Notes: generated by a model not told the origin, from the sequence alone. A stretch of DNA of 64,000 nt from Paractinoplanes deccanensis (GCF_016862115.1 NZ_BOMI01000037.1:124001-188000); one strand, 5' to 3'; numbered from the stretch's first letter, positions 1 through 64,000 are shown. Numbers and translations: made by a program.

Positions 1-1
1 G

Positions 2-53
2 CCACCTGCCCTGGTGGATGACGGTGTGGAGGACTGGTGGACCGGAACCGACT
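2..53 (+). CDS. C-terminal end of an upstream conjugation gene (partial)
   Basis: An open frame enters from the left edge and ends at a TGA at 51-53. The visible end is acidic and tryptophan-rich (VDDGVEDWWTGTD). It overlaps the GTG start of the replication-relaxation gene at 37, as coupled genes in this window do. In actinobacterial conjugative elements the gene before a replication-relaxation protein is often a VirD4/TraD-like coupling ATPase, but only 17 codons are visible, so the identity is a guess. Confidence 0.35.
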
Positions 54-936
54 GATAAGAGATATCCCTCCTACTAGCGCCACCGGCACGGCCTCCTCGC
101 GAGGCCGACTCACCGCCTCCGTCGTAGCCGGCGAACTCACGAGAATCACACCCCGAGACCGTCACCTGCTCGACCTGCTCGATCAGCACAAGACCTTCAC
201 CACCGAGCAGCTCGTCGACCTCGCCTTCGGCTCCATTGGACGAGCCCGCAACCGGCTCAACACCCTGCACGCACGAGACATCCTCGACCGGTTCCGGCAC
301 TACCAGCGCCCCGGCTCGCAATCATGGAGGTGGACCCTCGGCCCGGTCGGCGCGGCCATCATCGCCGCCGCCAACGGAGCCACGCTGCCGCGTCCGGCCG
401 CCGTACGCGACGTCACGGCCCGACTCGCCATGTCGCCGACACTGGCCCACCTGCTGACCATCAACGGGTTCTTCGTCGCGCTGATCGGGCACGCCCGCAC
501 CCACGACGGCGCGCGCCTGATCCGGTGGTGGAACGAGGCCCGGTGCCGGGAAACCGTCGGTGCGGTCGTGCGTCCGGACGGTCACGGCGTGTGGCACACG
601 GGCGGGCGGGCGGTGCCGTTTTGGGTGGAGGCTGACCTCGGCACGGAAACGCTGTCGCGGGTCGCGGGCAAGCTTGCCGGATACGCCGCGTTACCGCCGT
701 CACGGGCGCATCCGGTGCTGTTCTGGCTGCCCACCGGCGCGCGTGAGCTGAATTTCCACGCGCACCTCACCCGGTTAGGGGTGCCCGACGGGCTAACCGT
801 GGCGACCGCCGCTGCCGACGACGCGGCCGGGCCTGGTGGCCCGGCGGGGCCGGTGTGGCGGGTCACCGGGCGCGGCGGGCGGGTGAGCCTGGCCGATCTC
901 ACCCCGGCCGGGGGCGGTGCCCGGTGGGACGCCTAG
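37..936 (+). CDS. replication-relaxation family protein
   Basis: This 299-residue protein resembles the replication-relaxation family (Replic_Relax) of actinobacterial conjugative plasmids and integrative elements. A winged-helix-like segment at about residues 38-85 (ITPRDRHLLDLLDQHKTFTT, then a GRARNRLNTL stretch) is followed by the conserved LGPVGAAIIA and LAHLLTINGFFVAL segments at about residues 101-150. Family members are thought to help relax or nick plasmid DNA during replication or transfer; the biochemistry is not well established. The start is GTG at 37 with GGAGG at 28-32. The gene overlaps both the upstream frame and the downstream hydrolase, which points to a conjugation operon entering from the left. 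Confidence 0.75.
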   Translation: MDRNRLIRDIPPTSATGTASSRGRLTASVVAGELTRITPRDRHLLDLLDQHKTFTTEQLVDLAFGSIGRARNRLNTLHARDILDRFRHYQRPGSQSWRWTLGPVGAAIIAAANGATLPRPAAVRDVTARLAMSPTLAHLLTINGFFVALIGHARTHDGARLIRWWNEARCRETVGAVVRPDGHGVWHTGGRAVPFWVEADLGTETLSRVAGKLAGYAALPPSRAHPVLFWLPTGARELNFHAHLTRLGVPDGLTVATAAADDAAGPGGPAGPVWRVTGRGGRVSLADLTPAGGGARWDA

Positions 937-1985
937 CGGCCGGTGTCGCGGTCGCGTTCCTGGCAGTCGTAGTAATCGTCGCCGCTGGAGCCGCCGGGGT
1001 GGTTGGGGCCGTGTTTGGTGGGGGCGGCGGGTACGGGGCCGGGTGTGCCGCGACGGTGACCACGCCGGGCGCGAGCACGGCCGGGTTGACCGCCGAACAG
1101 GCCGATAACGCCTCGGTGATCGTCGCCGTGGGTGAGCGGATGCGGGTACCGGCGCGCGGTTGGGTGATCGCCGTCGCTACGGCGTTGCAAGAGTCGAACC
1201 TGGTCAACCTAGGCGACTTGGGCGTGGCCAACGATCACGACTCGTTGGGCCTATTCCAGCAACGCCCTAGTCAGGGGTGGGGCACCCCGGCACAGATCAT
1301 GTCACCGGACTACGCCGCCGGGAACTTCTACGAACACCTTCTAGCAGTGCCGGGGTGGGAATCGATGCCGCTCACGGTGGCCGCACAGCGGGTGCAACGA
1401 TCGGCGTACCCAGACGCCTACGCCAAACACGAGACGCGCGCCTCGGTGATCGTGGTGGCATTCACCGGCGGGACGCTGCCCGCGTGCGACGGCGCGGCAC
1501 TGAGCCCGGCCGGATGGACACAGCCCGTAGCCGGTGACGAGGCCGGTTCCGGGTTCCGCACCGCCGACCGGCCCGGTCATGACGGGGTGGATCTCATCGT
1601 CGGCCGGGGAACCGTGATCCGGGCCGCCTCGTCCGGGATTGTGGTCCGGGTGCGGTGCAACGTCGCCGGGCACTCGTGGGACGCCCCGTTTCACGCCGCC
1701 ATGCCGTGCGACAACGACGGATACCCGGGCCTTGGTGGGTGTGGGTGGTACGTGGACGTCCGGCACGCTGGCGACGTCGTGTCGCGGTATTGCCACATGG
1801 TGCGCCAACCGATCGTGAAGGTTGGCGAGTCCGTGACCGCCGGTCAACCGATCGGCTATGTAGGCACCTCCGGCAACTCGTCGGGACCTCATTTGCACTA
1901 CGAGATCCACATCGGCTATCCGGCCACCGAAAGCAACGCCATCAACCCCGTTCCTTTCATGATCAGCAAAGGCGTTTACCTTTAG
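924..1985 (+). CDS. membrane-anchored M23 peptidase, conjugation cell-wall hydrolase
   Basis: About 353 residues from GTG 924, which overlaps the previous gene by 13 bases; a longer in-frame start at 855 would lie deep inside that gene. A hydrophobic N-terminal segment (about residues 5-35) anchors or exports the protein. The middle (about 60-170) has a lysozyme/NlpC-like helical fold with ALQESNL and DSLGLFQQRPSQGWG, as in the peptidoglycan hydrolases of actinobacterial type IV transfer systems. The C-terminal part is an M23 endopeptidase domain with GHDGVDL and the zinc-site motif GPHLHYE. It probably opens the cell wall locally during conjugation (VirB1-like role). Nothing indicates damage. 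Confidence 0.85.
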   Translation: MGRLAAGVAVAFLAVVVIVAAGAAGVVGAVFGGGGGYGAGCAATVTTPGASTAGLTAEQADNASVIVAVGERMRVPARGWVIAVATALQESNLVNLGDLGVANDHDSLGLFQQRPSQGWGTPAQIMSPDYAAGNFYEHLLAVPGWESMPLTVAAQRVQRSAYPDAYAKHETRASVIVVAFTGGTLPACDGAALSPAGWTQPVAGDEAGSGFRTADRPGHDGVDLIVGRGTVIRAASSGIVVRVRCNVAGHSWDAPFHAAMPCDNDGYPGLGGCGWYVDVRHAGDVVSRYCHMVRQPIVKVGESVTAGQPIGYVGTSGNSSGPHLHYEIHIGYPATESNAINPVPFMISKGVYL

Positions 1986-2025
1986 CTGGAGAAGTGATTC
2001 TTCGCACATTAATGGGCTTGACTTA

Positions 2026-2184
2026 GTGGCCGTTTCGAGCGACAGGCTCACAGTCATGGTCAACGCCCACAGCGGCCACCCGCAACCCGCGCGCCCGGCC
2101 GTTGACCGGGTGCAGCAGGATGACTGGCCGATTTTTGACCACCCGCCCACGGCGCGCTACGTGCGCCGACACGGGCCGCCCTGA
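2026..2184 (+). CDS. possible small ORF in the gap after the hydrolase
   Basis: The stretch 1986-2444 has no long gene. One short frame from GTG 2026 (or ATG 2056) to TGA 2184 codes 52 or 42 residues ending in DDWPIFDHPPTARYVRRHG, which looks protein-like. No good ribosome binding site precedes either start, so this is only a possibility. The rest of the gap contains a TTGACA hexamer at 2328-2333 without a convincing -10 partner and the inverted repeat listed separately. Confidence 0.22.
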   Translation: MAVSSDRLTVMVNAHSGHPQPARPAVDRVQQDDWPIFDHPPTARYVRRHGPP

Positions 2185-2396
2185 CCGCATATACCGGTGC
2201 ACCACGAAAATCGACCAGCGGCCACGGCGGGCCGGTTAAACGCGTTACCTGTCACGCGTCGCCGTCGCACGACCGAGCCAAATTGCGTTGCCGGTTGCCA
2301 TGCCGGAAAGAGTCTTGAAAATGCGGGTTGACATTTACCCGGCGCAGAGCGTTCATGGACGTGGGCAGCAAAAACACCCACCAAAAGCGCACCGCA

Positions 2397-2414
2397 AATA
2401 GCGGTAACGCTATT
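2397..2414. promoter_or_regulatory. inverted repeat in the leader of the accessory operon
   Basis: AATAGCG and CGCTATT form a perfect 7-base inverted repeat around GTAA. It ends 15 bases before the ribosome binding site (GGAGG, 2430-2434) of the winged-helix gene at 2445. It could be an operator or a leader hairpin. The encoded winged-helix protein would be a natural candidate to bind it, but that is inference. Confidence 0.4.
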
Positions 2415-2444
2415 CCCATCCCTATTTCCGGAGGTTTCTGCGTC

Positions 2445-3644
2445 ATGGCTACTACCGCCGCCCCGTCCGCCGTCGAGTCCGTCACCGCCGCCCTGACCGC
2501 CAACCCGGGCGGCATGATCACCCGAGACCTCGCCGACGCCACCGGTCTTACCGTCACCGTGGTCTCGAAAGCGCTGTCCACGATGGAGACCACCGGGGAC
2601 GCCCGCCGCGAAGCCGACCCGAAGGGCCGCAAGTCCGCTGACACCTGGTACCCCGCCGCCCCGGCCGACGACACCGCCCCGGCCACCAACACCCAGGCCG
2701 ACGAGTCCACCGACGCCACCCCGGCCGACGACACCAGCCCAGCGGCTGACGCCCCGGCGACCGATGGCCCGACTCCGGTCGACGAGGCCACGGAAACCGG
2801 CGTTTACGCCGACCCTGCCGACGTCGTTCCGGCTCCGGCCGACCCGGTGACACTGCCGGAGGCCCCGGTGTCCGGTGCGCCGGTGGCCCCGGCTCAGCCC
2901 CACCTGTGGGTGCTGATGATGGCCGGTGTGCTGGGCGGTCACCCGGAGGGCGTCACCGCCGATGACGCAATCGACGAGAGCGGCCTGTCGGTCGTCAAGG
3001 GCGAGGCCGTCCTCGCCGCTATGGAGGTCGCCGGTGCCGCCCACCGCCTGCCGATCACCAACGACGGCACCGAGCTGTGGGTTGCCGGCGACAACACGAA
3101 GCTCGCAACGGTGGACCCGGCGAACGCGCCCGCCGTCATCGCGTGCCCGACGTGCGGGCACGAGCGCAAGATCCGCCGCGTATCGGCGCTGCGGCGCACG
3201 CCCACCGGCGGACCGGCCCGCGTCACCGCCGAGGTCAACACCGACGGGTCGGCGAAACTGGCGAAGGGTGAGCTGGTGCGCATTGTGGAGGCGTTCCACC
3301 GCGACCTCGGCCCCGGCCACGAGCTGTCCCCGAGCACGATCGGAAAGGCGATCAACCGGAGCCCCGGCGCGATCGTGAACGCCCAGCGCAAGCTCAGCGC
3401 ACGCGGCGTGCTGATCATGACCCGCCCGGCACCGGAGACGTACGCCATGGCGGACAACGCCCCGGCCCCGGCCGACGATGTCCGCGCCCTCATGGCCCCG
3501 CCCGCGACCGACCCGGCGACCGGCTCCAACAACGCCGACGACCCCGACGACACCGAGACGTGCGACACGGCCGGTAGCGACGACACCGACGACACGGCCG
3601 GTAGCGACGACACGACCGGCACGGACACCGCTGACGCGGCCTGA
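2445..3644 (+). CDS. multi-winged-helix protein with a zinc knuckle and acidic low-complexity linkers
   Basis: ATG 2445 has GGAGG ten bases upstream and is preferred over in-frame ATGs further upstream; this gives 399 residues. Residues about 8-65 look like a winged helix (ITRDLADATGLTVTVVSKAL). A long Ala/Pro/Asp/Thr linker follows to about residue 148. A second helical unit, a CPTCGHERK zinc-knuckle motif at about residues 227-235 and a third DNA-binding-like unit (LSPSTIGKAINRSPGAIVN) come next. The tail is a repetitive Asp/Thr/Gly/Ser tract. It is probably an element-encoded DNA-binding protein; the exact family is not recognised. It is the first gene of the forward accessory run. Confidence 0.65.
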   Translation: MATTAAPSAVESVTAALTANPGGMITRDLADATGLTVTVVSKALSTMETTGDARREADPKGRKSADTWYPAAPADDTAPATNTQADESTDATPADDTSPAADAPATDGPTPVDEATETGVYADPADVVPAPADPVTLPEAPVSGAPVAPAQPHLWVLMMAGVLGGHPEGVTADDAIDESGLSVVKGEAVLAAMEVAGAAHRLPITNDGTELWVAGDNTKLATVDPANAPAVIACPTCGHERKIRRVSALRRTPTGGPARVTAEVNTDGSAKLAKGELVRIVEAFHRDLGPGHELSPSTIGKAINRSPGAIVNAQRKLSARGVLIMTRPAPETYAMADNAPAPADDVRALMAPPATDPATGSNNADDPDDTETCDTAGSDDTDDTAGSDDTTGTDTADAA

Positions 3645-3720
3645 CAGGGACCTTCACCGGGGCCGGGCATCACGCCCGGCCCCGGCGCGCGTACACCCCG
3701 ACCCACGGAAAGGCGCACTG

Positions 3721-4176
3721 ATGACGACCCCACCGACCCACCCCGCGCACGACCCGGCCGAGCCCGGCTCGCTGCGGTGCCCCGAGTGCGGCGAACCGGC
3801 CCGCGCGGTCGCCCCGTCGGACTGGTCCATGCCCGCCGCCATGCCGCGCCCTGCCGCGTCACACCACGACGGCACCCCGCTATGCCCGGTCCCTGGACCG
3901 CATGGCTCACAACCGGCTGACCCGATCACCCACCCGGCTGCCCCGCCGACAGACGGCCTCGTGCACCTCGTCGCGGGCGGAAACATGGTCGCCGTGTTCA
4001 GCCACGCCGACACCGCCGCGATGCAACGGGCCGTCATGGAAGCCGCCGGACTCGACACCGTCACCGCACGCATCACATCGGAACAATGGGACACGGCCCG
4101 CCCACTGATCCTCACCGATAACCCGGACCTCGTCATCACCGACGTCCGGCGCGGCACCGACGGCGGCCCGGCATGA
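3721..4176 (+). CDS. hypothetical protein with N-terminal zinc-ribbon-like CxxC
   Basis: 151 residues from ATG 3721, preceded by GGAAAGG. A CPECGEPAR motif near residues 20-28 suggests a zinc knuckle. The middle is proline-rich. The C-terminal half (VHLVAGGNMVAVFSHADTA onward) looks like a compact alpha/beta domain. The TGA overlaps the next ATG (ATGA at 4173-4176), so the two are probably translated together. No known family is recognised. Codon use is high-GC like its neighbours. Confidence 0.6.
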   Translation: MTTPPTHPAHDPAEPGSLRCPECGEPARAVAPSDWSMPAAMPRPAASHHDGTPLCPVPGPHGSQPADPITHPAAPPTDGLVHLVAGGNMVAVFSHADTAAMQRAVMEAAGLDTVTARITSEQWDTARPLILTDNPDLVITDVRRGTDGGPA

Positions 4177-4727
4177 CCGGCCCCGGCCCGATCCCGCCGG
4201 GCGTGCCCGCGTCGTTGGCCGCGCGGCCCTACGACACTCGGCGCGGCCTACCGATCCCGCCGGTCAACATGCACCCCGGCCCGGACGGCGGTACCGGCCC
4301 GCGTGTGGACTTCACCACGATCAACACCGTGACCTCGACCGAGCTCGCCGCCGCGCGCCGGTGCTCGCTGTGTGGCGACTTCATGGGCTATTGGGTGGCG
4401 TTTCTCGGCACGCCTCGCACGGCGGAGCTGCTGCGGTTCACCGACCCGCAGGGGCACCCCGACTGTATGCGTGCGGCACTGATGCTGTGCCCGCATATCG
4501 CGATTGCCCGGCACCGTCGCGCCCGTGCCGACCGGCCCGGCGCGGGCGTCATCCCGGCCGGATCTCACGGTGACAAACCCGCCGGGTGGACCCTAGGGAT
4601 CACCCGGCGATACCGGATGGTGCCCGCCGACGGGTTCATCGTGTACCTACCGGCCCCGTTCCACACCGTGCACACCTATCTGTACAGCCCGGACGGGCGT
4701 CTATCCGACCGGGCAGACATCCCGTAG
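4173..4727 (+). CDS. hypothetical protein with CSLCGDF and HPDC motifs
   Basis: 184 residues, coupled to the preceding gene by an ATGA overlap. It has CSLCGDF at about residues 64-70, then HPDC about 30 residues later and a further Cys and His (LCPHIAIARH), which together could bind zinc. The rest is rich in Pro, Gly and Arg. No family is recognised. The end, with FIVYLPAPFHTVHTYLYSPD, looks like beta strands. It is probably an accessory protein of the element. Confidence 0.6.
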   Translation: MTGPGPIPPGVPASLAARPYDTRRGLPIPPVNMHPGPDGGTGPRVDFTTINTVTSTELAAARRCSLCGDFMGYWVAFLGTPRTAELLRFTDPQGHPDCMRAALMLCPHIAIARHRRARADRPGAGVIPAGSHGDKPAGWTLGITRRYRMVPADGFIVYLPAPFHTVHTYLYSPDGRLSDRADIP

Positions 4728-4782
4728 TGGCCGCACGGTGCGGCAGCGTCAGATTCGCTGGAGAAACCTCGATCGACTCCAG

Positions 4783-4842
4783 CCGACGGCCTTGAACCGC
4801 TCTTCCAGGTAGGAAACATTGACATTGACGGCAGGCCGTCGG
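4783..4842. repeat. 10-base inverted repeat upstream of the DUF932 gene
   Basis: CCGACGGCCT at 4783-4792 is repeated inverted as AGGCCGTCGG at 4833-4842, separated by 40 bases that include TTGACA at 4819-4824. The repeat lies in the 178-base gap between the two hypothetical genes and the DUF932 gene. It could be a leader structure, an operator pair or a terminator for the upstream pair. No run of T follows. Confidence 0.35.
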
Positions 4843-4905
4843 GGCGCAACCCACTGGCGGCGTGCCACAGCCCCATCCCATCAGCACGGAAAGGAAACAC
4901 AAGAC

Positions 4906-5892
4906 GTGGCACACGAACTTGAAACTCTGGCCAACGGGCAGACCGCCTTCGCCTCCGCCCGTCTGTCGGCCTGGCATCGACTCGGCCAGATCACCGAGGG
5001 CTGCATGACCGCCGAAGAGGCGATGACCGAGGCGTGGCTCGGAGGCTGGAATGTTCGCAAGATCGCACTGTCCGGCACGGAGGTTACCGAGAACGGAATC
5101 ACGCGGATCGACTCGCCGGACAAGTGGATGACCGTGCGGACGAACCCGCAGACCAGGACCACCGAGTACCTCGGGATTGTCGGCGACGACTACACCTGCG
5201 TGCAGAACGAGGAAGTTGCCGAGGTACTCAACCTCCTGGTCGACCAGTCCGGCGCCCACTTTGAGACGGGCGGCTCGATGCGAGGCGGACGAAGTGTCTT
5301 CGTCACCATGAAACTGCCCGAGGCGATGAAGGTCGCTGGGATCGACGACATCGACCTCTATCTGGCCGCGACCACAAGCCACGACGGCACCGCCTCGCTG
5401 CGCGTGGACGCCACCCCGGTCCGCATCGTGTGCGCGAACACGCAGCGCATGGCCTATAAGCGGTCGAAGGGCTCGTACACCTTCCGGCACACCTCCAACG
5501 TCAAGACCAAGATCTCCGAGGCGCGTGAGGCCATCGATCTGGTGTGGCGGCACATCGGGGCGTTCGAGGCTGAGGCCGAGAAGATGATCAACGACACGCT
5601 CACCATGGGCGAGTTCGAGAAGATTGTCGCCCAAGTCTGGCCGCTGGCCGATGACGCCTCGGATGTTACGAAGAACAACTCGAAGCAGCGGATGAGCACG
5701 CTGCGATACCTCATCCGGGACGCGGACACGCAGAAGGCGATCAAGGGCACCCGCTGGGCCGGATACCAGGCCATCACCGAGTGGATCGATCACTTGGCTC
5801 CGGCTCCGAGCGCCGAGATTCGCGCGACCCGCGCGTTGACCAGTGCGGGCACGGACATCAAGGCCCGCGCGTTCGAGCTGCTCACAGTCTGA
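4906..5892 (+). CDS. DUF932 phage/plasmid-like protein
   Basis: 328 residues from GTG 4906, with GGAAAGG in the leader; a longer frame upstream lacks a binding site. It matches the DUF932 (TIGR03299-type) phage/plasmid protein layout: an N-terminal WHRLG segment, WLGGWNVRK, a central GRSVFVTMKLPEAM block, LAATTSHDGTASLR, the conserved VRIVCANTQRMA, and a C-terminal helical part (YQAITEWIDHLAP). The family is common on actinobacterial plasmids, phages and integrative elements. Its function is unproven, but it is often suspected to assist replication or recombination. Family assignment is firm; function is open. Confidence 0.85.
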   Translation: MAHELETLANGQTAFASARLSAWHRLGQITEGCMTAEEAMTEAWLGGWNVRKIALSGTEVTENGITRIDSPDKWMTVRTNPQTRTTEYLGIVGDDYTCVQNEEVAEVLNLLVDQSGAHFETGGSMRGGRSVFVTMKLPEAMKVAGIDDIDLYLAATTSHDGTASLRVDATPVRIVCANTQRMAYKRSKGSYTFRHTSNVKTKISEAREAIDLVWRHIGAFEAEAEKMINDTLTMGEFEKIVAQVWPLADDASDVTKNNSKQRMSTLRYLIRDADTQKAIKGTRWAGYQAITEWIDHLAPAPSAEIRATRALTSAGTDIKARAFELLTV

Positions 5893-6128
5893 TGAGCCGC
5901 CGTAGGTACCGGGGCCGACACCACACGGCCCCGGTCCCGGCGGGCGTCACGGACGCTGTCCGGCGCGCCTCCCCGGACGCGACACCGACCCGGCCGCCGA
6001 CCTCCGCCAGCGCGCCTCCCACGCGGCACCGGCCCGCCTCGGCGATACCGCCCCGGCGCACCGCCGCCCCGATGCCGGTGCCTTCAGCCCTGACTCTAAC
6101 GATCTCGCCTTCGAGGGAGAGCCGCACC

Positions 6129-6653
6129 ATGACCAGCCGAGACGACATTCTCGCCGTGGTTAACAGCCTGTGCATGACATGGGCCGCCGCGCAGGTCGCG
6201 CACGAGCGGTCCCGTACCGCTACCAACCCTGAAACCCAGGCGGACCAGCACGCCCGCGCACAGCACGCCCACGAATTGACGCAGCAGCACTACGACGCCC
6301 TCCTGGCACTGCTCACCGCCAGCGTGCCGGACGACGTGAGCGCGGAGGCGTTCCTTCCAGTGCAGCCGCTGCCCACCGGCGAGGTGGCCATCCACGCCCG
6401 CGACGACCGAGCAAACTCCGTACGGCTCAAACTCACCGGGGTGCAAGCCCTGACGGTGGGAGCACACCTAACCGCGTACGCCGCCATCAGCCTCGACCGA
6501 TCTGGCTTGAAGGTCGCCGAGGCGCTACCGCCGCTTCCAGCCGATCCGGCGGCTTCGGTGCATCCCGCCCCGTCCCCGCCCGGAGGCACTGGACCGGCCC
6601 CGGTGGTGCCGGGCACGCCGCCGCCCGCCGTGCCGCGCCCGACGATCCGCTGA
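6129..6653 (+). CDS. hypothetical element protein, related to the next gene
   Basis: 174 residues from ATG 6129, chosen because GAGGGAGAG lies just upstream. The same frame is open back to ATG 5892, which overlaps the DUF932 stop (TGATG). A 253-residue version with an Arg/Pro/Thr-rich N-terminus is therefore possible. The N-terminus is helical (ILAVVNSLCMTWAAAQVAHE). The C-terminal block VRLKLTGVQALTVGAHLTAY resembles VRVRYTPAQAVAAGAALIAC in the neighbouring protein, so the two are probably paralogues. The tail is proline-rich. No known family is recognised. Confidence 0.6.
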   Translation: MTSRDDILAVVNSLCMTWAAAQVAHERSRTATNPETQADQHARAQHAHELTQQHYDALLALLTASVPDDVSAEAFLPVQPLPTGEVAIHARDDRANSVRLKLTGVQALTVGAHLTAYAAISLDRSGLKVAEALPPLPADPAASVHPAPSPPGGTGPAPVVPGTPPPAVPRPTIR

Positions 6654-6721
6654 CACGCGATTGGCGCGGCTGGGCCTTAACACCGGCCACGGTCGCGCCA
6701 GCACCTCCAGGGAGAAAGCTC

Positions 6722-7381
6722 ATGCCTTTGATTGCCATAACCGACATCGCCTTCACCGCGCTCTCGCGCCGCGCCAAGGACGAGGGACTCGACCCGGCCG
6801 ACTTAGTCGACGCCCTCTTACGCCCTCTCATCGATGAGGACGCTGACGTCTCCGTTGTGGCGCCGGCCGCCGTTGAAGTCGAGAACACCGCGAGCAGGGG
6901 CGTCGGATCGGAGCACCTCGGTGCCAAGCTGTCCATGCTCGTCGAGCAGTACGCCGCTGCTTACAGCCGCGCCGAGCAGGCGGCAGCCATCGCCCAGCGA
7001 ATCGGCAGGCAGGAACGCGAGCGCGCCGAGGCGGACGCTGCTCTTGCCGGGCAGGACGCGATGGTGAGCAACGCCAAACTCATGACCGCGATAGACGCGC
7101 TGGCGACCGGCACCGTGAGAGCGGTCCCCGACACTCGACTCCCGGTCTGCACCTGGCAGCGAGGCGTGGTCGAGGTCCGTGCCGTCAGTAGCGACAACAG
7201 CCGCTCGGTGCGCGTGCGCTACACCCCCGCGCAGGCCGTCGCCGCCGGTGCCGCGCTCATCGCTTGCGCCGCCGTCTCCAACAGCAACTCGGTCACCCAG
7301 CTCCCCCCGATCCTGCCTCCGTTCCCGGAGCGAGTGGAGACCGGCGACTTCGCCGCGGCCGGCACGAGGAGGTCTCGATGA
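6722..7381 (+). CDS. hypothetical element protein with coiled-coil middle
   Basis: 219 residues from ATG 6722, with GGGAGAA upstream. Residues about 1-60 form a helical domain (LSRRAKDEGLDPADLVDALL). Residues about 75-130 are an Ala/Glu/Arg-rich probable coiled coil. The C-terminal block with VEVRAVSSDNSRSVRVRYTP is the part shared with the preceding protein. The stop overlaps the next start (ATGA). Function is unknown; the repeat architecture along this run suggests lineage-specific duplication. Confidence 0.6.
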   Translation: MPLIAITDIAFTALSRRAKDEGLDPADLVDALLRPLIDEDADVSVVAPAAVEVENTASRGVGSEHLGAKLSMLVEQYAAAYSRAEQAAAIAQRIGRQERERAEADAALAGQDAMVSNAKLMTAIDALATGTVRAVPDTRLPVCTWQRGVVEVRAVSSDNSRSVRVRYTPAQAVAAGAALIACAAVSNSNSVTQLPPILPPFPERVETGDFAAAGTRRSR

Positions 7382-7695
7382 GCGAACCGTCCGAGACGCT
7401 CGACGGGGTGCGCTACTTCGACGCCTCCATCGCGGTCACGCTGCTCAACGGCATCCAACCCCTAGATCCCATGATCGCCGCCGTCCTTCGCGGCCTGAAC
7501 CTGCGTATATACCCCGGTCGTCCAGCTGACGGTGACCGCAGCGACTACGTGGTGCTCGACCTGAACGGCGTCTCCATCGGAGTGCAGCGCCGTGCCAAGG
7601 CCCTTTACCTGCACGCCGATACCACCGAGACGAGCGACAAGGCCGTCGCGTTCGAGGTCAACGGTGGCGGCGAGAACGACTACCCCTTGATCTGA
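7378..7695 (+). CDS. small hypothetical protein, 105 residues
   Basis: ATG 7378 overlaps the preceding stop and has a strong GAGGAGG at 7366-7372. The protein is mixed alpha/beta (AVTLLNGIQPLDPMIAAVLR, then LRIYPGRPADGDRSDYVVLD). The GDRSDYVVLDLNG stretch is faintly like the GDRYRVEYRDG unit in the next protein. It has no signal peptide or membrane helix. Tight coupling on both sides suggests that its product works with its neighbours. Confidence 0.6.
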   Translation: MSEPSETLDGVRYFDASIAVTLLNGIQPLDPMIAAVLRGLNLRIYPGRPADGDRSDYVVLDLNGVSIGVQRRAKALYLHADTTETSDKAVAFEVNGGGENDYPLI

Positions 7696-7710
7696 ACGAG
7701 GAGAACTCCC

Positions 7711-8565
7711 ATGGATCTCAACCTTATCGACAACACCATCGTCGAGCCGCTGCCGCGCCTGCACGACGTGGTCACCAGCCAGGGCCTCGAACCCTTCGAG
7801 CAGCGGCCCGGCGTCGTCATCGATATCTACCGTCAGCCGGATCACCCGGCCGGGGACCGGTACCGCGTCGAGTACCGAGACGGCAGCACCGAGTGGTACT
7901 GGGCCTCCGAGCTGACCGTCTTAGCGGACGCTTTCAGCCCTGCGGACGTCATCGCCGACCTCGGCTCAGCCCGCATCCAACTCTTCGAGGCGCTCACCAA
8001 GGCCGGGCAAAACGACGTGCTCACCGCCAGGCTCAGCGTACTGTTCGACAAGCTGATCGCGACGGCACGGACGTACCTCGGCGCAGACCTCGGCCACGGG
8101 CCGGACCACATCTCGAACTCGAGGCTCGACGATCAGGACGAGCCCGAGCGCCACCCCGCTGAAGGACGACCGGGCGTGACTGTTCGCCCCTCGACTCAAC
8201 CGCCGCCGCAATCGCGTGAGGTAGCGACCACGGCCGACGGCCTCGCCCCTTACTACGAGAAGCGCGGCGTCGTCATCGATGTCTACCTGGCGCCCGAGCT
8301 ACCCGACGGTGACCGGTACCGGATCGAGTTCCGGTACGGAGCCACCCTCCTCAACTACAACAGCACGCCAATCACCGAGCCACTGCCAGTAGACAGTCAA
8401 CTCGCTGCATACGGACTCGCCGCCGCGCGCACACTGCTCGACTTCGCCTGCGCCAGCTGCCGGCCTGAAGACGTCCTCCAGATGAAGGTCAGTGCCGTCC
8501 TCGATCACCTGACGTACGTCGCCGCGACTCACCTTCCTCTCAATCTGAACAGGGAAGAGAGGTAG
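7711..8565 (+). CDS. hypothetical protein with an internally duplicated domain
   Basis: 284 residues from ATG 7711 with GAGGAG upstream. Two copies of one unit are visible. Residues about 30-65 read FEQRPGVVIDIYRQP then GDRYRVEYRDG. Residues about 184-215 read YEKRGVVIDVYLAP then GDRYRIEFRYG. Each copy is followed by a helical stretch (IQLFEALTKAGQNDVL; AARTLLDFACASCRPEDVL). The copies are diverged, so the duplication is old. No known family is recognised. Confidence 0.65.
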   Translation: MDLNLIDNTIVEPLPRLHDVVTSQGLEPFEQRPGVVIDIYRQPDHPAGDRYRVEYRDGSTEWYWASELTVLADAFSPADVIADLGSARIQLFEALTKAGQNDVLTARLSVLFDKLIATARTYLGADLGHGPDHISNSRLDDQDEPERHPAEGRPGVTVRPSTQPPPQSREVATTADGLAPYYEKRGVVIDVYLAPELPDGDRYRIEFRYGATLLNYNSTPITEPLPVDSQLAAYGLAAARTLLDFACASCRPEDVLQMKVSAVLDHLTYVAATHLPLNLNREER

Positions 8566-8567
8566 CT

Positions 8568-8678
8568 GTGACCCCCACCTGTACAGATGGTCGATCCATC
8601 GCGAGCCTGCCGCTGGCGCTAATGGCGTCGCTGGCCTGGGACGTTGCGGGCAACGAGCAGGAAGGAGTCGACCGATGA
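8568..8678 (+). CDS. possible 36-residue coupled peptide
   Basis: A short frame begins at GTG 8568, three bases after the preceding stop, with GAGAGG just upstream inside that gene. It ends at a TGA that overlaps the next ATG (ATGA 8675-8678). The product contains a hydrophobic stretch (IASLPLALMASLAW). Its placement, binding site and overlap suggest translation, perhaps only to couple the neighbours. Confidence 0.45.
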   Translation: MTPTCTDGRSIASLPLALMASLAWDVAGNEQEGVDR

Positions 8679-9340
8679 CGCTCACTCCCGCGTGGATGTC
8701 GCCGACGCCCGACGAGATGCCCTTCCATTGCCGCACCTGCCGACGGGCGCTGCACCGGCACCAGGGACCCAGCGGCGCGCTCACGTTCCTACACCCGGCC
8801 GAGGTTCGCGGCGGCGAGGTCGATCACCAGGCTCGGCCGGCGCCGGTGACCGAGGTCGAGAACCCGATCATTGAGTGCGACTTTTGCTCCGGCCCGGTCG
8901 CCGCCTGGGTGTACGTGTGCGCCGACCAGGAGAGCGACCTCCGATACGTCACCCGGCGCACCGTGGAACTCGGCGACTACCAGCGTCGACACCACGCCGC
9001 CCGGACCCGCGCCGTCGAGACGGCTCTCGGGCCGGTGCAGATCTGGGGTGAACGGTGGAGTGCCTGCGACGGCTGCGCCGCCCTGATCCAGGAGCGTGAC
9101 CTCTACCGCCTGATAGCCCGGGTCACCGATACCATGCCAGCCAAATTCACACGCGGCAAGCGGCTCATGCGAGTGCGCGGACACCTGCATGGCACCTACA
9201 GCACCGTGCTCAACACCCTACGGCCGGGTCGATACCGGATCACCGAGCACCATCCGCTCGGCCTATGGCAGGAGCCGAACCAGGCAGCGTCAGAGATCGT
9301 TGATGGCGGCCCGACGGAGGCGCCGCCAGAGGCCGAATAG
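8675..9340 (+). CDS. hypothetical zinc-knuckle protein
   Basis: 221 residues from ATG 8675, with AAGGAG upstream. Several Cys pairs suggest zinc binding: CRTC near residue 19, CDFC near residue 68 and CDGC near residue 130. ERDLYRLIARVTD and a basic FTRGKRLMRVRGHLH segment follow, then an acidic end. It looks like a nucleic-acid-associated protein. It is the last gene before a strong hairpin, so it probably ends the accessory operon. Confidence 0.6.
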   Translation: MTLTPAWMSPTPDEMPFHCRTCRRALHRHQGPSGALTFLHPAEVRGGEVDHQARPAPVTEVENPIIECDFCSGPVAAWVYVCADQESDLRYVTRRTVELGDYQRRHHAARTRAVETALGPVQIWGERWSACDGCAALIQERDLYRLIARVTDTMPAKFTRGKRLMRVRGHLHGTYSTVLNTLRPGRYRITEHHPLGLWQEPNQAASEIVDGGPTEAPPEAE

Positions 9341-9374
9341 TTCGCACTGCGGTGTAAAGATCCTGCGGCTGGGC

Positions 9375-9428
9375 GGCGGCCGGTCGGGGCACACCTGAAA
9401 GGGTGTGCGCAACCCCCGACCGGCCGCC
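9375..9428 (+). terminator. long nested hairpin, probable terminator of the accessory operon
   Basis: GGCGGCCGGTCGGGG (9375-9389) pairs perfectly with CCCCGACCGGCCGCC (9414-9428). Inside the loop, CACACC and GGTGTG form a second small stem around TGAAA. It begins 35 bases after the stop at 9340. There is no T tract, as is usual for terminators in high-GC actinobacteria. Confidence 0.65.
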
Positions 9429-9554
9429 TCGCCGCTCGTAGCCACCCCACGGCCCATCAGCCGTATCAAGCCTGAGCAGCGTGCCGCCGATGCTACCCAG
9501 CCATCAAGCTGGTATCGGCACTCCAGCACGCCCGCAACTCGGAGACCCGCGACA

Positions 9555-10205
9555 ATGACGACCGTGGCTCGCCGAACCTTCTCTGACCGTGTCGCCCTCG
9601 ACCGCGATGGTGTAGCTACGCAGACCGGCGTGGCGCGCACAACCGTCATCAACTGGATCCAACAGCGAGCCCGGTTCGGCTTCCCGGAGGGCTTCACCGA
9701 CGACTCCGGCCGCGAGTGGTTCTGGGCCGACGACATCGACGCTTTCCACGCCGCCCATCAAGCCGCGAAGCTGGCCGAGCTGACGGAGGTCGACCGTGGC
9801 GGTGATCCGAACGAACTGGTGACCTCCGGAGAGGCCGCACGGATTCTCGGTTACAGCTCGTACCGCAACTTGCCGGTCGAGCTAACCGGGCACCCCGACC
9901 ACGTCGAGATCCTGTCCGACGGCCGTAGGCGGCGATTCTGGTACCGGCGCACCGTGTGGGCGCACGCGGACGCCCGCAGAGGCCGCCAATCCACTGGTCA
10001 CGCACCCCGCACCACCGGCCCGCGCAAGCCCCACCCCTACGCCGACGACCCTCGCCTGCAAGCCGCCGCAGACCTGCTCGCCGAGGCGGCAGCTACCGGA
10101 CATGGCCGGCGCGGTCTCGGTGCCGAGCTCGCTCGCCGCCTCGGCGTTGCGGAGCGTACCGCCCAACGCCTGCTGACCGCCGCGGAGGCCGATCAACCGA
10201 GCTAA
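9555..10205 (+). CDS. helix-turn-helix protein (excisionase/MerR-like)
   Basis: 216 residues from ATG 9555; a longer upstream frame runs through the hairpin and is rejected. An HTH lies near residues 15-45 (RDGVATQTGVARTTVINWIQ). A second MerR/excisionase-like unit follows at about residues 83-130 (VTSGEAARILGYSSYRNLPV). A third HTH-like segment is at the C-terminus (LARRLGVAERTAQRLL). It is probably a DNA-binding regulator or recombination accessory factor of the element. It is convergent with the ApeA-like gene. Confidence 0.65.
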   Translation: MTTVARRTFSDRVALDRDGVATQTGVARTTVINWIQQRARFGFPEGFTDDSGREWFWADDIDAFHAAHQAAKLAELTEVDRGGDPNELVTSGEAARILGYSSYRNLPVELTGHPDHVEILSDGRRRRFWYRRTVWAHADARRGRQSTGHAPRTTGPRKPHPYADDPRLQAAADLLAEAAATGHGRRGLGAELARRLGVAERTAQRLLTAAEADQPS

Positions 10206-10240
10206 GGGCACTAGATACTGAGGGCATCGCCGAACATTAA

Positions 10241-11590
10241 TCAAGCCCGTTGCTCTTGAAGCAACGCATGGATTCGTTTTTGAAGCTGCCACGTGTGACT
10301 AGTGTCGGCGAATAACTTCCGCGCCGGCTCCTTGTTTCCTGATATGCGACAGAGTAGGGCAACGGAAAGAAGCATCGAGGCACTGTCCGCCAATATTCCC
10401 AATTCCACCTCATTTGCCACATACTCAGGCTCGTGCTTCAGCTTGTTGTATGCACTCCAAAATCGATGCGACCACTCCCTGGAGTCACCCACCCAGCGAT
10501 CAAAATGGCCGCCCACATGCCGCGCAATCGGCCAAGACCAGCCACATCCTTGGGAACCCTTTTTGCAGCATTTCTCCTTGACCCACTTTACTCTTCTTCT
10601 TCTGTGAGCTGCCACCCAGTACTCCATGGCTGCGGCGATCTCAAGCAGGCGGAGAGGAGCCGACGCTCGCCCTTGCCGATAGGGCTCAATAATCGGCCTT
10701 ACCGCACGGAGGTGATTGTCGCATAGGACAATCCACCGCCGAAGTGCGGGCAAACCACCTATGTCCTCCAATCTCAGTAGAGGGAAATCTCTACTTTTCG
10801 CGGCCGTAGCGCCCGTGGGTGCCGCCATGAGCCAGCCATCCCAAAGCTGCGATCGATCAATCTCCGCACCATCGACGTCGGGTGTTGCACGACCGCTCTC
10901 TGCCGCAATAAAGCCTTCGTAGCAGAAGGACAGTAGGTCTTGCACACGAAGCAGAGGCTGACGTAAGTTCCACAAAGACTCCGCCCTACCGACGCTTCGG
11001 CAACTGAGTTCTACAGGCGCGTGGATGATCCTTTTGTCCGTCGAACCACGCGTATACCAATGGGCCGAGAGAACGAGCTCCCTGCCGCCAGAGAGGCGTA
11101 TGCTTTGCTCTGGCTGCGACTCGACAGCGATCGTAAATGACTTTAGCTTGCCATCGTCACGATGCCCTAAAGACTCGACCGAGGTTGATAGTCCGAACCA
11201 CGAGGAAATTCCGAAAAAGTGGGCTGAAATCGACTTGAGCCGCTCACTTCGGATCTTCTCTATCGGAACGTCGCGAAGAATGGTGCGACCCCGATAGTGT
11301 CGGGCCGACGCCGCACCCCCCATACGAATTTTCTGACCAGCACCCTTAAAGTCGAGCAGTAGCACTGTCCCATGTTCTGTGGATCCGGTGATTAACCGAG
11401 GGTAAGGAAGGTGACTCAACAATTCGTCTCGAAAGCTATCCTCATCAAGCGTTTTAAGTTCAAACGTATCGGGTGCGGTGAGGCTCAAGTAGCCCCGTTC
11501 GTAATCCGAATCCGTGTCCTTAGGGCCATCAAAACCCGGCCAGAACCAGCCCATGACGCCATCAGCAATAGCGAGGATTTCGTCTCCCAT
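10241..11590 (-). CDS. ApeA/HEPN-like putative anti-phage protein
   Basis: 449 residues from ATG 11590. The N-terminal half is beta-rich and without known motifs (GWFWPGFDGPKDTDSDYERG, YLSLTAPDTFEL). The C-terminal half is helical, with LLEIAAAMEYWVAAHRRR and a YNKLKHEP segment at about residues 395-402. This layout resembles ApeA N-terminal-domain proteins that carry a C-terminal HEPN nuclease-like domain and act in abortive phage defence. The canonical RxxxxH is not clearly met, so catalytic activity is uncertain. The gene is visibly less GC-rich than its neighbours, which suggests separate acquisition. It lies after the pilus operon in the same direction. Confidence 0.5.
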   Translation of the reverse strand: MGDEILAIADGVMGWFWPGFDGPKDTDSDYERGYLSLTAPDTFELKTLDEDSFRDELLSHLPYPRLITGSTEHGTVLLLDFKGAGQKIRMGGAASARHYRGRTILRDVPIEKIRSERLKSISAHFFGISSWFGLSTSVESLGHRDDGKLKSFTIAVESQPEQSIRLSGGRELVLSAHWYTRGSTDKRIIHAPVELSCRSVGRAESLWNLRQPLLRVQDLLSFCYEGFIAAESGRATPDVDGAEIDRSQLWDGWLMAAPTGATAAKSRDFPLLRLEDIGGLPALRRWIVLCDNHLRAVRPIIEPYRQGRASAPLRLLEIAAAMEYWVAAHRRRRVKWVKEKCCKKGSQGCGWSWPIARHVGGHFDRWVGDSREWSHRFWSAYNKLKHEPEYVANEVELGILADSASMLLSVALLCRISGNKEPARKLFADTSHTWQLQKRIHALLQEQRA

Positions 11591-11622
11591 AAAACGCCTT
11601 TACCGGCTTCCCTGAGGGGCAT

Positions 11623-11958
11623 CTAGACGGCGAGTGCATCACGGTCAGCATAGAGGAATGATTGACTGTCAGCTACTACTAACCGACCAGTTGTTCGTAA
11701 ACGTTCAACCTTGACATGACCGGCATGTCTGGCGCCAAAGGCACGCGGCGCACTCTCGCCCATCCGCGCGCGCATTAATCCTTCGGCCTCGCGGCGAGCA
11801 CCATGGCCAGCAGTTCCACGCAGGTGCGAAGGGCAGCACGAGCAAGATGCGCATCTAGACGGGCATCCCCGCGCGCGCCACGGCATGTTGTCGAGGGCAG
11901 GAGGTGACTCGACGGCGACGCGGGCGTTCGCCGTGCCGTTGCGCGGAGTGTCAGTCAT
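11623..11958 (-). CDS. small Cys-cluster protein at the end of the pilus operon
   Basis: 111 residues from ATG 11958, whose ATGA overlaps the stop of the large LysM-BTAD gene. The sequence has a cysteine-dense patch (CPSRCASCSCC) near residues 33-43 and an Arg-rich middle. The overlap and a GGGGG purine run upstream argue that it is translated. No family is recognised. It could be a conserved tail gene of this pilus cluster or a chance frame. Confidence 0.4.
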   Translation of the reverse strand: MTDTPRNGTANARVAVESPPALDNMPWRARGCPSRCASCSCCPSHLRGTAGHGARREAEGLMRARMGESAPRAFGARHAGHVKVERLRTTGRLVVADSQSFLYADRDALAV

Positions 11959-14813
11959 CGAGCGCCCCCACTGGCGACGGGCCGTAGCTGCCGTTCCGCA
12001 ACGCGGCGGGTGGCCTTCGAGGGTTCGGCGTCGAGGTCGGCCAGGCGATCCTCCAGGCAGCGGAGCGTCTGCCGGACCGCATCGGGGCGTTGTGCGCGGC
12101 CGTGAATGCGCATGATCCGCTGGTACAGCTCCTCGTTGATCGGGTCGAGGTCGGTGGCGCGTTGCAGGGCGGCGATTGCCTGCTCCGGCTGGTCGATCTC
12201 GATAATTTCGGCGATCCGCGCATACACGGCGAGGATCTGGTGCCGGTAGCTGCCTGCGTAGTCGGTGACCCAGGCTCGGTCCTGACCTTCGGCGAAGTCC
12301 CCGCCGTACAGCTCGGCGGCCTCGCGCAGCGCGGCGAGGGCGGTGGAGTCGTCGGGCGCGGTGTTGGCGCGTTCGATAGCGGTCAGCATCTGCCACAGGT
12401 CGACGGCGAACAGCTGTGAGTCGAGTTGGTAGCGGCTGGTCGCCGGGTCGTAGACCACGAACATTTCCTCGGCGCTGCCGGTGGCGGTGCGAAGGACACG
12501 GCGGGCGGTGTTGATGTCGGTGCGGATTCGTTTGGCGGCGGTGGCCATTTCAGTGTCGGGGTGTAGGTCTGCGGCGAGCTGTTCGAGGCTGCGGCCAGCT
12601 GGGTGCACGGCGAGGGAGGCAAGCACTGTGTAGGAGCCGCTGCGCATTCCAGTCGTGACCGGGCCGGTGTCGGTGGTGATCCGGACCGGGCCAAGCACCT
12701 GGAGCCGGACCGGTGCGGTGATCTCGACGGTTTGGGCAGGTACGGGCTCGGCTTCTTCGGCGGTGATCGAGTCCGATGTCGTGGTGGCGTCGTCGGCGAT
12801 GCCGGCGGGGTCGTCGAAGTCGTATCCAGGTTCGGGCCGGGGCATTGTGTCGGCCAGCGCGGCGAGAACGGCGGCAAGGTCGGTGGCGGCGAGGGTGGAA
12901 AGACGACGTAGTCCGAGAGTCTGCTCGTCGCCAGTGGTGCCGTCCGCGGCGACCTCGACGGCGGTCATACCATCCAGCTCGCCGAGGACGACCGGATGCA
13001 GATGCAGTGCGGCGCGGTGCGCGCCGACGGCAAGCAGACGGCGCGCGTGCCGAGGGGCGGCTTCGATGAGCAGCACGTACGCCGGTTGGGCCTCAGCGTG
13101 GTCGGTGCGGGCGTTGAGGTCAATGATGCTGTCGGCGTCGAAGGTGTCGAGCAGTCTGCGGCGCAGGATCATTTCCTCTTCGGCATGGGTGACGGCCGCC
13201 GCAGCGTCGGCGAGTACGACGAGCCGTTCTCCGTCGTAACTGGTCCCGTCGGGGTCCAGCCCCACCAGCGGGGCACCAGCGGGCAGGAGACGGGCAAGAG
13301 TCTCGGTCGTGGTGATCACGACTGGGTGAGCTTCCGTACTCGGGGCGGCGCCGGTGGCGAGCACGGCGCTCAATAGGGCACGAGCCGCCGAATCGGCTCC
13401 GTCGCCGTGCAGGGCGAGACCGGGGCCGGGCAGCTCGAAGAGGCTGACCTCTGCTCCGGCGGCATCCACACCGATGGGCGCGGCGACAGCAGGCGCCATC
13501 GGCTGGCGCTGGGCCTGCTCGGGGTGCCGGAGCCGGTCAGCGGCGGTCTCGATCGGGGTCAGGGACTCGGGAAGTGGTGCCGGTTGTGGCTCGATCTGGG
13601 CCGGGGTGGGGACGACGAGCCGGGCGCGGCGGCGGCGTTGCAGACGGACGAGAGAAGCGACGGCAGCTAGCAACGCGGCCAGGCCGAGGCTGACCCACCC
13701 TTGCGCCGGTAGGACGATTCCGGACTCGTCGCGGTCGCGCCCATCATCTTCGGCTGTCGAGGAGGTGACCTGCGGTGCGGCGGTCGTGGGGCTGCTGTTT
13801 TCCGCTGGAGCGGTGGTTACCGAAGTCGCCGCGGAGGCGGTGGCAGAGCTGGCCGGCGCGGTACTGCTCGGTGCTGGGTTGCTCGGAGCTGGCGAAGCGG
13901 TGTGCTGCGGCGCGTTGGTGGTGGGCTGTTTGGTGGCGGCCGAGCTGGGCTTGGTCGTGGGCTCGGCCGGTGGCGTGGCGGAGGGCTTCGTGTGGAGTGG
14001 CGTGTCGTCACGCGCAGGCAGCGCCAGCACCCAGCCCACGTGGATCTCGTCAGGGTCTCTGAGCGCGTAGCCGTTGGCCTGCGTGTGGCCCCGGTTGAGC
14101 TTGTAGATCTCGCGCCACCGGTGCGGGTCGCCGAGCTTGTGCTCGGCGAGATCCCACAGGTTGTCGCCTACGACGACGTGGTGCACGCCGCCTGGTGCGT
14201 CGCGCGCCCACCCCGGAATGCCGGTGCCGATGTGCGCGGCCACTGGCCCGGCGGCGGCAGCCGTGATCGCGGGGCGGGGACGGGGAGCGGTCGCGGCCAC
14301 GGGGGCGGGTTCTGCTGGGGTAACGGCGACAGCGGGCCGGTGAGCGGCGGCATCGACGGCGGCTGCGGACGCGCTGGACCCGCCGACCGTGGCAGTGCGG
14401 GCGACGTCGAACAGTAGGCCGCCGATGATCGCGCCGACGAGCACGGCCGCAACCCACCGGATCGGGCCACGCCCGGAGACCGGTGGCCGGAGCCTGCCCT
14501 GACGGGCAGCCGAAGCAGCGGCTGATGCCTCGATCACTTCGATGACGGTGTCGCGGACGAATTGCGCCCACAGCACCCAACCGATCGAGGCGAGAAGCGC
14601 CACAATCATCTGATCCGACCAGGGACTCGTGACTGTCACCATCAGCTCGGACGCTCCGGGCGGTGTGCCGAGCTGAGCCCAGCCGAGCCAGTCCAAGGGC
14701 CATCCGGCCGAGGCGATAAGCAGCCACGGCACTCCAGCGACGAAGCCGAGCATCACAGCGGCGGCGACCAGGACGCGCAGCAGGCGGCCCAGGGCGGCGA
14801 AGGCACGGAACAT
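11955..14813 (-). CDS. LysM and transcriptional-activator (BTAD) domain membrane protein
   Basis: 952 residues from ATG 14813, with GAGGAG upstream. Order: membrane helices at about residues 10-35, 60-80 and 110-135; a LysM domain at about 210-265 (HHVVVGDNLWDLAEHKLGD); a long Thr/Ser/Ala/Pro linker; another membrane helix near residue 370 (GWVSLGLAALLAAVASLV); a probable regulatory region; and a C-terminal OmpR-like winged helix plus bacterial transcriptional activator TPR domain from about 720 (VRLQVLGPVRI). This architecture recurs beside Tad pilus genes in actinomycetes. It may sense or bind peptidoglycan at the pilus base while its BTAD part faces the cytoplasm; that role is inference. 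Confidence 0.8.
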   Translation of the reverse strand: MFRAFAALGRLLRVLVAAAVMLGFVAGVPWLLIASAGWPLDWLGWAQLGTPPGASELMVTVTSPWSDQMIVALLASIGWVLWAQFVRDTVIEVIEASAAASAARQGRLRPPVSGRGPIRWVAAVLVGAIIGGLLFDVARTATVGGSSASAAAVDAAAHRPAVAVTPAEPAPVAATAPRPRPAITAAAAGPVAAHIGTGIPGWARDAPGGVHHVVVGDNLWDLAEHKLGDPHRWREIYKLNRGHTQANGYALRDPDEIHVGWVLALPARDDTPLHTKPSATPPAEPTTKPSSAATKQPTTNAPQHTASPAPSNPAPSSTAPASSATASAATSVTTAPAENSSPTTAAPQVTSSTAEDDGRDRDESGIVLPAQGWVSLGLAALLAAVASLVRLQRRRRARLVVPTPAQIEPQPAPLPESLTPIETAADRLRHPEQAQRQPMAPAVAAPIGVDAAGAEVSLFELPGPGLALHGDGADSAARALLSAVLATGAAPSTEAHPVVITTTETLARLLPAGAPLVGLDPDGTSYDGERLVVLADAAAAVTHAEEEMILRRRLLDTFDADSIIDLNARTDHAEAQPAYVLLIEAAPRHARRLLAVGAHRAALHLHPVVLGELDGMTAVEVAADGTTGDEQTLGLRRLSTLAATDLAAVLAALADTMPRPEPGYDFDDPAGIADDATTTSDSITAEEAEPVPAQTVEITAPVRLQVLGPVRITTDTGPVTTGMRSGSYTVLASLAVHPAGRSLEQLAADLHPDTEMATAAKRIRTDINTARRVLRTATGSAEEMFVVYDPATSRYQLDSQLFAVDLWQMLTAIERANTAPDDSTALAALREAAELYGGDFAEGQDRAWVTDYAGSYRHQILAVYARIAEIIEIDQPEQAIAALQRATDLDPINEELYQRIMRIHGRAQRPDAVRQTLRCLEDRLADLDAEPSKATRRVAERQLRPVASGGAR

Positions 14814-14835
14814 ACCCAGTGCTCCTCGAAGAGGC

Positions 14836-15294
14836 TTAGGTGTTGGGGCCGTTGATGCCCTGCACCGCGACCGCGGTCGTGGAAGCCGAGACCCGCAGAC
14901 TTCGTACGCCGACCAGTTGCAGTAGCTGAGTGCGGCTCGTGCGGCGCACGGTCACGGTGACGGTGGTGGCCGTGGCGGACGCCTCGCCGTCGACGCCGGC
15001 GCGGGCGAGCCAGGAGCGAGCCACGGACGCGGCGCGGCCGGGCTCGAGCTGGGCACGGCCCTGTGTGCGGTACAGGTACAGGTCGAGTTCTTGTGCTCCG
15101 GCGCGGGCGGCGGCCTGCGCGGTGTCGAGTGCGGACACCTTGACCGACAGCGCGAGCCCGGCGTCCAAGACGAGCCCAGCGACGGCGAACAATGCCACGC
15201 TGAACAGCACTGCGAACGGAGTGATCTGTCCGGCGTCTCGGCCACCGGTACGGCGGTGCACCCATGGCGCCACGGCCCCGAATCTCCGAATCAT
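14836..15294 (-). CDS. TadG-like pilus assembly protein
   Basis: 152 residues from ATG 15294, which overlaps the previous stop (ATGA). After a short basic N-terminus comes a TadE/G-type hydrophobic segment at about residues 20-45 (QITPFAVLFSVALFAVAGLV). The extracellular part contains AQAAARAGAQELDL. It is a predicted pseudopilin-like component of the Tad pilus. It belongs to a run of three related proteins encoded head to tail. Confidence 0.75.
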   Translation of the reverse strand: MIRRFGAVAPWVHRRTGGRDAGQITPFAVLFSVALFAVAGLVLDAGLALSVKVSALDTAQAAARAGAQELDLYLYRTQGRAQLEPGRAASVARSWLARAGVDGEASATATTVTVTVRRTSRTQLLQLVGVRSLRVSASTTAVAVQGINGPNT

Positions 15295-15737
15295 GGTCCC
15301 GCCCACCTGTCCACCGGCGAGGTCGTGCTCGCCTCCACCGTTCGACTCCCGGGAATGCCGAGCATGAGCAAGTCCGATAGGGCGACCTGGCACGACACTC
15401 GCACCGTCACGGAGCCGCCGGGCTGCTGGTTGCCCGAAACCGTGACGCTGGCCGAGCGGCAAGTCGCGCCGCGAGCGGCGAGTGTCGCGCGGGCGTTACG
15501 TTCCGCCTGCGCGACCCCAGCGCCCTCGCCGAGCAGCGACGCGGACCGGGCGCCACTGCTGGCAGCGGCCTCCGCGTCAATCTGTGCCGAGACGAGACGG
15601 CCGCACATCACCACGAACAGCAGGATCGCCACAAGCAGAGGCGTCAGCAGGGCCATCTCGGCAGTGCTGGCTCCGGCGTCCGGCGATGCGGCCGCCTGTC
15701 GGAGGCGGACGACCAGAGCCCGGCGAAGCTGCGTCAC
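15291..15737 (-). CDS. TadE-family pilus assembly protein
   Basis: 148 residues from GTG 15737, which overlaps the upstream stop (GTGA). The DAGASTAEMALLTPLLVAIL stretch at about residues 19-38 is a typical TadE motif: small residues, a Glu near the membrane-helix start, then a hydrophobic segment. The C-terminal part contains two cysteines (ATCRSAS and VRVSCQV) that may pair outside the cell. It is a predicted minor pilin of the Tad system. Confidence 0.8.
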   Translation of the reverse strand: MTQLRRALVVRLRQAAASPDAGASTAEMALLTPLLVAILLFVVMCGRLVSAQIDAEAAASSGARSASLLGEGAGVAQAERNARATLAARGATCRSASVTVSGNQQPGGSVTVRVSCQVALSDLLMLGIPGSRTVEASTTSPVDRWAGP

Positions 15738-16213
15738 GACGCGCCTCCACCAGAGTTGACCCAGCGCTCTACCGGACGCACCACGACAGCCCGGACCTCC
15801 CACGCCATGCCCGGGACCACGGTCCCGGCACGGCCACGGATTTCCACGCGGACCTCGGTGGCGGTGCGAGTTACCGACACCGACGGGTTCTTCAGCACGC
15901 CGTTGCCGATCGCGGAGAGTGTGTCGCTGCCTGCGCCCCGGCCGGCATCGGCACTCGACTGGTAGGCGGCGGCGGCGTTTGCGGCCCGGCTCGCGGCGGC
16001 CTGCGCAACGTGGGTGGCGTGCATCCACACTCCGGCCTGGATGACCATCATGATGATGAACAGCAGCAGCGGCATGGCGATGACCAACTCGGCCGTCGCC
16101 GCGCCCTCGTCCGGGCGGGCGGCGACCCGCCCCCACCGGGCTCGCAACCGTCCAGCCGTGCCGAGCGCCGCCTTCGGTGGACGTTCGGCACGGCGGATCT
16201 GTACAGCGGTCAT
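15734..16213 (-). CDS. TadE-family pilus assembly protein
   Basis: 159 residues from ATG 16213. A basic N-terminus of about 35 residues precedes DEGAATAELVIAMPLLLFII, the TadE segment. An AAASRAANAAAAYQSSADAG helix and a beta-rich end (VRVEIRGRAG) follow. It is the first of three consecutive TadE/G-like genes downstream of the short pilin. All are translationally linked, as expected for minor pilins made together. Confidence 0.8.
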   Translation of the reverse strand: MTAVQIRRAERPPKAALGTAGRLRARWGRVAARPDEGAATAELVIAMPLLLFIIMMVIQAGVWMHATHVAQAAASRAANAAAAYQSSADAGRGAGSDTLSAIGNGVLKNPSVSVTRTATEVRVEIRGRAGTVVPGMAWEVRAVVVRPVERWVNSGGGAS

Positions 16214-16223
16214 CAGCAGGCCC

Positions 16224-16415
16224 TCACCCGAGGTTGATGCTGTTGGCCTTGCCGGACACCTTGGCGTAGATGATCCCGATGGCGAGGATTGCCAGCGTTA
16301 CCAACACGGCGGTAGCTACGACAGCCTCCGTGGTGTAGCCGCCGTCCTTCGTGGCGCGCACCATCTCCCAACGGTGGCGAATCTCAGCAGCGATGTAGGT
16401 CAGTACGGCGTTCAT
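16224..16415 (-). CDS. short Flp-like prepilin
   Basis: 63 residues from ATG 16415, with a very strong AAGGAGG upstream, the best in the operon and suited to a major pilin. A basic leader ends in GG (residues 25-26), followed by YTTEAVVATAVLVTLAILA. Cleavage after Gly25 would place Glu30 at mature position 5, the type IV prepilin rule. The gene sits between the platform genes and the TadE genes. It is probably the major pilin, processed by the peptidase at 23821. Confidence 0.75.
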   Translation of the reverse strand: MNAVLTYIAAEIRHRWEMVRATKDGGYTTEAVVATAVLVTLAILAIGIIYAKVSGKANSINLG

Positions 16416-16499
16416 TTTCCTTCCCTCCTTAGCGGGCGACGAGGAGACTCATTCGCTGGAAGCTCACTCTGCGTGCGTAGGCGGACGCTGGTCCGAGGG

Positions 16500-17393
16500 T
16501 TAAAGACCGTTCATCACGGCCGCCATTGCCGGATAGCCCAGGAAGATGAGGAACCCGGCGAAGAGGAACACGATGGGCAGCGCCATGCGTTCGGTCGCCG
16601 CGTTCGCCTCGCCCTCGGCATCGGTGAGCTGCCGGTCGCGCAACGCCACAGCCCGCGAGCGCAGCGACGCCCGAACCCGCGCGCCCTCGGTGCCCGCGAG
16701 CCCGACGGTCGCGGCGAGCTGCTGCAACTCCGCGACCGTGACCCGCCGCCCCAGCGCTCCGAGCACCTCCCACGGCGGCACCCGGGCCAGCCGAGCTTCC
16801 GCGAGGGCATACCTCAGCTCTGTGTACGCCGCCCCTGAGCCGACCCTCGCGGCGTCGTCGAGCGCCTGGTCTACCCCGGCCCCGGACGCGAGGCTAATCA
16901 CCACCAGATCCAGGAACGAGCTCAGCGAGTCGCGGAACGCCGCCCGGTACTTCGCCGCGTCCGCCCGCACGGATAGCTCGGGGGCCAGGAACCCGGCTGC
17001 GCCGAGGATCAGCGACGCGAAGGCGGGCGTCGTCATGCCGGTGGAGATGCCAGCGAAGCCGAGCAGCGTCGCGGCGGCCGGGGGCAGCAGGAGTCCGACT
17101 ACGGCGGCGGTCGCTTGTTCGGCCAGGTGGACGTCAACCGGCTTGTCCAGTGCGGCGAGATCTCGGCGGGTACTGGCCACCGGGAGCCCGGTCGCCCGGA
17201 GCCACCGCACCGCCGGACGGCCCCACCGCCCGGTCCACCCCGACGGCGCGCCCCTCGCCTCAGCGGCCAGGGACATCGTCTGTGGGGCGTCGAGGGCCTT
17301 GTCCAGGCGCGGTGGCCGAGGGAACCAGCCGACAACGATCAGCCACAGCCCGAGGCCGGTGCCGAGACCGGCCAGCAGCACCATCCCGGTCAT
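16500..17393 (-). CDS. tadC: TadC-like type II secretion F-domain protein
   Basis: 297 residues from ATG 17393, overlapping the tadB stop (ATGA). N-terminal and C-terminal membrane helices flank the T2SSF domain, with FRDSLSSFLDLVVISLASG at about residues 150-170 and TERMALPIVFLFAGFLIFLG at the end. It is a predicted inner-membrane platform partner of TadB that couples ATPase motion to pilin polymerisation. Its position after tadA and tadB is the standard order. Confidence 0.85.
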   Translation of the reverse strand: MTGMVLLAGLGTGLGLWLIVVGWFPRPPRLDKALDAPQTMSLAAEARGAPSGWTGRWGRPAVRWLRATGLPVASTRRDLAALDKPVDVHLAEQATAAVVGLLLPPAAATLLGFAGISTGMTTPAFASLILGAAGFLAPELSVRADAAKYRAAFRDSLSSFLDLVVISLASGAGVDQALDDAARVGSGAAYTELRYALAEARLARVPPWEVLGALGRRVTVAELQQLAATVGLAGTEGARVRASLRSRAVALRDRQLTDAEGEANAATERMALPIVFLFAGFLIFLGYPAMAAVMNGL

Positions 17394-18283
17394 GACCGCA
17401 CCATCTCCGCCTCGGACGGTGCGGCCACACCCGCGAGTACGCGCGCGGTGTCGCGGTCCCGCATCAGCCGGGCGAGCCACCAGAATGCGAACGCGAAGCA
17501 CGCTCCGGCGGCCAGCAACACGAGCTGTCCGAACGGCGAGTCAAATGGCGCCAGATAGCCTCGGTTAAGCAAGGTCAGCACGCCGGCCATCGCCAGAGTC
17601 GCCCCGACGATCACCCGCGCGGAGGTTCGGTTGCGCTTGCGCCCGGCCGTGATCCGCTGCCGGGAAGCGACCTTCGCCCGCGCGGAATCCGCCAGCTCGC
17701 CAAGTACGTCGCCGAGCTGCCCGGCGCTGCCGCGCGCGGCCATCAGCAGCCCGGCTACGACCAGGTCGGCGGTCGGGTCGGCCAGCTCGGCGGCGAAAGC
17801 ACGTAGCGCATCGGTCAGCCGCCAACTGCGCCGCAGGCGGGTCGCCAGGCGGGTAACCTCGTCGCGGATCGGCTCCGGGGCCTCGATCGCGCTCGCGGCG
17901 ATGGCCTGTTCCAGTCCGGCCGCGCCGGACAGGTTGTCACGCAGCGACTCCGTCCAGGTGGCGATGGCCTCGATCCGGGCCACTCGGCGGGCGTGGTCGC
18001 GGTCCGGGCCAATGACCGCCGGAAGCACCCACGCCCCCACGGCCGCGAGCCCGGCGGCGACCGGCCAGCGGGTCAGCACCGCCACGACCAGCGCCACGGC
18101 CACGCACAGCCCAAGCCGCCGCCGGTCGACCGGTTCGCGGTTCGAGGTGAGCCTCGACCACCATGAAGGCGCATCGAGTTCCGCGGGCTTATCCTGACGG
18201 CCGGACAGCCCCACCCCTATCAGCACCAGCCCGAACGCCGTTCCCAGCCCCAGCAGCGCGGCTAGGGGCACCGTCATGGTCAT
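17390..18283 (-). CDS. tadB: TadB-like type II secretion F-domain protein
   Basis: 297 residues from ATG 18283, overlapping the tadA stop (ATGA). Hydrophobic helices lie at about residues 5-25, 58-90, 228-245 and 258-280, with a T2SSF domain between (ATWTESLRDNLSGAAGLEQA, then LMAARGSAGQLGDVL). It is a platform protein of the Tad pilus. A longer upstream frame lies inside tadA and is rejected. Confidence 0.85.
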   Translation of the reverse strand: MTMTVPLAALLGLGTAFGLVLIGVGLSGRQDKPAELDAPSWWSRLTSNREPVDRRRLGLCVAVALVVAVLTRWPVAAGLAAVGAWVLPAVIGPDRDHARRVARIEAIATWTESLRDNLSGAAGLEQAIAASAIEAPEPIRDEVTRLATRLRRSWRLTDALRAFAAELADPTADLVVAGLLMAARGSAGQLGDVLGELADSARAKVASRQRITAGRKRNRTSARVIVGATLAMAGVLTLLNRGYLAPFDSPFGQLVLLAAGACFAFAFWWLARLMRDRDTARVLAGVAAPSEAEMVRS

Positions 18284-19692
18284 GACGACCACCCGCCGCC
18301 CGGCGCGGAACGTGCCTGATCCAACAGGCTGGGATCGAATCCGGCCGCCGCCAGCGCCTGCACCAGCGCGTTCGAGGGCGGCGCACCGGGCACCGCCCAC
18401 CCGTCCGGGCCGGGCCGGAAGATCTCATTGGAGGCGACCCCGGTGCCGTCGCTATCGACCACCTCACGGACCGAGGTCACGACCCGGCGACCGGTATCGG
18501 TTAGCGCGAGATGCACGATCAGATGCACCGACTCCGCGACCAGCAGATTCGTGGTGGCTGGATCCAACCCGGCCTGCGCTGCGTACAGCACGAGCTTCTT
18601 GAACACGCCGGCCGACGAGGAGGCGTGAATGGTGCCAAGCGAGCCGTCGTTGCCTTGGCTCATCGCGTTGAGCATCGGGATGACCTCGTTGCCCCGGACC
18701 TCGCCGACGATGACCCGGTCTGGCGACATCCGTAGGCCCGACCGGAACAGCTGCGACATGGTGAAGGCGCCCGCGCCCTCGACGTTGGCTTCCCGGGCCT
18801 GCATCGGCACCACGTCGGGGTGCAGCTCCTCGTCGGCGTCCAAGGCCAGCTCGTAGGTGTCCTCGATCGTGACGATCCGCTCGTCCGGCGGGATGACGGA
18901 GGCCAGCGCCCGGAGCATGGTGGTCTTGCCCGCGTTGGTCTGCCCGGCTACGAGAACGTTGAGCCGGGCCTGCACCGCGGCTGTCAGCAGGCTGCGGAGC
19001 ACCGGGTTGAGGGTGGCGAGCTGCTCCAGTTCGGTCAGTGTGACCTTGACGTAGCGGTGCCGGCGGATCGAGAGTGCCGGGCGCCGGGTCACCGACATGA
19101 TCGCGTGTAGGCGGGAGCCGTCGGGCAGCTGGAGGTTCAGCTCAGGCGATGCGCGGTCCCAGCGCCGTTCCTCCGCCCCTTCGCCGTCGGCTTCGGCACG
19201 GCCGGCGTCGGCGGCGAGTCGCCGGATCAGAGCCACCATCTCGGCGTCCGAGTCGGCGATCGGGCCGACTCGTTTGCGGGTGCCGTCGGCATGGCGCACG
19301 AAGACCCGATCGCAGCCGTTGGCGGTGATGCCCTCGATGCTCTCGTCGGCCAGCAGCGGTTGCAGGCCACCGGCCCCGAGCAGCATGTCCTCCACCGCGC
19401 GGGACACCCGTGACTCCACGTCGGGGCGTAGGGGCGGCCGACCGGCGCGCATCTCTTCCGTGGCGAACGCATCCAATGCCTCGGTGATCAGGCTCTTTGT
19501 AGCTTCCTGCTGCGCGGCGGCCGACATCGGTACGCCGGTCTCGGCCTCGTGCGCGCGGGTGACGCGGGTCAGCCGCTCGGCCACGTCGCGGCGGATCCGC
19601 CGGACCACCGTGATCTCGCTGACCTCGCCAGCCGGTTGCAGCATCCCTGCGAGGAGTTGCCCGTTCAACGTTGGGGCGAGCGGTGAACTCAT
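18280..19692 (-). CDS. tadA: TadA/CpaF-family pilus assembly ATPase
   Basis: 470 residues from ATG 19692. Visible motifs are Walker A GQTNAGKT at about residues 250-257, an Asp box region with VTIEDTYELALDADEE, Walker B-type VIVGEVRGNEV, and the His box GSLGTIHASS. These are the diagnostic features of CpaF/TadA secretion ATPases, which power pilus assembly as cytoplasmic hexamers. The N-terminal 200 residues match the CpaF lead domain (LQPLLADESIEGITANG). The gene is coupled at both ends by ATGA overlaps. Confidence 0.92.
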   Translation of the reverse strand: MSSPLAPTLNGQLLAGMLQPAGEVSEITVVRRIRRDVAERLTRVTRAHEAETGVPMSAAAQQEATKSLITEALDAFATEEMRAGRPPLRPDVESRVSRAVEDMLLGAGGLQPLLADESIEGITANGCDRVFVRHADGTRKRVGPIADSDAEMVALIRRLAADAGRAEADGEGAEERRWDRASPELNLQLPDGSRLHAIMSVTRRPALSIRRHRYVKVTLTELEQLATLNPVLRSLLTAAVQARLNVLVAGQTNAGKTTMLRALASVIPPDERIVTIEDTYELALDADEELHPDVVPMQAREANVEGAGAFTMSQLFRSGLRMSPDRVIVGEVRGNEVIPMLNAMSQGNDGSLGTIHASSSAGVFKKLVLYAAQAGLDPATTNLLVAESVHLIVHLALTDTGRRVVTSVREVVDSDGTGVASNEIFRPGPDGWAVPGAPPSNALVQALAAAGFDPSLLDQARSAPGGGWSS

Positions 19693-20501
19693 CCGATGGT
19701 CTCCTCACGAGCCGGGTCGGAACTAGCAGGCGGCGCAACGGTCAGGTCGGCAGTGAGGCCGTCGAGCACGCTGGCGTAGGCGCGCATCAGGGGAAGCTGC
19801 CGCCACCGTTTCCCGGCTAGCAACTCCCCGGACAGCAGCGCCGCCGCTTTCCGGTCGTCGGGCAACGGGCCGAGCACCTCAACCGCGCCCGGCTCGCGTG
19901 CGAGCTCCTCCGCGACGTGGGTTTGCAGCACATGCGCGACTTCGGCGGCCGGGTAGGCCCCTCCGGCGGCGAGCAGTATCACCAGCCGACCCGCGCCGAT
20001 ATCCACCAGTTCCGCGAGGGCCTCCCGCAGATGCGCCAGCTCGTCGGCGCGGGCACGTGCCATCACGAGCACCACGTCGGCCAGTCGCAGCACCGGCCAC
20101 GCCGCCGACCCGGTAGACAGCCGCCCGCAGTCGGCCACCACAAGCCGGTCGGGCGCCGTCAACACCGCCCGACCGGTCCCGGCCAGTTCCGGCAGCGCGG
20201 CCCGGGTCTGAGCGCCACCGGCCGGAGCTGCCACAACGGGCACCACGACATCGCCCACGACCGCCGGTTGCACCCCGGCGGCGAAGGCGGTATCCGGATC
20301 GGTCGCACCGCGTGCGGCGGCAGCCACATCCACCAGACTCGGTGTAGCGGCCAGCTCGAGGCGGCGCATCAGATCGCCGCCGGCCGGATCGCACTCCACC
20401 ACGGTGGCTCGTGCGTTGGCCGAGGCTGTAGCCGCCAGCCCGAGCGCGGTCGTGGTCACGCCGGGACGGCCTTTGAGGTAAGTCACGGCCAGCAACGGCA
20501 T
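19689..20501 (-). CDS. CpaE/MinD-like ATPase of the pilus cluster
   Basis: 270 residues from ATG 20501. A deviant Walker A (KGRPGVTTTALGLA) lies at about residues 10-23, followed by VVECDPAGGDLMRRLEL, as in ParA/MinD/CpaE proteins. Later segments (RLVVADCGRLS, VVLVMARARADELA) keep the MinD fold. CpaE proteins localise the pilus machinery. The signature-lysine position carries an Arg-containing variant (GRPG instead of GGxG), so ATPase strength is uncertain. The stop overlaps the tadA start. Confidence 0.8.
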   Translation of the reverse strand: MPLLAVTYLKGRPGVTTTALGLAATASANARATVVECDPAGGDLMRRLELAATPSLVDVAAAARGATDPDTAFAAGVQPAVVGDVVVPVVAAPAGGAQTRAALPELAGTGRAVLTAPDRLVVADCGRLSTGSAAWPVLRLADVVLVMARARADELAHLREALAELVDIGAGRLVILLAAGGAYPAAEVAHVLQTHVAEELAREPGAVEVLGPLPDDRKAAALLSGELLAGKRWRQLPLMRAYASVLDGLTADLTVAPPASSDPAREETIG

Positions 20502-20506
20502 CTCAG

Positions 20507-21214
20507 TTACCTTTCCGGTGCGGTCTGCATCAGCACCACTGCGCCCTCTGGGGCTGCGGCCAGCCGCGGCCCGTCCGAGGCGTCCAGCAGGAGCGTGATC
20601 ACCGTGGAACCCTGGCCGTCGCCAGCGAGGTCCACGCCGAGCACGACCGCCCGCAGCCGGGTCGGCGCCGCTGTGGCCTTGGCCGCCGGATTCGCCTGGC
20701 CCTCTGCGCCTGTGCCGGTGGCAGAGACGAACACCGCCACCCTCGCCCCATTGGTAAGCCCTTGCGGATACTGGCCCGGCTTGAGGGCCAGCGACGCGGT
20801 GACTTTCCCGGGGGGCGGAAACGCCGCATCACCGATCAGAGATGGAGTCAGCAGCGTGCCGGCCAGCAGAGGCACCACCGCCGTACGGCCGATCACCTCT
20901 TCAGCCTGGGCGACCGGGATGAGCAACACTCCGGGATCGTCGGCAGCCGAAACCTGGGTAAGGTCCGCGACGGCAATGACCTGGCCCGCCGCGACCGGCC
21001 GGGCCACGGCCAGCACCTGAATCCGGTCACCGAGCCGTACCGCGCCCCAGGCGTACCCCAGCACACACACAACGACCAGCAGCGAACCCAACGCCACGAA
21101 CGGCAACCTGCGGCGACGCCGGGCCGCGCGCCACGGGCCACGCCCAACACGCGGCGCGGCAGCCGCCGCACGACCGTCCGAACCTGTTTTCGGGCGCACG
21201 GAACCTAGCGCCAT
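20507..21214 (-). CDS. SAF-domain protein (CpaB/RcpC-like)
   Basis: 235 residues from ATG 21214, with GGGAGGA upstream; a TTG two codons earlier is less likely. An Arg-rich N-terminus and one membrane helix at about residues 36-58 precede an SAF domain (VLAVARPVAAGQVIAVADLT). CpaB-like features follow, with VAVFVSATG and a C-terminal beta domain (VITLLLDASDGPRLAAAPEG). CpaB proteins sit in the cell envelope and guide the pilus. Confidence 0.8.
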   Translation of the reverse strand: MALGSVRPKTGSDGRAAAAAPRVGRGPWRAARRRRRLPFVALGSLLVVVCVLGYAWGAVRLGDRIQVLAVARPVAAGQVIAVADLTQVSAADDPGVLLIPVAQAEEVIGRTAVVPLLAGTLLTPSLIGDAAFPPPGKVTASLALKPGQYPQGLTNGARVAVFVSATGTGAEGQANPAAKATAAPTRLRAVVLGVDLAGDGQGSTVITLLLDASDGPRLAAAPEGAVVLMQTAPER

Positions 21215-21261
21215 GACCAACGTCCTCCCCGTGTGGCGCTGCTACGACTGATGCTTACGAT

Positions 21262-22170
21262 TCAGCGGTTGATGAGGGTCCTCGACTCTTGGACCTGGGC
21301 CTCCACCTGACCGGTCGTCGTCAATCCCGGCACAGTTCCGGTCTGTCCTGCTCCGGCCCAGCTCACTGTCCACTCCACCGTTGCCGTCACGGTGAAGGTT
21401 CCAGGCGTTTGGTAGGTGTGGCCGCAATCCGGCGATGGGCTCTCCGGGTCGAACCCCGGCGTCCATTGGGTGCCAGGTCCGGCGCAGTTGATGGCGGGCG
21501 TGCCATCGCCCATCGACCATCGCACTCTCACTGGCTGAGCGGTCGCTGTCACGCTTACGCCCGGAACCGAGGCAGTTGCCGACTCCGTCCGCCATGAGCC
21601 GGCCTCCAGTGCAAGCCAGACAGGCAAATAGCGCAGTTGCGGACCGGGTGGGTTGAGCTCAATGACAACCTTCGGGAGTACGAGCTTGGATCGCGCCTGC
21701 TGGGCCAATACCTCTGGTGATATCACCGGCGGCCCTCCCGGCACCCATACCGGTCCGCCGAATCCGGAAGAGGCTTGGCCGTCATCGCCGTAGCAGATCC
21801 GTTCGTACCATCCCCCAGCGCCTTCGGGCTGTCCGCCAAGATTTTCGATCATCGCGGGCGATAGCTCAGCCGGTTTGTAGTAGCAGCCATCCGAACCGGC
21901 TTGCCCACCGTCCCGTTGACAGGGGATCTCCTTCCCGGACGGGTTCCGGCACTTACCATCCCCACCTTGGCCGCCGCCGCCGTTGCTTCCGGAGCCGGAG
22001 CCTGGCTTCTGGGGCGTGCCGGCATTGACGTTGCACTCTGGCCGCGTACTGCCATCGCTGCACGTCACCCCGCCGGTTCCTGGGTCAGCGCGAGCCATCA
22101 TCGGAAGGCCGAGAGCGGTGGAGGCCGTGATTGTGGCCACCAGCAGGACGCGCTTGAAAGGCGTCAGCAT
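21262..22170 (-). CDS. secreted beta-rich pilus-cluster protein
   Basis: 302 residues from ATG 22170, with GGAGAG upstream. A signal peptide is clear (KRVLLVATITASTALGLPMM, then ARA-D). Next come a Cys-containing Gly/Ser-rich region, QRDGGQAGSDGCYYKPAELS, and a C-terminal PKD-like part (DGTPAINCAGPGTQ; CGHTYQTPGTFTVTATVEW). Similar proteins beside tad genes are sometimes annotated as ATP/GTP-binding, but no nucleotide-binding motif is visible here. It may decorate or anchor the pilus outside the cell. Confidence 0.7.
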   Translation of the reverse strand: MLTPFKRVLLVATITASTALGLPMMARADPGTGGVTCSDGSTRPECNVNAGTPQKPGSGSGSNGGGGQGGDGKCRNPSGKEIPCQRDGGQAGSDGCYYKPAELSPAMIENLGGQPEGAGGWYERICYGDDGQASSGFGGPVWVPGGPPVISPEVLAQQARSKLVLPKVVIELNPPGPQLRYLPVWLALEAGSWRTESATASVPGVSVTATAQPVRVRWSMGDGTPAINCAGPGTQWTPGFDPESPSPDCGHTYQTPGTFTVTATVEWTVSWAGAGQTGTVPGLTTTGQVEAQVQESRTLINR

Positions 22171-22703
22171 GTCCCGCTCTCCTTCAAGATAAAGGCGCTG
22201 ACCTTCCATCCGTCAGCGGATCGCTTCACGGTGGCTGTAGTGCGGTGCCGGCCGCCGGGGACGTCGTTGACAAGCCCGCCACCGGCCTTGTATTTGAGCC
22301 AACTCTCGTCATTGACGCAGTCCACAATCGTGGCCTCAGTGGGCCGAGCCGACGGCGACAACTTCGTGATCTTCGGTTCAAGCTTCACGTCGCCCTTGGT
22401 GACCTGCTTCCGCTTGCGGTCCATGTAGAGAGAACTCGTGATCAGCGTCAGCGCTTGGTCCTGGGCGTACTTCCGCAGATCAGAGGACTCAGGATCCGAT
22501 GTCGCCGCCGCTTCGACGAAGACCGACCACATGCCGCGGTAGGCGGCAAGAGCGTCGTTCGGAGCATCAGCGCTCGGACTGAGCGCCGCTGTGGCCGGCG
22601 AGCTAACCGGAGGTGCGGCATCTCCGACGCGTGGCTTATCACCGGTGCACGCACTGGCGAGCAAACTGACCGCGAGCCCGGCCAGTGCAAGCCGTGAAAA
22701 CAT
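22164..22703 (-). CDS. lipoprotein, first gene of the pilus operon
   Basis: 179 residues from ATG 22703. The N-terminus is a lipoprotein signal (LALAGLAVSLLASAC) with Cys19 as the lipidation site. A Pro/Ala/Ser linker and a cystatin-like/SnoaL-like alpha/beta domain follow (AAYRGMWSVFVEAAATSD; GGRHRTTATVKRSADGWKVS). The stop overlaps the next ATG. It is probably anchored on the outer face of the membrane and exposed near the pilus base. Confidence 0.7.
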   Translation of the reverse strand: MFSRLALAGLAVSLLASACTGDKPRVGDAAPPVSSPATAALSPSADAPNDALAAYRGMWSVFVEAAATSDPESSDLRKYAQDQALTLITSSLYMDRKRKQVTKGDVKLEPKITKLSPSARPTEATIVDCVNDESWLKYKAGGGLVNDVPGGRHRTTATVKRSADGWKVSAFILKESGTC

Positions 22704-22797
22704 CGGGAGTTACCTTTCCGGTCGCGAGCGTTCATAGTGGAGTTGGAGTTCCTGCCGCCGCGTCGACTCCAGCCTCACCGCAAGGTCACCAGTCGTG

Positions 22798-22826
22798 TTT
22801 ACACCCACACCCACGAGTGATTGCAA
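22798..22826 (-). promoter_or_regulatory. candidate promoter of the pilus operon
   Basis: Read on the minus strand, TTGCAA (22821-22826) and TGTAAA (22798-22803) are separated by exactly 17 bases. They lie about 95 bases upstream of the lipoprotein start. The hexamers match the sigma-70 consensus at four of six positions each. The CGTACG repeats begin directly upstream of the -35, the usual place for an activator site. Confidence 0.45.
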
Positions 22827-22830
22827 CCTC

Positions 22831-22897
22831 CGTACGTGTGCGTACGCGCCTTGCGAAAAGGGAATACACGTACGTCGAGGTACGCACTTGCCGTACG
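22831..22897. repeat. CGTACG operator-like repeats in the divergent control region
   Basis: Five GTACG cores lie within 67 bases, four of them full CGTACG palindromes (22831-22836, 22841-22846, 22869-22874, 22892-22897); GGTACG at 22879-22884 is the fifth. They form two 17-base copies of CGTACGT-nnn-(C/G)GTACGC, at 22831-22847 and 22869-22885, with cores one helical turn apart. The region lies between the minus-strand pilus operon and the forward winged-helix gene at 23001. It probably binds one of the encoded regulators. Confidence 0.6.
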
Positions 22898-23000
22898 TGC
22901 CTCGCGCACGCACACTGACGGCGTAGTGGCATCCGTCGCCCCTCTTCGGGGACGCCCTTGACGACCCACCAAGGCGGTGAATCTGAGGAGGTCGAGTGGC

Positions 23001-23330
23001 TTGAACAGCTACAACCGGAACGAACGAACCCTCACGCTCCTCGGACGCAGAGGAGCCTACGAACTGCTGCTCGCGTTGAGCGTCCGGGACGGATCCGCAG
23101 CCTTCTCTGAGCTGGAAAAGGAGGCACCGCAGGTGATGCCTCTGCTCCGCGCCTTGATCACGGAGGGATTCGTGACCAGCGCAGGCCCCGGCACGCTGGA
23201 CTTAGAGCCCGGGGCCGAGCTGCGGTTCTCGCTAACCGCTAAGGGCCAGGCCGTCACCGCCCATCTTGTGCGAATACAGCAGTGGCTGGCCGAACGGCCA
23301 CCCCAGCCCCACATTGGACGTCTGCACTGA
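23001..23330 (+). CDS. winged-helix regulator beside the pilus operon
   Basis: 109 residues from TTG 23001, chosen because GAGGAGG (22985-22991) sits nine bases upstream; a GTG at 22977 would place the binding site inside the gene. The sequence has an HxlR/PadR-like winged helix (RGAYELLLALSVRDGSAAFS, then LLRALITEGFV). It is transcribed divergently from the pilus operon, next to the CGTACG sites. A role in controlling the pilus genes is likely but inferred. Confidence 0.65.
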   Translation: MNSYNRNERTLTLLGRRGAYELLLALSVRDGSAAFSELEKEAPQVMPLLRALITEGFVTSAGPGTLDLEPGAELRFSLTAKGQAVTAHLVRIQQWLAERPPQPHIGRLH

Positions 23331-23387
23331 CTGCCTAGCCAACGGCAAGCCGCCGAGCCGACTGCCCCGGCTCAGAGCGTCGGGAAA

Positions 23388-23410
23388 AATACGAGAGATC
23401 GTCACGTATT
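23388..23410. promoter_or_regulatory. inverted repeat between the two winged-helix genes
   Basis: AATACG (23388-23393) and CGTATT (23405-23410) form a 6-base inverted repeat with an 11-base spacer. TACAAT at 23447-23452 could be a -10 box for the next gene, though no clear -35 is present. The site could be an operator for either regulator. Confidence 0.3.
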
Positions 23411-23498
23411 AATCGGAACGCGGTGTCGTTCGTCCGATTGATCCAATACAATGTGCCCCTTCCGGAGAGTCACGGGCTCGTAACTGAGGAGGTGGGCA

Positions 23499-23813
23499 GT
23501 GATGACCAACGAGCTGGAAGACATCCTCAACCTGGCCAAGCGGAAGCTAGCCGTCTCGATCTTGCGAGCCTTGAGAGACCAGCCCATGCGGTACTCCAAG
23601 CTCCACCACGCGGTGTCGCAAGCCAGCTCGCGCACGGTCCACGCGCGGACGCTGACCGACACGCTCAACTACTTGCGCGACACCGGCCTAGTTGACCATG
23701 TCCAGAATGAGAGCGGCGCCAACTACCAGTTGACCCGAGGCGGTCTCGAACTGGTGGACCTGTTGGCCGAGATCGAGCGGTGGGCCAAGCAGCATCGTAC
23801 GAGCGGGCAGTAG
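23499..23813 (+). CDS. HxlR-like winged-helix regulator
   Basis: 104 residues from GTG 23499; ATG 23502 in the same frame is equally plausible, and GAGGAGGTGGG lies just upstream. The motif order RYSKLHHAVSQASSRTVHAR, then LTDTLNYLRDTGLV, then YQLTRGGLELVDLL is that of an HxlR-type winged helix. It is related in size and layout to the regulator at 23001. It immediately precedes the prepilin peptidase and may be cotranscribed with it. Confidence 0.75.
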   Translation: MMTNELEDILNLAKRKLAVSILRALRDQPMRYSKLHHAVSQASSRTVHARTLTDTLNYLRDTGLVDHVQNESGANYQLTRGGLELVDLLAEIERWAKQHRTSGQ

Positions 23814-23820
23814 ACCAGGA

Positions 23821-24498
23821 GTGTTGGTCGTTGCCCTCGTTGCGGGTGCAGCTGGCATCGTCGCTGGCGTGCCGGCCACGGCACTCGCCTACTCGGTGCC
23901 CCTTGAAGGCCCAGTCCGGCTTTCTCCACGACAGTGGCGTTGGCATTCCGTGTCGGGATGGCGGGCTGTCGGCCCCTCGGTCCTCACCGGCGTTGTAGCC
24001 GCCTCGGTCTGCGCGCGTCTCCCGCTCTCGCTAGTTCTACCGGCCTTCTGGCTCTTCGCGGTCGGCGCCACGGCCTTGGCGATCATCGACGTTCGCACGT
24101 TCCGTCTTCCCCACGTACTGTCTGGAGCCCTGGCAGCCACCTTCGGCGTAGCGATGATCGCCGAAAGCCTCGCACGACAAGATGGGGACTCCTTGATCAC
24201 AGCGTGCGCGGCCGGATCGGGAGCGTTCTTGCTCATGTTGGCTGTGGCGCTCATCCTGCCAGGCCAGCTCGGTCTCGGCGACGTAAGCCTGGCGGGAGTG
24301 ATCGCCATGTCGCTCGGCTGGATTGACCTGGCTATGGCAGCCCGAGGACTTCTCATAGGCACCACGATTCAGGCTCTACTCGCCGGTGTTGCCTTCGCAA
24401 TCTATGCCGGTGATCGCCGACGACGCATCGCGTTCGGGCCTGCCCTGCTCACCGGCTGGGTAGCGGCTGTGCTGCTCCAAGGCGCACCGGACTGGTAA
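23821..24498 (+). CDS. prepilin peptidase, A24 family (TadV/CpaA-like)
   Basis: 225 residues from GTG 23821, close behind the HxlR-like gene. It is a polytopic membrane protein. The two catalytic aspartates of A24 peptidases are visible: Asp90 in LAIIDVRTFRLP and Asp154 in the GLGD motif (GQLGLGDVSLAG). The N-terminal methylase domain of full-length PilD is absent, as in TadV. It should process the short pilin encoded at 16224-16415 and the TadE-like proteins. Confidence 0.85.
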   Translation: MLVVALVAGAAGIVAGVPATALAYSVPLEGPVRLSPRQWRWHSVSGWRAVGPSVLTGVVAASVCARLPLSLVLPAFWLFAVGATALAIIDVRTFRLPHVLSGALAATFGVAMIAESLARQDGDSLITACAAGSGAFLLMLAVALILPGQLGLGDVSLAGVIAMSLGWIDLAMAARGLLIGTTIQALLAGVAFAIYAGDRRRRIAFGPALLTGWVAAVLLQGAPDW

Positions 24499-24609
24499 AC
24501 GCCGCGCGGCCAGCAGCCCTACTGACGGTGGTCGAGGGCTGGGACCGGGCGCTGACATGCCAAGTAGGACCGGGTAGCTTAGCCCCCGCGCCGGAGGTCG
24601 AAATCGCCT

Positions 24610-25461
24610 TCATCGTCCGGGTGACTCGGTGGATCTGAGGTGGCTGAGCACAGGCGCGGCGTGCAGTAAACGTTGCCAGGAGGCGGTCAGCTGGCGAATG
24701 CCGCGCTGTGGTGGACGGCCCGTGGGGTGGCGACGGCAGATTGGCGGGTGGGTGCAGGCTTTGCTGGCGATCCGAAGGGCCAAGGTGTCGCGGTCTTCAC
24801 TGGCCGGAAGCAGCTGTGGGTGGGCAGCAAGTAGCTGGAGGGCGGCGCGGGTCCGGCCGCACCCGGCGAGGATCATGGCGTAATCGGCCAGGATGTGCAC
24901 GCCCTCGTCTTCCGGGCCGTCCCCAGCTAACCAGGATGTCAGGGCGTGGTGGATGGCGGTGGTGGCTTCATCGCAGTGGCTGATGGCGTGCAGCGCCCCG
25001 GCCAGGTGACGCCGTCCGCTGACTGACTCATCCGGGTCGCCGACCTCCTCAAGAATGGTCAGTCGGGTGCGATGAATCCGATACGCGTCCAGCACCCGTC
25101 CTCGCTGAGACAGGGCCTGCCCATAGAGCAGCATCGCTCGCAGCCGAAGCGGCTCGTCGGGTTCCCACCGCTCGGCGGCCACCCGATAGGCGTACTGGGC
25201 CCAGGCCAGCCGCAAGGCCGGGTCCATGACGCGTTCGCAGTGACCGATCGCGGCGGCCACAAGCAGTGGATGGTCAGGTAGGTGAGCTGGGTCAGCGCCG
25301 TCGAGGAGCAGCTGTTCGCCGAGCGTCGGCCCGACCCGGTCACACCCTGGCGGGTCTGACTGGAAGCTATCGGGCTCGTCGTTGATCCCAGACATTGAGA
25401 GATGCGGGCGGCCGGGACGGAGGCGTCTGTGTACCTCGACCGGGTGCCGCTTGCCACGCAT
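24610..25461 (-). CDS. TPR-like helical protein, last gene of the eight-gene operon
   Basis: 283 residues from ATG 25461, with GGAGAG upstream; the frame is open further 5' but without a binding site. From about residue 40 onward it is built of helical pairs (LAWAQYAYRVAAERW, LRLRAMLLYGQALSQRG, ILADYAMILAGCGRTRAAL), typical of TPR proteins found next to actinobacterial regulators. The basic first 25 residues may be disordered. The role is unknown, probably a protein-interaction or regulatory subunit. Confidence 0.6.
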   Translation of the reverse strand: MRGKRHPVEVHRRLRPGRPHLSMSGINDEPDSFQSDPPGCDRVGPTLGEQLLLDGADPAHLPDHPLLVAAAIGHCERVMDPALRLAWAQYAYRVAAERWEPDEPLRLRAMLLYGQALSQRGRVLDAYRIHRTRLTILEEVGDPDESVSGRRHLAGALHAISHCDEATTAIHHALTSWLAGDGPEDEGVHILADYAMILAGCGRTRAALQLLAAHPQLLPASEDRDTLALRIASKACTHPPICRRHPTGRPPQRGIRQLTASWQRLLHAAPVLSHLRSTESPGR

Positions 25462-25622
25462 GATCGCTCTCCGATGAGTGTTTGTTTCGCTGGCTAGGAG
25501 GAGGGAGGGGCACACCACCGCGGTGCAGGCCACCACGCCCGCAGCGGTGTGCCCACTCGTCCGGCTCGGGTCCTCGGGGGCCCCTTCGTCCACGGGGTAG
25601 ACCCGGCCGGGGTCGGGACGGC

Positions 25623-26234
25623 TCACCTGCGGGAATGCCGCCACATCTGGTACAGCGGAGGCCCTCCGCTGCCGGGCACGTAGAGATCGATGGGGTCATA
25701 GCCGTGCCGGGCGAACAGGAGGCTGTCGGCGTTGGTAGTGGCTTCGACGAAGGCGTGGCGGCCCTTCCTATCGAGCAGGCGGTGGTGGTGGTCAAGCAGT
25801 TGGCTGCCGAGTCCCTGACGGCGTGAGCCCGGCTGGACGGCAAGGTAGGCGAGGTGGTCGTGCCGGCCGGACGGGTGATGTGCGGCGCGGGTCTTGGCGA
25901 GTTCGACGAAGCGGCCCAGGTGCTCGCCGGTTGCTTCGGCCAAGCGGGACTTGAAGCCGGGAATGCGGGGGCCTTGCGTGCCGTCGAGTCGGTACCAGAT
26001 CGCGGCGGCTTGACCTGCGCCGATGACGTCGACCTGTGCGTGAACCATCGCGTGCGGGACGATGATCCGGAAGAACCGGTGCAGCACCTGGTGTCGGGCG
26101 TGTTCGTCGCTGATCAACCAAGGGCCATGAATGCTGTAGGTAAAGGCGGTAGCCATGAGCTTGATCACCGGTTCGAGGTCGCGGGCGGCGGCCTGACGAA
26201 CTGCCATTTCGCGTGTGCCAGTGCTGTCGGTCAT
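25623..26234 (-). CDS. GNAT-family acetyltransferase
   Basis: 203 residues from ATG 26234. The GNAT core shows LAYLAVQPGSRRQGLGSQLL (motif A with the acetyl-CoA pyrophosphate loop RRQGLG) at about residues 128-147 and a C-terminal LFARHGY strand. It is clearly related to the next protein upstream: both have AAAIWYR/AAAIWHR, a HHPSGRHDH or HHPAGREHD segment, and RHGY. The substrate is unknown. An adjacent amino acid permease suggests a small amine or amino acid. Confidence 0.85.
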   Translation of the reverse strand: MTDSTGTREMAVRQAAARDLEPVIKLMATAFTYSIHGPWLISDEHARHQVLHRFFRIIVPHAMVHAQVDVIGAGQAAAIWYRLDGTQGPRIPGFKSRLAEATGEHLGRFVELAKTRAAHHPSGRHDHLAYLAVQPGSRRQGLGSQLLDHHHRLLDRKGRHAFVEATTNADSLLFARHGYDPIDLYVPGSGGPPLYQMWRHSRR

Positions 26235-26389
26235 GGGTTCCTCTTCGGCGTTGCCGCGCAGTCAGGGACGAGTCGATCAGGGTGTGGGGGTGGAGGGCGC
26301 GCCGGAGCAAGCACAGCGCGCCCTCCATTCCGGCCCGGCTCAGAAACCGGGACAGGGGGCTGCCGGGCCGGAGACTGTGGGAGGAGTTG

Positions 26390-27022
26390 CTAGTCCCGGA
26401 GCCCTGGAAGCCACATCGGGTACAGCAGCGGCCCGCGAGGGCCGACCTGGTACGGAGTCAGCAACGTGTAGCCGTGCCGCTCGTACAGACGGCGGTTCCG
26501 ATCGCCGGTGGCTTCCAGATAAGCGGGCCGTCCGGCCGTGTCGGGATGCTTGTGACGGTGATCGAGGAGACGACTGCCGAGGCCCTTGTTCTGCAATGCG
26601 GGTTGGACGGCCAGGTATGCGAGGTAGTCGTGCTCTCGGCCGGCCGGATGGTGCCGGTGCATCGCCTCGTCCAGCGCCAGGAAGCGTGGGAGCCATTTGC
26701 CGACAGCGTTGACCAGCCGGATGTCATAGTCGGGCAGGTCGAACCTCAGGCCCTGTTGCCCCACTCGGTGCCAGATCGCCGCGGCGGCTGGCATCGCGGC
26801 TTCGTCTTCCATGATCAGGTCGACGTCGGCGCAGCCCAGGGCGTGCTCAGCGAAGATCTCGAAGTACGGCCAGTACCGGCTGGCGCGGTCGGCGATGTCG
26901 GGGACCAGGTACGGGGCGAGATCGCCGTGGAAGAACGCGGCCACTAGCAGCATCGTCAGGTGGTGCTGGTCGTCGGCGCGGGCGCGGCGGATGACCGGCA
27001 GGGGTTGTTGGGCGAGGGTCAT
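26390..27022 (-). CDS. GNAT-family acetyltransferase, paralogue of its neighbour
   Basis: 210 residues from ATG 27022, which overlaps the permease stop (ATGA). LAYLAVQPALQNKGLGSRLL is motif A, with QNKGLG as the acetyl-CoA loop. DRNRRLYERHGYTLL ends the fold. It shares the layout and several signature stretches of the GNAT encoded at 25623-26234, so one arose from the other by duplication. Translational coupling to the permease suggests that transported and acetylated compounds may be linked. Confidence 0.85.
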   Translation of the reverse strand: MTLAQQPLPVIRRARADDQHHLTMLLVAAFFHGDLAPYLVPDIADRASRYWPYFEIFAEHALGCADVDLIMEDEAAMPAAAAIWHRVGQQGLRFDLPDYDIRLVNAVGKWLPRFLALDEAMHRHHPAGREHDYLAYLAVQPALQNKGLGSRLLDHRHKHPDTAGRPAYLEATGDRNRRLYERHGYTLLTPYQVGPRGPLLYPMWLPGLRD

Positions 27023-28569
27023 CGGGCGCTCCGAAGCTCGGCGATGGCGCCGCCCTGCCCGATCCGCGCATAAACGGTGGGCTTCGCCAGCTTCAGGACC
27101 AGGGCGACGACCACACCGAGCAGCGCGAAGATCAGGATGGCGGACGGGAAGTACCAGCGCAGGCGGTCGCCCGCGTCGACTCCGAGCAGGAGGTGGAAGT
27201 TTGCGACCGTCTGCCAGAGGATGAGGCTGAGCAGCCCTCCAGCGACGATCGGGCACAGCACGCCCCGCCAGACACTGACGCGACGCGGTCTCGTGCGATC
27301 GATTCCAGCCCATGCGGGCGTGCCGCGGCTCGTATCGTGCGAGTCGGCTCGGCGGCGGGTCCGCTGCCGGATGAAGTAACCCAACATCGCGAATGAGGTC
27401 AACACCATCAACGTGAGCACGCCCAGGCCCGCCGAGGCGGTGATCCAGAAGAACAGCTGGGCATAGGGATCCCAGCCCGCGATCGTGTACAGGTAGATGA
27501 CCGCGAATCCGATGAGTGTTTGCAGCAGCGACGCCGCCACCGGCGCCTGGGTCTTCTGCCAGGCGCGGCCGAACGCGGCGGGCAGGATCCCGTCACGGCC
27601 GAGCGCGTACGCGTACCGGTTCGACGTGTTGTGGAATGACAACGCCGCCGCGAACAGGCTGGTGACGAAGAAGATGTGCCCGGCGATGATGACGAACGCG
27701 GGCAGGTAGTCAGCGGCGAGGTTGAAGATCAGCGACGTGCTTTCCTCGCCAGCGCGCGCGACGATGTTGTCAGGTCCAGTGCGAACAGTCACAGCCCAGG
27801 CGCAGAAGCCGTAGAGCAACCCGATCGTGAGGAGCGCGGCGAACGTCGCGATGGGGATGGTCCGGCGGGGGTCTCGGGCTTCCTCGGCGAGAACGGTGGT
27901 GTTCTCAAATCCGACGAACCCGGCGATGGCGATGGTCGCCAACACTCCTGCGCTGCTGGCGAACAATGAACTCGGGGACAGGGTGGCGAAGCTGACGGTA
28001 CCGCCCGCCGGGTGAGTGACGTGTACGGCGGCGAGGATCAGCGCGATGGCGATCTCCGCGATCAGCAAGGCGCCGAGCAGCTTGGCACTGAAGTCGATCC
28101 GGAGCAGGCCGAAGGTGCCGACGACGAGCCACGCGGCGAAGGCGCACCAATACCAGTCGGTGTCCCAGCCGAATTGGCTTTCGAGGAAGTTCGACGCCTC
28201 ATAGCCGATGCCGCCGTAGAGGCCGACCTGCATGGCGTTGTACGACAGGAGCGCAACGAACGCGGTCATCGACCCGGCCACCCGGCCGAGTCCGGCGGTG
28301 ACATACATGTAGAACGCGCCTGCATTCGGGATCTGCCGGGCCATCGCCACATACGGCAGCGCGAAGATGCCCAGGACGACAGCGACCGCGACGTAGGCGA
28401 TCGGTACGCCACGCTGCCCGGAGATGGCCCAGGCTCCGGTAGCGCCGCCGGCGATGACGGTCAGTGGGGCAGCCGCCGCAAGGACTTGCACGAGAACGGC
28501 CCAGACACCAAGGCGGTTCTTGGCCAACCCGCTTTGGACGTTACTGAGGGGTGGAGCTAGGGCTGTCAC
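27019..28569 (-). CDS. APC-superfamily amino acid permease
   Basis: 516 residues from GTG 28569, with GGAG upstream. About 12 to 14 hydrophobic segments are visible. The first repeats contain VLAAAAPLTVIAGGATGAWA and the conserved IPNAGAFYMYVTAGLGR. A central GFVGFENTTVLAEEARDPRR is the APC consensus region (E[E/A]xxxPxR), followed by a long hydrophilic loop near residue 400. It should import or exchange amino acids or amines across the cytoplasmic membrane. The specificity cannot be read. Confidence 0.88.
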   Translation of the reverse strand: MTALAPPLSNVQSGLAKNRLGVWAVLVQVLAAAAPLTVIAGGATGAWAISGQRGVPIAYVAVAVVLGIFALPYVAMARQIPNAGAFYMYVTAGLGRVAGSMTAFVALLSYNAMQVGLYGGIGYEASNFLESQFGWDTDWYWCAFAAWLVVGTFGLLRIDFSAKLLGALLIAEIAIALILAAVHVTHPAGGTVSFATLSPSSLFASSAGVLATIAIAGFVGFENTTVLAEEARDPRRTIPIATFAALLTIGLLYGFCAWAVTVRTGPDNIVARAGEESTSLIFNLAADYLPAFVIIAGHIFFVTSLFAAALSFHNTSNRYAYALGRDGILPAAFGRAWQKTQAPVAASLLQTLIGFAVIYLYTIAGWDPYAQLFFWITASAGLGVLTLMVLTSFAMLGYFIRQRTRRRADSHDTSRGTPAWAGIDRTRPRRVSVWRGVLCPIVAGGLLSLILWQTVANFHLLLGVDAGDRLRWYFPSAILIFALLGVVVALVLKLAKPTVYARIGQGGAIAELRSAR

Positions 28570-28618
28570 GGGGACTCCAGGAGAAGTGAGGAGTTGTGCT
28601 GCGAAATCCGTGGCGAGC

Positions 28619-29623
28619 TCAGGCCAGCTGCCCGGTCTTGGCGTTGACCATTCGCTCGAGTACGTCCAGCAGCACGACGTCGTATGGCTCCTCCAGCTGC
28701 GCCGCTACTTGCTGCATCGCTGATTCGTAGGTGCCCGGCGGGGCCGCGAGCAGCACGTCGTGCAGCAGTCCGGAGGCGTGGCACAGTCCCACGAGGATGG
28801 CGTCGGTGTGCGACAGGGCACGTCCCGTGCAGCACTGATCTGACAGGCGCGCTCGCGGCCACGCGGCGTCGGTGCGTCGGGCCGGTTCGTAGACGTTGAC
28901 CTTGCCCGTGAGACGCCGCCGATGGCTGACGGTGATCTCGTTGGCACGGCACAGGCGGTCCGCTACTTCCTCCTCGGCGGTGTCGGCGAGGAAGGCGATC
29001 CATTCCTTAAGGGCCAGGGACGGACGCTGCCCGAGAATCGTGTCGAGGACTTTGTGTCCTAGCGCGTCGCGAGGCACTGTCCCGCGCTGCCGGGCATCGT
29101 AAGTCGGTTCCACGATCTCGTCGTCGAGTTCGAACCAGGGACCGAGTTCGGCGAGCAGCGCGGCGGCGAGTGCCTTGCCGGCCAGGTCGGAATGCGCACG
29201 CAGAGTGCCGGTGCGATCGTCGAGCATGATGTAGAACAACTGATCAGCTAGAGGCGTCACTGGCATCGTGCACGCCGACGGCGGGTCCTGATGTGCTGGC
29301 ACATCGTCGGCGAAGCTAGCGTCGTCGGCTGCCTGCGGATGCGCTGGCCACGCTGGTACCTGCAAGGGCGCCTGGTATGGAGATGGCGGCAAGTCCGGTC
29401 GGTGGGCTGGCGGCGCCTGCCATGCTGGCTCCGAAGCGGTGTCCGGATAGCCGGGTCCAGGGGTCGGCGCCGGTGGGACGCCGTAGCTGAGCGGCTGACC
29501 GTCGGCGTAGACGCGACCGGGCGGCGCAACGAATGGACGTGTATCCGGGGCGACAGCTGCGTGCCGGGGGCCGCTGCGGCCATCGCCGGGGAGGCGTCCC
29601 GGCTCTTGTCGCGGATGCGTCAT
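28619..29623 (-). CDS. GPP34 (GOLPH3/VPS74-like) family protein
   Basis: 334 residues from ATG 29623, whose ATGA overlaps the preceding stop. The first 115 residues are Pro/Ala-rich and probably disordered. The rest matches the GPP34 fold: LADQLFYIMLDDRTG, LAGKALAAALLAELGPWFEL, then helical blocks ending in ILVGLCHASGLLHDVLL. Eukaryotic relatives bind phosphatidylinositol 4-phosphate at Golgi membranes. Bacterial members are common in actinomycetes with unknown function. It lies directly before the permease gene. Confidence 0.8.
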   Translation of the reverse strand: MTHPRQEPGRLPGDGRSGPRHAAVAPDTRPFVAPPGRVYADGQPLSYGVPPAPTPGPGYPDTASEPAWQAPPAHRPDLPPSPYQAPLQVPAWPAHPQAADDASFADDVPAHQDPPSACTMPVTPLADQLFYIMLDDRTGTLRAHSDLAGKALAAALLAELGPWFELDDEIVEPTYDARQRGTVPRDALGHKVLDTILGQRPSLALKEWIAFLADTAEEEVADRLCRANEITVSHRRRLTGKVNVYEPARRTDAAWPRARLSDQCCTGRALSHTDAILVGLCHASGLLHDVLLAAPPGTYESAMQQVAAQLEEPYDVVLLDVLERMVNAKTGQLA

Positions 29624-30111
29624 GGCCGCCAGCACCTTCCTAGCTCTCCGGTGCGCCTTGGGCCGCCGGTATCGGTCGTGAACTGATGGGTGGTAGGGGA
29701 AGGGCCGGACGCGGCGGCGGTGACAGGGGAGAACGCGCGGCGCCCGGCCCTCCAGCGCGGCCCGGCCGATCGGGTATCCCGCGCAGGCGGGTCGGTCCGG
29801 GCACCGATCCCGGCCGCCGCGCCAACGAAGGCGATCGACGATAGATCCGGGCCTCTGCGGAGAGACGTGACAGCGGCCACCGTTGACACCGTGGTCAAAC
29901 GCCGTGGTGTGGGAGGCCGAAGAGGGATTGCCTTCGCCGCGCTGGCGGGGCCGCTGAACGCGATGGCCCGTGTCTCGCGGCGGTCGTCGCTGTGCAGGCG
30001 GTGGCCTGGTTGACCGGGCGGCTGGCGGCCTGTGACGAAGCGGGCGGCTCCTTCATCGAACGCGTTGTCTATTGCGTCCAATGTGGACTTACGTACCGTC
30101 TTCTGAGCCAT
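29620..30111 (-). CDS. hypothetical protein coupled to GPP34
   Basis: 163 residues from ATG 30111, with GAGGA eight bases upstream; its TGA overlaps the GPP34 start. The N-terminus (KTVRKSTLDAIDNAFDEGA) is helical. The remainder is rich in Pro, Arg, Ala and Thr and looks disordered. It may be a flexible partner of GPP34. The overlap and binding site are the evidence for a gene; the sequence resembles nothing recognised. Confidence 0.5.
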   Translation of the reverse strand: MAQKTVRKSTLDAIDNAFDEGAARFVTGRQPPGQPGHRLHSDDRRETRAIAFSGPASAAKAIPLRPPTPRRLTTVSTVAAVTSLRRGPDLSSIAFVGAAAGIGARTDPPARDTRSAGPRWRAGRRAFSPVTAAASGPSPTTHQFTTDTGGPRRTGELGRCWRP

Positions 30112-30270
30112 CGAAGGATCCTCAGAGTTGGATGCTGGTAGCGAGCGACGGGCAGGGGCGACGCAGCTGGCTGGCGTCGGATTGGACCGAGTGTGGCGTG
30201 GTCGAACCTCGCTGGCAGGATCGCCAGTTGCGGCCAAGCCTTGTTCCACCGTCGGGGAAAATGTGGAGGT

Positions 30271-31068
30271 TCATGCCGGCTGCCTCGGGGTCTGGGTGAC
30301 GACGTGGGCCCCGTGCAAGTGCCTGCCGGGTTGGCAGTCGACTCGGGCGGCCAAAGCCTTCAGGGGTGCTTCCATCAGGACGGCCTCGTCAGCTACTACG
30401 GGTGAGAGCAGGTCGACGCTGTCGAGAGGCTCCATCGCACCCCCAAACAGGGCGGGTATGGGGCCGTCGATTGGCAAGGCCTTGGGCCGGCGGCAACGGT
30501 CATCCATGGCGGATTTTGCGGCGCGAAGCATCACCGCTGCGGCGGAATTGCCGGGAACCTTCTCAAACAGTCCCGCGAGCTGTTGGCGACCCTTCCCGCA
30601 GTCTGTGTGGTGATACTCGGCAATGGCCATGAGCGCGGCAGCCAGGACAAAACGGCTGAGGTTGGCCGTCGGGTCGTTGTGCGCACAGGCCCGCCGGTAG
30701 CTGTAACAGGCGTTGAGTACGGCATTGGGGTGAGGGCGCCCCTTGCTGTCGTGATAGCGCAGGTTCACGTCGGCGCTGACGGCCAGCAGGACGAGCACGC
30801 GGCCATGATCAGCTGCCGGTTGCATTTCCATAGCGCGTTCCGCTACGGCGGTGCAGTCGTCAAGAGCGACCTCAAGGTCAACGTAGGAGCTCAACTCGAC
30901 CCGAAGGATGCTGAGATCCAAAATCTGTTCCGGAGCCAGACGATCGCTCTCCTGCGACAGCCGCCGATGGATCTCAGCGAGCGCGTCATTGACGCTGCGA
31001 GCGCCGGACGCCATGATGCTGCCCAACGGGCCACCGCGGCCGACCTTCGCTTGAGGCTTACTGGTCAC
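30271..31068 (-). CDS. hypothetical helical repeat protein
   Basis: 265 residues from GTG 31068, with GGGAGG upstream. After about 30 disordered residues it is built of helical pairs (LAEIHRRLSQESDRL; VLLAVSADVNLRYHDSKGR; FVLAAALMAIAEYHHTDCGK), like a TPR or alpha-solenoid protein. A Cys/His scatter has no clear metal site. It is probably part of the same operon as GPP34 and the GNAT genes. Function is unknown. Confidence 0.6.
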   Translation of the reverse strand: MTSKPQAKVGRGGPLGSIMASGARSVNDALAEIHRRLSQESDRLAPEQILDLSILRVELSSYVDLEVALDDCTAVAERAMEMQPAADHGRVLVLLAVSADVNLRYHDSKGRPHPNAVLNACYSYRRACAHNDPTANLSRFVLAAALMAIAEYHHTDCGKGRQQLAGLFEKVPGNSAAAVMLRAAKSAMDDRCRRPKALPIDGPIPALFGGAMEPLDSVDLLSPVVADEAVLMEAPLKALAARVDCQPGRHLHGAHVVTQTPRQPA

Positions 31069-31360
31069 GGCCGCGCCTCCCGACCAGCAACGCACGGCGC
31101 GCCCGGACTTCCGCCGCCTGCCTATCTCTGACCCGCCGGGCCGGATTGAGGTTCGGCTTCGCATCGGGTGCGAGCGTGGCGAGGCGGAGCTCAAGTTCCG
31201 AGTGAGACCCGGTCACGGCAACGCGTGTGGCAGCTGCCGCGACCGGGAGACTTTGGGTATGCAGGCGACTGGATGAGGGAGCGGATGTGGTCGCAACCGC
31301 CACCTCGTCCGAGCAGGCGAGCGGCGCCCGATGCTGATCATGTTCGGTCGTTGCGAGCAT
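31058..31360 (-). CDS. small hypothetical protein, first gene of the eight-gene operon
   Basis: 100 residues from ATG 31360, with GGAGG upstream and an 11-base overlap with the next gene. It is acidic and Ala/Ser/Thr-rich at first, then helical and strongly basic (NPARRVRDRQAAEVRARRAL). The position divergent from the HTH-TPR regulator at 31554 and the binding site favour a real gene. No family is recognised. Confidence 0.5.
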   Translation of the reverse strand: MLATTEHDQHRAPLACSDEVAVATTSAPSSSRLHTQSLPVAAAATRVAVTGSHSELELRLATLAPDAKPNLNPARRVRDRQAAEVRARRALLVGRRGRDQ

Positions 31361-31505
31361 GTCCGTCACCTCCACGGTCCGGGTCGTTGGCAGCGTCCAT
31401 CGATAAGGATTAGCCTGCTCGCGCGGTAGTTGTGCCACGCGCGTTCCGAGATCCAATGCTCACCCGTACGCTGTGCTCTACGGAAGACACTCCCCGTCCA
31501 TATCG

Positions 31506-31525
31506 TGTCCCGGACATCCTGGACA
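31506..31525. promoter_or_regulatory. TGTCC-C-GGACA palindrome, candidate operator
   Basis: TGTCC (31506-31510) and GGACA (31512-31516) form a palindrome around one base, and a third half-site GGACA follows at 31521-31525. It lies about 40 bases upstream of the HTH-TPR regulator start, in the 193-base divergent gap. It would suit autoregulation and control of the minus-strand operon. Confidence 0.45.
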
Positions 31526-31553
31526 GACGCGCACACTCGCAACGGGAGCCGAC

Positions 31554-32879
31554 ATGATCGACCGCTCAGAAACCTTCGCTGAGGCGCTGCGCCGGCTGAT
31601 GAAGGAACGAGGTCACACGTTCCGGACGCTCGCGGTCGAGGTCAAAATATCGCGATCAAAATTGGCCAACATGTGCCAGCCAGGCACTCCCGTCACCGAC
31701 GAGGACGCGGCCGCCTTGGATGTGGCTTTAAAGTCCGGCTTAGCCTTGGCTAATGCAGCCCGCAACGATCGTCAGCTGGCTGTGGCGGCGGTGCTGCACG
31801 GACGCAACCGCTACACCGACCTCGCCGTCTCCCTGAGCGGCGAGTTCGTAGTTCAAGGAGTGAGTGCTGTGGACCGACGAAGTTTCCTCCAAGCTGGCGT
31901 TCTTGTGCCTGCGGTCGTGCTCGAGCTCAGCCGGCTCGGGCTCAGCGACGCAATGACCGCGCGCGGCGACATCTCTGCGGCCGAGTGGGAAGAGATCGTC
32001 GCCGAGCACGGCTTCGCGTACATGACGACACCACCGAACGAACTCCTTGAACAACTGATGATTGACGTCCTCGCGATCCAGTACGCAGTCGACGGCGAGA
32101 GCGACGACAGCCTTCGAGCCCGCGACCTGCGCCGATGTGCCGCGCTGCTCGCCGCGTTGACCGCCATGACCCTGGCCAACCTCGGGCAGTTGCGTGAAGG
32201 ACGACGATGGTGGCGCACCGCCCGCACGCTGGCGGACAGGTCCCAGGACCCAGCCACCCAAGCGTGGGTTTACGGGAGAGAGATCGTCCGCGCCCTGTAC
32301 GAGAACCGACCCGTCGGCGCGATCATCAAGATGGTCAACAACTTCGAGGCCAGCCTGCCAGCAGTGCCCCAGGAATCGATGCTGGAGTTCGTCACCGGCA
32401 AAGCCCAGACCTTGGCCCTCGCCGGCCGCCGCGAGGAAGCCGAAGCATGCCTGCCGACGCTCGAAACGATCTGCGACGGCCTGCCAAGCTCGGTCATCGC
32501 GGACGGCGATTCGATCTTCGGATGGTCCTTGGATCGCCTCAAATTCACCCAGTCGTACGTGTACTCCTTCACCGGTGAATACCCGAAGGCAGCGGAGGCT
32601 CAGGCAGCCGCAATCGGGCTCTACGCCCCCACCTACACTCGCGGTCCAGCGCAGATCGAACTGCAACGAGCGATCTGCCTAGCGAGTGTTGGCGACTCGA
32701 CCCAAGCGTCCACACACGCGCGTGCGATCATCGATGACCTAAAACCCGGCGATCGGATCCGGCCGGTCGTCGACCTGGGGTACCGGGTACTCGCCGCCAT
32801 CCCACAGAAGGACCAGAACCTTCCCGAAGTCCGTGACTACCGGGAGTTTCTAGGCTTCACGAAAGAGATCGAGGTCTGA
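31554..32879 (+). CDS. HTH (XRE-like) regulator with TPR C-terminal domain
   Basis: 441 residues from ATG 31554, with CGGGAG upstream. Residues about 1-60 form an XRE-type helix-turn-helix (LRRLMKERGHTFRTLAVEVK, ISRSKLANMC). The rest is a long TPR array (VYGREIVRALYENRPVGAII; KAQTLALAGRREEAEACLP), as in actinobacterial pleiotropic regulators that bind small ligands or peptides. RRSFLQAG near residue 110 is a linker typical of this group. It is divergent from the GPP34/permease operon and probably its regulator. Confidence 0.8.
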   Translation: MIDRSETFAEALRRLMKERGHTFRTLAVEVKISRSKLANMCQPGTPVTDEDAAALDVALKSGLALANAARNDRQLAVAAVLHGRNRYTDLAVSLSGEFVVQGVSAVDRRSFLQAGVLVPAVVLELSRLGLSDAMTARGDISAAEWEEIVAEHGFAYMTTPPNELLEQLMIDVLAIQYAVDGESDDSLRARDLRRCAALLAALTAMTLANLGQLREGRRWWRTARTLADRSQDPATQAWVYGREIVRALYENRPVGAIIKMVNNFEASLPAVPQESMLEFVTGKAQTLALAGRREEAEACLPTLETICDGLPSSVIADGDSIFGWSLDRLKFTQSYVYSFTGEYPKAAEAQAAAIGLYAPTYTRGPAQIELQRAICLASVGDSTQASTHARAIIDDLKPGDRIRPVVDLGYRVLAAIPQKDQNLPEVRDYREFLGFTKEIEV

Positions 32880-32881
32880 AG

Positions 32882-33433
32882 TTGGCACCCGGCACCACGA
32901 ACCTCCAGCTCCGCCACACGGACGCCGAAGAGACACTCACCCTCCGGGACCAAATCCTCCCGGTGTACGCGTCATCGCACGCCGACCAGATGCATGACCC
33001 CTGGTTCGCACCAGAAAAGTTCTGGGAACGCCTCATCGACATCTACGCCAAGACGCGCGACTTCGACCTGGTCACAGCATGGCTCGACGGGACCGTGGTC
33101 GGATACGCGTTCGGAAGCCCCCGGGACAAGGAAGACCTGTGGCCGGCCATCCACAAGGTCTTCCCCCATATGAAGCCACACGGGCCGGTCTACATCTTCC
33201 GCGAGTTCGCCGTATCGCCGGAATTCCACCGCCGTCATATCGGCACGGCGATCCATGACGAGCTGCTGCGGGACAGGCCGGAACAGGTCGCCCACCTGCT
33301 TGTGCGGCCCGACAACGAAGCCGCCCACGCCGCGTACGGGCGCTGGGGATGGAAGTTCGTGGACAAGGTCCAGCCGTTCGAGGACTCGCCGACCTTTGAT
33401 GCACTCGCGCTGGACTTGACCCAGCGGGCCTGA
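32882..33433 (+). CDS. GNAT-family acetyltransferase
   Basis: 183 residues from TTG 32882, three bases after the regulator stop; no ATG or GTG fits the fold as well. Motif A is FREFAVSPEFHRRHIGTAIH at about residues 102-121, with RRHIGT as the acetyl-CoA loop. The C-terminal strand is LLVRPDNEAAHAAYGRWGWK. The gene is probably cotranscribed with the HTH-TPR regulator. The substrate is unknown. Confidence 0.8.
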   Translation: MAPGTTNLQLRHTDAEETLTLRDQILPVYASSHADQMHDPWFAPEKFWERLIDIYAKTRDFDLVTAWLDGTVVGYAFGSPRDKEDLWPAIHKVFPHMKPHGPVYIFREFAVSPEFHRRHIGTAIHDELLRDRPEQVAHLLVRPDNEAAHAAYGRWGWKFVDKVQPFEDSPTFDALALDLTQRA

Positions 33434-33544
33434 CCCGCGCCGGTCAATGTCGGTGATCCTTGGGCGACGTTTGATGGCGCAGCGAAGGCACGACGATGGC
33501 CCCGAGGCTCGGGACTCGCGAGATGATCGGCCAGCCGCGGTTCC

Positions 33545-33820
33545 CTACTTTTGGCCGCCGGTCAAGAAATGAGCAAGGCCCAGCAGCAAGCCGACTGCCC
33601 CTGCGAAGGCGGCTCCGCCCGTAAGGATCGCGTTCGGGACCGTTGCACCACCGGCTTTCGCTAGGAGTCCGGCTGTTCCGGCAACCAGTGCAGCGACCAA
33701 CAGCATCAGCAGCATCCAGACCCATCGTGGGGTTTCCGGCTCAGAAGAGCGCCTGACCTCTGGTTTGTGACACAGGTTGAGTTCCGGTTGGGTCGTGGTG
33801 GGTCGCTGACGTAAGCTCAT
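33545..33820 (-). CDS. small two-helix membrane protein
   Basis: 91 residues from ATG 33820, coupled to the upstream microgene by an ATGA overlap. After a hydrophilic N-terminus of about 35 residues, two membrane helices follow (WVWMLLMLLVAALVAGTAGL; AFAGAVGLLLGLAHFL). The binding site is weak, consistent with translational coupling. No family is recognised. It could be a small membrane toxin or an envelope protein, but nothing proves this. Confidence 0.55.
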   Translation of the reverse strand: MSLRQRPTTTQPELNLCHKPEVRRSSEPETPRWVWMLLMLLVAALVAGTAGLLAKAGGATVPNAILTGGAAFAGAVGLLLGLAHFLTGGQK

Positions 33821-34008
33821 TTCAGATCCGTTCTGACAGGATTGGGTCGAGGACGGCACCCGCGCCAACGGGTGCCGTCGCCATATCCGGCCAGGTCATG
33901 ACAGGTACGGCGATACAGCGAGCCATCCTCGTGCACGTGCAAATGCTCGTGCATCGGTTCTTGCATCCGATGTGGATGCCAGAGCACTGTAGCGCACGAG
34001 AGCGCCAT
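33817..34008 (-). CDS. His-rich microprotein
   Basis: 63 residues from ATG 34008, preceded by a strong GAGGAGGG. It carries MHEHLHVHEDGSLYRRTCHD, a His-rich stretch that could bind metal, and a basic C-terminus. Its TGA overlaps the start of the membrane protein. The pair forms a tiny coupled operon. No known family is recognised. Confidence 0.55.
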   Translation of the reverse strand: MALSCATVLWHPHRMQEPMHEHLHVHEDGSLYRRTCHDLAGYGDGTRWRGCRPRPNPVRTDLK

Positions 34009-34334
34009 TTACCCTCCTCGCCAGGGTCACTAAGGGTGACATCTTTGCGTGACCATGCGGTCGCTGAGCGATACTCTGGCCATCGCTCCTGTTGTCCTAT
34101 CCCGTCACCGCTCCCCAAGTCCGGATGGGTTTGCCCCACCCCCCAATTGGGATTCAACTAGTGGTTGATTCCTAAACGGGAGGCGGAGTAGTTTCCGGGG
34201 CAACATCACTCACAGTGATTTTTTTGATGTGACTCTCTAGTCGTATGAATCTGTTCTAGCGACAAGTCCTCTTGTTGGGAGTTCAGCCGGCAAGGAGCGC
34301 TCATAGTCCTAGGCGGCCCGAGGTTGGTCCCCAT
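34009..34334. other. gene-free stretch with inverted repeats
   Basis: No gene is seen here. GTCAC-TAAGG-GTGAC (34026-34040) is an inverted repeat close to the microprotein start. ATCACT-CAC-AGTGAT followed by seven T lies at about 34205-34226 and resembles a weak intrinsic terminator on the plus strand. TGATG/CATCA bases flank it. The stretch is less GC-rich than its surroundings. Confidence 0.4.
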
Positions 34335-34568
34335 CTAGTCAGAGATCCAAGGAGGCAGGCAAGAACCCGGCGCACAGGCCGATTCGTCCGTTGCCCCCAA
34401 GGTCAGGAGCTGCTGCGCGTTGCCCAGCAGGACAGATAGCCTCGCGTTGATGGCCGCCCCTGGTCCCGGTTGGTCGTCTTCAGGCGCCCCGGCGCGGTGG
34501 CTGACGGCAGATAGAGCCTCCTGCCGTGCGAGGCGCAAGTCGATGTGTTGATGTAGGGCGGCGATCAC
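34335..34568 (-). CDS. small hypothetical protein coupled to the kinase gene
   Basis: 77 residues from GTG 34568, whose GTGA overlaps the stop of the kinase gene. The sequence begins with a helix (IAALHQHIDLRLARQEALSA) and a second one follows (NARLSVLLGNAQQLLTLG). The 3' end has no obvious terminator. The overlap is the main evidence; no binding site is close. Confidence 0.45.
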   Translation of the reverse strand: MIAALHQHIDLRLARQEALSAVSHRAGAPEDDQPGPGAAINARLSVLLGNAQQLLTLGATDESACAPGSCLPPWISD

Positions 34569-35365
34569 CGATGTAGGCGGTGTCGTTCCCAGGTCTCCGC
34601 TGCTTCGGCCATCGCCTTCTTCCAGGAGACCGGCTCGGTGTTGGCGATTTCTGTCCACATTTTGGCGAGCGCCGCGGCGAAGATGTCGATCGAGCGCGGC
34701 GGCGCGTCTTGCCACGCGGGTGCCGGGGCCACGCAGGCTTCGGCTTCGTGGGGTGTGTGTCCGGCGTGGATGAGGCGCACGATGAGGCAACTCGGGTCGA
34801 TGAAGGCGGCGCCGAGGGTCGGCCATGCCCAGTCGAGCAGGCAGGCGGTGGGGCCGTCGATGAGGACGTTGTCGTGGGCGTAGTCGGTGTGCAGGAGGGT
34901 GTCACCACGCAGGAGGGGCAGGTCGGCGTGGTCCATGTATGCCGCCCACCGTTTTTCGGCGCGTTTGAGCTGGGGCAGGTCGGGACACCATACGAGCGCC
35001 AGGCGGCGCACCGCGTCGACGACCTTGGGTAGGTCGGTGGAGCCCGGCGAGTAGTCGGCATGTCGGCCGGCTGCGGCGCGGAAGCCCAGCAGGCTCCAGC
35101 CGTCGATCTCGGTGTGCCACAGGAGTTCGGGTGACAGCAGGCTCACGTACGGGCTGACGGCCGCCTCGCGGTGCTGGGCGGCCGCGCGCGGATCTTCGGT
35201 TCGGAGCCCTTTGACGAACACGGAGCCGGCCCGGGTTTCGAGCAGCGCGGCGATCGAGGAGTTCTTACCGGATGGGGCTGTTGTGGCTGCATATACCGGT
35301 CCGGTGCAGGCTTCGATAGCTTGCCGGATGGGTTCGCTGAGCTGCTCCCAGTCGGTGCGCTGCAT
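34565..35365 (-). CDS. aminoglycoside phosphotransferase (APH)-family kinase
   Basis: 266 residues from ATG 35365. The kinase signature is clear: LLHTDYAHDNVLIDG (HxDxxxxN catalytic loop) at about residues 157-171, followed by LLDWAWPTLGAAFID, where the second Asp binds magnesium. The N-terminal lobe is shorter than in true aminoglycoside kinases (LLETRAGSVFVKG holds the likely ATP lysine). Many actinobacterial paralogues phosphorylate unknown small molecules, so resistance is not implied. A deleted copy lies at 60372-60539. Confidence 0.82.
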   Translation of the reverse strand: MQRTDWEQLSEPIRQAIEACTGPVYAATTAPSGKNSSIAALLETRAGSVFVKGLRTEDPRAAAQHREAAVSPYVSLLSPELLWHTEIDGWSLLGFRAAAGRHADYSPGSTDLPKVVDAVRRLALVWCPDLPQLKRAEKRWAAYMDHADLPLLRGDTLLHTDYAHDNVLIDGPTACLLDWAWPTLGAAFIDPSCLIVRLIHAGHTPHEAEACVAPAPAWQDAPPRSIDIFAAALAKMWTEIANTEPVSWKKAMAEAAETWERHRLHR

Positions 35366-35439
35366 GATCTTCCTCGCGGTCGCGGATCATGAGGCCGCCT
35401 CGCCGTCGCAGAAGCTAAATCACAATATCGGGACAGCGC

Positions 35440-35471
35440 AGCGCGGATCGTCCCAGTATGTGATCCGCGCT
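35440..35471 (-). terminator. hairpin downstream of the LOG-like gene
   Basis: AGCGCGGATC (35440-35449) pairs with GATCCGCGCT (35462-35471) across a 12-base loop. It lies 20 bases past the minus-strand stop at 35491 and before the kinase promoter region. No U tract follows on the minus strand. It is probably a terminator for the regulator/LOG pair. Confidence 0.45.
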
Positions 35472-35490
35472 CCGCTGCTAGGTACCAGCA

Positions 35491-35976
35491 CTAAGCGCCT
35501 TGTTCGGCAGCCTTCAGCGCTTCACCGACCGCGGCCTCCGGTGTATCGACGTAGCGAATGCCCGGAACATGCTCGCCGTCCGCTTGAACGACTCGCCATC
35601 CACCCAGAGTAAAAACAGGCACGTCACCGCGACGCATTGCAAGGGCGACTTCGCTCAATGTTCCCCAAGAGCCACCGATGCTGATGACCGCGTCGGCACT
35701 CCATACGATGATCGCGTTGCGGGCCTCGCCCATATTGGTCACGATCGTCGCTGAAAGGTCAGGAGAAGCACCTTCTCTGCTGTCATTCGGGCGCACGCCG
35801 ATCACCAAGCCGTTTCTTGATCTAGCACCGGCTGCCACGGCTGCCATCACCCCTACACCGCCGCCGCACACGATCACGGCACCTTGTTCCGCGAGCAATT
35901 CGCCTACGCGCCGGGCGTTAGCCTCGTCAGCTTCGGTGCAGAATCTTGGACCGCACACGGCTACCTGGATTGCCAT
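35491..35976 (-). CDS. LOG-like (TIGR00725-type) SLOG-fold protein
   Basis: 161 residues from ATG 35976; GTG 35994 in the same frame is an alternative. The N-terminal VAVCGPRFCTEADEANARRV, the AVIVCGGGVGVMAAVAAGAR loop and ISIGGSWGTLSEVALAMRRG define the Rossmann-like LOG/SLOG fold that binds nucleotides. True LOG phosphoribohydrolases have PGGxGTxxE. Here the segment reads IGGSWGTLSE, typical of the TIGR00725 subgroup, whose activity is unclear. It lies 30 bases after the TPR regulator gene, probably in one operon. Confidence 0.82.
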   Translation of the reverse strand: MAIQVAVCGPRFCTEADEANARRVGELLAEQGAVIVCGGGVGVMAAVAAGARSRNGLVIGVRPNDSREGASPDLSATIVTNMGEARNAIIVWSADAVISIGGSWGTLSEVALAMRRGDVPVFTLGGWRVVQADGEHVPGIRYVDTPEAAVGEALKAAEQGA

Positions 35977-36006
35977 AAAGGATGCACCCTCCACAGTTTG
36001 ATCGAC

Positions 36007-37419
36007 TTAGTTTGCCAATTCCGGCAGCTCACGCGTCGCGGTGTACGCGCAAAAAAGGTGAATCCGCTCTCTCAGTTCGGCAGCTAAAGCAGCATTGGAA
36101 AACTGCTGTCCGCTAAGCGTTCTGTCAATCGCAGACATCCGCTTAACCACGGGGAGCGTCCTGCTTTCAGCCGGAAGCGCGAAGACCGGTGTGAGGTGTT
36201 CCTGTGCCGCATGAAGATCGGTCAGTGCGAGGTGGGAAGCGACAAGATCAAGCTGTGCGGCAGCTACGAACTCGGGGCACTTGTCGACGTCGGCTTGGCC
36301 AGCAAAGAGAGCGAGTGCCTGCTCTGCCTCGGCTGCCGCTTTCCGCGCGTTGCCTCGTCCGCCGAGCGCTAGGCGGACCTCGCTGGCGTAGTAGGCGGCC
36401 TTGCCTGGGGCGAATCGGAAGACGCCACCGGGGTTGTCATCGCCAGGAATGACGTGAGACCGGGCTGCCTGTGACGTACCTAGCGCCCGCTCGGCCTCGC
36501 GGTGGTCGGCTGCTGCTGCGTATGCCCGCGCCTCCTGGCTCGCTAGCCGCAGCAAACTCGTGCCCATTGTCGCGTAGCGCTGTCCTGAGTGGGCGAGATC
36601 GGCTGCTCTTCGGTAGTCGCCGTTCCAGAAGGCGACGTTTGACTGTACCCAGCGAACGTACGAGCGAAGTTGGTCGTCCTCGGCGAGGTCTGCGCAGAGC
36701 CACGCTGTGCGCGTGTGCGTGTCGGCGGCGTAGCCCTGGCCGAGATCAGCGCATGTATGCGCCAGGAGTGCACACAGCTGGCCGGCCACCCGGTATAGGC
36801 CCGGAAGGACGGCAGGACGCTGCCTCTCGTCTAGCAGCTCGAAGACATCGGTGCGCAGCTGGGAGATGGGCCGGAACATCGTGAACGGTGGGCGTAGCAG
36901 GTAGTCACCGGCCAGCTTGCGCACGTCGGCATCAAGCTGCTCTAGGACATCTTGGTCTACGGCGCCTCGCTTCTGCCGTACGAAACGGGCAGCCTCCTCG
37001 GCGGACATCGCGATCTCCTCGCCTAACGTGCCATCGACGCTAGCGTGTTCCTCCTGGGTACGCGCTGCTTCAGACGGTACGTCGCTGGCCGGCATCGCCA
37101 GAGAGGGAGTCGGAGTCGTCACAGGTACGGCGGGTCGCTCGACGGATGTGGGCATAGCAGCGCTCCGGCCCACGGTGAACAACTGCGCGGCCGTTAGCCC
37201 CGGAAACATCGCCTCAAGGACGCGGCATGCGTCCGGGTGAGGAAGGCTCTTCACCTGCCCAGCAAGCCAGCGCGCCAACTGCGAACGGCTGGGAGCTGAA
37301 CCCACTAGGTCCCGATCAAGATCGCCAGCGATGCGGTCCCACTCCTTGCAAAAGGTCGACCACTTTTGCCAGTGCCGCTCACGTAGCAGCGCCTTGAGGA
37401 GTGTCGGTTGATTGCTCAC
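36007..37419 (-). CDS. TPR-type regulator with N-terminal DNA-binding segment
   Basis: 470 residues from GTG 37419. Residues about 1-75 look like an HTH region (LLKALLRERHWQKWSTFCKE, RSQLARWLAGQVKSLPHPD). A Pro/Thr/Ser-rich linker and an alpha-solenoid of TPR-like helices follow to the end (VAGQLCALLAHTCADLGQGY; AAADHREAERALGTSQAARS). Such regulators often precede LOG-like genes in actinomycetes. A palindrome 54 bases upstream could be its operator. Confidence 0.75.
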   Translation of the reverse strand: MSNQPTLLKALLRERHWQKWSTFCKEWDRIAGDLDRDLVGSAPSRSQLARWLAGQVKSLPHPDACRVLEAMFPGLTAAQLFTVGRSAAMPTSVERPAVPVTTPTPSLAMPASDVPSEAARTQEEHASVDGTLGEEIAMSAEEAARFVRQKRGAVDQDVLEQLDADVRKLAGDYLLRPPFTMFRPISQLRTDVFELLDERQRPAVLPGLYRVAGQLCALLAHTCADLGQGYAADTHTRTAWLCADLAEDDQLRSYVRWVQSNVAFWNGDYRRAADLAHSGQRYATMGTSLLRLASQEARAYAAAADHREAERALGTSQAARSHVIPGDDNPGGVFRFAPGKAAYYASEVRLALGGRGNARKAAAEAEQALALFAGQADVDKCPEFVAAAQLDLVASHLALTDLHAAQEHLTPVFALPAESRTLPVVKRMSAIDRTLSGQQFSNAALAAELRERIHLFCAYTATRELPELAN

Positions 37420-37472
37420 GGTGGCCGCCTTTCGGCTCACGCACGCTGTCGATGCCCACAGGGTAACGGCAA

Positions 37473-37490
37473 TGTTGGCGCTCGCTAACA
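37473..37490. promoter_or_regulatory. 18-base pseudo-palindrome, candidate operator
   Basis: TGTTGGCGCTCGCTAACA is symmetric except for one base pair. It lies in the 355-base divergent gap (37420-37774), 54 bases upstream of the TPR regulator start. Apart from this and the hairpin at 37567-37589, nothing gene-like is seen in the gap. Confidence 0.4.
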
Positions 37491-37566
37491 CTCGCCGGTT
37501 CCGGCGACACCAGACGACATAGGAATGCGACAACCGCGCGACACGGATGCGGTGTCCGCGACTCTC

Positions 37567-37589
37567 GCACGGTCGAGACGCGACCGTGC
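37567..37589. repeat. perfect 9-base inverted repeat
   Basis: GCACGGTCG and CGACCGTGC flank AGACG. It lies midway between the divergent regulator genes at 37419 and 37775. It could be an operator or a hairpin; no T tract follows. Confidence 0.4.
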
Positions 37590-37774
37590 GGCGATCCATT
37601 CTGTGATCGCGGGCTACAAGGCGATCAGCTGAGCGCCAAAGCGAAGTGGGTGTGGACTCGCTGTCACGTTACTGCACATGACGGCGTGCAGGTTGTAGAT
37701 CATGCGCCTCCAGGCCCCGGATCACATCCTCCGCATTTTTTGATGTTGGCGGCAATCCGAGGGGTGGATGCATC

Positions 37775-38380
37775 GTGGCCAGGCCGGATGACACGAAGAT
37801 CAAGCCGAACGATCTGTTGAGGGTGGCGCGGCTGCGGGTTCTGTCGCCGGCGGGGTCGGGCCGGCCGTTGTCGCGGGCGGAGTTGGCGGAGTTGGTCAGC
37901 GCGTGGGTGTATGAGCAGACGGGCCTGATCGATCCCTTCGACGCCAGCGACGTGGCCAAGCTTGAGCGCGGGGAAGTCCGGTGGCCGCGTAAAGTCCGCC
38001 GTCGGGCGCTGCGTCACGTGCTCGGTGCGTCCAACGATGCGCGGATCGGCTTGTTGTCGCCCTATGTGAATCGGAGCAGCGATGAGGCGTTCATGGCCAA
38101 GCATGGCCTGACGCCGCCGGATCCGGGATCTCGTGAGCTGGTGTCCGTACCCGCCACGGTGGTCACCACCAAGTCTGTTCCGACCGGGCAGGGGCCAGTG
38201 GGGAGTCCGACGGTGTCGTGCACGGTGGAGGGCACCGAGTCCGGTGGTGTGCGGATCGTGGTGAACCTGGAACCGGGGGTGCCGGGTGCTGAGCCCGCGG
38301 TGGTGGTGACCTCCGGGCCTGTGGCCGAAGTCCGCAGTCTTCCCGGTGTTCAGCCCGCGCGGCGGGAGTTGTCGGCATGA
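37775..38380 (+). CDS. XRE-like DNA-binding protein
   Basis: 201 residues from GTG 37775, with GAGGGGTGG upstream. The first 90 residues hold an HTH-like region (SRAELAELVSAWVYEQTG, ASDVAKLERGEVRWP). The C-terminal part is beta-rich (GGVRIVVNLEPGVPG). The next protein has the same layout with GGVRIVIETGPP, so they are paralogues. The pair precedes the lanthipeptide cluster and may regulate it. Confidence 0.65.
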   Translation: MARPDDTKIKPNDLLRVARLRVLSPAGSGRPLSRAELAELVSAWVYEQTGLIDPFDASDVAKLERGEVRWPRKVRRRALRHVLGASNDARIGLLSPYVNRSSDEAFMAKHGLTPPDPGSRELVSVPATVVTTKSVPTGQGPVGSPTVSCTVEGTESGGVRIVVNLEPGVPGAEPAVVVTSGPVAEVRSLPGVQPARRELSA

Positions 38381-39318
38381 GCGCCCTCGATCCGGGGTCA
38401 GCAACCGCGTTCTTCGCCGCTGACGCGAGTCCGAGGGGCGGTGAGGTCGTGACGAAGAGCGACGTCGTACCCAACGAGCTGTTCTGGGATGCGCGAATGA
38501 GGGCTGGCCTGTCGCGTCCGGCGGTGGCGGATCTGGCTAATCAGCAGTCGGTGATGGCGACGTGTGAGCACGAGCCGCTGACGGAGAACTACATCGGCCG
38601 CATCGAGCAAGGCCGTATCGGCGGGGGCATGTGCCCGGAGCGCCGGTCCGCGCTGTGCCGCACTCTGGGCGTAGATGATCCCGCGAGCATCGGCCTAATC
38701 AGCGAGCGCAGGCGTCCTACGCGTTCGGCCGCGTGTCGTCCTCGGGCTGGCGAACCTGGGGCGGTGCCGGACGGTGAGCAGGTGCGTGAGGCCTTCCGGG
38801 TCCTCGGTGTGCGGCTGGCGGCAGCGCGTAAGGCTGAAGAGCTGACGCAGCAAAAGTTGGCCGCGAAGATCCCGTACTCCCGCAGCACCGTAGCCAATGT
38901 GGAGATGGGCCGGCATGAAATCGCCCGTGCTTTCTGGGAGCACGTGGATCCCGTTGTCCGCGCTCGCGGCGTGCTCCTGGCCGCCTACGACGAAGCGTCC
39001 GCCCTGTCGCGCCAGGTGCGCGCGCTCGAAGAACTCCGGCGTGGCGGGGCCGACAGCCCTCAGGATGCCGCCGGGTTGCCCGAGAGGGGTGCGTCGTCCG
39101 CTGGTCATCCTGCGACGTCCGGGCCTGTCGCGGCGGTGGCGGGGGCGGTGACGTTGACCGTGACTCCGACGGCGGCCGGTGGGGTGCGGATCGTGATCGA
39201 GACGGGGCCGCCGGATGATCCCGGCGCGGATGTCGGGTCGGATGGCGAGGGTGCGCGGGTTCTGCCGCTGGTGGCTCCAGCGCGACGCGGTGCCCGGCGT
39301 GGTCGGCGGCTGGCGTGA
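38377..39318 (+). CDS. XRE-like regulator with two HTH segments
   Basis: 313 residues from ATG 38377, which overlaps the previous stop (ATGA). GTG 38449, preceded by GAGGGGCGG, is an alternative start. A first HTH-like segment is at about residues 40-90 (LSRPAVADLANQQ, NYIGRIEQGRIGGG). A classical XRE unit follows at about 145-185 (LTQQKLAAKIPYSRSTVANV, EMGRHEIAR). The end repeats the GGVRIV block of the preceding paralogue. It is a likely local regulator. Confidence 0.7.
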   Translation: MSALDPGSATAFFAADASPRGGEVVTKSDVVPNELFWDARMRAGLSRPAVADLANQQSVMATCEHEPLTENYIGRIEQGRIGGGMCPERRSALCRTLGVDDPASIGLISERRRPTRSAACRPRAGEPGAVPDGEQVREAFRVLGVRLAAARKAEELTQQKLAAKIPYSRSTVANVEMGRHEIARAFWEHVDPVVRARGVLLAAYDEASALSRQVRALEELRRGGADSPQDAAGLPERGASSAGHPATSGPVAAVAGAVTLTVTPTAAGGVRIVIETGPPDDPGADVGSDGEGARVLPLVAPARRGARRGRRLA

Positions 39319-39417
39319 ACGGCTCGTTGTGGGAACTGCGGGTCAAAACCCTGCGGTCGGCGCGGGGCGCCCGGATTCCATAGCGCTAGGTCCGAACCTA
39401 TGGGGAGGCGAGTGGTG

Positions 39418-39819
39418 ATGGTGCAAGCGTTCGGGACGCGGTTGGCGGTGCGGCCGGTGCCGCTGGCGGTGGAGTTGTCGGCGATCCAGTACGACGCGGA
39501 GCGGCGCGCGCTCGCGTGCGCGTGGCACATCGTATGCGGCGCTGGCGTGACCGACCCGAAGCTCGTCGTGAGCTGCCTGGTCCGGCTCGGGACGGCCGAC
39601 CTCCCCTGTGGGTGTCGGCCCACGGCCATCGCCGCAAGCAGGCGGACACGAGGGCGGGACACGGCCGTGCTCGGCGAGCGGCTCACCCTCGACCAGGCGC
39701 TCGCCGAGCGTGTCACTCATCGGCGCTATGCCCCGGCCCCCCGATGCTCAGGATGCCGGGACGGTCATGAACTCCGTTGTTCACAACATGCATGTAATGA
39801 AGGGAACCACTGTGACTGA
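39418..39819 (+). CDS. hypothetical protein preceding the FxLD methyltransferase
   Basis: 133 residues from ATG 39418, with GGGGAGGCG eight bases upstream. Codon third positions are strongly GC, as in real genes here. The C-terminus is cysteine-rich (CSGCRDGHELRCSQHACNEG) and may bind a metal. The stop lies 8 bases inside the methyltransferase gene. No family is recognised. It could belong to the lanthipeptide cluster by position. Confidence 0.6.
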   Translation: MVQAFGTRLAVRPVPLAVELSAIQYDAERRALACAWHIVCGAGVTDPKLVVSCLVRLGTADLPCGCRPTAIAASRRTRGRDTAVLGERLTLDQALAERVTHRRYAPAPRCSGCRDGHELRCSQHACNEGNHCD

Positions 39820-41095
39820 CCCACCCGCCGAATCGCAGCGGACCGCCAGGCCCGACGGACAACCCCGCGAGGACGGCGTCAAGGACGTCGATCGCGCGGC
39901 CGAGCTACGCGCCGACCTGGTGGAAAAGCTTCGCGCTGAAGGGAAGATCGTCAGCCCCGCGGTGGAGGCGGCCTTCCGGGCGGTGGCCCGCGAGCGCTTC
40001 CTTCCCTCCGATGTGCCGCTCGAGACGGCCTACGCCTACGACGACGCGGTGGTCACCAAGCGCGACGAGCACGGGGTGGCGTTGTCCTCGGTGTCCGCGG
40101 CCTACATTCAGGCGCGGATGCTCGAACAAGCCGAACTCCGACCACGCGCGACGGTCCTGGAAATCGGCTCCGGCGGGCTGAACGCCGCGCTCATTGCGGA
40201 GATCGTCGGGCCGCAGGGCCGGGTGGTCAGCGTGGACATCGACCCGGAGGTCACCGACCGGGCGGCGAAGCTGTTGGACGAGGCGGGCTACGGCAGCCGC
40301 GTGCGAGTCCTGGTCGCCGACGCCGAGCACGGCGTGCCGAACGAGGGCCGGATCGACGCGATCATCGTGACGGTCGGCGCCTGGGACATCCCACCAGCCC
40401 TGCTGGCTCAGCTCGCCGACGAGGGAACTCTCGTGCTGCCGTTGATCATGAATGGCGTCACCCGCACGATCGGCTTCCGCCGCGAAGGTGACCATTTGGT
40501 CAGCACGTCGGTCGAGGTGGCCGGCTTCGTGCCGATGCAGGGCGCCGGCCGTCACCCGGAGCGGGTCTTCGTGCTGACCGACCCGAACGGCAAGCAGGTG
40601 AAGCTCCGATTCGACTCCGGTGTCCCGGCCGACATGAGCCCGCTCGACGCGGTGCTCGCCACCGAACGGACGGAAGCGTGGTCGGGCGTGACGATCCCGC
40701 ACCGGACGTCCTTCGCCGACCTGTACCTATGGTTCGCCTGGCACCTGCCCGGGTTCTGCCTGCTGACCGTGGACGACGGCACCGAGCTAGCCAACGAGCG
40801 CGGCACCTGGTTCCCGTTCGGCGCCGTACGCGGCGGCGGGTTCGCATACCTGGCGATCCGACCCGCGATGGAGGGTGCCGGGGTGGAGTTCGGGGCTCGC
40901 GCCTACGGCCACGACCGGGAACTCGCCGCCATGGCGCTGGTAAAGCAGATTCGGGCATGGGACCGCGACGGCCGGCACGCCGAGCCGGTGTTCGGCTACT
41001 GGCCCGCAGGCACCGACGTAACCCGGATTCCCGCCGACGCCGCCGTCATGGACAAGACGCACGGCGTCGTCACGATCTCCTGGCCGGCCCCGTGA
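39812..41095 (+). CDS. FxLD-system PIMT-like methyltransferase
   Basis: 427 residues from GTG 39812, with GAAGGGAA upstream; ATG 39797 in the same frame is an alternative. It resembles protein-L-isoaspartate methyltransferases: SSVSAAYIQARMLEQA at about residues 92-107 and the SAM-binding VLEIGSGGLNAALIAEI at about 115-131, then VVSVDIDPEVTDRA. A C-terminal extension of about 200 residues is typical of the methyltransferase found with FxLD lanthipeptides. Related enzymes methylate an Asp of the modified peptide, leading through a succinimide to isoaspartate. It should act after LanB and LanC. Confidence 0.85.
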   Translation: MTDPPAESQRTARPDGQPREDGVKDVDRAAELRADLVEKLRAEGKIVSPAVEAAFRAVARERFLPSDVPLETAYAYDDAVVTKRDEHGVALSSVSAAYIQARMLEQAELRPRATVLEIGSGGLNAALIAEIVGPQGRVVSVDIDPEVTDRAAKLLDEAGYGSRVRVLVADAEHGVPNEGRIDAIIVTVGAWDIPPALLAQLADEGTLVLPLIMNGVTRTIGFRREGDHLVSTSVEVAGFVPMQGAGRHPERVFVLTDPNGKQVKLRFDSGVPADMSPLDAVLATERTEAWSGVTIPHRTSFADLYLWFAWHLPGFCLLTVDDGTELANERGTWFPFGAVRGGGFAYLAIRPAMEGAGVEFGARAYGHDRELAAMALVKQIRAWDRDGRHAEPVFGYWPAGTDVTRIPADAAVMDKTHGVVTISWPAP

Positions 41096-41170
41096 GTGAG
41101 CAGCGCGCGGCTCGCCCGCACCGGCCAGGTGGCCAACAAACCCTCCGCACCCCGTAAGGAGATGATGTCG

Positions 41171-41368
41171 ATGGCTCCGCCGACTGCGGTCCTCGACGCA
41201 CCCACCGCCCCCGAGGCCGAGGCCGTCACCGACGACGACTTCGAGCTCGACATGCGCGTGGTCGAGGCCACGACGCCGCTGGAGGTGTTCATGTGCAACA
41301 CCAACGACGGCTGCGGTTCGACGTGTAGCACGAGCGCCTGCTCCACGTCCTCGTACGACCCGCGCTGA
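41171..41368 (+). CDS. FxLD-family lanthipeptide precursor
   Basis: 65 residues from ATG 41171, chosen because AAGGAG sits nine bases upstream; ATG 41162 and 41165 are too close to it. The leader has the FxLD signature FELD at residues 24-27, in DDDFELDMRVVE. The core is rich in Cys, Ser and Thr, with cysteines at 42, 48, 52 and 57 (MCNTNDGCGSTCSTSACSTS). An Asp46-Gly47 pair is the best candidate for modification by the methyltransferase. LanB would dehydrate Ser/Thr and LanC form thioether rings. The cleavage site is unknown. Confidence 0.9.
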   Translation: MAPPTAVLDAPTAPEAEAVTDDDFELDMRVVEATTPLEVFMCNTNDGCGSTCSTSACSTSSYDPR

Positions 41369-41391
41369 CCGCGCAACACATCCCCTCTGAC

Positions 41392-41429
41392 GCCGTCGGA
41401 GCCCGCGCCGCCTCGCGGGCTCCGACGGC
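41392..41429 (+). terminator. strong hairpin between precursor and lanB
   Basis: GCCGTCGGAGCCCGCG (41392-41407) and CGCGGGCTCCGACGGC (41414-41429) form a perfect 16-base stem with a six-base loop, 23 bases after the precursor stop. Similar hairpins in lanthipeptide operons reduce transcription into the large enzyme genes and protect the precursor mRNA. The ribosome binding site for lanB follows at 41448-41454. Confidence 0.75.
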
Positions 41430-41459
41430 TTCACCCCTTGGCTCGCTTGGAGGAGCGGC

Positions 41460-44400
41460 ATGCCGACCGTTGTCCACCCCTACCGGCCGGTCGGCCCCGT
41501 GCTGGTCCGCGCCAGCACCACCCCCGGCGCCGCCGACAGCGCGCCACCGTCCGGCTCGGCCGCATCCGACGAACTCGCCTGGCTGGCCACCCAGTGGTCC
41601 CAACCCGAGCTGCGCGACGCGGTCACCCTGGCCAGTCCCGACCTCGCCGCACGCGTCCACCAACTGCTCACCGACGGTGACCCGCCCACCCGAGCGGTCC
41701 ACCGCGTCGTCACGGCGACCGCCTCCTACCTGGCCCGCTGGCAGCGGCGAGCCACCCCGTTCGGGTTGTTCGCCGGTGTCACCGCCGTCACGATCGGCCC
41801 CACCGTCGCGCGGATCGGAGAACGGCACACCGCCGTGGCTCGGGCCGACGCCGACTGGCTCACCCGGATCGTTGACCGGCTGGAACAGGACCACGGCCTA
41901 CGCCGCACGCTCATGGTGGTCGCCAACAGCGGCGGCCACGTCCGCGATGGCCGGTTCATCGTCGCCGCCCGCCCGGCACCCGGCCAGCGCTCGCCCGGCC
42001 CGCTGCGGGAAATCTCCACGCGCTGCACCCAGCCGGTGCGGCTAGCGCTCGCCCACGCGGCCACACCGGTGCGGTTCGACCACCTTGCAGCGCAGCTCGC
42101 CGGGCAGCTTCCGCAGACCGAGCTGCGCACCATCGAGGCGCTCTTGCACGGCCTGATCGACGGCCAGGTCCTGATCACGAACCTGCGCCCGTCGATGACC
42201 GCCGTGGACCCCCTCGCCCACGTGCTCGCCGCGCTTGGGGAGGCCGACACCCAGAATCTGGCCGAGATTCCCGCGCTGATCGACCGACTCGACGACATCC
42301 ACGCAGAACTGCGCCGCCACAACAAGCAGGCCGATCCTCGGAGGCAAACGGCGTTGCGCGCGGTGGCCACCGAGATGATGGCCGCGATCGTGCCGGCAGC
42401 GGCCGAGCCGCCGTTGGCCGTGGACGTCCGGCTCGACGCGACCGTCAGCTTGCCGCAGCGAGTTCTCGATGAAGCCGCGTGCGCGGCCGGGGTGCTGCTG
42501 CGGGTCACCACCCAACCGTTCGGGTCACACGCCTGGCTGGACTACCACGCCCGCTTCCGCGCCCGGTACGGTTCCGGCGCGGTCGTGCCGGTCCGCGACC
42601 TCCTCGCGGACTCCGGCCTCGGCTATCCGCCCGGATACCTGGGCGAACCACGGGCACGACCGGCGTGGCGCACGCTCACCGAACGCGACGCCTACGTGCT
42701 GGCGCTCGTGCAGCGGGCGATGCTCGACGGCGCCGACGAGATCCGCCTCACCGACGCCGACATCGAGGCCCTCACCGTGGGCGACCCCGCCGCTGCCGTG
42801 CCCCCGGCGCGGCTGGAACTCGGCGTCTCCGTGCACGCCGTCTCCACCGAGGCGATCGACCGCGGACAGTTCGAGCTGCGGATCACCGCAGCGCCCCGCA
42901 CGCACACCAGCATGGTCGGACGGTTCGCCCACCTGTTGACCGCCGCCGACCGTGACCGGCTGGCCCGCACCTATCCGCCGGGCCACGGGCGGGGTCTGGT
43001 CGTGGCGCAACTGTCGTTTCCGCCCCGCCGGGTGCACAACGAGAACGTCGTGCGCGTGGCCCGGCGAACCGCCCGCGTGGTGTCGGTCGGCGAACACCCG
43101 AACGGCGACGTGATCCGCATCGACCACCTCGCCGTCACCGCCGACGATGACCAGCTCTACCTCATCCACGCGCCGACCGGCCGGCGCGTCGTCGCGTACC
43201 TGCCACACGCCCTCGCGGCCGTGCAGATGCCGCCGCTGGCCCGGTTCCTCGCCGAGGTCGGCGACGCCCGCACCGCCGTCTTCGGTCCGCTCGACCTCGG
43301 CGCCGCTGCCCGCACCCTGCCGTATGCGCCCCGCATCCGCTATCGGCAGACCGTGCTCGCCCCCGCCCGCTGGTGGCTGACCACCGCCGACCTCACCGCA
43401 CCGCACCCCGACGGCGACAGCGAGACCTGGGACAAGGCCCTCGACCGGTGGCGACGGCACTGGCGTGTCCCAAGCAGGGTGATCGCATGCCACGACGAAC
43501 TGCGCCTCCCGGTCAACCTCGACGAGCCAAACGACCGGCGGCAACTGAACACCCGACTCAGCCGCGCCAGCCGGCTCGAACTCCGCGAGGACGCGCCCAC
43601 CGACGGCGACGGCTGGCTCGACCGCCCGGCCGAGCTCGTCATCCCCATGACCCTCACCACGCCGCAAGCCCGGCCGGTGCCGGTCACCGCCCCGCCAGGC
43701 CGCACCTATCGGCCCGGCGCGTCCGCCGTCGTCCACGCCCGGCTCATCGGCAATCCCGCCCGCTTCGACGACCTCCTCACCAGCCACCTACCCACATTCG
43801 CCGACGGCCTGACCGACCACGGCCTCCTGCGCTGGTGGGTCAGCCGGCACCGGGACATGATCCGCCTGGACGCCGACCAGTACCTGTCCGTCTGCTTCCG
43901 CCTGAAGTCACCCACCGGGTACGCGGCCGTCGCCGCCCGCCTCGGACAGCTCGCCGACGACCTGCACGCCAGAGGGCTGCCAAACGATCTCGTCTTCGCG
44001 GAATATCACGAGCAGCCCGGCCGGTACGGCGACGTGCCAGCTCTGGCCGAGTGCGCCTTCGCCGCCGACACCACCGCGGCGATCGCCCAGCTCCGCCTGG
44101 TCCAGCAGACCGGCATCTCCGGTCAGGCGCTCGCCGCCGTGTCCCTGGCCGAAGTCGCAGCCGGATTCGCGCCCGACCCGGTAACCGGCTACGAGACGCT
44201 GCTGGAGCAGCTCAAACGGCACACCGACCCGGTCGACCGCGCACTGAGCGACGTGGCCCGCAACCTCACTGACCCGGTCGGCCTGTTTCCCCGGCTGCGC
44301 GCACTCGCTGGCGGTGAAGCCGTTCTCGCCGCGTGGGACGCCAGACAACAGGCACTGCGCGCCTACTACAGCGCGCTCGACGACGAACGTGCCTCAGCCC

Positions 44401-44546
44401 GCGTACTCCGGACGCTCCTGCGCGAGCACCACCACCGAGCCGTCGGGGTCGATCCCGACTTCGAGCGCCAGACCAACCACCTCGCTCGCGCCGTCGCAAT
44501 GCGATGCCTCCACATCGGCAGCCTCAACCTCAGAACCGTCCAATGA
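41460..44546 (+). CDS. lanB: lantibiotic dehydratase, LanB (full length)
   Basis: 1028 residues from ATG 41460, with GGAGGAG upstream. The N-terminal part (to about residue 730) matches the glutamyl-tRNA-dependent glutamylation domain (ATPFGLFAGVTAVTIGP; FGSHAWLDYHARFRARYG; VAQLSFPPRRVHNENVVR). The C-terminal part from about 755 matches the SpaB_C elimination domain (ARLIGNPARFDDLL; YHEQPGRYGDVPALAE). It activates Ser/Thr with glutamate from glutamyl-tRNA, then eliminates to dehydroalanine/dehydrobutyrine. The length is normal for a complete LanB, and the stop overlaps lanC. Confidence 0.93.
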   Translation: MPTVVHPYRPVGPVLVRASTTPGAADSAPPSGSAASDELAWLATQWSQPELRDAVTLASPDLAARVHQLLTDGDPPTRAVHRVVTATASYLARWQRRATPFGLFAGVTAVTIGPTVARIGERHTAVARADADWLTRIVDRLEQDHGLRRTLMVVANSGGHVRDGRFIVAARPAPGQRSPGPLREISTRCTQPVRLALAHAATPVRFDHLAAQLAGQLPQTELRTIEALLHGLIDGQVLITNLRPSMTAVDPLAHVLAALGEADTQNLAEIPALIDRLDDIHAELRRHNKQADPRRQTALRAVATEMMAAIVPAAAEPPLAVDVRLDATVSLPQRVLDEAACAAGVLLRVTTQPFGSHAWLDYHARFRARYGSGAVVPVRDLLADSGLGYPPGYLGEPRARPAWRTLTERDAYVLALVQRAMLDGADEIRLTDADIEALTVGDPAAAVPPARLELGVSVHAVSTEAIDRGQFELRITAAPRTHTSMVGRFAHLLTAADRDRLARTYPPGHGRGLVVAQLSFPPRRVHNENVVRVARRTARVVSVGEHPNGDVIRIDHLAVTADDDQLYLIHAPTGRRVVAYLPHALAAVQMPPLARFLAEVGDARTAVFGPLDLGAAARTLPYAPRIRYRQTVLAPARWWLTTADLTAPHPDGDSETWDKALDRWRRHWRVPSRVIACHDELRLPVNLDEPNDRRQLNTRLSRASRLELREDAPTDGDGWLDRPAELVIPMTLTTPQARPVPVTAPPGRTYRPGASAVVHARLIGNPARFDDLLTSHLPTFADGLTDHGLLRWWVSRHRDMIRLDADQYLSVCFRLKSPTGYAAVAARLGQLADDLHARGLPNDLVFAEYHEQPGRYGDVPALAECAFAADTTAAIAQLRLVQQTGISGQALAAVSLAEVAAGFAPDPVTGYETLLEQLKRHTDPVDRALSDVARNLTDPVGLFPRLRALAGGEAVLAAWDARQQALRAYYSALDDERASARVLRTLLREHHHRAVGVDPDFERQTNHLARAVAMRCLHIGSLNLRTVQ

Positions 44547-45706
44547 CCGCCGCCACACCAATCACCCTCACCGAGACCGAATCCGGTGCGCAGTCGCTCG
44601 CCTCCGGAACCGCCGGGCACGCGCTGCTCGCGGTCGAGCGGGCGATCAACGGCGGCGCCAACTGGACAATGGCTCAACATCTGATCAAGCAGGCGGCGGC
44701 CCGGGTCGACGCCGCGCTGCATACCGGGCTTTACTACGGTGCGCCGGCCATCGCCTTCCTGCTGCACTCCACGATGGCCGACGGCCGCGACCGCTACCAC
44801 GCCGCCCGGCAAGCCCTCGACCGGCACGTCCGCAGACTCACCCGCACCCGCCTTGCCCACGCCACCCAGCGGCTACACGATGGCCGGCCGGCCACCTTCG
44901 GCGAGTACGACCTCTTCACCGGCCTGATTGGCTTCGGCGCCCTGCTGCAACAGTTCGCGCCCGACAGCCAGGAGTACGGCTTGGTGCTGTGCTATCTCGT
45001 TGAACTGGCCCATCCCCGCTACCACGACGGTCTGCACGTTCCCGGATGGTGGGTCGACCATGACCCTGATCCGCTCTACCCGACCGCCGGCGGGCACGCC
45101 AACCTCGGGATGGCCCACGGCGCGGCCGGGCTGCTCGCGCTGCTCTCCAATGCCGCCCGCCTCGGCCATCAGGTGCCCGGCCAGTCCGAGGTGATCGTCT
45201 GGCTGTGCGGCTGGTTCGACCAATGGCGCCAGGAGTCCCGGCACGGCCCCTGGTGGCCGCAGTGGATCACCCGGGACGAGCTGCGCACCGGCCACCTCAC
45301 GCACGGCTGCCCCGGCCGGCCGTCGTGGTGCTACGGCACCCCCGGCATCGCCCGCGCGCTGCAACTGGCCGCCATCGCCACCGGCGACCGCGCCCGTAAG
45401 ACCGTCGCCGAACACGCCCTCGCCGCCTGCCTCACCAGCCCACAGCTCGACCGGCTCACCGACCCCGGCATCTGCCACGGCCTCGCCGGGCTGTACCAAA
45501 CCGCGCACCGGGCCGCCGCCGACACCGCCAGTCCCGTCATCGCCCAGCAGCTCCCCGCCCTCGCCGACCGCCTCACCGCAACCGAAGACGGGGACGGCGA
45601 CGACAGCGGATTCCTGACCGGCACTATCGGTGTCCGGTTGGTGATGGAAACCATCCGCGCCGGCCAGACCTACACGAGGTGGGACGCATGCTTGCTGATC
45701 GCCTAA
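44543..45706 (+). CDS. lanC: lanthionine synthetase, LanC
   Basis: 387 residues from ATG 44543, overlapping the lanB stop. The zinc site of LanC cyclases is visible: Cys in SWCYGTPGIARAL at about residue 268 and Cys-His in GICHGLAGLYQTA at about residues 312-313, plus the LGMAHGAAG His. It forms thioether rings by adding precursor cysteines to dehydrated residues. All three zinc ligands are present, so it should be active. Confidence 0.9.
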   Translation: MTAATPITLTETESGAQSLASGTAGHALLAVERAINGGANWTMAQHLIKQAAARVDAALHTGLYYGAPAIAFLLHSTMADGRDRYHAARQALDRHVRRLTRTRLAHATQRLHDGRPATFGEYDLFTGLIGFGALLQQFAPDSQEYGLVLCYLVELAHPRYHDGLHVPGWWVDHDPDPLYPTAGGHANLGMAHGAAGLLALLSNAARLGHQVPGQSEVIVWLCGWFDQWRQESRHGPWWPQWITRDELRTGHLTHGCPGRPSWCYGTPGIARALQLAAIATGDRARKTVAEHALAACLTSPQLDRLTDPGICHGLAGLYQTAHRAAADTASPVIAQQLPALADRLTATEDGDGDDSGFLTGTIGVRLVMETIRAGQTYTRWDACLLIA

Positions 45707-46632
45707 CAGTCAACCCCGGGCAGCTCGCCCAGCGGGTGGAAGCGGTGCTCGCCGGCACCGCTGTCGAACACTCCGCCGTCGACGGCATCGACCTGACCGA
45801 CGCGGTGGAAACTTACCGAGCTGCCGGGCGGGCCGCCCTGGACTGTAGGCAAGAGCGCGCCTGGTTCCAGGCGCGGATTACTTGGCCGGAGTGGGTCGAC
45901 GCCGAATCGGTGTTCGCCGCGCACGTCGCACCCCGCCTGGACGACGTCCGAGACGGACCGGCCTGGTGGTTCCTGCGCAAGTACCCGCACTGGCGGCTGC
46001 GGGTTCGCACCTGCGACCACCGCGCGGTCGAGACCCTTCTCGATGACCTCTCATCGGCCGGCACGATCGCCGGCTGGCAGCCCGGCATCTACGAGGCCGA
46101 GACCGCCGCCTTCGGCGGCGAGGTCGCCATGGCCATCGTCCACGACCTGTTCTGCGCCGACAGCCGAGGCGTGCTCACCTACGCCCGTCAGCACACGCCA
46201 CCGCTCGGCCGCCGCGAACTGTCTCTCCTGCTCCTCCAGGCGCTGAACCGGCATGCCGGGCTGGACTGGTTCGAGATCGGCGACGTCTTCGCCCGGGTGG
46301 CCCAGATGCGACCCACCCCGGCCGACCACGACACTCCTGGGATCGACGCCTTGGCCGCGAAGGTGCATCCCGTGCTGGCAAGCGACATCACCACCGAGAT
46401 GCCTCTGTTCACACGCGGCGGACCGGTCGCCTACGCCGCCGACTGGCTGGCCGCGTTCATCCAGGCCGGCCGGCTGCTCGGCGAAGCCGCCGCCACCGGC
46501 CGCCTCGACCGCGGCCTACGGGCAGCTCTCGCACAGATCGTGATCTTCCACTGGAACCGGCTCGGCTTGCCCGCCCATACCCAAGGCATCCTCGCCCACG
46601 CCGCGAAAGCCGCCACCCTACCTCGGAGTTGA
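45688..46632 (+). CDS. thiopeptide-type bacteriocin biosynthesis (SpaB_C-like) protein
   Basis: 314 residues from ATG 45688, with ACGAGGTGGG upstream, inside the lanC 3' end. WFQARITWPEWVDAESVFAA, WWFLRKYPHWRLRVRT and YEAETAAFGGEVAMAIVHDL are the marks of the stand-alone SpaB_C/thiopeptide-type family. Because LanB here already has this domain, the second copy is extra. FxLD clusters often carry it. It may do elimination on a different residue set or serve another tailoring step. Confidence 0.85.
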   Translation: MLADRLTVNPGQLAQRVEAVLAGTAVEHSAVDGIDLTDAVETYRAAGRAALDCRQERAWFQARITWPEWVDAESVFAAHVAPRLDDVRDGPAWWFLRKYPHWRLRVRTCDHRAVETLLDDLSSAGTIAGWQPGIYEAETAAFGGEVAMAIVHDLFCADSRGVLTYARQHTPPLGRRELSLLLLQALNRHAGLDWFEIGDVFARVAQMRPTPADHDTPGIDALAAKVHPVLASDITTEMPLFTRGGPVAYAADWLAAFIQAGRLLGEAAATGRLDRGLRAALAQIVIFHWNRLGLPAHTQGILAHAAKAATLPRS

Positions 46633-46635
46633 CCC

Positions 46636-47817
46636 ATGCCTCCGTCACCGCTTACTGCCGCCATCCGCCGGTTCCCGCTGCTCGGCCGCCCCCGGCCCGA
46701 CTGCCCAGCGCTGCCGCTGCGCATCCAGGAGATCGCCGACGCCGTGGACGCCGCACGGCAGAAGGCGGACCACGGCATGGCCGACGCCGCCCACGCCCTC
46801 AACAAGGCCGCCCTGATCGCCAGCGACGCCGGCATGACCGACCTCGCCAGGCACTTGTGCTGGCAGCACATCGACACCTACCGCCATGCCGGACGGCCCC
46901 TGACCATCCTGGAAGCCCGCTACCTGCTCGAACCGGTCCTCAACCTCGCCCGCCTCCAGATCCGCACCGACCAGGGCACCGCCGCCGTACGGCTCCTGGA
47001 ATCGATGTACTCGGCCGTCACCAAGCGCTGCGATCTCGTCGTCACCGACCGGACCCTGCCGCTGGCCAACCTCGTCGGTGAACCCGCAGACCGGCGCCAG
47101 CTACGGCAATGGGTCTGGCTCCAACTCATCGGCGAAGGCGTCCGCGCCCTCGCCCTCGCCGGCCGATGGGACGCCGCCGCCGAACACGCCCGCCACTACA
47201 ACGGCATCGGCGACCACCTGATGGAAGGCCGCCAAGCCGACATCATCAAGCACTGCCTGCGCGGTGACCGCCCGCAGGCCCGCACCGTGCTTGCGGAGAC
47301 CACTACCACCGAGCCCTGGGAACAGGACGTTGCTGCCTGCCTCCATCTGATGTGCCTCCATGCCAGCGACGAACCGACCGCACCAACCGACTCAATGCCG
47401 CTGCTACAGGCAGCCGTCACCCGGTACGACGGCTGCATCGGCACCGCCAACTACGCCTCGTACCGCGCCCGACTCGGCCTCATCATCGCCACTCTTGCCG
47501 ACAGCATCAGCCCAAGCATGGCGACCAGCCTGCTCAGCCGGGTCGCAACGAACGCGATCAGCTCCGCAGACGGATACGCGGCCCGCGACGTACTCGGCTT
47601 CCGCGACCTCATCGAGGGCATCACCGACGCCCAACGTAGCGGTCTCAACTGCCTCGCCGGGGAGGCAGGTCTTGCGATCGGGACGCTGCCCGAGTCAATC
47701 CTGCAGTCGCTGACCGCGGTGAGCGACGAGGCAGCGGCCGTGCTGCATGCCGCGCTTGCGGCCCGCAGCGTCGTTCACACCAGTGTGGCCATCAAGAGCG
47801 GGGTGACGACGCGGTGA
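46636..47817 (+). CDS. helical hypothetical protein of the lanthipeptide cluster
   Basis: 393 residues from ATG 46636, four bases after the previous stop. It is made of helical pairs (MADAAHALNKAALIASDAG; LRQWVWLQLIGEGVRALALA; VAACLHLMCLHASDE), like a TPR solenoid. No catalytic motif is seen. Its tight placement at the 3' end of the FxLD operon suggests an accessory role, perhaps a scaffold or regulator. No immunity or export gene is evident next to it. Confidence 0.7.
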   Translation: MPPSPLTAAIRRFPLLGRPRPDCPALPLRIQEIADAVDAARQKADHGMADAAHALNKAALIASDAGMTDLARHLCWQHIDTYRHAGRPLTILEARYLLEPVLNLARLQIRTDQGTAAVRLLESMYSAVTKRCDLVVTDRTLPLANLVGEPADRRQLRQWVWLQLIGEGVRALALAGRWDAAAEHARHYNGIGDHLMEGRQADIIKHCLRGDRPQARTVLAETTTTEPWEQDVAACLHLMCLHASDEPTAPTDSMPLLQAAVTRYDGCIGTANYASYRARLGLIIATLADSISPSMATSLLSRVATNAISSADGYAARDVLGFRDLIEGITDAQRSGLNCLAGEAGLAIGTLPESILQSLTAVSDEAAAVLHAALAARSVVHTSVAIKSGVTTR

Positions 47818-48243
47818 AGGGCAGCGCGGACCTCGCCGTGGCGCGGTCGTTTACAGATGCCCGGTAGAAACGGTCCCGTCCGGCTCATGGACGCATGCGA
47901 GTGCGTGTGAGCGGAGAACCAAGATTGCTGACGCCTACCTCATCTCCCGGCGTGCACCGGCCGAGACGCGGAGTCGCCGGACCTCAACATCGTTCCGACG
48001 TGTCTGACCGACGCCGTGAACGCCAAGACCTGCGCGCCGCCCTACACCGTCGTTCAACAGCCGGCCGGACCAGCCGTCGACCTTCCGTACCTGCTCGCAA
48101 TCTGCTGGCAGCTACTTCTCCGACACAACTCGCCTAACGCAAGACACGCTTTACGGTCATGGCCAACAACCAATAATGTTGGGGCGGATCATCGGAGTCG
48201 CTGCGCCCACGCTACAATGGCGCGGCCCAGCGAAGGGAGAAAG
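47818..48243 (+). promoter_or_regulatory. control region of the methyltransferase-HerA-NurA module
   Basis: No convincing gene lies in these 426 bases. CCAACA (48163-48168) and TGTTGG (48177-48182) form an inverted repeat. TACAAT at 48213-48218 is a good -10 box, about 25 bases before the GTG, but no matching -35 is evident. A ribosome binding site (GAAGGGAG) precedes the GTG at 48244. Confidence 0.4.
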
Positions 48244-49335
48244 GTGGCAGGGCAGGACGACCGCAAGGACGGTCCGCGTCCAGCGAGTCGTACCGCGCCA
48301 TGGCCGCCGGCTCAGGTGGAGGTCAAGCCTGATCCCGTCGATGACACGCGTCAGTACGCCGCGTCGGTCGTGAGCCCCCTACGCTATCCCGGTGCCAAGC
48401 GACAGCTTGTTCCGCTCATTGAGCGGATAATCGCCGGAAATGTTCCACCACCTCGATTGTTCGTGGAGCCCTTCTGCGGAGGAGCGACAACTGCGCTGCG
48501 ACTGGCCGGCACCGGGGTCGTTGAGCATGTCGTGCTTGCAGACGGCGATCCTCTGGTGGCAGCGTTCTGGTACACGGCCGCATTCGACACAACGTGGCTG
48601 ATAGACGCGATGCGCGAGGTGCCGGTAACAGTAGAACGGTGGAAGTGGTGGCGGAACTGCAATTCGACTTCAGTTCGGGACCTAGCGCTCAAATGCCTTT
48701 TCCTCAACCGAACTACGTTTTCTGGGATTCTGCATGGTTGGGCCGGCCCGATCGGCGGCCTGAACCAGAACGCCGAGACCAAGTACAAAATTGACTGCCG
48801 CTTCAACAAGGATGCCCTCGCGCAGCGCATCAGCGCCGTCGGGCAACTAGCAGACACGGGGCACATACTTGAGGTGTGGAGTCACGACTGGGGAACCAGT
48901 CTAGACCTTGTCGGCAGTCGGTACCGAGGGCTTGTGGGGCCGGAAGAGGCGGTGGTGTACCTCGATCCACCGTATGTTGAAAAGGCCCCGTATCTGTATC
49001 AGTGGTCCTTTCAAGATGATCAGCATCGCGCCCTCGCACAGGTGCTTTCCGGCGACACCCCGTTTCGGTGGCTGTTGTCATATGACGACAACGCCCTCGC
49101 ACGCGCACTGTATCCTCCCGCCGAAAGGCACCACGTACTACACGCCATGCACCGGTACACCGCAGCAGGGCTAAAGGCGGACGAAAAGAAGGGGAAACGA
49201 CAAAGAACCGTCCGCGCCGAGCTACTCGTGACCAACTTCCCGGACATCCCAGAGTCGGACGACTACCACGTCGTTGGTGACACCACGTGCGTCTCATGCC
49301 AGAAGGCCGACTCGGCAGACGCGGACCGGAGCTAA
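48244..49335 (+). CDS. D12-class DNA adenine (N6) methyltransferase
   Basis: 363 residues from GTG 48244, with GAAGGGAGAAAG just upstream; ATG 48217 is an alternative. RYPGAK at about residues 47-52, motif I FVEPFCGGATTALRL at about 73-87, CLFLNRTTFSGI at about 151-162 and motif IV DPPYVEKAPYLY at 241-252 define the D12/Dam family. It should methylate adenine at an unknown site. No restriction endonuclease of the usual type is next to it; instead HerA and NurA follow. Less GC-rich codons than in the lanthipeptide genes suggest separate acquisition. Confidence 0.9.
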   Translation: MAGQDDRKDGPRPASRTAPWPPAQVEVKPDPVDDTRQYAASVVSPLRYPGAKRQLVPLIERIIAGNVPPPRLFVEPFCGGATTALRLAGTGVVEHVVLADGDPLVAAFWYTAAFDTTWLIDAMREVPVTVERWKWWRNCNSTSVRDLALKCLFLNRTTFSGILHGWAGPIGGLNQNAETKYKIDCRFNKDALAQRISAVGQLADTGHILEVWSHDWGTSLDLVGSRYRGLVGPEEAVVYLDPPYVEKAPYLYQWSFQDDQHRALAQVLSGDTPFRWLLSYDDNALARALYPPAERHHVLHAMHRYTAAGLKADEKKGKRQRTVRAELLVTNFPDIPESDDYHVVGDTTCVSCQKADSADADRS

Positions 49336-49661
49336 GAGAGGGCTTCCGTCCTCGGCGGACAGACGGCATCATGATTGATCGTGTCGTTGACGCCACTGAG
49401 TGTATTTTCTGATCTTGTTTCGCGATGCGCCGCCCGGGGCGCCGTGACCGGCACTGAGCCGCCGACCACCCGAGGCGCACGATGGGCCTCTGGTCGATCG
49501 CCCCAAGGTGTCGTGCACTATCGCTCCTGATGCAGCCGCTGTCGCGTAGAGCCGTCGGTACTCCGAATGGGTGAAGCCGCAGCTTTTCTGTCGTACCCCC
49601 CTGGTACCTCTATCTGCGGTGCGTTCAGCGTCCAGCGGGCGCATGACCAAGGAGGATTCAC
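49336..49661. other. gene-free gap between methyltransferase and HerA
   Basis: These 326 bases hold no frame with a binding site on either strand. AAGGAGG at 49649-49655 belongs to the HerA gene. The length leaves room for a promoter or small RNA, but no clear signal is seen. Confidence 0.5.
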
Positions 49662-51770
49662 GTGACCATGTTGTCCGGCATCGCCGGGGCTGCGTCGGCT
49701 GGCGGCAACCCGCTCACCTGGCTGCTCGACGGTGCTAGCCGCCTAGGCGGCATCTATCACCTCGGCTATGACCGTGCGACCGTCATCACCGACGATCTGG
49801 TCAAGCGCGACGCTGGCGGAGTGCCCCGCAACGGATTCCTCCTCGCGGCGGCGACGAAGCCGACGAAGGAGACCAACGCACCGCTCGATGAGGAGGAAGT
49901 CATCCTCCTGCGCGTGCGTAGCACCGCGGCACTGCCCAATGAGGCCGAGTTGGTCGCGACCCGGCTGGCCGCGATGCGTGACGCCGACATCCGCGACAAG
50001 ACTCCCTCCGAAGTAATGGACAACCTCACCTCGAGCCAGACCCAGCTATCGGCGTTCGAGTGTGACGTGCTCGGCACCTTCTACGCCGACACCGTCGCTC
50101 GCCGGCCCTTCATCCAATGGGGCGCCGACATCGACAACGTCTACGCCGGCGCCCGATACTTCGTGTACCTGCCCTCAGCCGAGGTGTTGTCGTTCGTCGC
50201 CTCCTACCCTGAGCGGACTGAGCAGGAGATCGCCGAGTCGGCCACTCCAAGCCTGATCGAGTTGGGCACCGTGCGGTTCGCCTCGACCCGCCGTCGGGCG
50301 ACAGCGGCGAAGATGGATGCCGTGCCGGTGAAGGTTCGAGTCACGGACTTCATCTCACGCAAGACAGCCGTGCTCGGCATGACGCGCGTGGGCAAGTCCA
50401 ACACCAACAAGACGATCTGCACGGCTGTGTTCGAGCATGCCGCTCGCACAAAGGTCAAAATCGGACAGTTGATTTTCGACCCACAGGGTGAATACGCCAA
50501 CGTCAACGACCAAGATAAAACCGGCCTGAGACTGCTCGGTACGGGAAGCGACCTGGTGCACATCTACAAGATGCGCCCGGACGCGAAAACCGGGCAGGAG
50601 TTCCCGCTGGCCGTCAACTTCTTCGACACCGACGAGCTGCCTATGGTGTGGGAGTTCGTGCAGAACTCTTTGGCCGACGTGACCACCGCCTACGCCAACG
50701 CGTTCAAGACCGCGGCCATCTTCGACCCGGATCGCACCGACTTCCCCAGCGGCCCGGCCGGTGACAAGGAGTTCTACGACGAGCTGGGCAAGGCGCAGCG
50801 TGCCCGGTTGGCGTTCTACGCTCTGTTGTCCAAGGCCGACTTCCCGCCGCCGCCGCGCGGGTTCTCGCTGTTGTTCAAGATAAACAAGCCGCTGCGGGAG
50901 GCATTCGAGCAGGTCCGCCCCCAGCACATCCGAGTCGTCAACGAGCGTCAAGGCTTGTGTGCGGTCGACTCACCGGTCGCTGCGAAGCGGCTGATGGACT
51001 GGCTGTCAGCGCGGATCGATGAGGTGGTGACGGGGAGGGTGCCTGCCCAGTACGCCTCGCTCGACCTCCAGTCGTGGCAAAACTGCGACGCGTTCATGAA
51101 CATCCTGACCGTGTACGACGCGAAGGTGGGCAGCGTCGTACTCAATAAGATTCGTCTGCTGACGGACTTCCACGACCCGACTAGCACCGGTGATCTTGCT
51201 GACCGGGTGTGGGCGGACCTGAAGGAAGGCCGGATGGTCATCATCGACCTGTCGATCGGGTCGGACCAGGTCATTAAGATGCTCTCCGAGCGCCTGGTGG
51301 TCCGGCTGATCGACAAGGCGAACGACCGGTTCCGCAGCAACCAGCCCGCCGTGCCGATCCAAATAGTCGTGGAAGAGGCACACAACCTGTTCGACCGTGA
51401 CAAGTCGGGCAAGTCGAAGGTGCAGGATGACCCATGGGTACGGCTCGCCAAGGAGGCCGCCAAGTACGAGATGGGACTCGTCTACGCCACCCAGGAAGTC
51501 ACCAGCATCGACAAGCGGATCTTGTCGAACACGTCGAATTGGGTGGTCGCTCACCTGAACTCGGACAACGAAACGCGGGAACTGGCCCACTACTATGACT
51601 TCGGGGTCTTCGCGGACGGCCTCCGCAAGGCCGAGGACAAAGGCTATGCCCGAGTGAAAACCTTCTCCGGCAAGTACATCGTGCCGGTGCAGATCGCCAA
51701 GTTCGACCACGACATGATCAACCGGGCGCGGGCCGCAGCCGGTCTCCCGGCCATCTCGGTCGAGGATTGA
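49662..51770 (+). CDS. HerA-like hexameric ATPase/DNA translocase
   Basis: 702 residues from GTG 49662; ATG 49668 is possible. The first 200 residues form a beta-rich HAS-barrel-like region. Walker A is GMTRVGKSN at about residues 239-247 and Walker B is IQIVVEEAHNLF at about 566-577. LIFDPQGEYANVN and a C-terminal LVYATQEVTSIDKRILSNTS complete the HerA/FtsK fold. HerA proteins form hexamers that pump DNA and drive a partner nuclease. Here that partner is the next gene, 13 bases downstream. Confidence 0.9.
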   Translation: MTMLSGIAGAASAGGNPLTWLLDGASRLGGIYHLGYDRATVITDDLVKRDAGGVPRNGFLLAAATKPTKETNAPLDEEEVILLRVRSTAALPNEAELVATRLAAMRDADIRDKTPSEVMDNLTSSQTQLSAFECDVLGTFYADTVARRPFIQWGADIDNVYAGARYFVYLPSAEVLSFVASYPERTEQEIAESATPSLIELGTVRFASTRRRATAAKMDAVPVKVRVTDFISRKTAVLGMTRVGKSNTNKTICTAVFEHAARTKVKIGQLIFDPQGEYANVNDQDKTGLRLLGTGSDLVHIYKMRPDAKTGQEFPLAVNFFDTDELPMVWEFVQNSLADVTTAYANAFKTAAIFDPDRTDFPSGPAGDKEFYDELGKAQRARLAFYALLSKADFPPPPRGFSLLFKINKPLREAFEQVRPQHIRVVNERQGLCAVDSPVAAKRLMDWLSARIDEVVTGRVPAQYASLDLQSWQNCDAFMNILTVYDAKVGSVVLNKIRLLTDFHDPTSTGDLADRVWADLKEGRMVIIDLSIGSDQVIKMLSERLVVRLIDKANDRFRSNQPAVPIQIVVEEAHNLFDRDKSGKSKVQDDPWVRLAKEAAKYEMGLVYATQEVTSIDKRILSNTSNWVVAHLNSDNETRELAHYYDFGVFADGLRKAEDKGYARVKTFSGKYIVPVQIAKFDHDMINRARAAAGLPAISVED

Positions 51771-51783
51771 GGGCAACGAGCAG

Positions 51784-53232
51784 ATGTCGTACGACCAGGA
51801 ACGTGCTTCCCGCATAGGCCACGTGCCCACTGTTCTAAGCCCCGCCGTGGCTGAAGCGATGAAGCGTTGGGTGACCCCTTCAGTCAGCGTCGAGGAACCA
51901 ACACAGATCACCAGCCGGCTCATCCCGCTGGATGAGGTTCCTCGCGACCAGCGCCCCGATCCGTCGTTCACCATCGCCTTCGACGGCTCCAACCAGGAAG
52001 TCGAGGCCCGCGCGGGATTCCCGTCCGTGCGGGTGGGCTTCCTGCAGATCGCGGGCGTCTACGTCGACATCCTGCGCTTCCTCAATGCCAACCGCAGCGG
52101 CCTGGTCGACGCCCGGGAACTCGAACGCGCCCAAATCACTCAGACGGTCAACGCTGTACTGCCGGGCTCGAATGTGACGATCAAGGGGTTCACCGGCAAG
52201 GAGTCCTGGCGCGCGGAGTTCGACCGTGCGCTACACGAATCCGGCATCGACGACTTCGGCGCGAAGTTCACCCTCGCTGACGCCTTGATGACCATCCACG
52301 GCGCCCCGGGCAGGCCGGCGCCTCACGCCGAACTCGCTAAGTGTCCCAGCTGCGAGAAGGCCAGCTCTCCAGTGCAGACCGTCCCACCTGGCGGCGGGCG
52401 CTGCAGCCAATCTGGCTGCGGCGAGGCACTGCATTTGGCCGACGTGCTTCGCGTGTACGAGGAATTCAGCGACGAAGGGGAGAACCTCGGCCCCCTGAAC
52501 CGAGCGATGAACATCGCCGAACGGCTGTTGCTTGTCGCATATATTGACGGCTTCTACCGCGAGGACCCAAGTAGGCTTTCTCAGGGACTGTTCATCACCG
52601 ACGGACCCCTGGCCCTCTACGGACCGATGGCTCCGATGAAATCGAAGTTTCTGTCCTACTGGGAGCAGCTATGCAGTGACCTCGACCGCCGCGACATCGC
52701 GGCGCCGTTGCTTGTTGGCATCGAGAAGACGGGCCGCTTCGTAGACCACGCCCGAGCCATCCAGGATCACATCAAACCGGGCCACGTGATGGTCCTCGAT
52801 ACGCCGTACGTCAACCAGTACATCGTTAACCAAAAACCCGAACATTTCTACGGTCAGGACGAGTTCTACGGACGCCGGTTCTTCTACCGCACCACGACAG
52901 GGGAAGTTCTTGTCGTCACCGTGCCGCGGCTGCCGAGTGGCAGACCTTATGAGAAGCCGCAGAAGAATCCGGACGGCACCTTTGTCTCTGGGCCAGAAGA
53001 GCAACTGGCCTCGTACCCGACGCTGCGTGCCACACTTGAGGCACTCGACCTTCTACAGACTCGCCTCTACCCCAACGCCGTCATCCCCGTCGCGCTGGCA
53101 CACTCGGCGTCCTCGTTGCCGCTAGGGACCGGTCGCAGCGTTCTAACTCTTCTTGCCCAGCAAGCGCTAAACATGCCGCGCGACACGATCAGTCTCAGTA
53201 GGTTCAAACCGCCGCGATACGGTCAGAGGTAG
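51784..53232 (+). CDS. NurA-like nuclease with inserted zinc ribbon
   Basis: 482 residues from ATG 51784. FTIAFDGSNQEVEA (Asp67) and LFITDGPLALYGPMAPMK (Asp273) are the metal-binding acidic motifs of NurA, and LLVGIEKTGRF at about residues 309-319 is the third conserved segment. Between the first two lies an insert with CPSC (187-190) and C207/C212, a probable zinc ribbon not found in the simplest NurA proteins. NurA degrades DNA ends with HerA. With the adenine methyltransferase, self versus foreign discrimination is a plausible role. Confidence 0.85.
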   Translation: MSYDQERASRIGHVPTVLSPAVAEAMKRWVTPSVSVEEPTQITSRLIPLDEVPRDQRPDPSFTIAFDGSNQEVEARAGFPSVRVGFLQIAGVYVDILRFLNANRSGLVDARELERAQITQTVNAVLPGSNVTIKGFTGKESWRAEFDRALHESGIDDFGAKFTLADALMTIHGAPGRPAPHAELAKCPSCEKASSPVQTVPPGGGRCSQSGCGEALHLADVLRVYEEFSDEGENLGPLNRAMNIAERLLLVAYIDGFYREDPSRLSQGLFITDGPLALYGPMAPMKSKFLSYWEQLCSDLDRRDIAAPLLVGIEKTGRFVDHARAIQDHIKPGHVMVLDTPYVNQYIVNQKPEHFYGQDEFYGRRFFYRTTTGEVLVVTVPRLPSGRPYEKPQKNPDGTFVSGPEEQLASYPTLRATLEALDLLQTRLYPNAVIPVALAHSASSLPLGTGRSVLTLLAQQALNMPRDTISLSRFKPPRYGQR

Positions 53233-53263
53233 GCGGGAGGGTCTTTTCTCGCCCCCGCATACC
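53228..53263 (+). terminator. imperfect hairpin after NurA
   Basis: GGTA-G-GCGGG pairs with CCCGC-A-TACC with one mismatch, around a loop containing TCTTTTCTC. It overlaps the NurA stop. It is a plausible terminator of the forward module; the stem is modest. Confidence 0.4.
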
Positions 53264-53429
53264 TCCCACTTGCGGCTACCCGCGCCCTAACGTTGCCTCA
53301 CCCGCCACGCCGTCCCTGGTGAGGCGGCAACTCCTTCGGCGACCCAAAGCGCCGGATCGGCCCGGCCATACATCTCGCGCAGTCCGCCGTCAACCCAAGG
53401 CGAGACTGCGAGACCGCAGCGGGCCAGGA

Positions 53430-53972
53430 TCAGCGGAAGGGCACGGGCAACGCGTCGCCGGGCCGAAGAACGACAATGCCGTCGAACTCCACGAAGCCGT
53501 CGGGCTCCAGACCATCAGGCAACCTGAAGAACCGTGCTTCCAGACCCCCGGCAAGCTCACCAGTGCGTGTCACCGGGATCGGCCCACGGTCCCGCTCGGC
53601 GAGCGCAAACGAGGCTCGGTGACCGAACAGCCCAACCAACCCAGCCGGCACGAACTCGTCGCCCGGCATCAGTACCTGCCGACGCCGCACGCCGGGCTCG
53701 ATCTGCGTTACGTGGATGACACTCTTCGGCGACAGCGACCTACCCGCCGCCACCGGCAACTCCATCCGTTCCGCCGCAGTAATCCACCGGCACCGATGCT
53801 GGGCATCAGGCCGCTGCTCGAACCAGGCCGCGTCCGTAACCATGAGCGCATCCAACGACGTCGCCATGGGGCAGGTTGGCTCATGGACAAGTGTGCCGCC
53901 CGACGGGCGCTTGCCACAGTCCGGGCATTTAGGGCCGGCAGGGTGTCCGCTGCGACGTCGACTTGCAGGCAC
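53430..53972 (-). CDS. hypothetical zinc-knuckle protein between the defence modules
   Basis: 180 residues from GTG 53972, with GAGGAG further upstream. CPDCGKRPSGGTLVHEPTC at about residues 16-34 is a four-cysteine/His zinc-knuckle-like unit. The rest is a beta-rich domain (VIHVTQIEPGVRRRQVLM; DGFVEFDGIVVLRPGDALP). It is convergent with NurA. No family is recognised. It could belong to the defence island or be an independent cargo gene. Confidence 0.5.
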   Translation of the reverse strand: MPASRRRSGHPAGPKCPDCGKRPSGGTLVHEPTCPMATSLDALMVTDAAWFEQRPDAQHRCRWITAAERMELPVAAGRSLSPKSVIHVTQIEPGVRRRQVLMPGDEFVPAGLVGLFGHRASFALAERDRGPIPVTRTGELAGGLEARFFRLPDGLEPDGFVEFDGIVVLRPGDALPVPFR

Positions 53973-54174
53973 GGTTTATCAGACTCCTCGCCCTGTCAGG
54001 CCGCCTCAAAGCGGTCTCTAAATACCATACCGATCGATGTCACGCAGGGCGGCCGTGAAGGGGCCAAGGCGCTATGGCGGACGACGACCGCGCCGCCCTG
54101 AGGCCGAAGTCCGGTGATCAGCTCCGGGTGTTACCGAGGATCAGAGCGCGTGTCCTGGGCGCATAGCACCATCT

Positions 54175-54190
54175 TCGTACTAGTGTACGA
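54175..54190. promoter_or_regulatory. TCGTAC-TAGT-GTACGA palindrome
   Basis: A perfect 6+4+6 palindrome lies about 100 bases upstream of the small gene at 54290, in a 317-base stretch (53973-54289) that otherwise shows no gene longer than a 30-codon frame from ATG 54074. It is probably an operator. Confidence 0.4.
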
Positions 54191-54289
54191 GAGTTCGCGA
54201 TCGCCCCGGTCGAAGGCTGGTACCGCGAGCTCAAATAAGGGCAAAAAGCGCGCAGCGAACATTGCGACTCGAACTGGAGGGTGACCGTG

Positions 54290-54481
54290 ATGGAGCAACG
54301 CCAGGCGGCAGAACTGACTTGGGTATTCCGCCCGGCTTCAACGCGACCTGAGCGTTTCCAAGCCTTGGCTGGCACGCCAGTGCACGGAACCGGGCCGGTC
54401 TCGCCCGACGGAGAGGCGGAGGTCGTCCTGGGCGACGGCACTCGTCTGCGCGCAACACCAGCCGAGATCGTCGCCGAATAG
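54290..54481 (+). CDS. small hypothetical protein, 63 residues
   Basis: ATG 54290 has GGAGGG nine bases upstream; GTG 54281 is an alternative. The product (ELTWVFRPASTRPERFQALA, then a DGEAEVVLGDGTRLRATPAE strand pair) looks like a small beta protein. It is isolated between the two defence modules. No family is recognised. Confidence 0.5.
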   Translation: MEQRQAAELTWVFRPASTRPERFQALAGTPVHGTGPVSPDGEAEVVLGDGTRLRATPAEIVAE

Positions 54482-54524
54482 CGTCAGGATCGGTAAGACC
54501 GCAACCTGGGGCTGTGCCGAGGTT

Positions 54525-54553
54525 ATCCACAGGGCGTCCCAACGGCTGTGGAT
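54525..54553. repeat. ATCCACAG/CTGTGGAT inverted repeat with a DnaA-box match
   Basis: ATCCACAG (54525-54532) and CTGTGGAT (54546-54553) are perfect inverted copies 13 bases apart. The left copy is part of TTATCCACA (54523-54531), identical to the DnaA box consensus. The site lies between convergent genes in a 325-base gap (54482-54806) with no other gene seen. A hairpin terminator is the simplest reading. Confidence 0.4.
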
Positions 54554-54806
54554 TCTGCGATGCTCGACAGGTCGTCGAGGTCACTCCCTCGCATCGCCGG
54601 CCACGGCTACGAGCAGGTGGGGCGAGGCGAGCAGCAGCGCCATCGACAAGCGGCGGCCCGCCCGCGATGTCGCAGACGGGCCGTCGCCCTTTGCCTCAGT
54701 GCCAGCCTCGGCGCCCGGCATCACTCGCACAAGGCCCCGGCACATCGCGAAGAACTGCGCGACAAGATCGTCAGCGTCGGAGAACAGTGACGTCTCTTGT
54801 GCGAAG

Positions 54807-56468
54807 TCAAGGGTGATGTATGCGACCTCGAATGGCGGTGGCGAAAGCGACTAACTGCTCGACCGTTCCTTGCTCTGCTATGCGTCGGAGCGCATATCCA
54901 AGGGCTTGATCGTGGAAGCCTTGTTTGCTCACCCATTCGATAATCTGGTCGAGGTCTATCGGAAGTTTCTCGTCCTGCATGTTGCCGCGCACTCGACCCT
55001 GCAATTGGCCCAGTGGCCGACCGATGCGTCCGCGATCACGTGGCGTCGTGGCCGGCGATGACTCCCTATTATTTGCCGATTTCGGATCTACGATTTGGCT
55101 GCGCCGGGCCGGCCAGTTGCCCTCCGGCAATTTGCGAATCTCCTGTCGCCTCTTCACGAGAAACGATGGACCGAAATCGCTCGTTACCCATTGCCAAACG
55201 CCGTCTTTGCCTTCAACGGGATCGATTCCGTGGATGGGTTTGACCCAACCAATTCCGCCGATCGCCACTTGGCCTCCCGCCAGTCCAACCGCTTCGAGTT
55301 GACTCCGCGGCGGTGACCAGTGCAAAAGATCTGGGTAACTGAATGTCTCGGTAGGGCCATTCGTTGCAATCGTCGCGAGCCGAATTGCTTCCTCGCGCAT
55401 GTAGGCCGAGTCTAGCAATGGCGCCGGCAACGTTGGCTCATCTGAAACACCGACGATCGCCGCCGCCATTGTGGCGATGGTGTCGGTGTCCGTTTGGAGT
55501 GAACGGGCTGCGAGTAGGCTGACGGCTGCCGGATCTGATGGGAGAGCGGCGGCTAGCACGAGTGCCGCGACTGCCGTGGTTGTACCGCTGCCTCGCTGTG
55601 CTGGATCCGTAAGCTTCAGGGCTGCAATGAGGCCCTCGTACATCCTTTCGGGGCTGTCTGTCGTTTCGGTAACTTGCTGAGCCGTGACGAGTAGCTCGCG
55701 ACATTCATCAACTGTGACATGCCATGCTTCGGCAAATGGGCGACCGGTAGCCTTTTCCCACGATGGGCGCCACAACGAAGCTAATTGATGATTTCCGTCG
55801 ATTAGCTCGACAGCTTTGTCGACGACGTTGAGTAGTTCAGGCAAATCTTTGAACTTTGGTGCGACCCCAGAGTCAATCGCAACGCCTAGTGCAACGGCGT
55901 GCAAGACAGCGCCAACCAATGCGCGGGGGTGGCCGTGGGTTGTCGTTCCGTTGACGATGACATCGAGGAGGTGCGGTCCGAGGCTGGCAGGACTCTGAGC
56001 AGACCAGATATGCGGTTGAATACGCATGGCGACGCCATTGCCGCCAGCATCGTGCCATCCTTCAAAGAAATTGCCGAACCATGGGATGTTGGGCTTTGCC
56101 AGGTTGGCCGCCGCCGCCTTGCTCGCACGTCCGCCGCCTAGGGCATAGGCCGGCCATACCGGGAGTTCTACACGTGCAAATGCCTCTACATCGAACCCGT
56201 GGCCCGAGATCGCCCTCGCCGTGGCCAGGCGTAGCTGAGTGTCATCTGAATAGCATCCGGCGGGAAGAGTGACTTCTACGCCGAATCGTCCTCCTACGCG
56301 GCGCACCCATTCCACGGGCTCCACGAGCGGACGACCGCCGAGCCGCCGGCTGAGGCCATTTTCATCCGTGAGTTCTGAGATAAAGCCGACAGCGTCGGCC
56401 CAAGCCGCCCACAACATTGAGGAAATGGTGCGCTGCCGGCGCTTCGCCTCGCTTTGAGTCTCGTTCAC
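54807..56468 (-). CDS. ADP-ribosylglycohydrolase (DraG/ARH family), candidate antitoxin
   Basis: 553 residues from GTG 56468, whose GTGA overlaps the DarT-like stop. CYSDDTQLRLA at about residues 72-82 is the first metal-binding motif (SDDT), GGNGVAMRIQPH at 142-153 and THGHPRALVGAV at 177-188 are core motifs, and TDTDTIATMAAAIVG at 326-340 is the second acidic motif. All key acidic residues are kept, so it should remove ADP-ribose. The last 200 residues are a non-family extension. Next to a DarT-like ADP-ribosyltransferase it is probably the neutralising enzyme. Its codons are relatively AT-rich. Confidence 0.87.
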   Translation of the reverse strand: MNETQSEAKRRQRTISSMLWAAWADAVGFISELTDENGLSRRLGGRPLVEPVEWVRRVGGRFGVEVTLPAGCYSDDTQLRLATARAISGHGFDVEAFARVELPVWPAYALGGGRASKAAAANLAKPNIPWFGNFFEGWHDAGGNGVAMRIQPHIWSAQSPASLGPHLLDVIVNGTTTHGHPRALVGAVLHAVALGVAIDSGVAPKFKDLPELLNVVDKAVELIDGNHQLASLWRPSWEKATGRPFAEAWHVTVDECRELLVTAQQVTETTDSPERMYEGLIAALKLTDPAQRGSGTTTAVAALVLAAALPSDPAAVSLLAARSLQTDTDTIATMAAAIVGVSDEPTLPAPLLDSAYMREEAIRLATIATNGPTETFSYPDLLHWSPPRSQLEAVGLAGGQVAIGGIGWVKPIHGIDPVEGKDGVWQWVTSDFGPSFLVKRRQEIRKLPEGNWPARRSQIVDPKSANNRESSPATTPRDRGRIGRPLGQLQGRVRGNMQDEKLPIDLDQIIEWVSKQGFHDQALGYALRRIAEQGTVEQLVAFATAIRGRIHHP

Positions 56469-57130
56469 TGGAATACCTCCGGCCTCACTGTGACTGGCAC
56501 TCGCGGCACATGCGGGAAGATCGCAAAGAGCCCGTGCACGTGATCCACATTCTCGCCGTCACGTACGTATATGGCCGTCAGCTTACTGATCGATAATTCG
56601 CCGGGATACAATACTTCCGCCTGAGGGTCGGTGGTCCACTCCAGCGGCATTCCCTGGTACCGGACCTTCCTTGAACCGTAATATCCCCATTCGACCGACC
56701 CCGCAAAAAGCTTGCGCAGCGCGGGCGCCCCCATGCCGCGTTCAACGCAATTATGATATGTGTTGTTCGTGGTGGTGAAATAGACCCCAGGGTCGGCCAG
56801 AATGGAGCGATCGAACGCCAGTACGGCCCACCAGGTCTCGCCATCGTTATGCCAGCTATTTGCTGAAATTCCAAGCATTCGCCCGTTAACGCGGCTTATG
56901 GACAGATTGACGTAATCAGTCCAGTCGGCATCCTTTAAGCGGTCGGTGCAGTTTGGTTTATATATGTGCTCAATGTAATGATCCGCGTCTAGTCGATCAC
57001 GTGACCGGACCGCGCCGGTCGCGAAGATCCCGAGCAGGCCGTTGCCGGTTGTGAAGTGCAGTACCTCGGTGATCCCTCGTTCGGCGACGTATGTGGTGAT
57101 CTCGTCAGTTTTGGCCGGTCCGCCGCTCAC
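56465..57130 (-). CDS. DarT-like (DUF4433) ADP-ribosyltransferase, candidate toxin
   Basis: 221 residues from GTG 57130, overlapping the helicase stop (GTGA). VLHFTTGNGLLGIFATGAV at residues 23-41 is the NAD-binding HFT and loop region. YVNLSISRVNGRML at 73-86 follows. DPQAEVLYPGELS at 168-180 contains the likely catalytic Glu172, matching the QAE(V/F)L motif of DarT. DarT proteins ADP-ribosylate thymidine bases of single-stranded DNA and block replication. The complete catalytic set suggests activity. The usual DarG macrodomain partner is absent; the DraG-type hydrolase is adjacent. Confidence 0.82.
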   Translation of the reverse strand: MSGGPAKTDEITTYVAERGITEVLHFTTGNGLLGIFATGAVRSRDRLDADHYIEHIYKPNCTDRLKDADWTDYVNLSISRVNGRMLGISANSWHNDGETWWAVLAFDRSILADPGVYFTTTNNTYHNCVERGMGAPALRKLFAGSVEWGYYGSRKVRYQGMPLEWTTDPQAEVLYPGELSISKLTAIYVRDGENVDHVHGLFAIFPHVPRVPVTVRPEVFQ

Positions 57131-58527
57131 AAGGTCACCAACTCGTAGGTATCGGGCTTGAGCAGACCGAGGACCGTCGAGGGGTCGTCCGATTTGTAGC
57201 CAATGATGACAGATTTCCGTGCCCGGCCTACGGCCATCGCGATGAGGCGGCGGAGTCGGTCGAGCTGGGCGTCTCCGTCGCCGCCACCATGCGGCGTGAC
57301 CTCTTGGTTGAGGCCCGGCATGATGACATGGTCGAACTCCAGGCCCTTGGCCGAATGGATCGTGCAAAGTGCCACTTGCTCGGGGCCTGTCGGCCATGTG
57401 CTTGCCCGGGTCAACTCCGTCCATGGAATCCCAGCCGCCTTGAGCCGTGATCGCAGGTAGTCAAACCATCGTCCGCCACGGGGCTGGAGGAACACGACCG
57501 ACTCGCTGGTCAAGTCCACGGTGTTCAAGAGCCTGGCCAAGACGTAGTCGACCTGGCGGCTGTACTGGCCCGACACCACCACCGGCAGCGGTCCGTCAGA
57601 CTCGCACGCTTCAAAGTCAGGAAGTGTGCCGTCATCCTCAAGCGGAAGACCCTCGACGAGGGGCCGGGCAAAGGCGGCGATCTGCTTGGTGTTGCGGTAG
57701 TTGCGCTTGAGCGGGTGGATCTTGGCGAACGAGTCGATCCCGGCTTCCTTCCACGTGAAAAACCGTGGGTAGATTCGCTGGGCCGCGTCGATCACGAACG
57801 TGGCCGAGAAGGGATCGTTGAGGTGCTGTAGCACCGTGCGGATCTGGTTGGCGGAGAAGTCTTGGGCCTCGTCGATGATGACAACGTCCCACGGGGGTAC
57901 ATCGTCGACCCGCCCAGCCGCGACGGCGATATCGTTCCAGTCCATCAACCCCTTCTGCTTCTTCAGGTCGATGTACGGGAAGATCACCTCGTCCAACAGT
58001 CGTCGCCGCAGCCCCTGGTCCACCCGAGGGGTGGCACCGCGCCCACCACGCCGGGCCGGCAGGTAGGCTTCAAGGTCATCCAGCTCGAACCGGCCTAAGA
58101 CGTAATCAACCTCCTCAATAAGGAAGTCGGTGTCTCCGGCCAAGGGCCTGACCAGGGGCCGCAACAGCTTCGCCGAGTCGTCTCGGTCCAGAATCTCGGC
58201 GCCGCCCAAAAGGTCCACGGCCCACTTTCCGAAGGTCAACACTTGGAGTTCCAGCCCGACGTGGCCAATGACCTGAGCCCGAGCAAGCTCGCTGATGTAT
58301 CCCTCAAGAGTTCGGTTGTAGGTCAGTACCAGCACCCGAACCGGGGCTTCCAGGCCGAGTCGGGCGCGGCGTGACGACCATGACTCGCACAAGATCCGAA
58401 GACGATAGAGAGCTGTCGTTGTCTTTCCGCTCCCAGCGGCACCGCGGATGAGGACATACCCCGGCTTGGTGTCCCCGAGGATGGTCAACTGTTCGGGGGT
58501 AGGGGAGATAGGCGGAAGGATCCGCAT
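57127..58527 (-). CDS. UvrD/PcrA-like superfamily 1 helicase
   Basis: 466 residues from ATG 58527, preceded by AGGAGG; the longer frame lacks a binding site. Walker A GAAGSGKTTTALYRL is at about residues 29-43, motif II VVIIDEAQDFSANQ near 212-225, motif III-like ATFVIDAAQRIYPRF follows, and the C-terminal UvrD_C_2-type CTIHSAKGLEFDHVIMPG is near 386. It is shorter than full UvrD (about 700 residues), as in stand-alone ATPase/helicase partners of defence genes. It heads a three-gene operon with the DarT-like and hydrolase genes. Confidence 0.9.
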   Translation of the reverse strand: MRILPPISPTPEQLTILGDTKPGYVLIRGAAGSGKTTTALYRLRILCESWSSRRARLGLEAPVRVLVLTYNRTLEGYISELARAQVIGHVGLELQVLTFGKWAVDLLGGAEILDRDDSAKLLRPLVRPLAGDTDFLIEEVDYVLGRFELDDLEAYLPARRGGRGATPRVDQGLRRRLLDEVIFPYIDLKKQKGLMDWNDIAVAAGRVDDVPPWDVVIIDEAQDFSANQIRTVLQHLNDPFSATFVIDAAQRIYPRFFTWKEAGIDSFAKIHPLKRNYRNTKQIAAFARPLVEGLPLEDDGTLPDFEACESDGPLPVVVSGQYSRQVDYVLARLLNTVDLTSESVVFLQPRGGRWFDYLRSRLKAAGIPWTELTRASTWPTGPEQVALCTIHSAKGLEFDHVIMPGLNQEVTPHGGGDGDAQLDRLRRLIAMAVGRARKSVIIGYKSDDPSTVLGLLKPDTYELVTL

Positions 58528-58685
58528 GGCCGCCTCCTGGCGGGTCGGGGCTCGGTGTGCCGAGCTCACATGGCGGCCATATTACTCCGCCGACGCCCAA
58601 CGAGCAGATGCGTCCCTTCTTCTTCCCCTTCGGCTGGTCCGCCTCGGCATGCTACGCGGCGCGGACCGCCGGGTGGGGGTTGATT

Positions 58686-58709
58686 CCGCTGGCGTTCGAG
58701 CGCCAGCGG
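58686..58709. repeat. perfect 9-base hairpin
   Basis: CCGCTGGCG and CGCCAGCGG flank TTCGAG. It lies upstream of the helicase operon start, about 160 bases away. It may be an operator, an old terminator or an att-region structure. Confidence 0.35.
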
Positions 58710-59347
58710 ACGAGATCCTCCGAGGCGCCCAGGTGCCGGCCGTCTGGGTGTGGTCCAGGCCAGCGAACTTGACCTGCTTGATCGCCGCCTCGGGCACGGG
58801 CCCGGCAACTGGTTTGCCCACGCCAGGCGCCCCCACGATCGTGGAGGTCACCTGGCCGACGGGTGGTACCGCACGGTGGGACAAGGGTGACATGAACGGC
58901 GGTCCGCATGGTTCCTGGGCGGACGAGCTAGCGGCCAACACCCCAGTTCGCACGCCGGGGCGGCGGAAGGGGAAGGGTCACGCTTACCACCAAAACACGG
59001 CCGGATGTGTCGCAGTTGTTTGTGGTGCCCCCGGCAGGGCATCAACCTGCGCCAGCCGCAGGCGGCGGTGGGTGCGCTGACACGGAACGGCCCCCGTTTA
59101 CCCCCCGAAACCCGTGCATACTGCTGACCAGTCCTGACAAGTAGCGATCATCTTGGGTTGGCTTTTTGCAGGTCAACGCCAAGTTCTGGTGCCTGATGAC
59201 AAGTCAACAGGCGTGATGGTTGAGGAGCGTAGGTTGACGGTTCAATTCGCTGTGGGCACCGGGCAGCCCGTACGCACCGGATTTGGTTCGCGGGTGGACC
59301 TTGGTGTGTCGCTGCGTGGCCCCACCGGGTTGGTGCGTGGTCTATAA

Positions 59348-59366
59348 GTGATCCATGCGTGATCCA
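59348..59366. repeat. tandem GTGATCCA sites near the attachment site
   Basis: GTGATCCA occurs at 59348-59355 and 59359-59366 in the same orientation, 11 bases apart. A third copy, GTGATCCATG, lies at 59609-59618 on the other side of the tRNA fragment. Evenly phased short repeats flanking an attachment core are typical of integrase arm or excisionase sites. Confidence 0.45.
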
Positions 59367-59483
59367 CGGTCCTGGTACCGGATGTCACACGTCAGCCTAA
59401 GCCGGCATTCCGAAAGCACGGACTTGCACGCAAACTGGTATGTAGCCGCGTAAGGCGACACGACGCGGTAGCGCCTGACAGGC

Positions 59484-59538
59484 AGAGCAGCGGACTCTTA
59501 ATCCGCGGGTTGTAGGTTCAAGTCCTACGCGGCGCACC
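59484..59538 (+). tRNA. 3' part of tRNA-Lys(CTT), attachment-site remnant
   Basis: From AGAGCAGCGGA onward the sequence matches a tRNA-Lys: anticodon stem GCGGA/TCCGC around loop CTCTTAA (anticodon CTT at 59497-59499), variable GGGTT, T arm GTAGG-TTCAAGT-CCTAC and 3' acceptor GCGGCGC-A. A normal gene would begin GCGCCGC, but the bases upstream (59461-59483) fit neither the acceptor nor the D stem (G-A mismatch in the D stem). It is therefore a 3' remnant, as left when an element integrates into a tRNA 3' end. The intact gene should be at the element's other end. Confidence 0.75.
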
Positions 59539-59546
59539 GGTGATCG

Positions 59547-59586
59547 GGGCTCTGATCAGACCTTCACGTCTGATCAGAGCCCTTTT
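59547..59586 (+). terminator. intrinsic terminator of the tRNA locus
   Basis: GGGCTCTGATCAGAC (59547-59561) pairs perfectly with GTCTGATCAGAGCCC (59568-59582) across CTTCAC, followed by TTTT. It starts nine bases after the tRNA 3' end, the normal place for its terminator. It marks the chromosomal side of the junction. Confidence 0.88.
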
Positions 59587-59935
59587 CGTATCCCTTGCGG
59601 ATGGTTGTGTGATCCATGTGTGCTCTGGGTCCCTGACGGCCGCCGACACGAGCCGCCAGTCGCCGCCGTTCCGGCCCAGGTGGCTCAGATCCTGGACCCC
59701 GCAGTCACCGTTTCCCGCCCTGCACCACCGTTCCAGTTCCTGGTCGGTGAGTCGGATCGGAGAACAACACTGCGGCGTCATCGCTCTCACGGGCGAGGGC
59801 CAGCGGCCATCGACCACCGACCTGCGCCAGAGATGACACCGGCCCGCCGGCGCGCCAGTGGATTCGGCGTACCGGCACGCGCGACCAGCGTTGTCCGAGC
59901 GGAAAAGTGTCATACCCGAATGCGATCGTCTGCCG

Positions 59936-60174
59936 GTGGCGAAGAGGAACCTGCTGCGGGACACACACCCTGACCTGTATGCGCAGTTGCACCCGGCGCT
60001 GAACGACAACGTCGCGGAGATCGCATCTGGCTGCGCACGCAAGAAGGTCTCCGTGACGAACTCGCTCGCAACGAGGTCGCCGCACAGCTCGACCCCGAAG
60101 GGAACAACGGCCTGCTCGCCAGCAAGATCGTCTTTGGTAGTAACGCCAAGGTGTGGTGGCGCTGCCCGTCCTGA
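59936..60174 (+). pseudogene. decayed zinc-ribbon (DUF4379-like) fragment
   Basis: One frame reads LLRDTHPDLYAQLHPALNDN then VAEIASGCARKKV. After a frameshift near 60045, another frame reads LARNEVAAQLDPEGNNGLLA then SKIVFGSNAKVWWRCPS and a stop at 60174. Both resemble the HPxL-x-xQ(W/L)HP...GSxKKVWWxCP repeats of DUF4379 zinc-ribbon proteins. The frameshift and missing following GHEW make this a remnant. It lies on the chromosomal side of the attachment site. Confidence 0.55.
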
Positions 60175-60371
60175 CCGCCCGTGGGCTTCGACGGCAGCCT
60201 GGTGCGGGATTGCCGTGCAGGAGGCGCTCTTCGATCGCGCTACCTTCGCACCGGACCCTCCATGAGTCATACGGGGGTCGGCGCCGCCACCAGCGCCATC
60301 TCCGAGTACCGCGGCGCGGGCCACCCGCCGCCGCCGAGCGACGCGCAGCTTTCCTGCTCGCTGACAACGGC

Positions 60372-60539
60372 TGGATGAGGCGCACGACGGGGCAGCTCGG
60401 GTCGATGAAGGCGGCTCCGAGGGTCGGCCATGCCCAGTCGACCAGTCGGGCGGTGGGGCCGTCGACGAGGACGTGCGAGGCGAAAGCCGAGCAGGCTTCA
60501 GCGTCGATCTCGGTGTGCCAGCGGAGTTCGGGTGACAGC
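60372..60539 (-). pseudogene. deleted copy of an APH-family kinase
   Basis: On the minus strand it reads LSPELRWHTEIDA, then HVLVDGPTARLVDWAWPTLG and AAFIDPSCPVVRLI. The intact gene at 34565-35365 has LSPELLWHTEIDG and, about 75 residues later, NVLIDGPTACLLDWAWPTLG. The first part (60480-60539) matches about 35085-35144, the second (60372-60474) matches about 34767-34869, and roughly 210 bases between them, including the HTDYAHDN catalytic loop, are missing. It is a truncated paralogue, certainly inactive. Confidence 0.8.
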
Positions 60540-60720
60540 GCCCTGATCCTTGGCCCAGCGGTCGTCCCGGAGCTGGCAGGCAAAGTGGTCACCGCGTTCG
60601 CCTCAAGCCCTCGGTCAAGGATCCGACAAAGTCCATCCACTCGAGCCGGTTGTGCGAATCGCCGTCAGATGGAAGCTCCGATACGTCGTGGGCTTGGCCG
60701 TGCACGAGGAGGGACCTCAC

Positions 60721-61458
60721 ATGGGTACCAAGTTTCTGTCCACACCGAACCGGTCGTGGAGATGGCGACTGCTGGCGACGGTGGTGGCCGCGGCCGCGGT
60801 CGCCGTTCCCAGTCCTGCGATCGCGGGGAACAATTCGGGAGTCAACGCCGGTTTGCGTGACTTCGACGCGGTCACGACGGTCAATGAGAACAACGTCTGG
60901 AAGCACATGGCGCTCATCCAGGACCGCTACGTCATCTACAACGACAGGGGCATCATCGAAGGGCCCCGCCGGATCCAGGACAAGTGGCCCTTCCTGCCGG
61001 CCCTCTTCCACCAGGATCTGGACGGCGCCTCGGTCGACTTCCTCGGGCCGGGCTTTCGCTGGATCTATACCTTCACCAAGGGGCCTTTCGTCATCACCTT
61101 CCAGGACAGCGGCATCGTCGCCGGCCCGATCCTTCAGGTTCAGGACTATGACGGCATCTCCAGCTACAACCCCGGGCAGGGCATCCCGGTGAGCTACTTC
61201 GCCGTCCGGGGCTCGCAGTTCGTCACGTTCACCAACCTTGCCGGTCCGGCGGTGAACACGCCCCTGTCGAGCATCCCGGGGGTGACCGAGCAGTTCACCC
61301 ACGACCTCGACGACGTGTCCGTCGAGCTGGAGAGGGGAAGCCTGAAGTACAGCTTCTACCGCGACAACCAGCGGCTCATCGTGCAGAACGGCAGGGTTCT
61401 CGAACTTGCCGATCTGGCGCAGAAGTGGCCCTTCCTGGTCAACTTCCGCCAGCCATAA
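60721..61458 (+). CDS. secreted hemopexin-like repeat protein
   Basis: 245 residues from ATG 60721, with GAGGAGGG upstream. A signal peptide (WRLLATVVAAAAVAVPSPAIA, cleaved near residue 35) leads to repeats built like hemopexin blades: DAVTTVNENNVW, IIEGPRRIQDKWPFLPALF, HQDLDGASVDFLGPG, then LDDVSVELERGSLKYSF and LELADLAQKWPFLVNF. Four blades can be counted. Such proteins bind ligands outside the cell; the ligand here is unknown. It is a single-gene unit between decayed genes and lpd. Confidence 0.7.
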   Translation: MGTKFLSTPNRSWRWRLLATVVAAAAVAVPSPAIAGNNSGVNAGLRDFDAVTTVNENNVWKHMALIQDRYVIYNDRGIIEGPRRIQDKWPFLPALFHQDLDGASVDFLGPGFRWIYTFTKGPFVITFQDSGIVAGPILQVQDYDGISSYNPGQGIPVSYFAVRGSQFVTFTNLAGPAVNTPLSSIPGVTEQFTHDLDDVSVELERGSLKYSFYRDNQRLIVQNGRVLELADLAQKWPFLVNFRQP

Positions 61459-61589
61459 CGAAGTCAGCCGTAACGAGGAACGACGCTCGAGGGTTGCGGC
61501 GACCCGGCCAGGGTCGCCGCCCCGGCGGCCTCATTCTCCCCCTCGTGAACGCCGAGAGTGCGACCGCGCCGTGAAGGGGCGGACGCGTC

Positions 61590-61595
61590 TATAGG
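61590..61595 (+). promoter_or_regulatory. -10 box of a probable leaderless lpd promoter
   Basis: TATAGG at 61590-61595 lies eight bases before the GTG at 61604, and no ribosome binding site precedes this start. Transcription would begin at or one or two bases before the GTG, giving a leaderless mRNA, which is common in actinobacteria. No -35 match is obvious. Confidence 0.45.
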
Positions 61596-61603
61596 CTTGC
61601 CGG

Positions 61604-62986
61604 GTGAGTCATTTTGATGTCCTTGTCCTCGGCGCCGGGCCCGGGGGATATGTCGCCGCCATTCGTGCTGCGCAGCTCGGCAAGACGGTTGCTGTGGTCG
61701 AGCACAAGTACTGGGGTGGGGTCTGCCTCAACGTGGGCTGCATCCCGTCCAAGGCGCTGCTGCGCAACGCCGAGATCGCGCACATCATCACGCACGAGAA
61801 GAAGACGTTCGGGATCGAGGGGGACGCCACCATGTCCTTCGCGCCGACCCACCAGCGCAGCCGCAAGGTGGCCGAGGCGAGCGCCAAGGGCGTCCACTTC
61901 CTGATGAAGAAGAACGCGATCACCGAGATCAACGGCTGGGGCACGCTGACCGGGCCGAAGTCGATCGACGTCGACGGTGAGCAGCACACGTTCGACAACC
62001 TCATCATCGCCACCGGCGCCACCGTGCGGATGCTGCCCGGCATGACGACCAGCCAGAACGTCGTCACGTACGAGGAGCAGATCCTCGACGAGAAGCTCCC
62101 CGGCTCGATCATCATCGGCGGGTCCGGCGCGATCGGCGTCGAGTTCGCCTATGTCCTGGCCAACTTCGGCGTCGACGTGACGATCGTCGAGTTCCTCGAC
62201 CGGATGGTGCCCACCGAGGACGCCGACGTGTCGAAGGAGCTGTTCAAGCACTACCGCAAGCTGGGCGTGAAGGTGCTACTGAGCACCAAGGTGGAGCAGG
62301 TCGAGGACACCGGCACCGGTGTACGCGTCACGGTGAGCCCGGCCGGCGGCGGCGAGTCGAAGGTGCTCGAGGCCGACCGGATGCTCGCCGCGTTCGGCTT
62401 CGCCCCGCGCACCGAGGGCTACGGGCTGGAGGCCGCCGGGGTCAAGCTCACCGATCGTGGCGCGATCGAGGTCGACGCCCGCGGCCGTACGAACGTCGAC
62501 GGCGTCTACGCCATCGGCGACGTGACCGGGAAGCTGATGCTCGCGCACACCGCTGAGGCGATGGGCGTGGTGGCCGCCGAGACGATCGCCGGCGCCGAGA
62601 CCCAGGAGATCAACTTCGACATGATCCCGCGGGCCACCTTCTGCCAGCCGCAGATCGCCTCGTTCGGCTACTCCGAGGAGCAGGCCCGGGCCAAGGGGTA
62701 CGACGTGAAGGTGGCCCAGTTCCCCTTCTCGGCCAACGGCAAGGCCCGCGGCATGGCCGAGACCGCCGGCTTCGTCAAGATCGTCGCCGACGCCGAGCAC
62801 AACGAGATCGTCGGCGCCCACCTGATCGGCCCCGAGGTCACCGAGCTGCTGCCGGCCCTCACCCTCGCCCAGATGTGGGACCTGACGGCCGACGAGGTGG
62901 CCCGCAATGTCTTCGCCCACCCGACCCTGTCCGAGGCGGTCAAGGAGGCGATCGAGGGCATCGCCGGCCACATGATCAACCTCTAG
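61604..62986 (+). CDS. lpdA: dihydrolipoyl dehydrogenase
   Basis: 460 residues from GTG 61604. FAD-binding [17 protein letters not shown] at residues 10-26, the redox-active disulfide [16 protein letters not shown] (Cys41 and Cys46), the NAD-binding [18 protein letters not shown] near 177-194, the second FAD motif VYAIGDVTG near 303 and the C-terminal HAHPTLSE-type [11 protein letters not shown] dimer motif are all present. It is the E3 subunit of 2-oxoacid dehydrogenase complexes, in the cytoplasm, reoxidising lipoamide with NAD. It is a complete housekeeping gene on the chromosomal side. Confidence 0.96.
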
Positions 62987-63015
62987 CGACTCAGCGACAC
63001 CGTTGGGACGCGCCG

Positions 63016-63046
63016 CGGCCGCACAGCTTCCTGGGCTGTGCGGCCG
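63016..63046 (+). terminator. terminator after lpd
   Basis: CGGCCGCACAGC (63016-63027) pairs with GCTGTGCGGCCG (63035-63046) over a seven-base loop, followed by TGATCTTT. It lies 30 bases past the lpd stop. Confidence 0.8.
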
Positions 63047-63115
63047 TGATCTTTATGGAGCCCTCCTGCCTGCGGTCAGCGTGGCATTGTGGCCCTCGAT
63101 GGGGACGGGAGAACG

Positions 63116-63598
63116 ATGACGAGTGTTCGTGCGGCGACCTCGATCGACGAGGTCGCCGAGCTGTGGAAGTCGCTCGTGCGGCATCACTACGCGGTCGGCT
63201 CCGCGATCAGCCAGGCGGGCGAGCCGATCGGGCCGGAGCAGAGCTGGCTCGCCCGCCGCCGGCAGTACGAGGCGTGGTCGCGGGAACCGGGCTGGCTGCT
63301 GCTCGTCGCGGAGCGGGACGGTGAGGTGGCGGGCTACGCCGCGGCCCGGATCACGCCGTCGGCCAGCGCCTGGGACTTCGGTGATCGGGTCGGGCGGCTG
63401 GAGACGCTGACCGTGGCGCCGGCGGCCCGATCGCACGGGCTCGGCACGGTGCTCGTCACCGAGGTGCGTAGGCACTGGCGCGACTGCGGGATCCGAGCCG
63501 CGACTGTCACCGTCATCGCGGGTAACGACGACGCCCTGCGCTTCTACGAGAGACTGGGCGCTGTGGACTTCAGCCGGACGGCCGTCTTCCCGATCTGA
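63116..63598 (+). CDS. GNAT-family acetyltransferase
   Basis: 160 residues from ATG 63116, with GGGAG upstream. Motif A is LETLTVAPAARSHGLGTVLV at about residues 95-114, with the RSHGLG loop. VIAGNDDALRFYERLGAVDF is the C-terminal signature. All core elements are present. The substrate is unknown. It is unrelated in detail to the paired GNAT proteins at 25.6-27.0 kb. Confidence 0.88.
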   Translation: MTSVRAATSIDEVAELWKSLVRHHYAVGSAISQAGEPIGPEQSWLARRRQYEAWSREPGWLLLVAERDGEVAGYAAARITPSASAWDFGDRVGRLETLTVAPAARSHGLGTVLVTEVRRHWRDCGIRAATVTVIAGNDDALRFYERLGAVDFSRTAVFPI

Positions 63599-63633
63599 CC
63601 GGCACCAGATCGACGAAGGTCCACGATGTCGCG

Positions 63634-64000
63634 TCAGGCGAGGATGACAGTCTTGCCGGGGAGTTCGCCCGCGGCGGCCTGGGCGTGGACGGTGGGCAGG
63701 TCGGCCAGGCCCACCCGCTGGGCGATCTCGACGCGCAACTCGCCGGTGCCGACCCGGGCGGCCAGGTCGGCGAGCTGGTCGGCGTCGCTGCGGACGTACA
63801 GGTCGATGCCGCGCACGCCGCGGTGCTCGTCGGAAGGGGCGGGCATCCAGACGGTGGTGTTGACCAGGGTGCCGCCGTCACGGATCAGCGTGAGCAGCGC
63901 GGCCAGCTGGTCAGGGGTGATCGGCGCGAGATTGAGGACCAGGTCGACCGGCTCGGTCACCTCGGCGGTGGTGTGGCCGATCACCTCGTCGGCGCCTGCG
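63634..64000 (-). CDS. C-terminal part of an NADP-dependent quinone-oxidoreductase-like protein
   Basis: The frame enters from the right edge; 121 residues are visible to the TGA at 63634. AGADEVIGHTTAEVTEPVDL then VLNLAPITPDQLAALLTLI and LIRDGGTLVNTTVW match the nucleotide-binding and C-terminal part of medium-chain dehydrogenase/quinone reductases. The LADLPTVHAQAAAGELPGKT end is the usual family tail. It is convergent with the GNAT gene. Confidence 0.8.
   Translation of the reverse strand, partial: AGADEVIGHTTAEVTEPVDLVLNLAPITPDQLAALLTLIRDGGTLVNTTVWMPAPSDEHRGVRGIDLYVRSDADQLADLAARVGTGELRVEIAQRVGLADLPTVHAQAAAGELPGKTVILA

Follow-up and report, generated by a model that had tools for sequence, protein, structure and literature searches.

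A D12 methyltransferase, HerA and NurA cassette on an integrative element of Paractinoplanes deccanensis looks like an uncharacterised restriction–modification-type defence recurring in bacteria and archaea

TdpABC joins a DNA-modifying gene to a gene pair of the HerA–NurA type: TdpA is HerA-like, TdpB is NurA-like and TdpC acts in DNA phosphorothioation. PD-Lambda-5 is an anti-phage system that has been demonstrated experimentally (PMC9519451). A single operon of the Thermus element ICETh1 holds the genes for TdtA, NurA, a type IIG restriction–modification (R-M) enzyme and a methylase of the PF01555 type, and deletion of the methyltransferase had only a minor effect on DNA donation (PMC5365140, PMC7767461). 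The HerA–NurA pair of T. kodakarensis degrades both strands of double-stranded DNA in an ATP-dependent manner, and the authors of that work suggest that it destroys foreign DNA (PMC12977600). In BREX, the BrxX (PglX) methyltransferase holds the site recognition for both marking and defence (PMC11842806). NurA does not appear in papers on HerA/FtsK capture and on BREX-related capture (PMC10853773, PMC12839542), which therefore do not describe the trio of D12 methyltransferase, HerA and NurA considered here. Our wider literature search, which covered few subscription papers and none on TdpABC, returned no description of it either.

We analysed a stretch of 64,000 nucleotides from P. deccanensis (hereafter the window), in which this trio occupies positions 48244-53232 on the plus strand. 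The first gene (48244..49335, +) encodes a D12-class (Dam/DpnM-type, alpha) N6-adenine DNA methyltransferase of 363 aa when read from the GTG at 48244, in an ORF that is open from 48016. It matches PF02086 in Pfam (6e-13) and the PADLOC model PD-Lambda-5_B (210 bits), and its AF2 model (pLDDT 89.9) aligns with E. coli Dam at Z 22 and with DpnM at Z 20.9 (Z 20.9-24.3 for the Dam/DpnM group). Both catalytic motifs are intact. In motif I, EPFCGG (SAM binding, 48466..48483, +; FCGG is residues 77-80), E75, P76 and G79 are invariant and G80 is present in 41 of 43 homologues; in the catalytic motif IV, DPPY (48964..48975, +; residues 241-244), DPP is found in 43/43 homologues and the fourth position is Y or F. 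This enzyme is the predicted self-marking subunit.

The second gene, separated from the methyltransferase by 327 bp, encodes a HerA/FtsK-superfamily DNA translocase (DUF87) of 702 aa (49662..51770, +; PF01935, 8e-15 in Pfam). Its Walker A motif GMTRVGKSN (50376..50402, +; residues 239-247) and its EEAH motif (51372..51383, +; residues 571-574) are intact: G239-R242, G244-N247 and the whole of EEAH are invariant among five aligned members. Starting 13 nt after the end of HerA, the third gene (51784..53232, +) encodes a NurA/TdpB-type nuclease of 482 aa with an RNase H-like fold. The window NurA has no match of its own in Pfam, PADLOC, NCBIfam or PHROG, and PF09376 (NurA) is matched by 19 of the 54 aligned members of its family (best 9e-25). 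The residues expected of the fold are present: the catalytic Asp D67 of a DGS motif (51982..51984, +; 54/54 homologues), E246 (52519..52521, +; 51/54), the catalytic Asp D273 of a DGPLA motif that aligns to the DGRLA motif of TdpB (52600..52602, +; 51/54), and H440 of an ALAH motif that aligns to the AH of TdpB (53101..53103, +; 51/54). In addition, the protein carries a zinc-ribbon-like insert (52342..52419, +) with C187, C190, C207 and C212, each present in 51-53 of 54 members, and several members of the family give Pfam zinc-ribbon matches. HerA and NurA have the lengths of their nearest relatives (700-703 and 482-485 aa, respectively), indicating that all three genes are probably intact. 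A first-pass annotation of this DNA had named the three proteins from their DPPY, FCGG, GMTRVGKSN and acidic motifs, and these assignments hold.

The best solved relatives of both HerA and NurA are those of TdpABC, although at the sequence level the two systems are distant. HerA matched TdpA (8wet) at 1.2e-18 from the single sequence and at 1.5e-27 with a profile, compared with 3.8e-15 for the next structure. The AF2 model of NurA (pLDDT 92.3; comparison with VIA-align) was closest to TdpB (8wfd_G; Z 21.1 over 323 residues, rmsd 4.4), and scored Z 14.8 against Sulfolobus NurA (SsoNurA), Z 12.4 against T. kodakarensis NurA (TkoNurA) and Z 11.2 against Deinococcus NurA (DrNurA). The archaeal and Deinococcus pairs share with the trio adjacent genes, the same folds and matching catalytic motifs; they differ in being structurally less similar than TdpB, in having a proposed repair role and in having no methyltransferase partner described in the literature examined. 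The differences from TdpABC are also clear: the window NurA, with its insert, is longer than TdpB (~375 aa) and shares 15% identity with it over the structural alignment, and the trio would methylate bases with a D12 or PF01555 methyltransferase, whereas the modification of Tdp is phosphorothioation. No TdpC-type phosphorothioation gene was recognised beside the trio from ORFs and Pfam matches, a survey made without a TdpC model. We rejected placement in any known HerA defence system: the best PADLOC HerA model gave 80 bits, and the NCBIfam antiphage HerA model, whose cut-off is 800, gave 55 bits; the 2023 PADLOC set holds no model that fits the window NurA or the HerA subfamily well.

The first-pass annotation had proposed looking for the same trio elsewhere, and it recurs widely. 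HerA was chosen as the query because alignments of NurA are too divergent for a pattern scan of genomes and viral contigs. When 85,000 genomes were scanned with the HerA alignment, 507 relatives were confirmed; we used the 79 best loci, so that the sample leans to close relatives of the window; viral contigs added eight further close HerA loci. Seven duplicates were set aside, as were five loci truncated at contig ends (L057, L061, L070, L073, L097), and L015 was resolved using a longer stretch. The more distant HerA relatives on viral contigs (L103-L117), which are without NurA, were dropped. The related loci come from Actinomycetota, haloarchaea, one methanogen, Cyanobacteria, Chloroflexota, Clostridia, spirochaetes, Bacteroidota, Planctomycetota and phages. 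NurA follows HerA at every related locus where the contig extends far enough.

A DNA methyltransferase adjoins HerA–NurA at 84 of the 88 informative loci by script, and at 85 of 89 once G163, read from a longer stretch, is included; L081, where only one transposase-like gene parts the D12 methyltransferase from HerA, was scored as linked. Thus the nuclease is consistently linked to a methyltransferase, and the case that the annotation had held against itself, an orphan methyltransferase unrelated to HerA–NurA, can be rejected. Among the 84 loci, the D12 gene lies downstream on the same strand in 40, upstream in 32 and convergent in 4, while a PF01555-type gene lies downstream in 7 and upstream in 1. 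At 27 loci, reading frames overlap by 4 bp (start/stop). The four loci that lack an adjacent methyltransferase are two on cyanobacterial plasmids (L005, L006) and two (L084, L099) where the methyltransferase is ~2 kb away. On the two cyanobacterial plasmids, the HerA–NurA pair (at 3600-7300 of each locus) has an XRE regulator upstream. Two other loci carry altered HerA genes. In a Vibrio phage genome (L004, 1309-3502), HerA is present as two overlapping ORFs by an integrase, and the locus also has NurA and a D12 methyltransferase in convergent orientation; on a Deferribacter megaplasmid (L007, 1958-5756), an IS200/IS605 element with TnpB interrupts the HerA gene.

The distribution of the HerA–NurA pair is sporadic, and the pair is often on mobile elements. 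It was found in 2 of 61 genomes of close relatives (host included), 8 of 395 Actinomycetes (~2%, host included), 5 of 145 haloarchaea (seed genome included) and 3 of 196 genomes of a Clostridia-type class (seed genome included); among 36 sampled genomes of the same genus, only one other contained the gene family. Halorarius, Deferribacter, cyanobacterial and Vibrio phage copies are on plasmids or phages, and there are chromosomal copies too. Mod genes resembling those of type III or II systems were seen at most 10 kb away in eight checked loci, the only neighbourhoods scored for them.

Although a methyltransferase is nearly always kept, its identity is not. On the NurA tree, we count no fewer than six switches in the position or class of the methyltransferase and no fewer than two in class (D12 to PF01555), in trees that were built quickly and have many open forks. 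Pairwise distances correlate at 0.976 between HerA and NurA versus 0.63 between NurA and the methyltransferase (host relatedness uncorrected). The methyltransferases of L010, L017 and L022 share only 29-37% identity with their counterparts at loci where NurA identity is 67-83%. For example, L017 and L016 share 79% identity in NurA and 82% in HerA but 37% in the methyltransferase, and the values for L010 against its neighbours are 29-33% for the methyltransferase and mostly 77-83% for NurA; no second D12 gene was found in 19 kb around L010 (stretch L134). From these identity values, and not from the deep branches of the trees, the methyltransferase appears to have been moved, or replaced by a PF01555 enzyme or by another D12 lineage, at ~31-37% identity alongside HerA–NurA pairs of ~80% identity, and rarely lost.

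The methyltransferase also ties the trio to PD-Lambda-5. PADLOC PD-Lambda-5_B is matched by 42 of the 43 methyltransferases of the family, and in the methyltransferase tree those of phages are interleaved with those linked to HerA–NurA (14-row clade, SH-aLRT 100). The phage relatives, which stand beside integrases, are next to PD-Lambda-5_A in L119 and L121 and next to OLD/Gabija/Septu-like ATPases in L118 and L120. The effector of PD-Lambda-5 is PD-Lambda-5_A, an anti-phage protein that PD-Lambda-5_B accompanies in prophages, whereas the trio has a translocase and a nuclease; neither the window HerA nor its NurA matched the PD-Lambda-5_A profiles, and the same models gave 490 bits on the L119 partner. 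Beside a methyltransferase of the same type, HerA–NurA thus takes the position of a known defence effector.

We therefore favour, at roughly two chances in three, an R-M-like defence in which the methyltransferase marks self and HerA–NurA threads and destroys unmarked DNA. The annotation had suggested such a logic, and the exchange of methyltransferases, the PD-Lambda-5_B family link and the likeness to TdpAB support it. That the proteins methylate DNA, assemble and degrade it, tell self from non-self and protect against phage is inferred. The D12 enzyme would deposit N6-methyladenine at a short site of host DNA as the self mark. HerA would form a hexamer that pumps DNA, with a NurA dimer as its cap (a putative assembly), load onto DNA and pass it into NurA for degradation, so that methylated self DNA would be spared and unmethylated incoming phage, plasmid or conjugative DNA destroyed. 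As closely similar HerA–NurA pairs carry strongly diverged methyltransferases, which may well have different target sites, site specificity should lie in the methyltransferase. Its exchange without a change in HerA–NurA argues against a classical type II system, in which nuclease and methyltransferase each read the same site. Recognition could then work in either of two ways: the methyltransferase might also guide or license HerA–NurA, as PglX/BrxX does in BREX, or HerA–NurA might sense base N-methylation without sequence specificity during translocation. The proposed placing of site recognition in the methyltransferase is a likeness to BREX (PMC11842806), and a difference is that the putative destroyer in the trio is the HerA–NurA pair; no BREX components were recognised among the neighbours examined, and PglZ and BrxC were absent from the larger window ORFs scanned. 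Three observations speak against the R-M-like reading: the Thermus HerA–NurA–methyltransferase operon acts in DNA donation, four loci (L005, L006, L084 and L099) have no adjacent methyltransferase, and the 327-bp gap means that co-transcription of the methyltransferase with HerA in this strain is not certain.

The window trio lies on an integrative element, as the annotation had supposed. A 61-bp exact copy of the 3′ part of tRNA-Lys (59481..59541, +), an attR-like direct repeat, marks the right end; its partner is in an intact tRNA-Lys gene upstream of the window (C37:108461-108535; L133:462-536), with the repeat at ~108.48 kb. The two repeats bound an element of ~75 kb that includes window positions 1-59541, and a tyrosine integrase adjoins the left copy. 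The integrase and a VirB4-like gene lie upstream of the window (C37:108000-124000, stretch L133), and a large membrane protein further in resembles VirB6/TrbL on reading its sequence. A 16-bp exact match to the tRNA-Lys 3′ end at 56292-56307, inside an ADP-ribosylglycohydrolase gene, is perhaps a remnant att site or a GC-rich chance match. Directly upstream of the trio, 39608-47817 (+) holds a lanthipeptide-type cluster, with a 1028-aa LanB-like dehydratase, a LanC-like cyclase and a thiopeptide-type protein, all putative assignments, and a PCMT-like methyltransferase (PF01135). The same element carries a candidate anti-phage gene, for a protein with an ApeA-type N-terminal domain (10241-11590, -; PF18862, 1.6e-20). 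The neighbour that had been described as a defence-like module proves to be a DarT-family ssDNA ADP-ribosyltransferase (PF14487) overlapping an ADP-ribosylglycohydrolase (PF03747; 54807-57424, -), probably a DarT toxin-antitoxin-like variant in which the glycohydrolase replaces the usual macrodomain antitoxin; a short UvrD-like helicase (57127-58569) is beside it.

This setting, with the trio as cargo 6-11 kb from the right end and next to a toxin-antitoxin-like pair, is what would be expected if the same biochemistry had been selected for element maintenance. HerA–NurA would then destroy the under-methylated host chromosome after loss of the element and so kill the cells that lose it, and the relatives on plasmids and a temperate phage fit such addiction. 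We consider it unlikely, however, as some copies have other Mod genes close by, a pattern of defence islands, and the methyltransferase family belongs to a tested anti-phage system (PMC9519451).

The link to PD-Lambda-5, described as a compacted RM plus Abi version (PMC9519451), also bears on abortive infection, where phage or a loss of methylation would set off HerA–NurA to degrade all DNA and kill the cell. Other HerA systems (SIR2-HerA, HerA-DUF4297) work via partner effectors. The NurA of the trio has a TdpB-like DNase fold in which we recognised no additional effector domain, and the loci inspected showed no other gene conserved next to the trio, which makes this outcome quite improbable.

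A role in DNA donation, with HerA–NurA processing and pumping donor DNA as TdtA/NurA do in ICETh1 and the methyltransferase as an accessory, has experimental backing in Thermus, where efficient donation depends on TdtA, NurA and the type IIG enzyme (PMC5365140, PMC7767461). By its published description, ICETh1 also resembles our locus: it is an integrative element sited in a tRNA gene, and a single operon on it encodes a HerA-like protein, a NurA-like protein and a methylase (PMC5365140). The window trio, too, travels on an integrative element with conjugation-type genes. ICETh1 differs in its type IIG R-M enzyme, its PF01555 methylase and the donation role shown by experiment. Moreover, the VirB4-like gene of the window element lies ~50 kb from the trio, which leaves no obvious need for a second pump; the methyltransferase is nearly dispensable in ICETh1, while here it is repeatedly re-acquired; and copies exist on a temperate phage and on chromosomes. 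We regard donation as having little likelihood.

Repair, in which HerA–NurA would resect double-strand breaks as proposed for archaea and the methyltransferase link would be regulatory or incidental, agrees with the archaeal fold and gene pairing but is highly improbable, and the annotation's own reservation, a HerA–NurA pair serving host repair by itself, finds no support: the pair occurs sporadically (2/61 close-relative genomes with the host, ~2% of Actinomycetes) and is often mobile, the methyltransferase is kept through repeated rearrangement and replacement, and the nearest structures are TdpAB, not repair NurA.

In sequence terms, then, the trio looks like an uncharacterised R-M-type defence that recurs in bacteria and archaea. 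More tentatively, and with rather less than even confidence, it may represent a widespread undescribed R-M class: a HerA–NurA shredder without its own site specificity, re-targeted by methyltransferase swap, in which the methyltransferase alone would define self (by m6A, possibly m4C with PF01555 enzymes). If this is true, HerA–NurA, usually filed under archaeal DNA repair, would be linked to methylation-based immunity in both prokaryotic domains, an exchangeable base mark would explain the safety of a processive, sequence-blind nuclease, and a swap of methyltransferase would be predicted to change restriction specificity. With many actinomycetes as carriers, the cassette may also bear on the resistance of some of them to phages and foreign plasmids.
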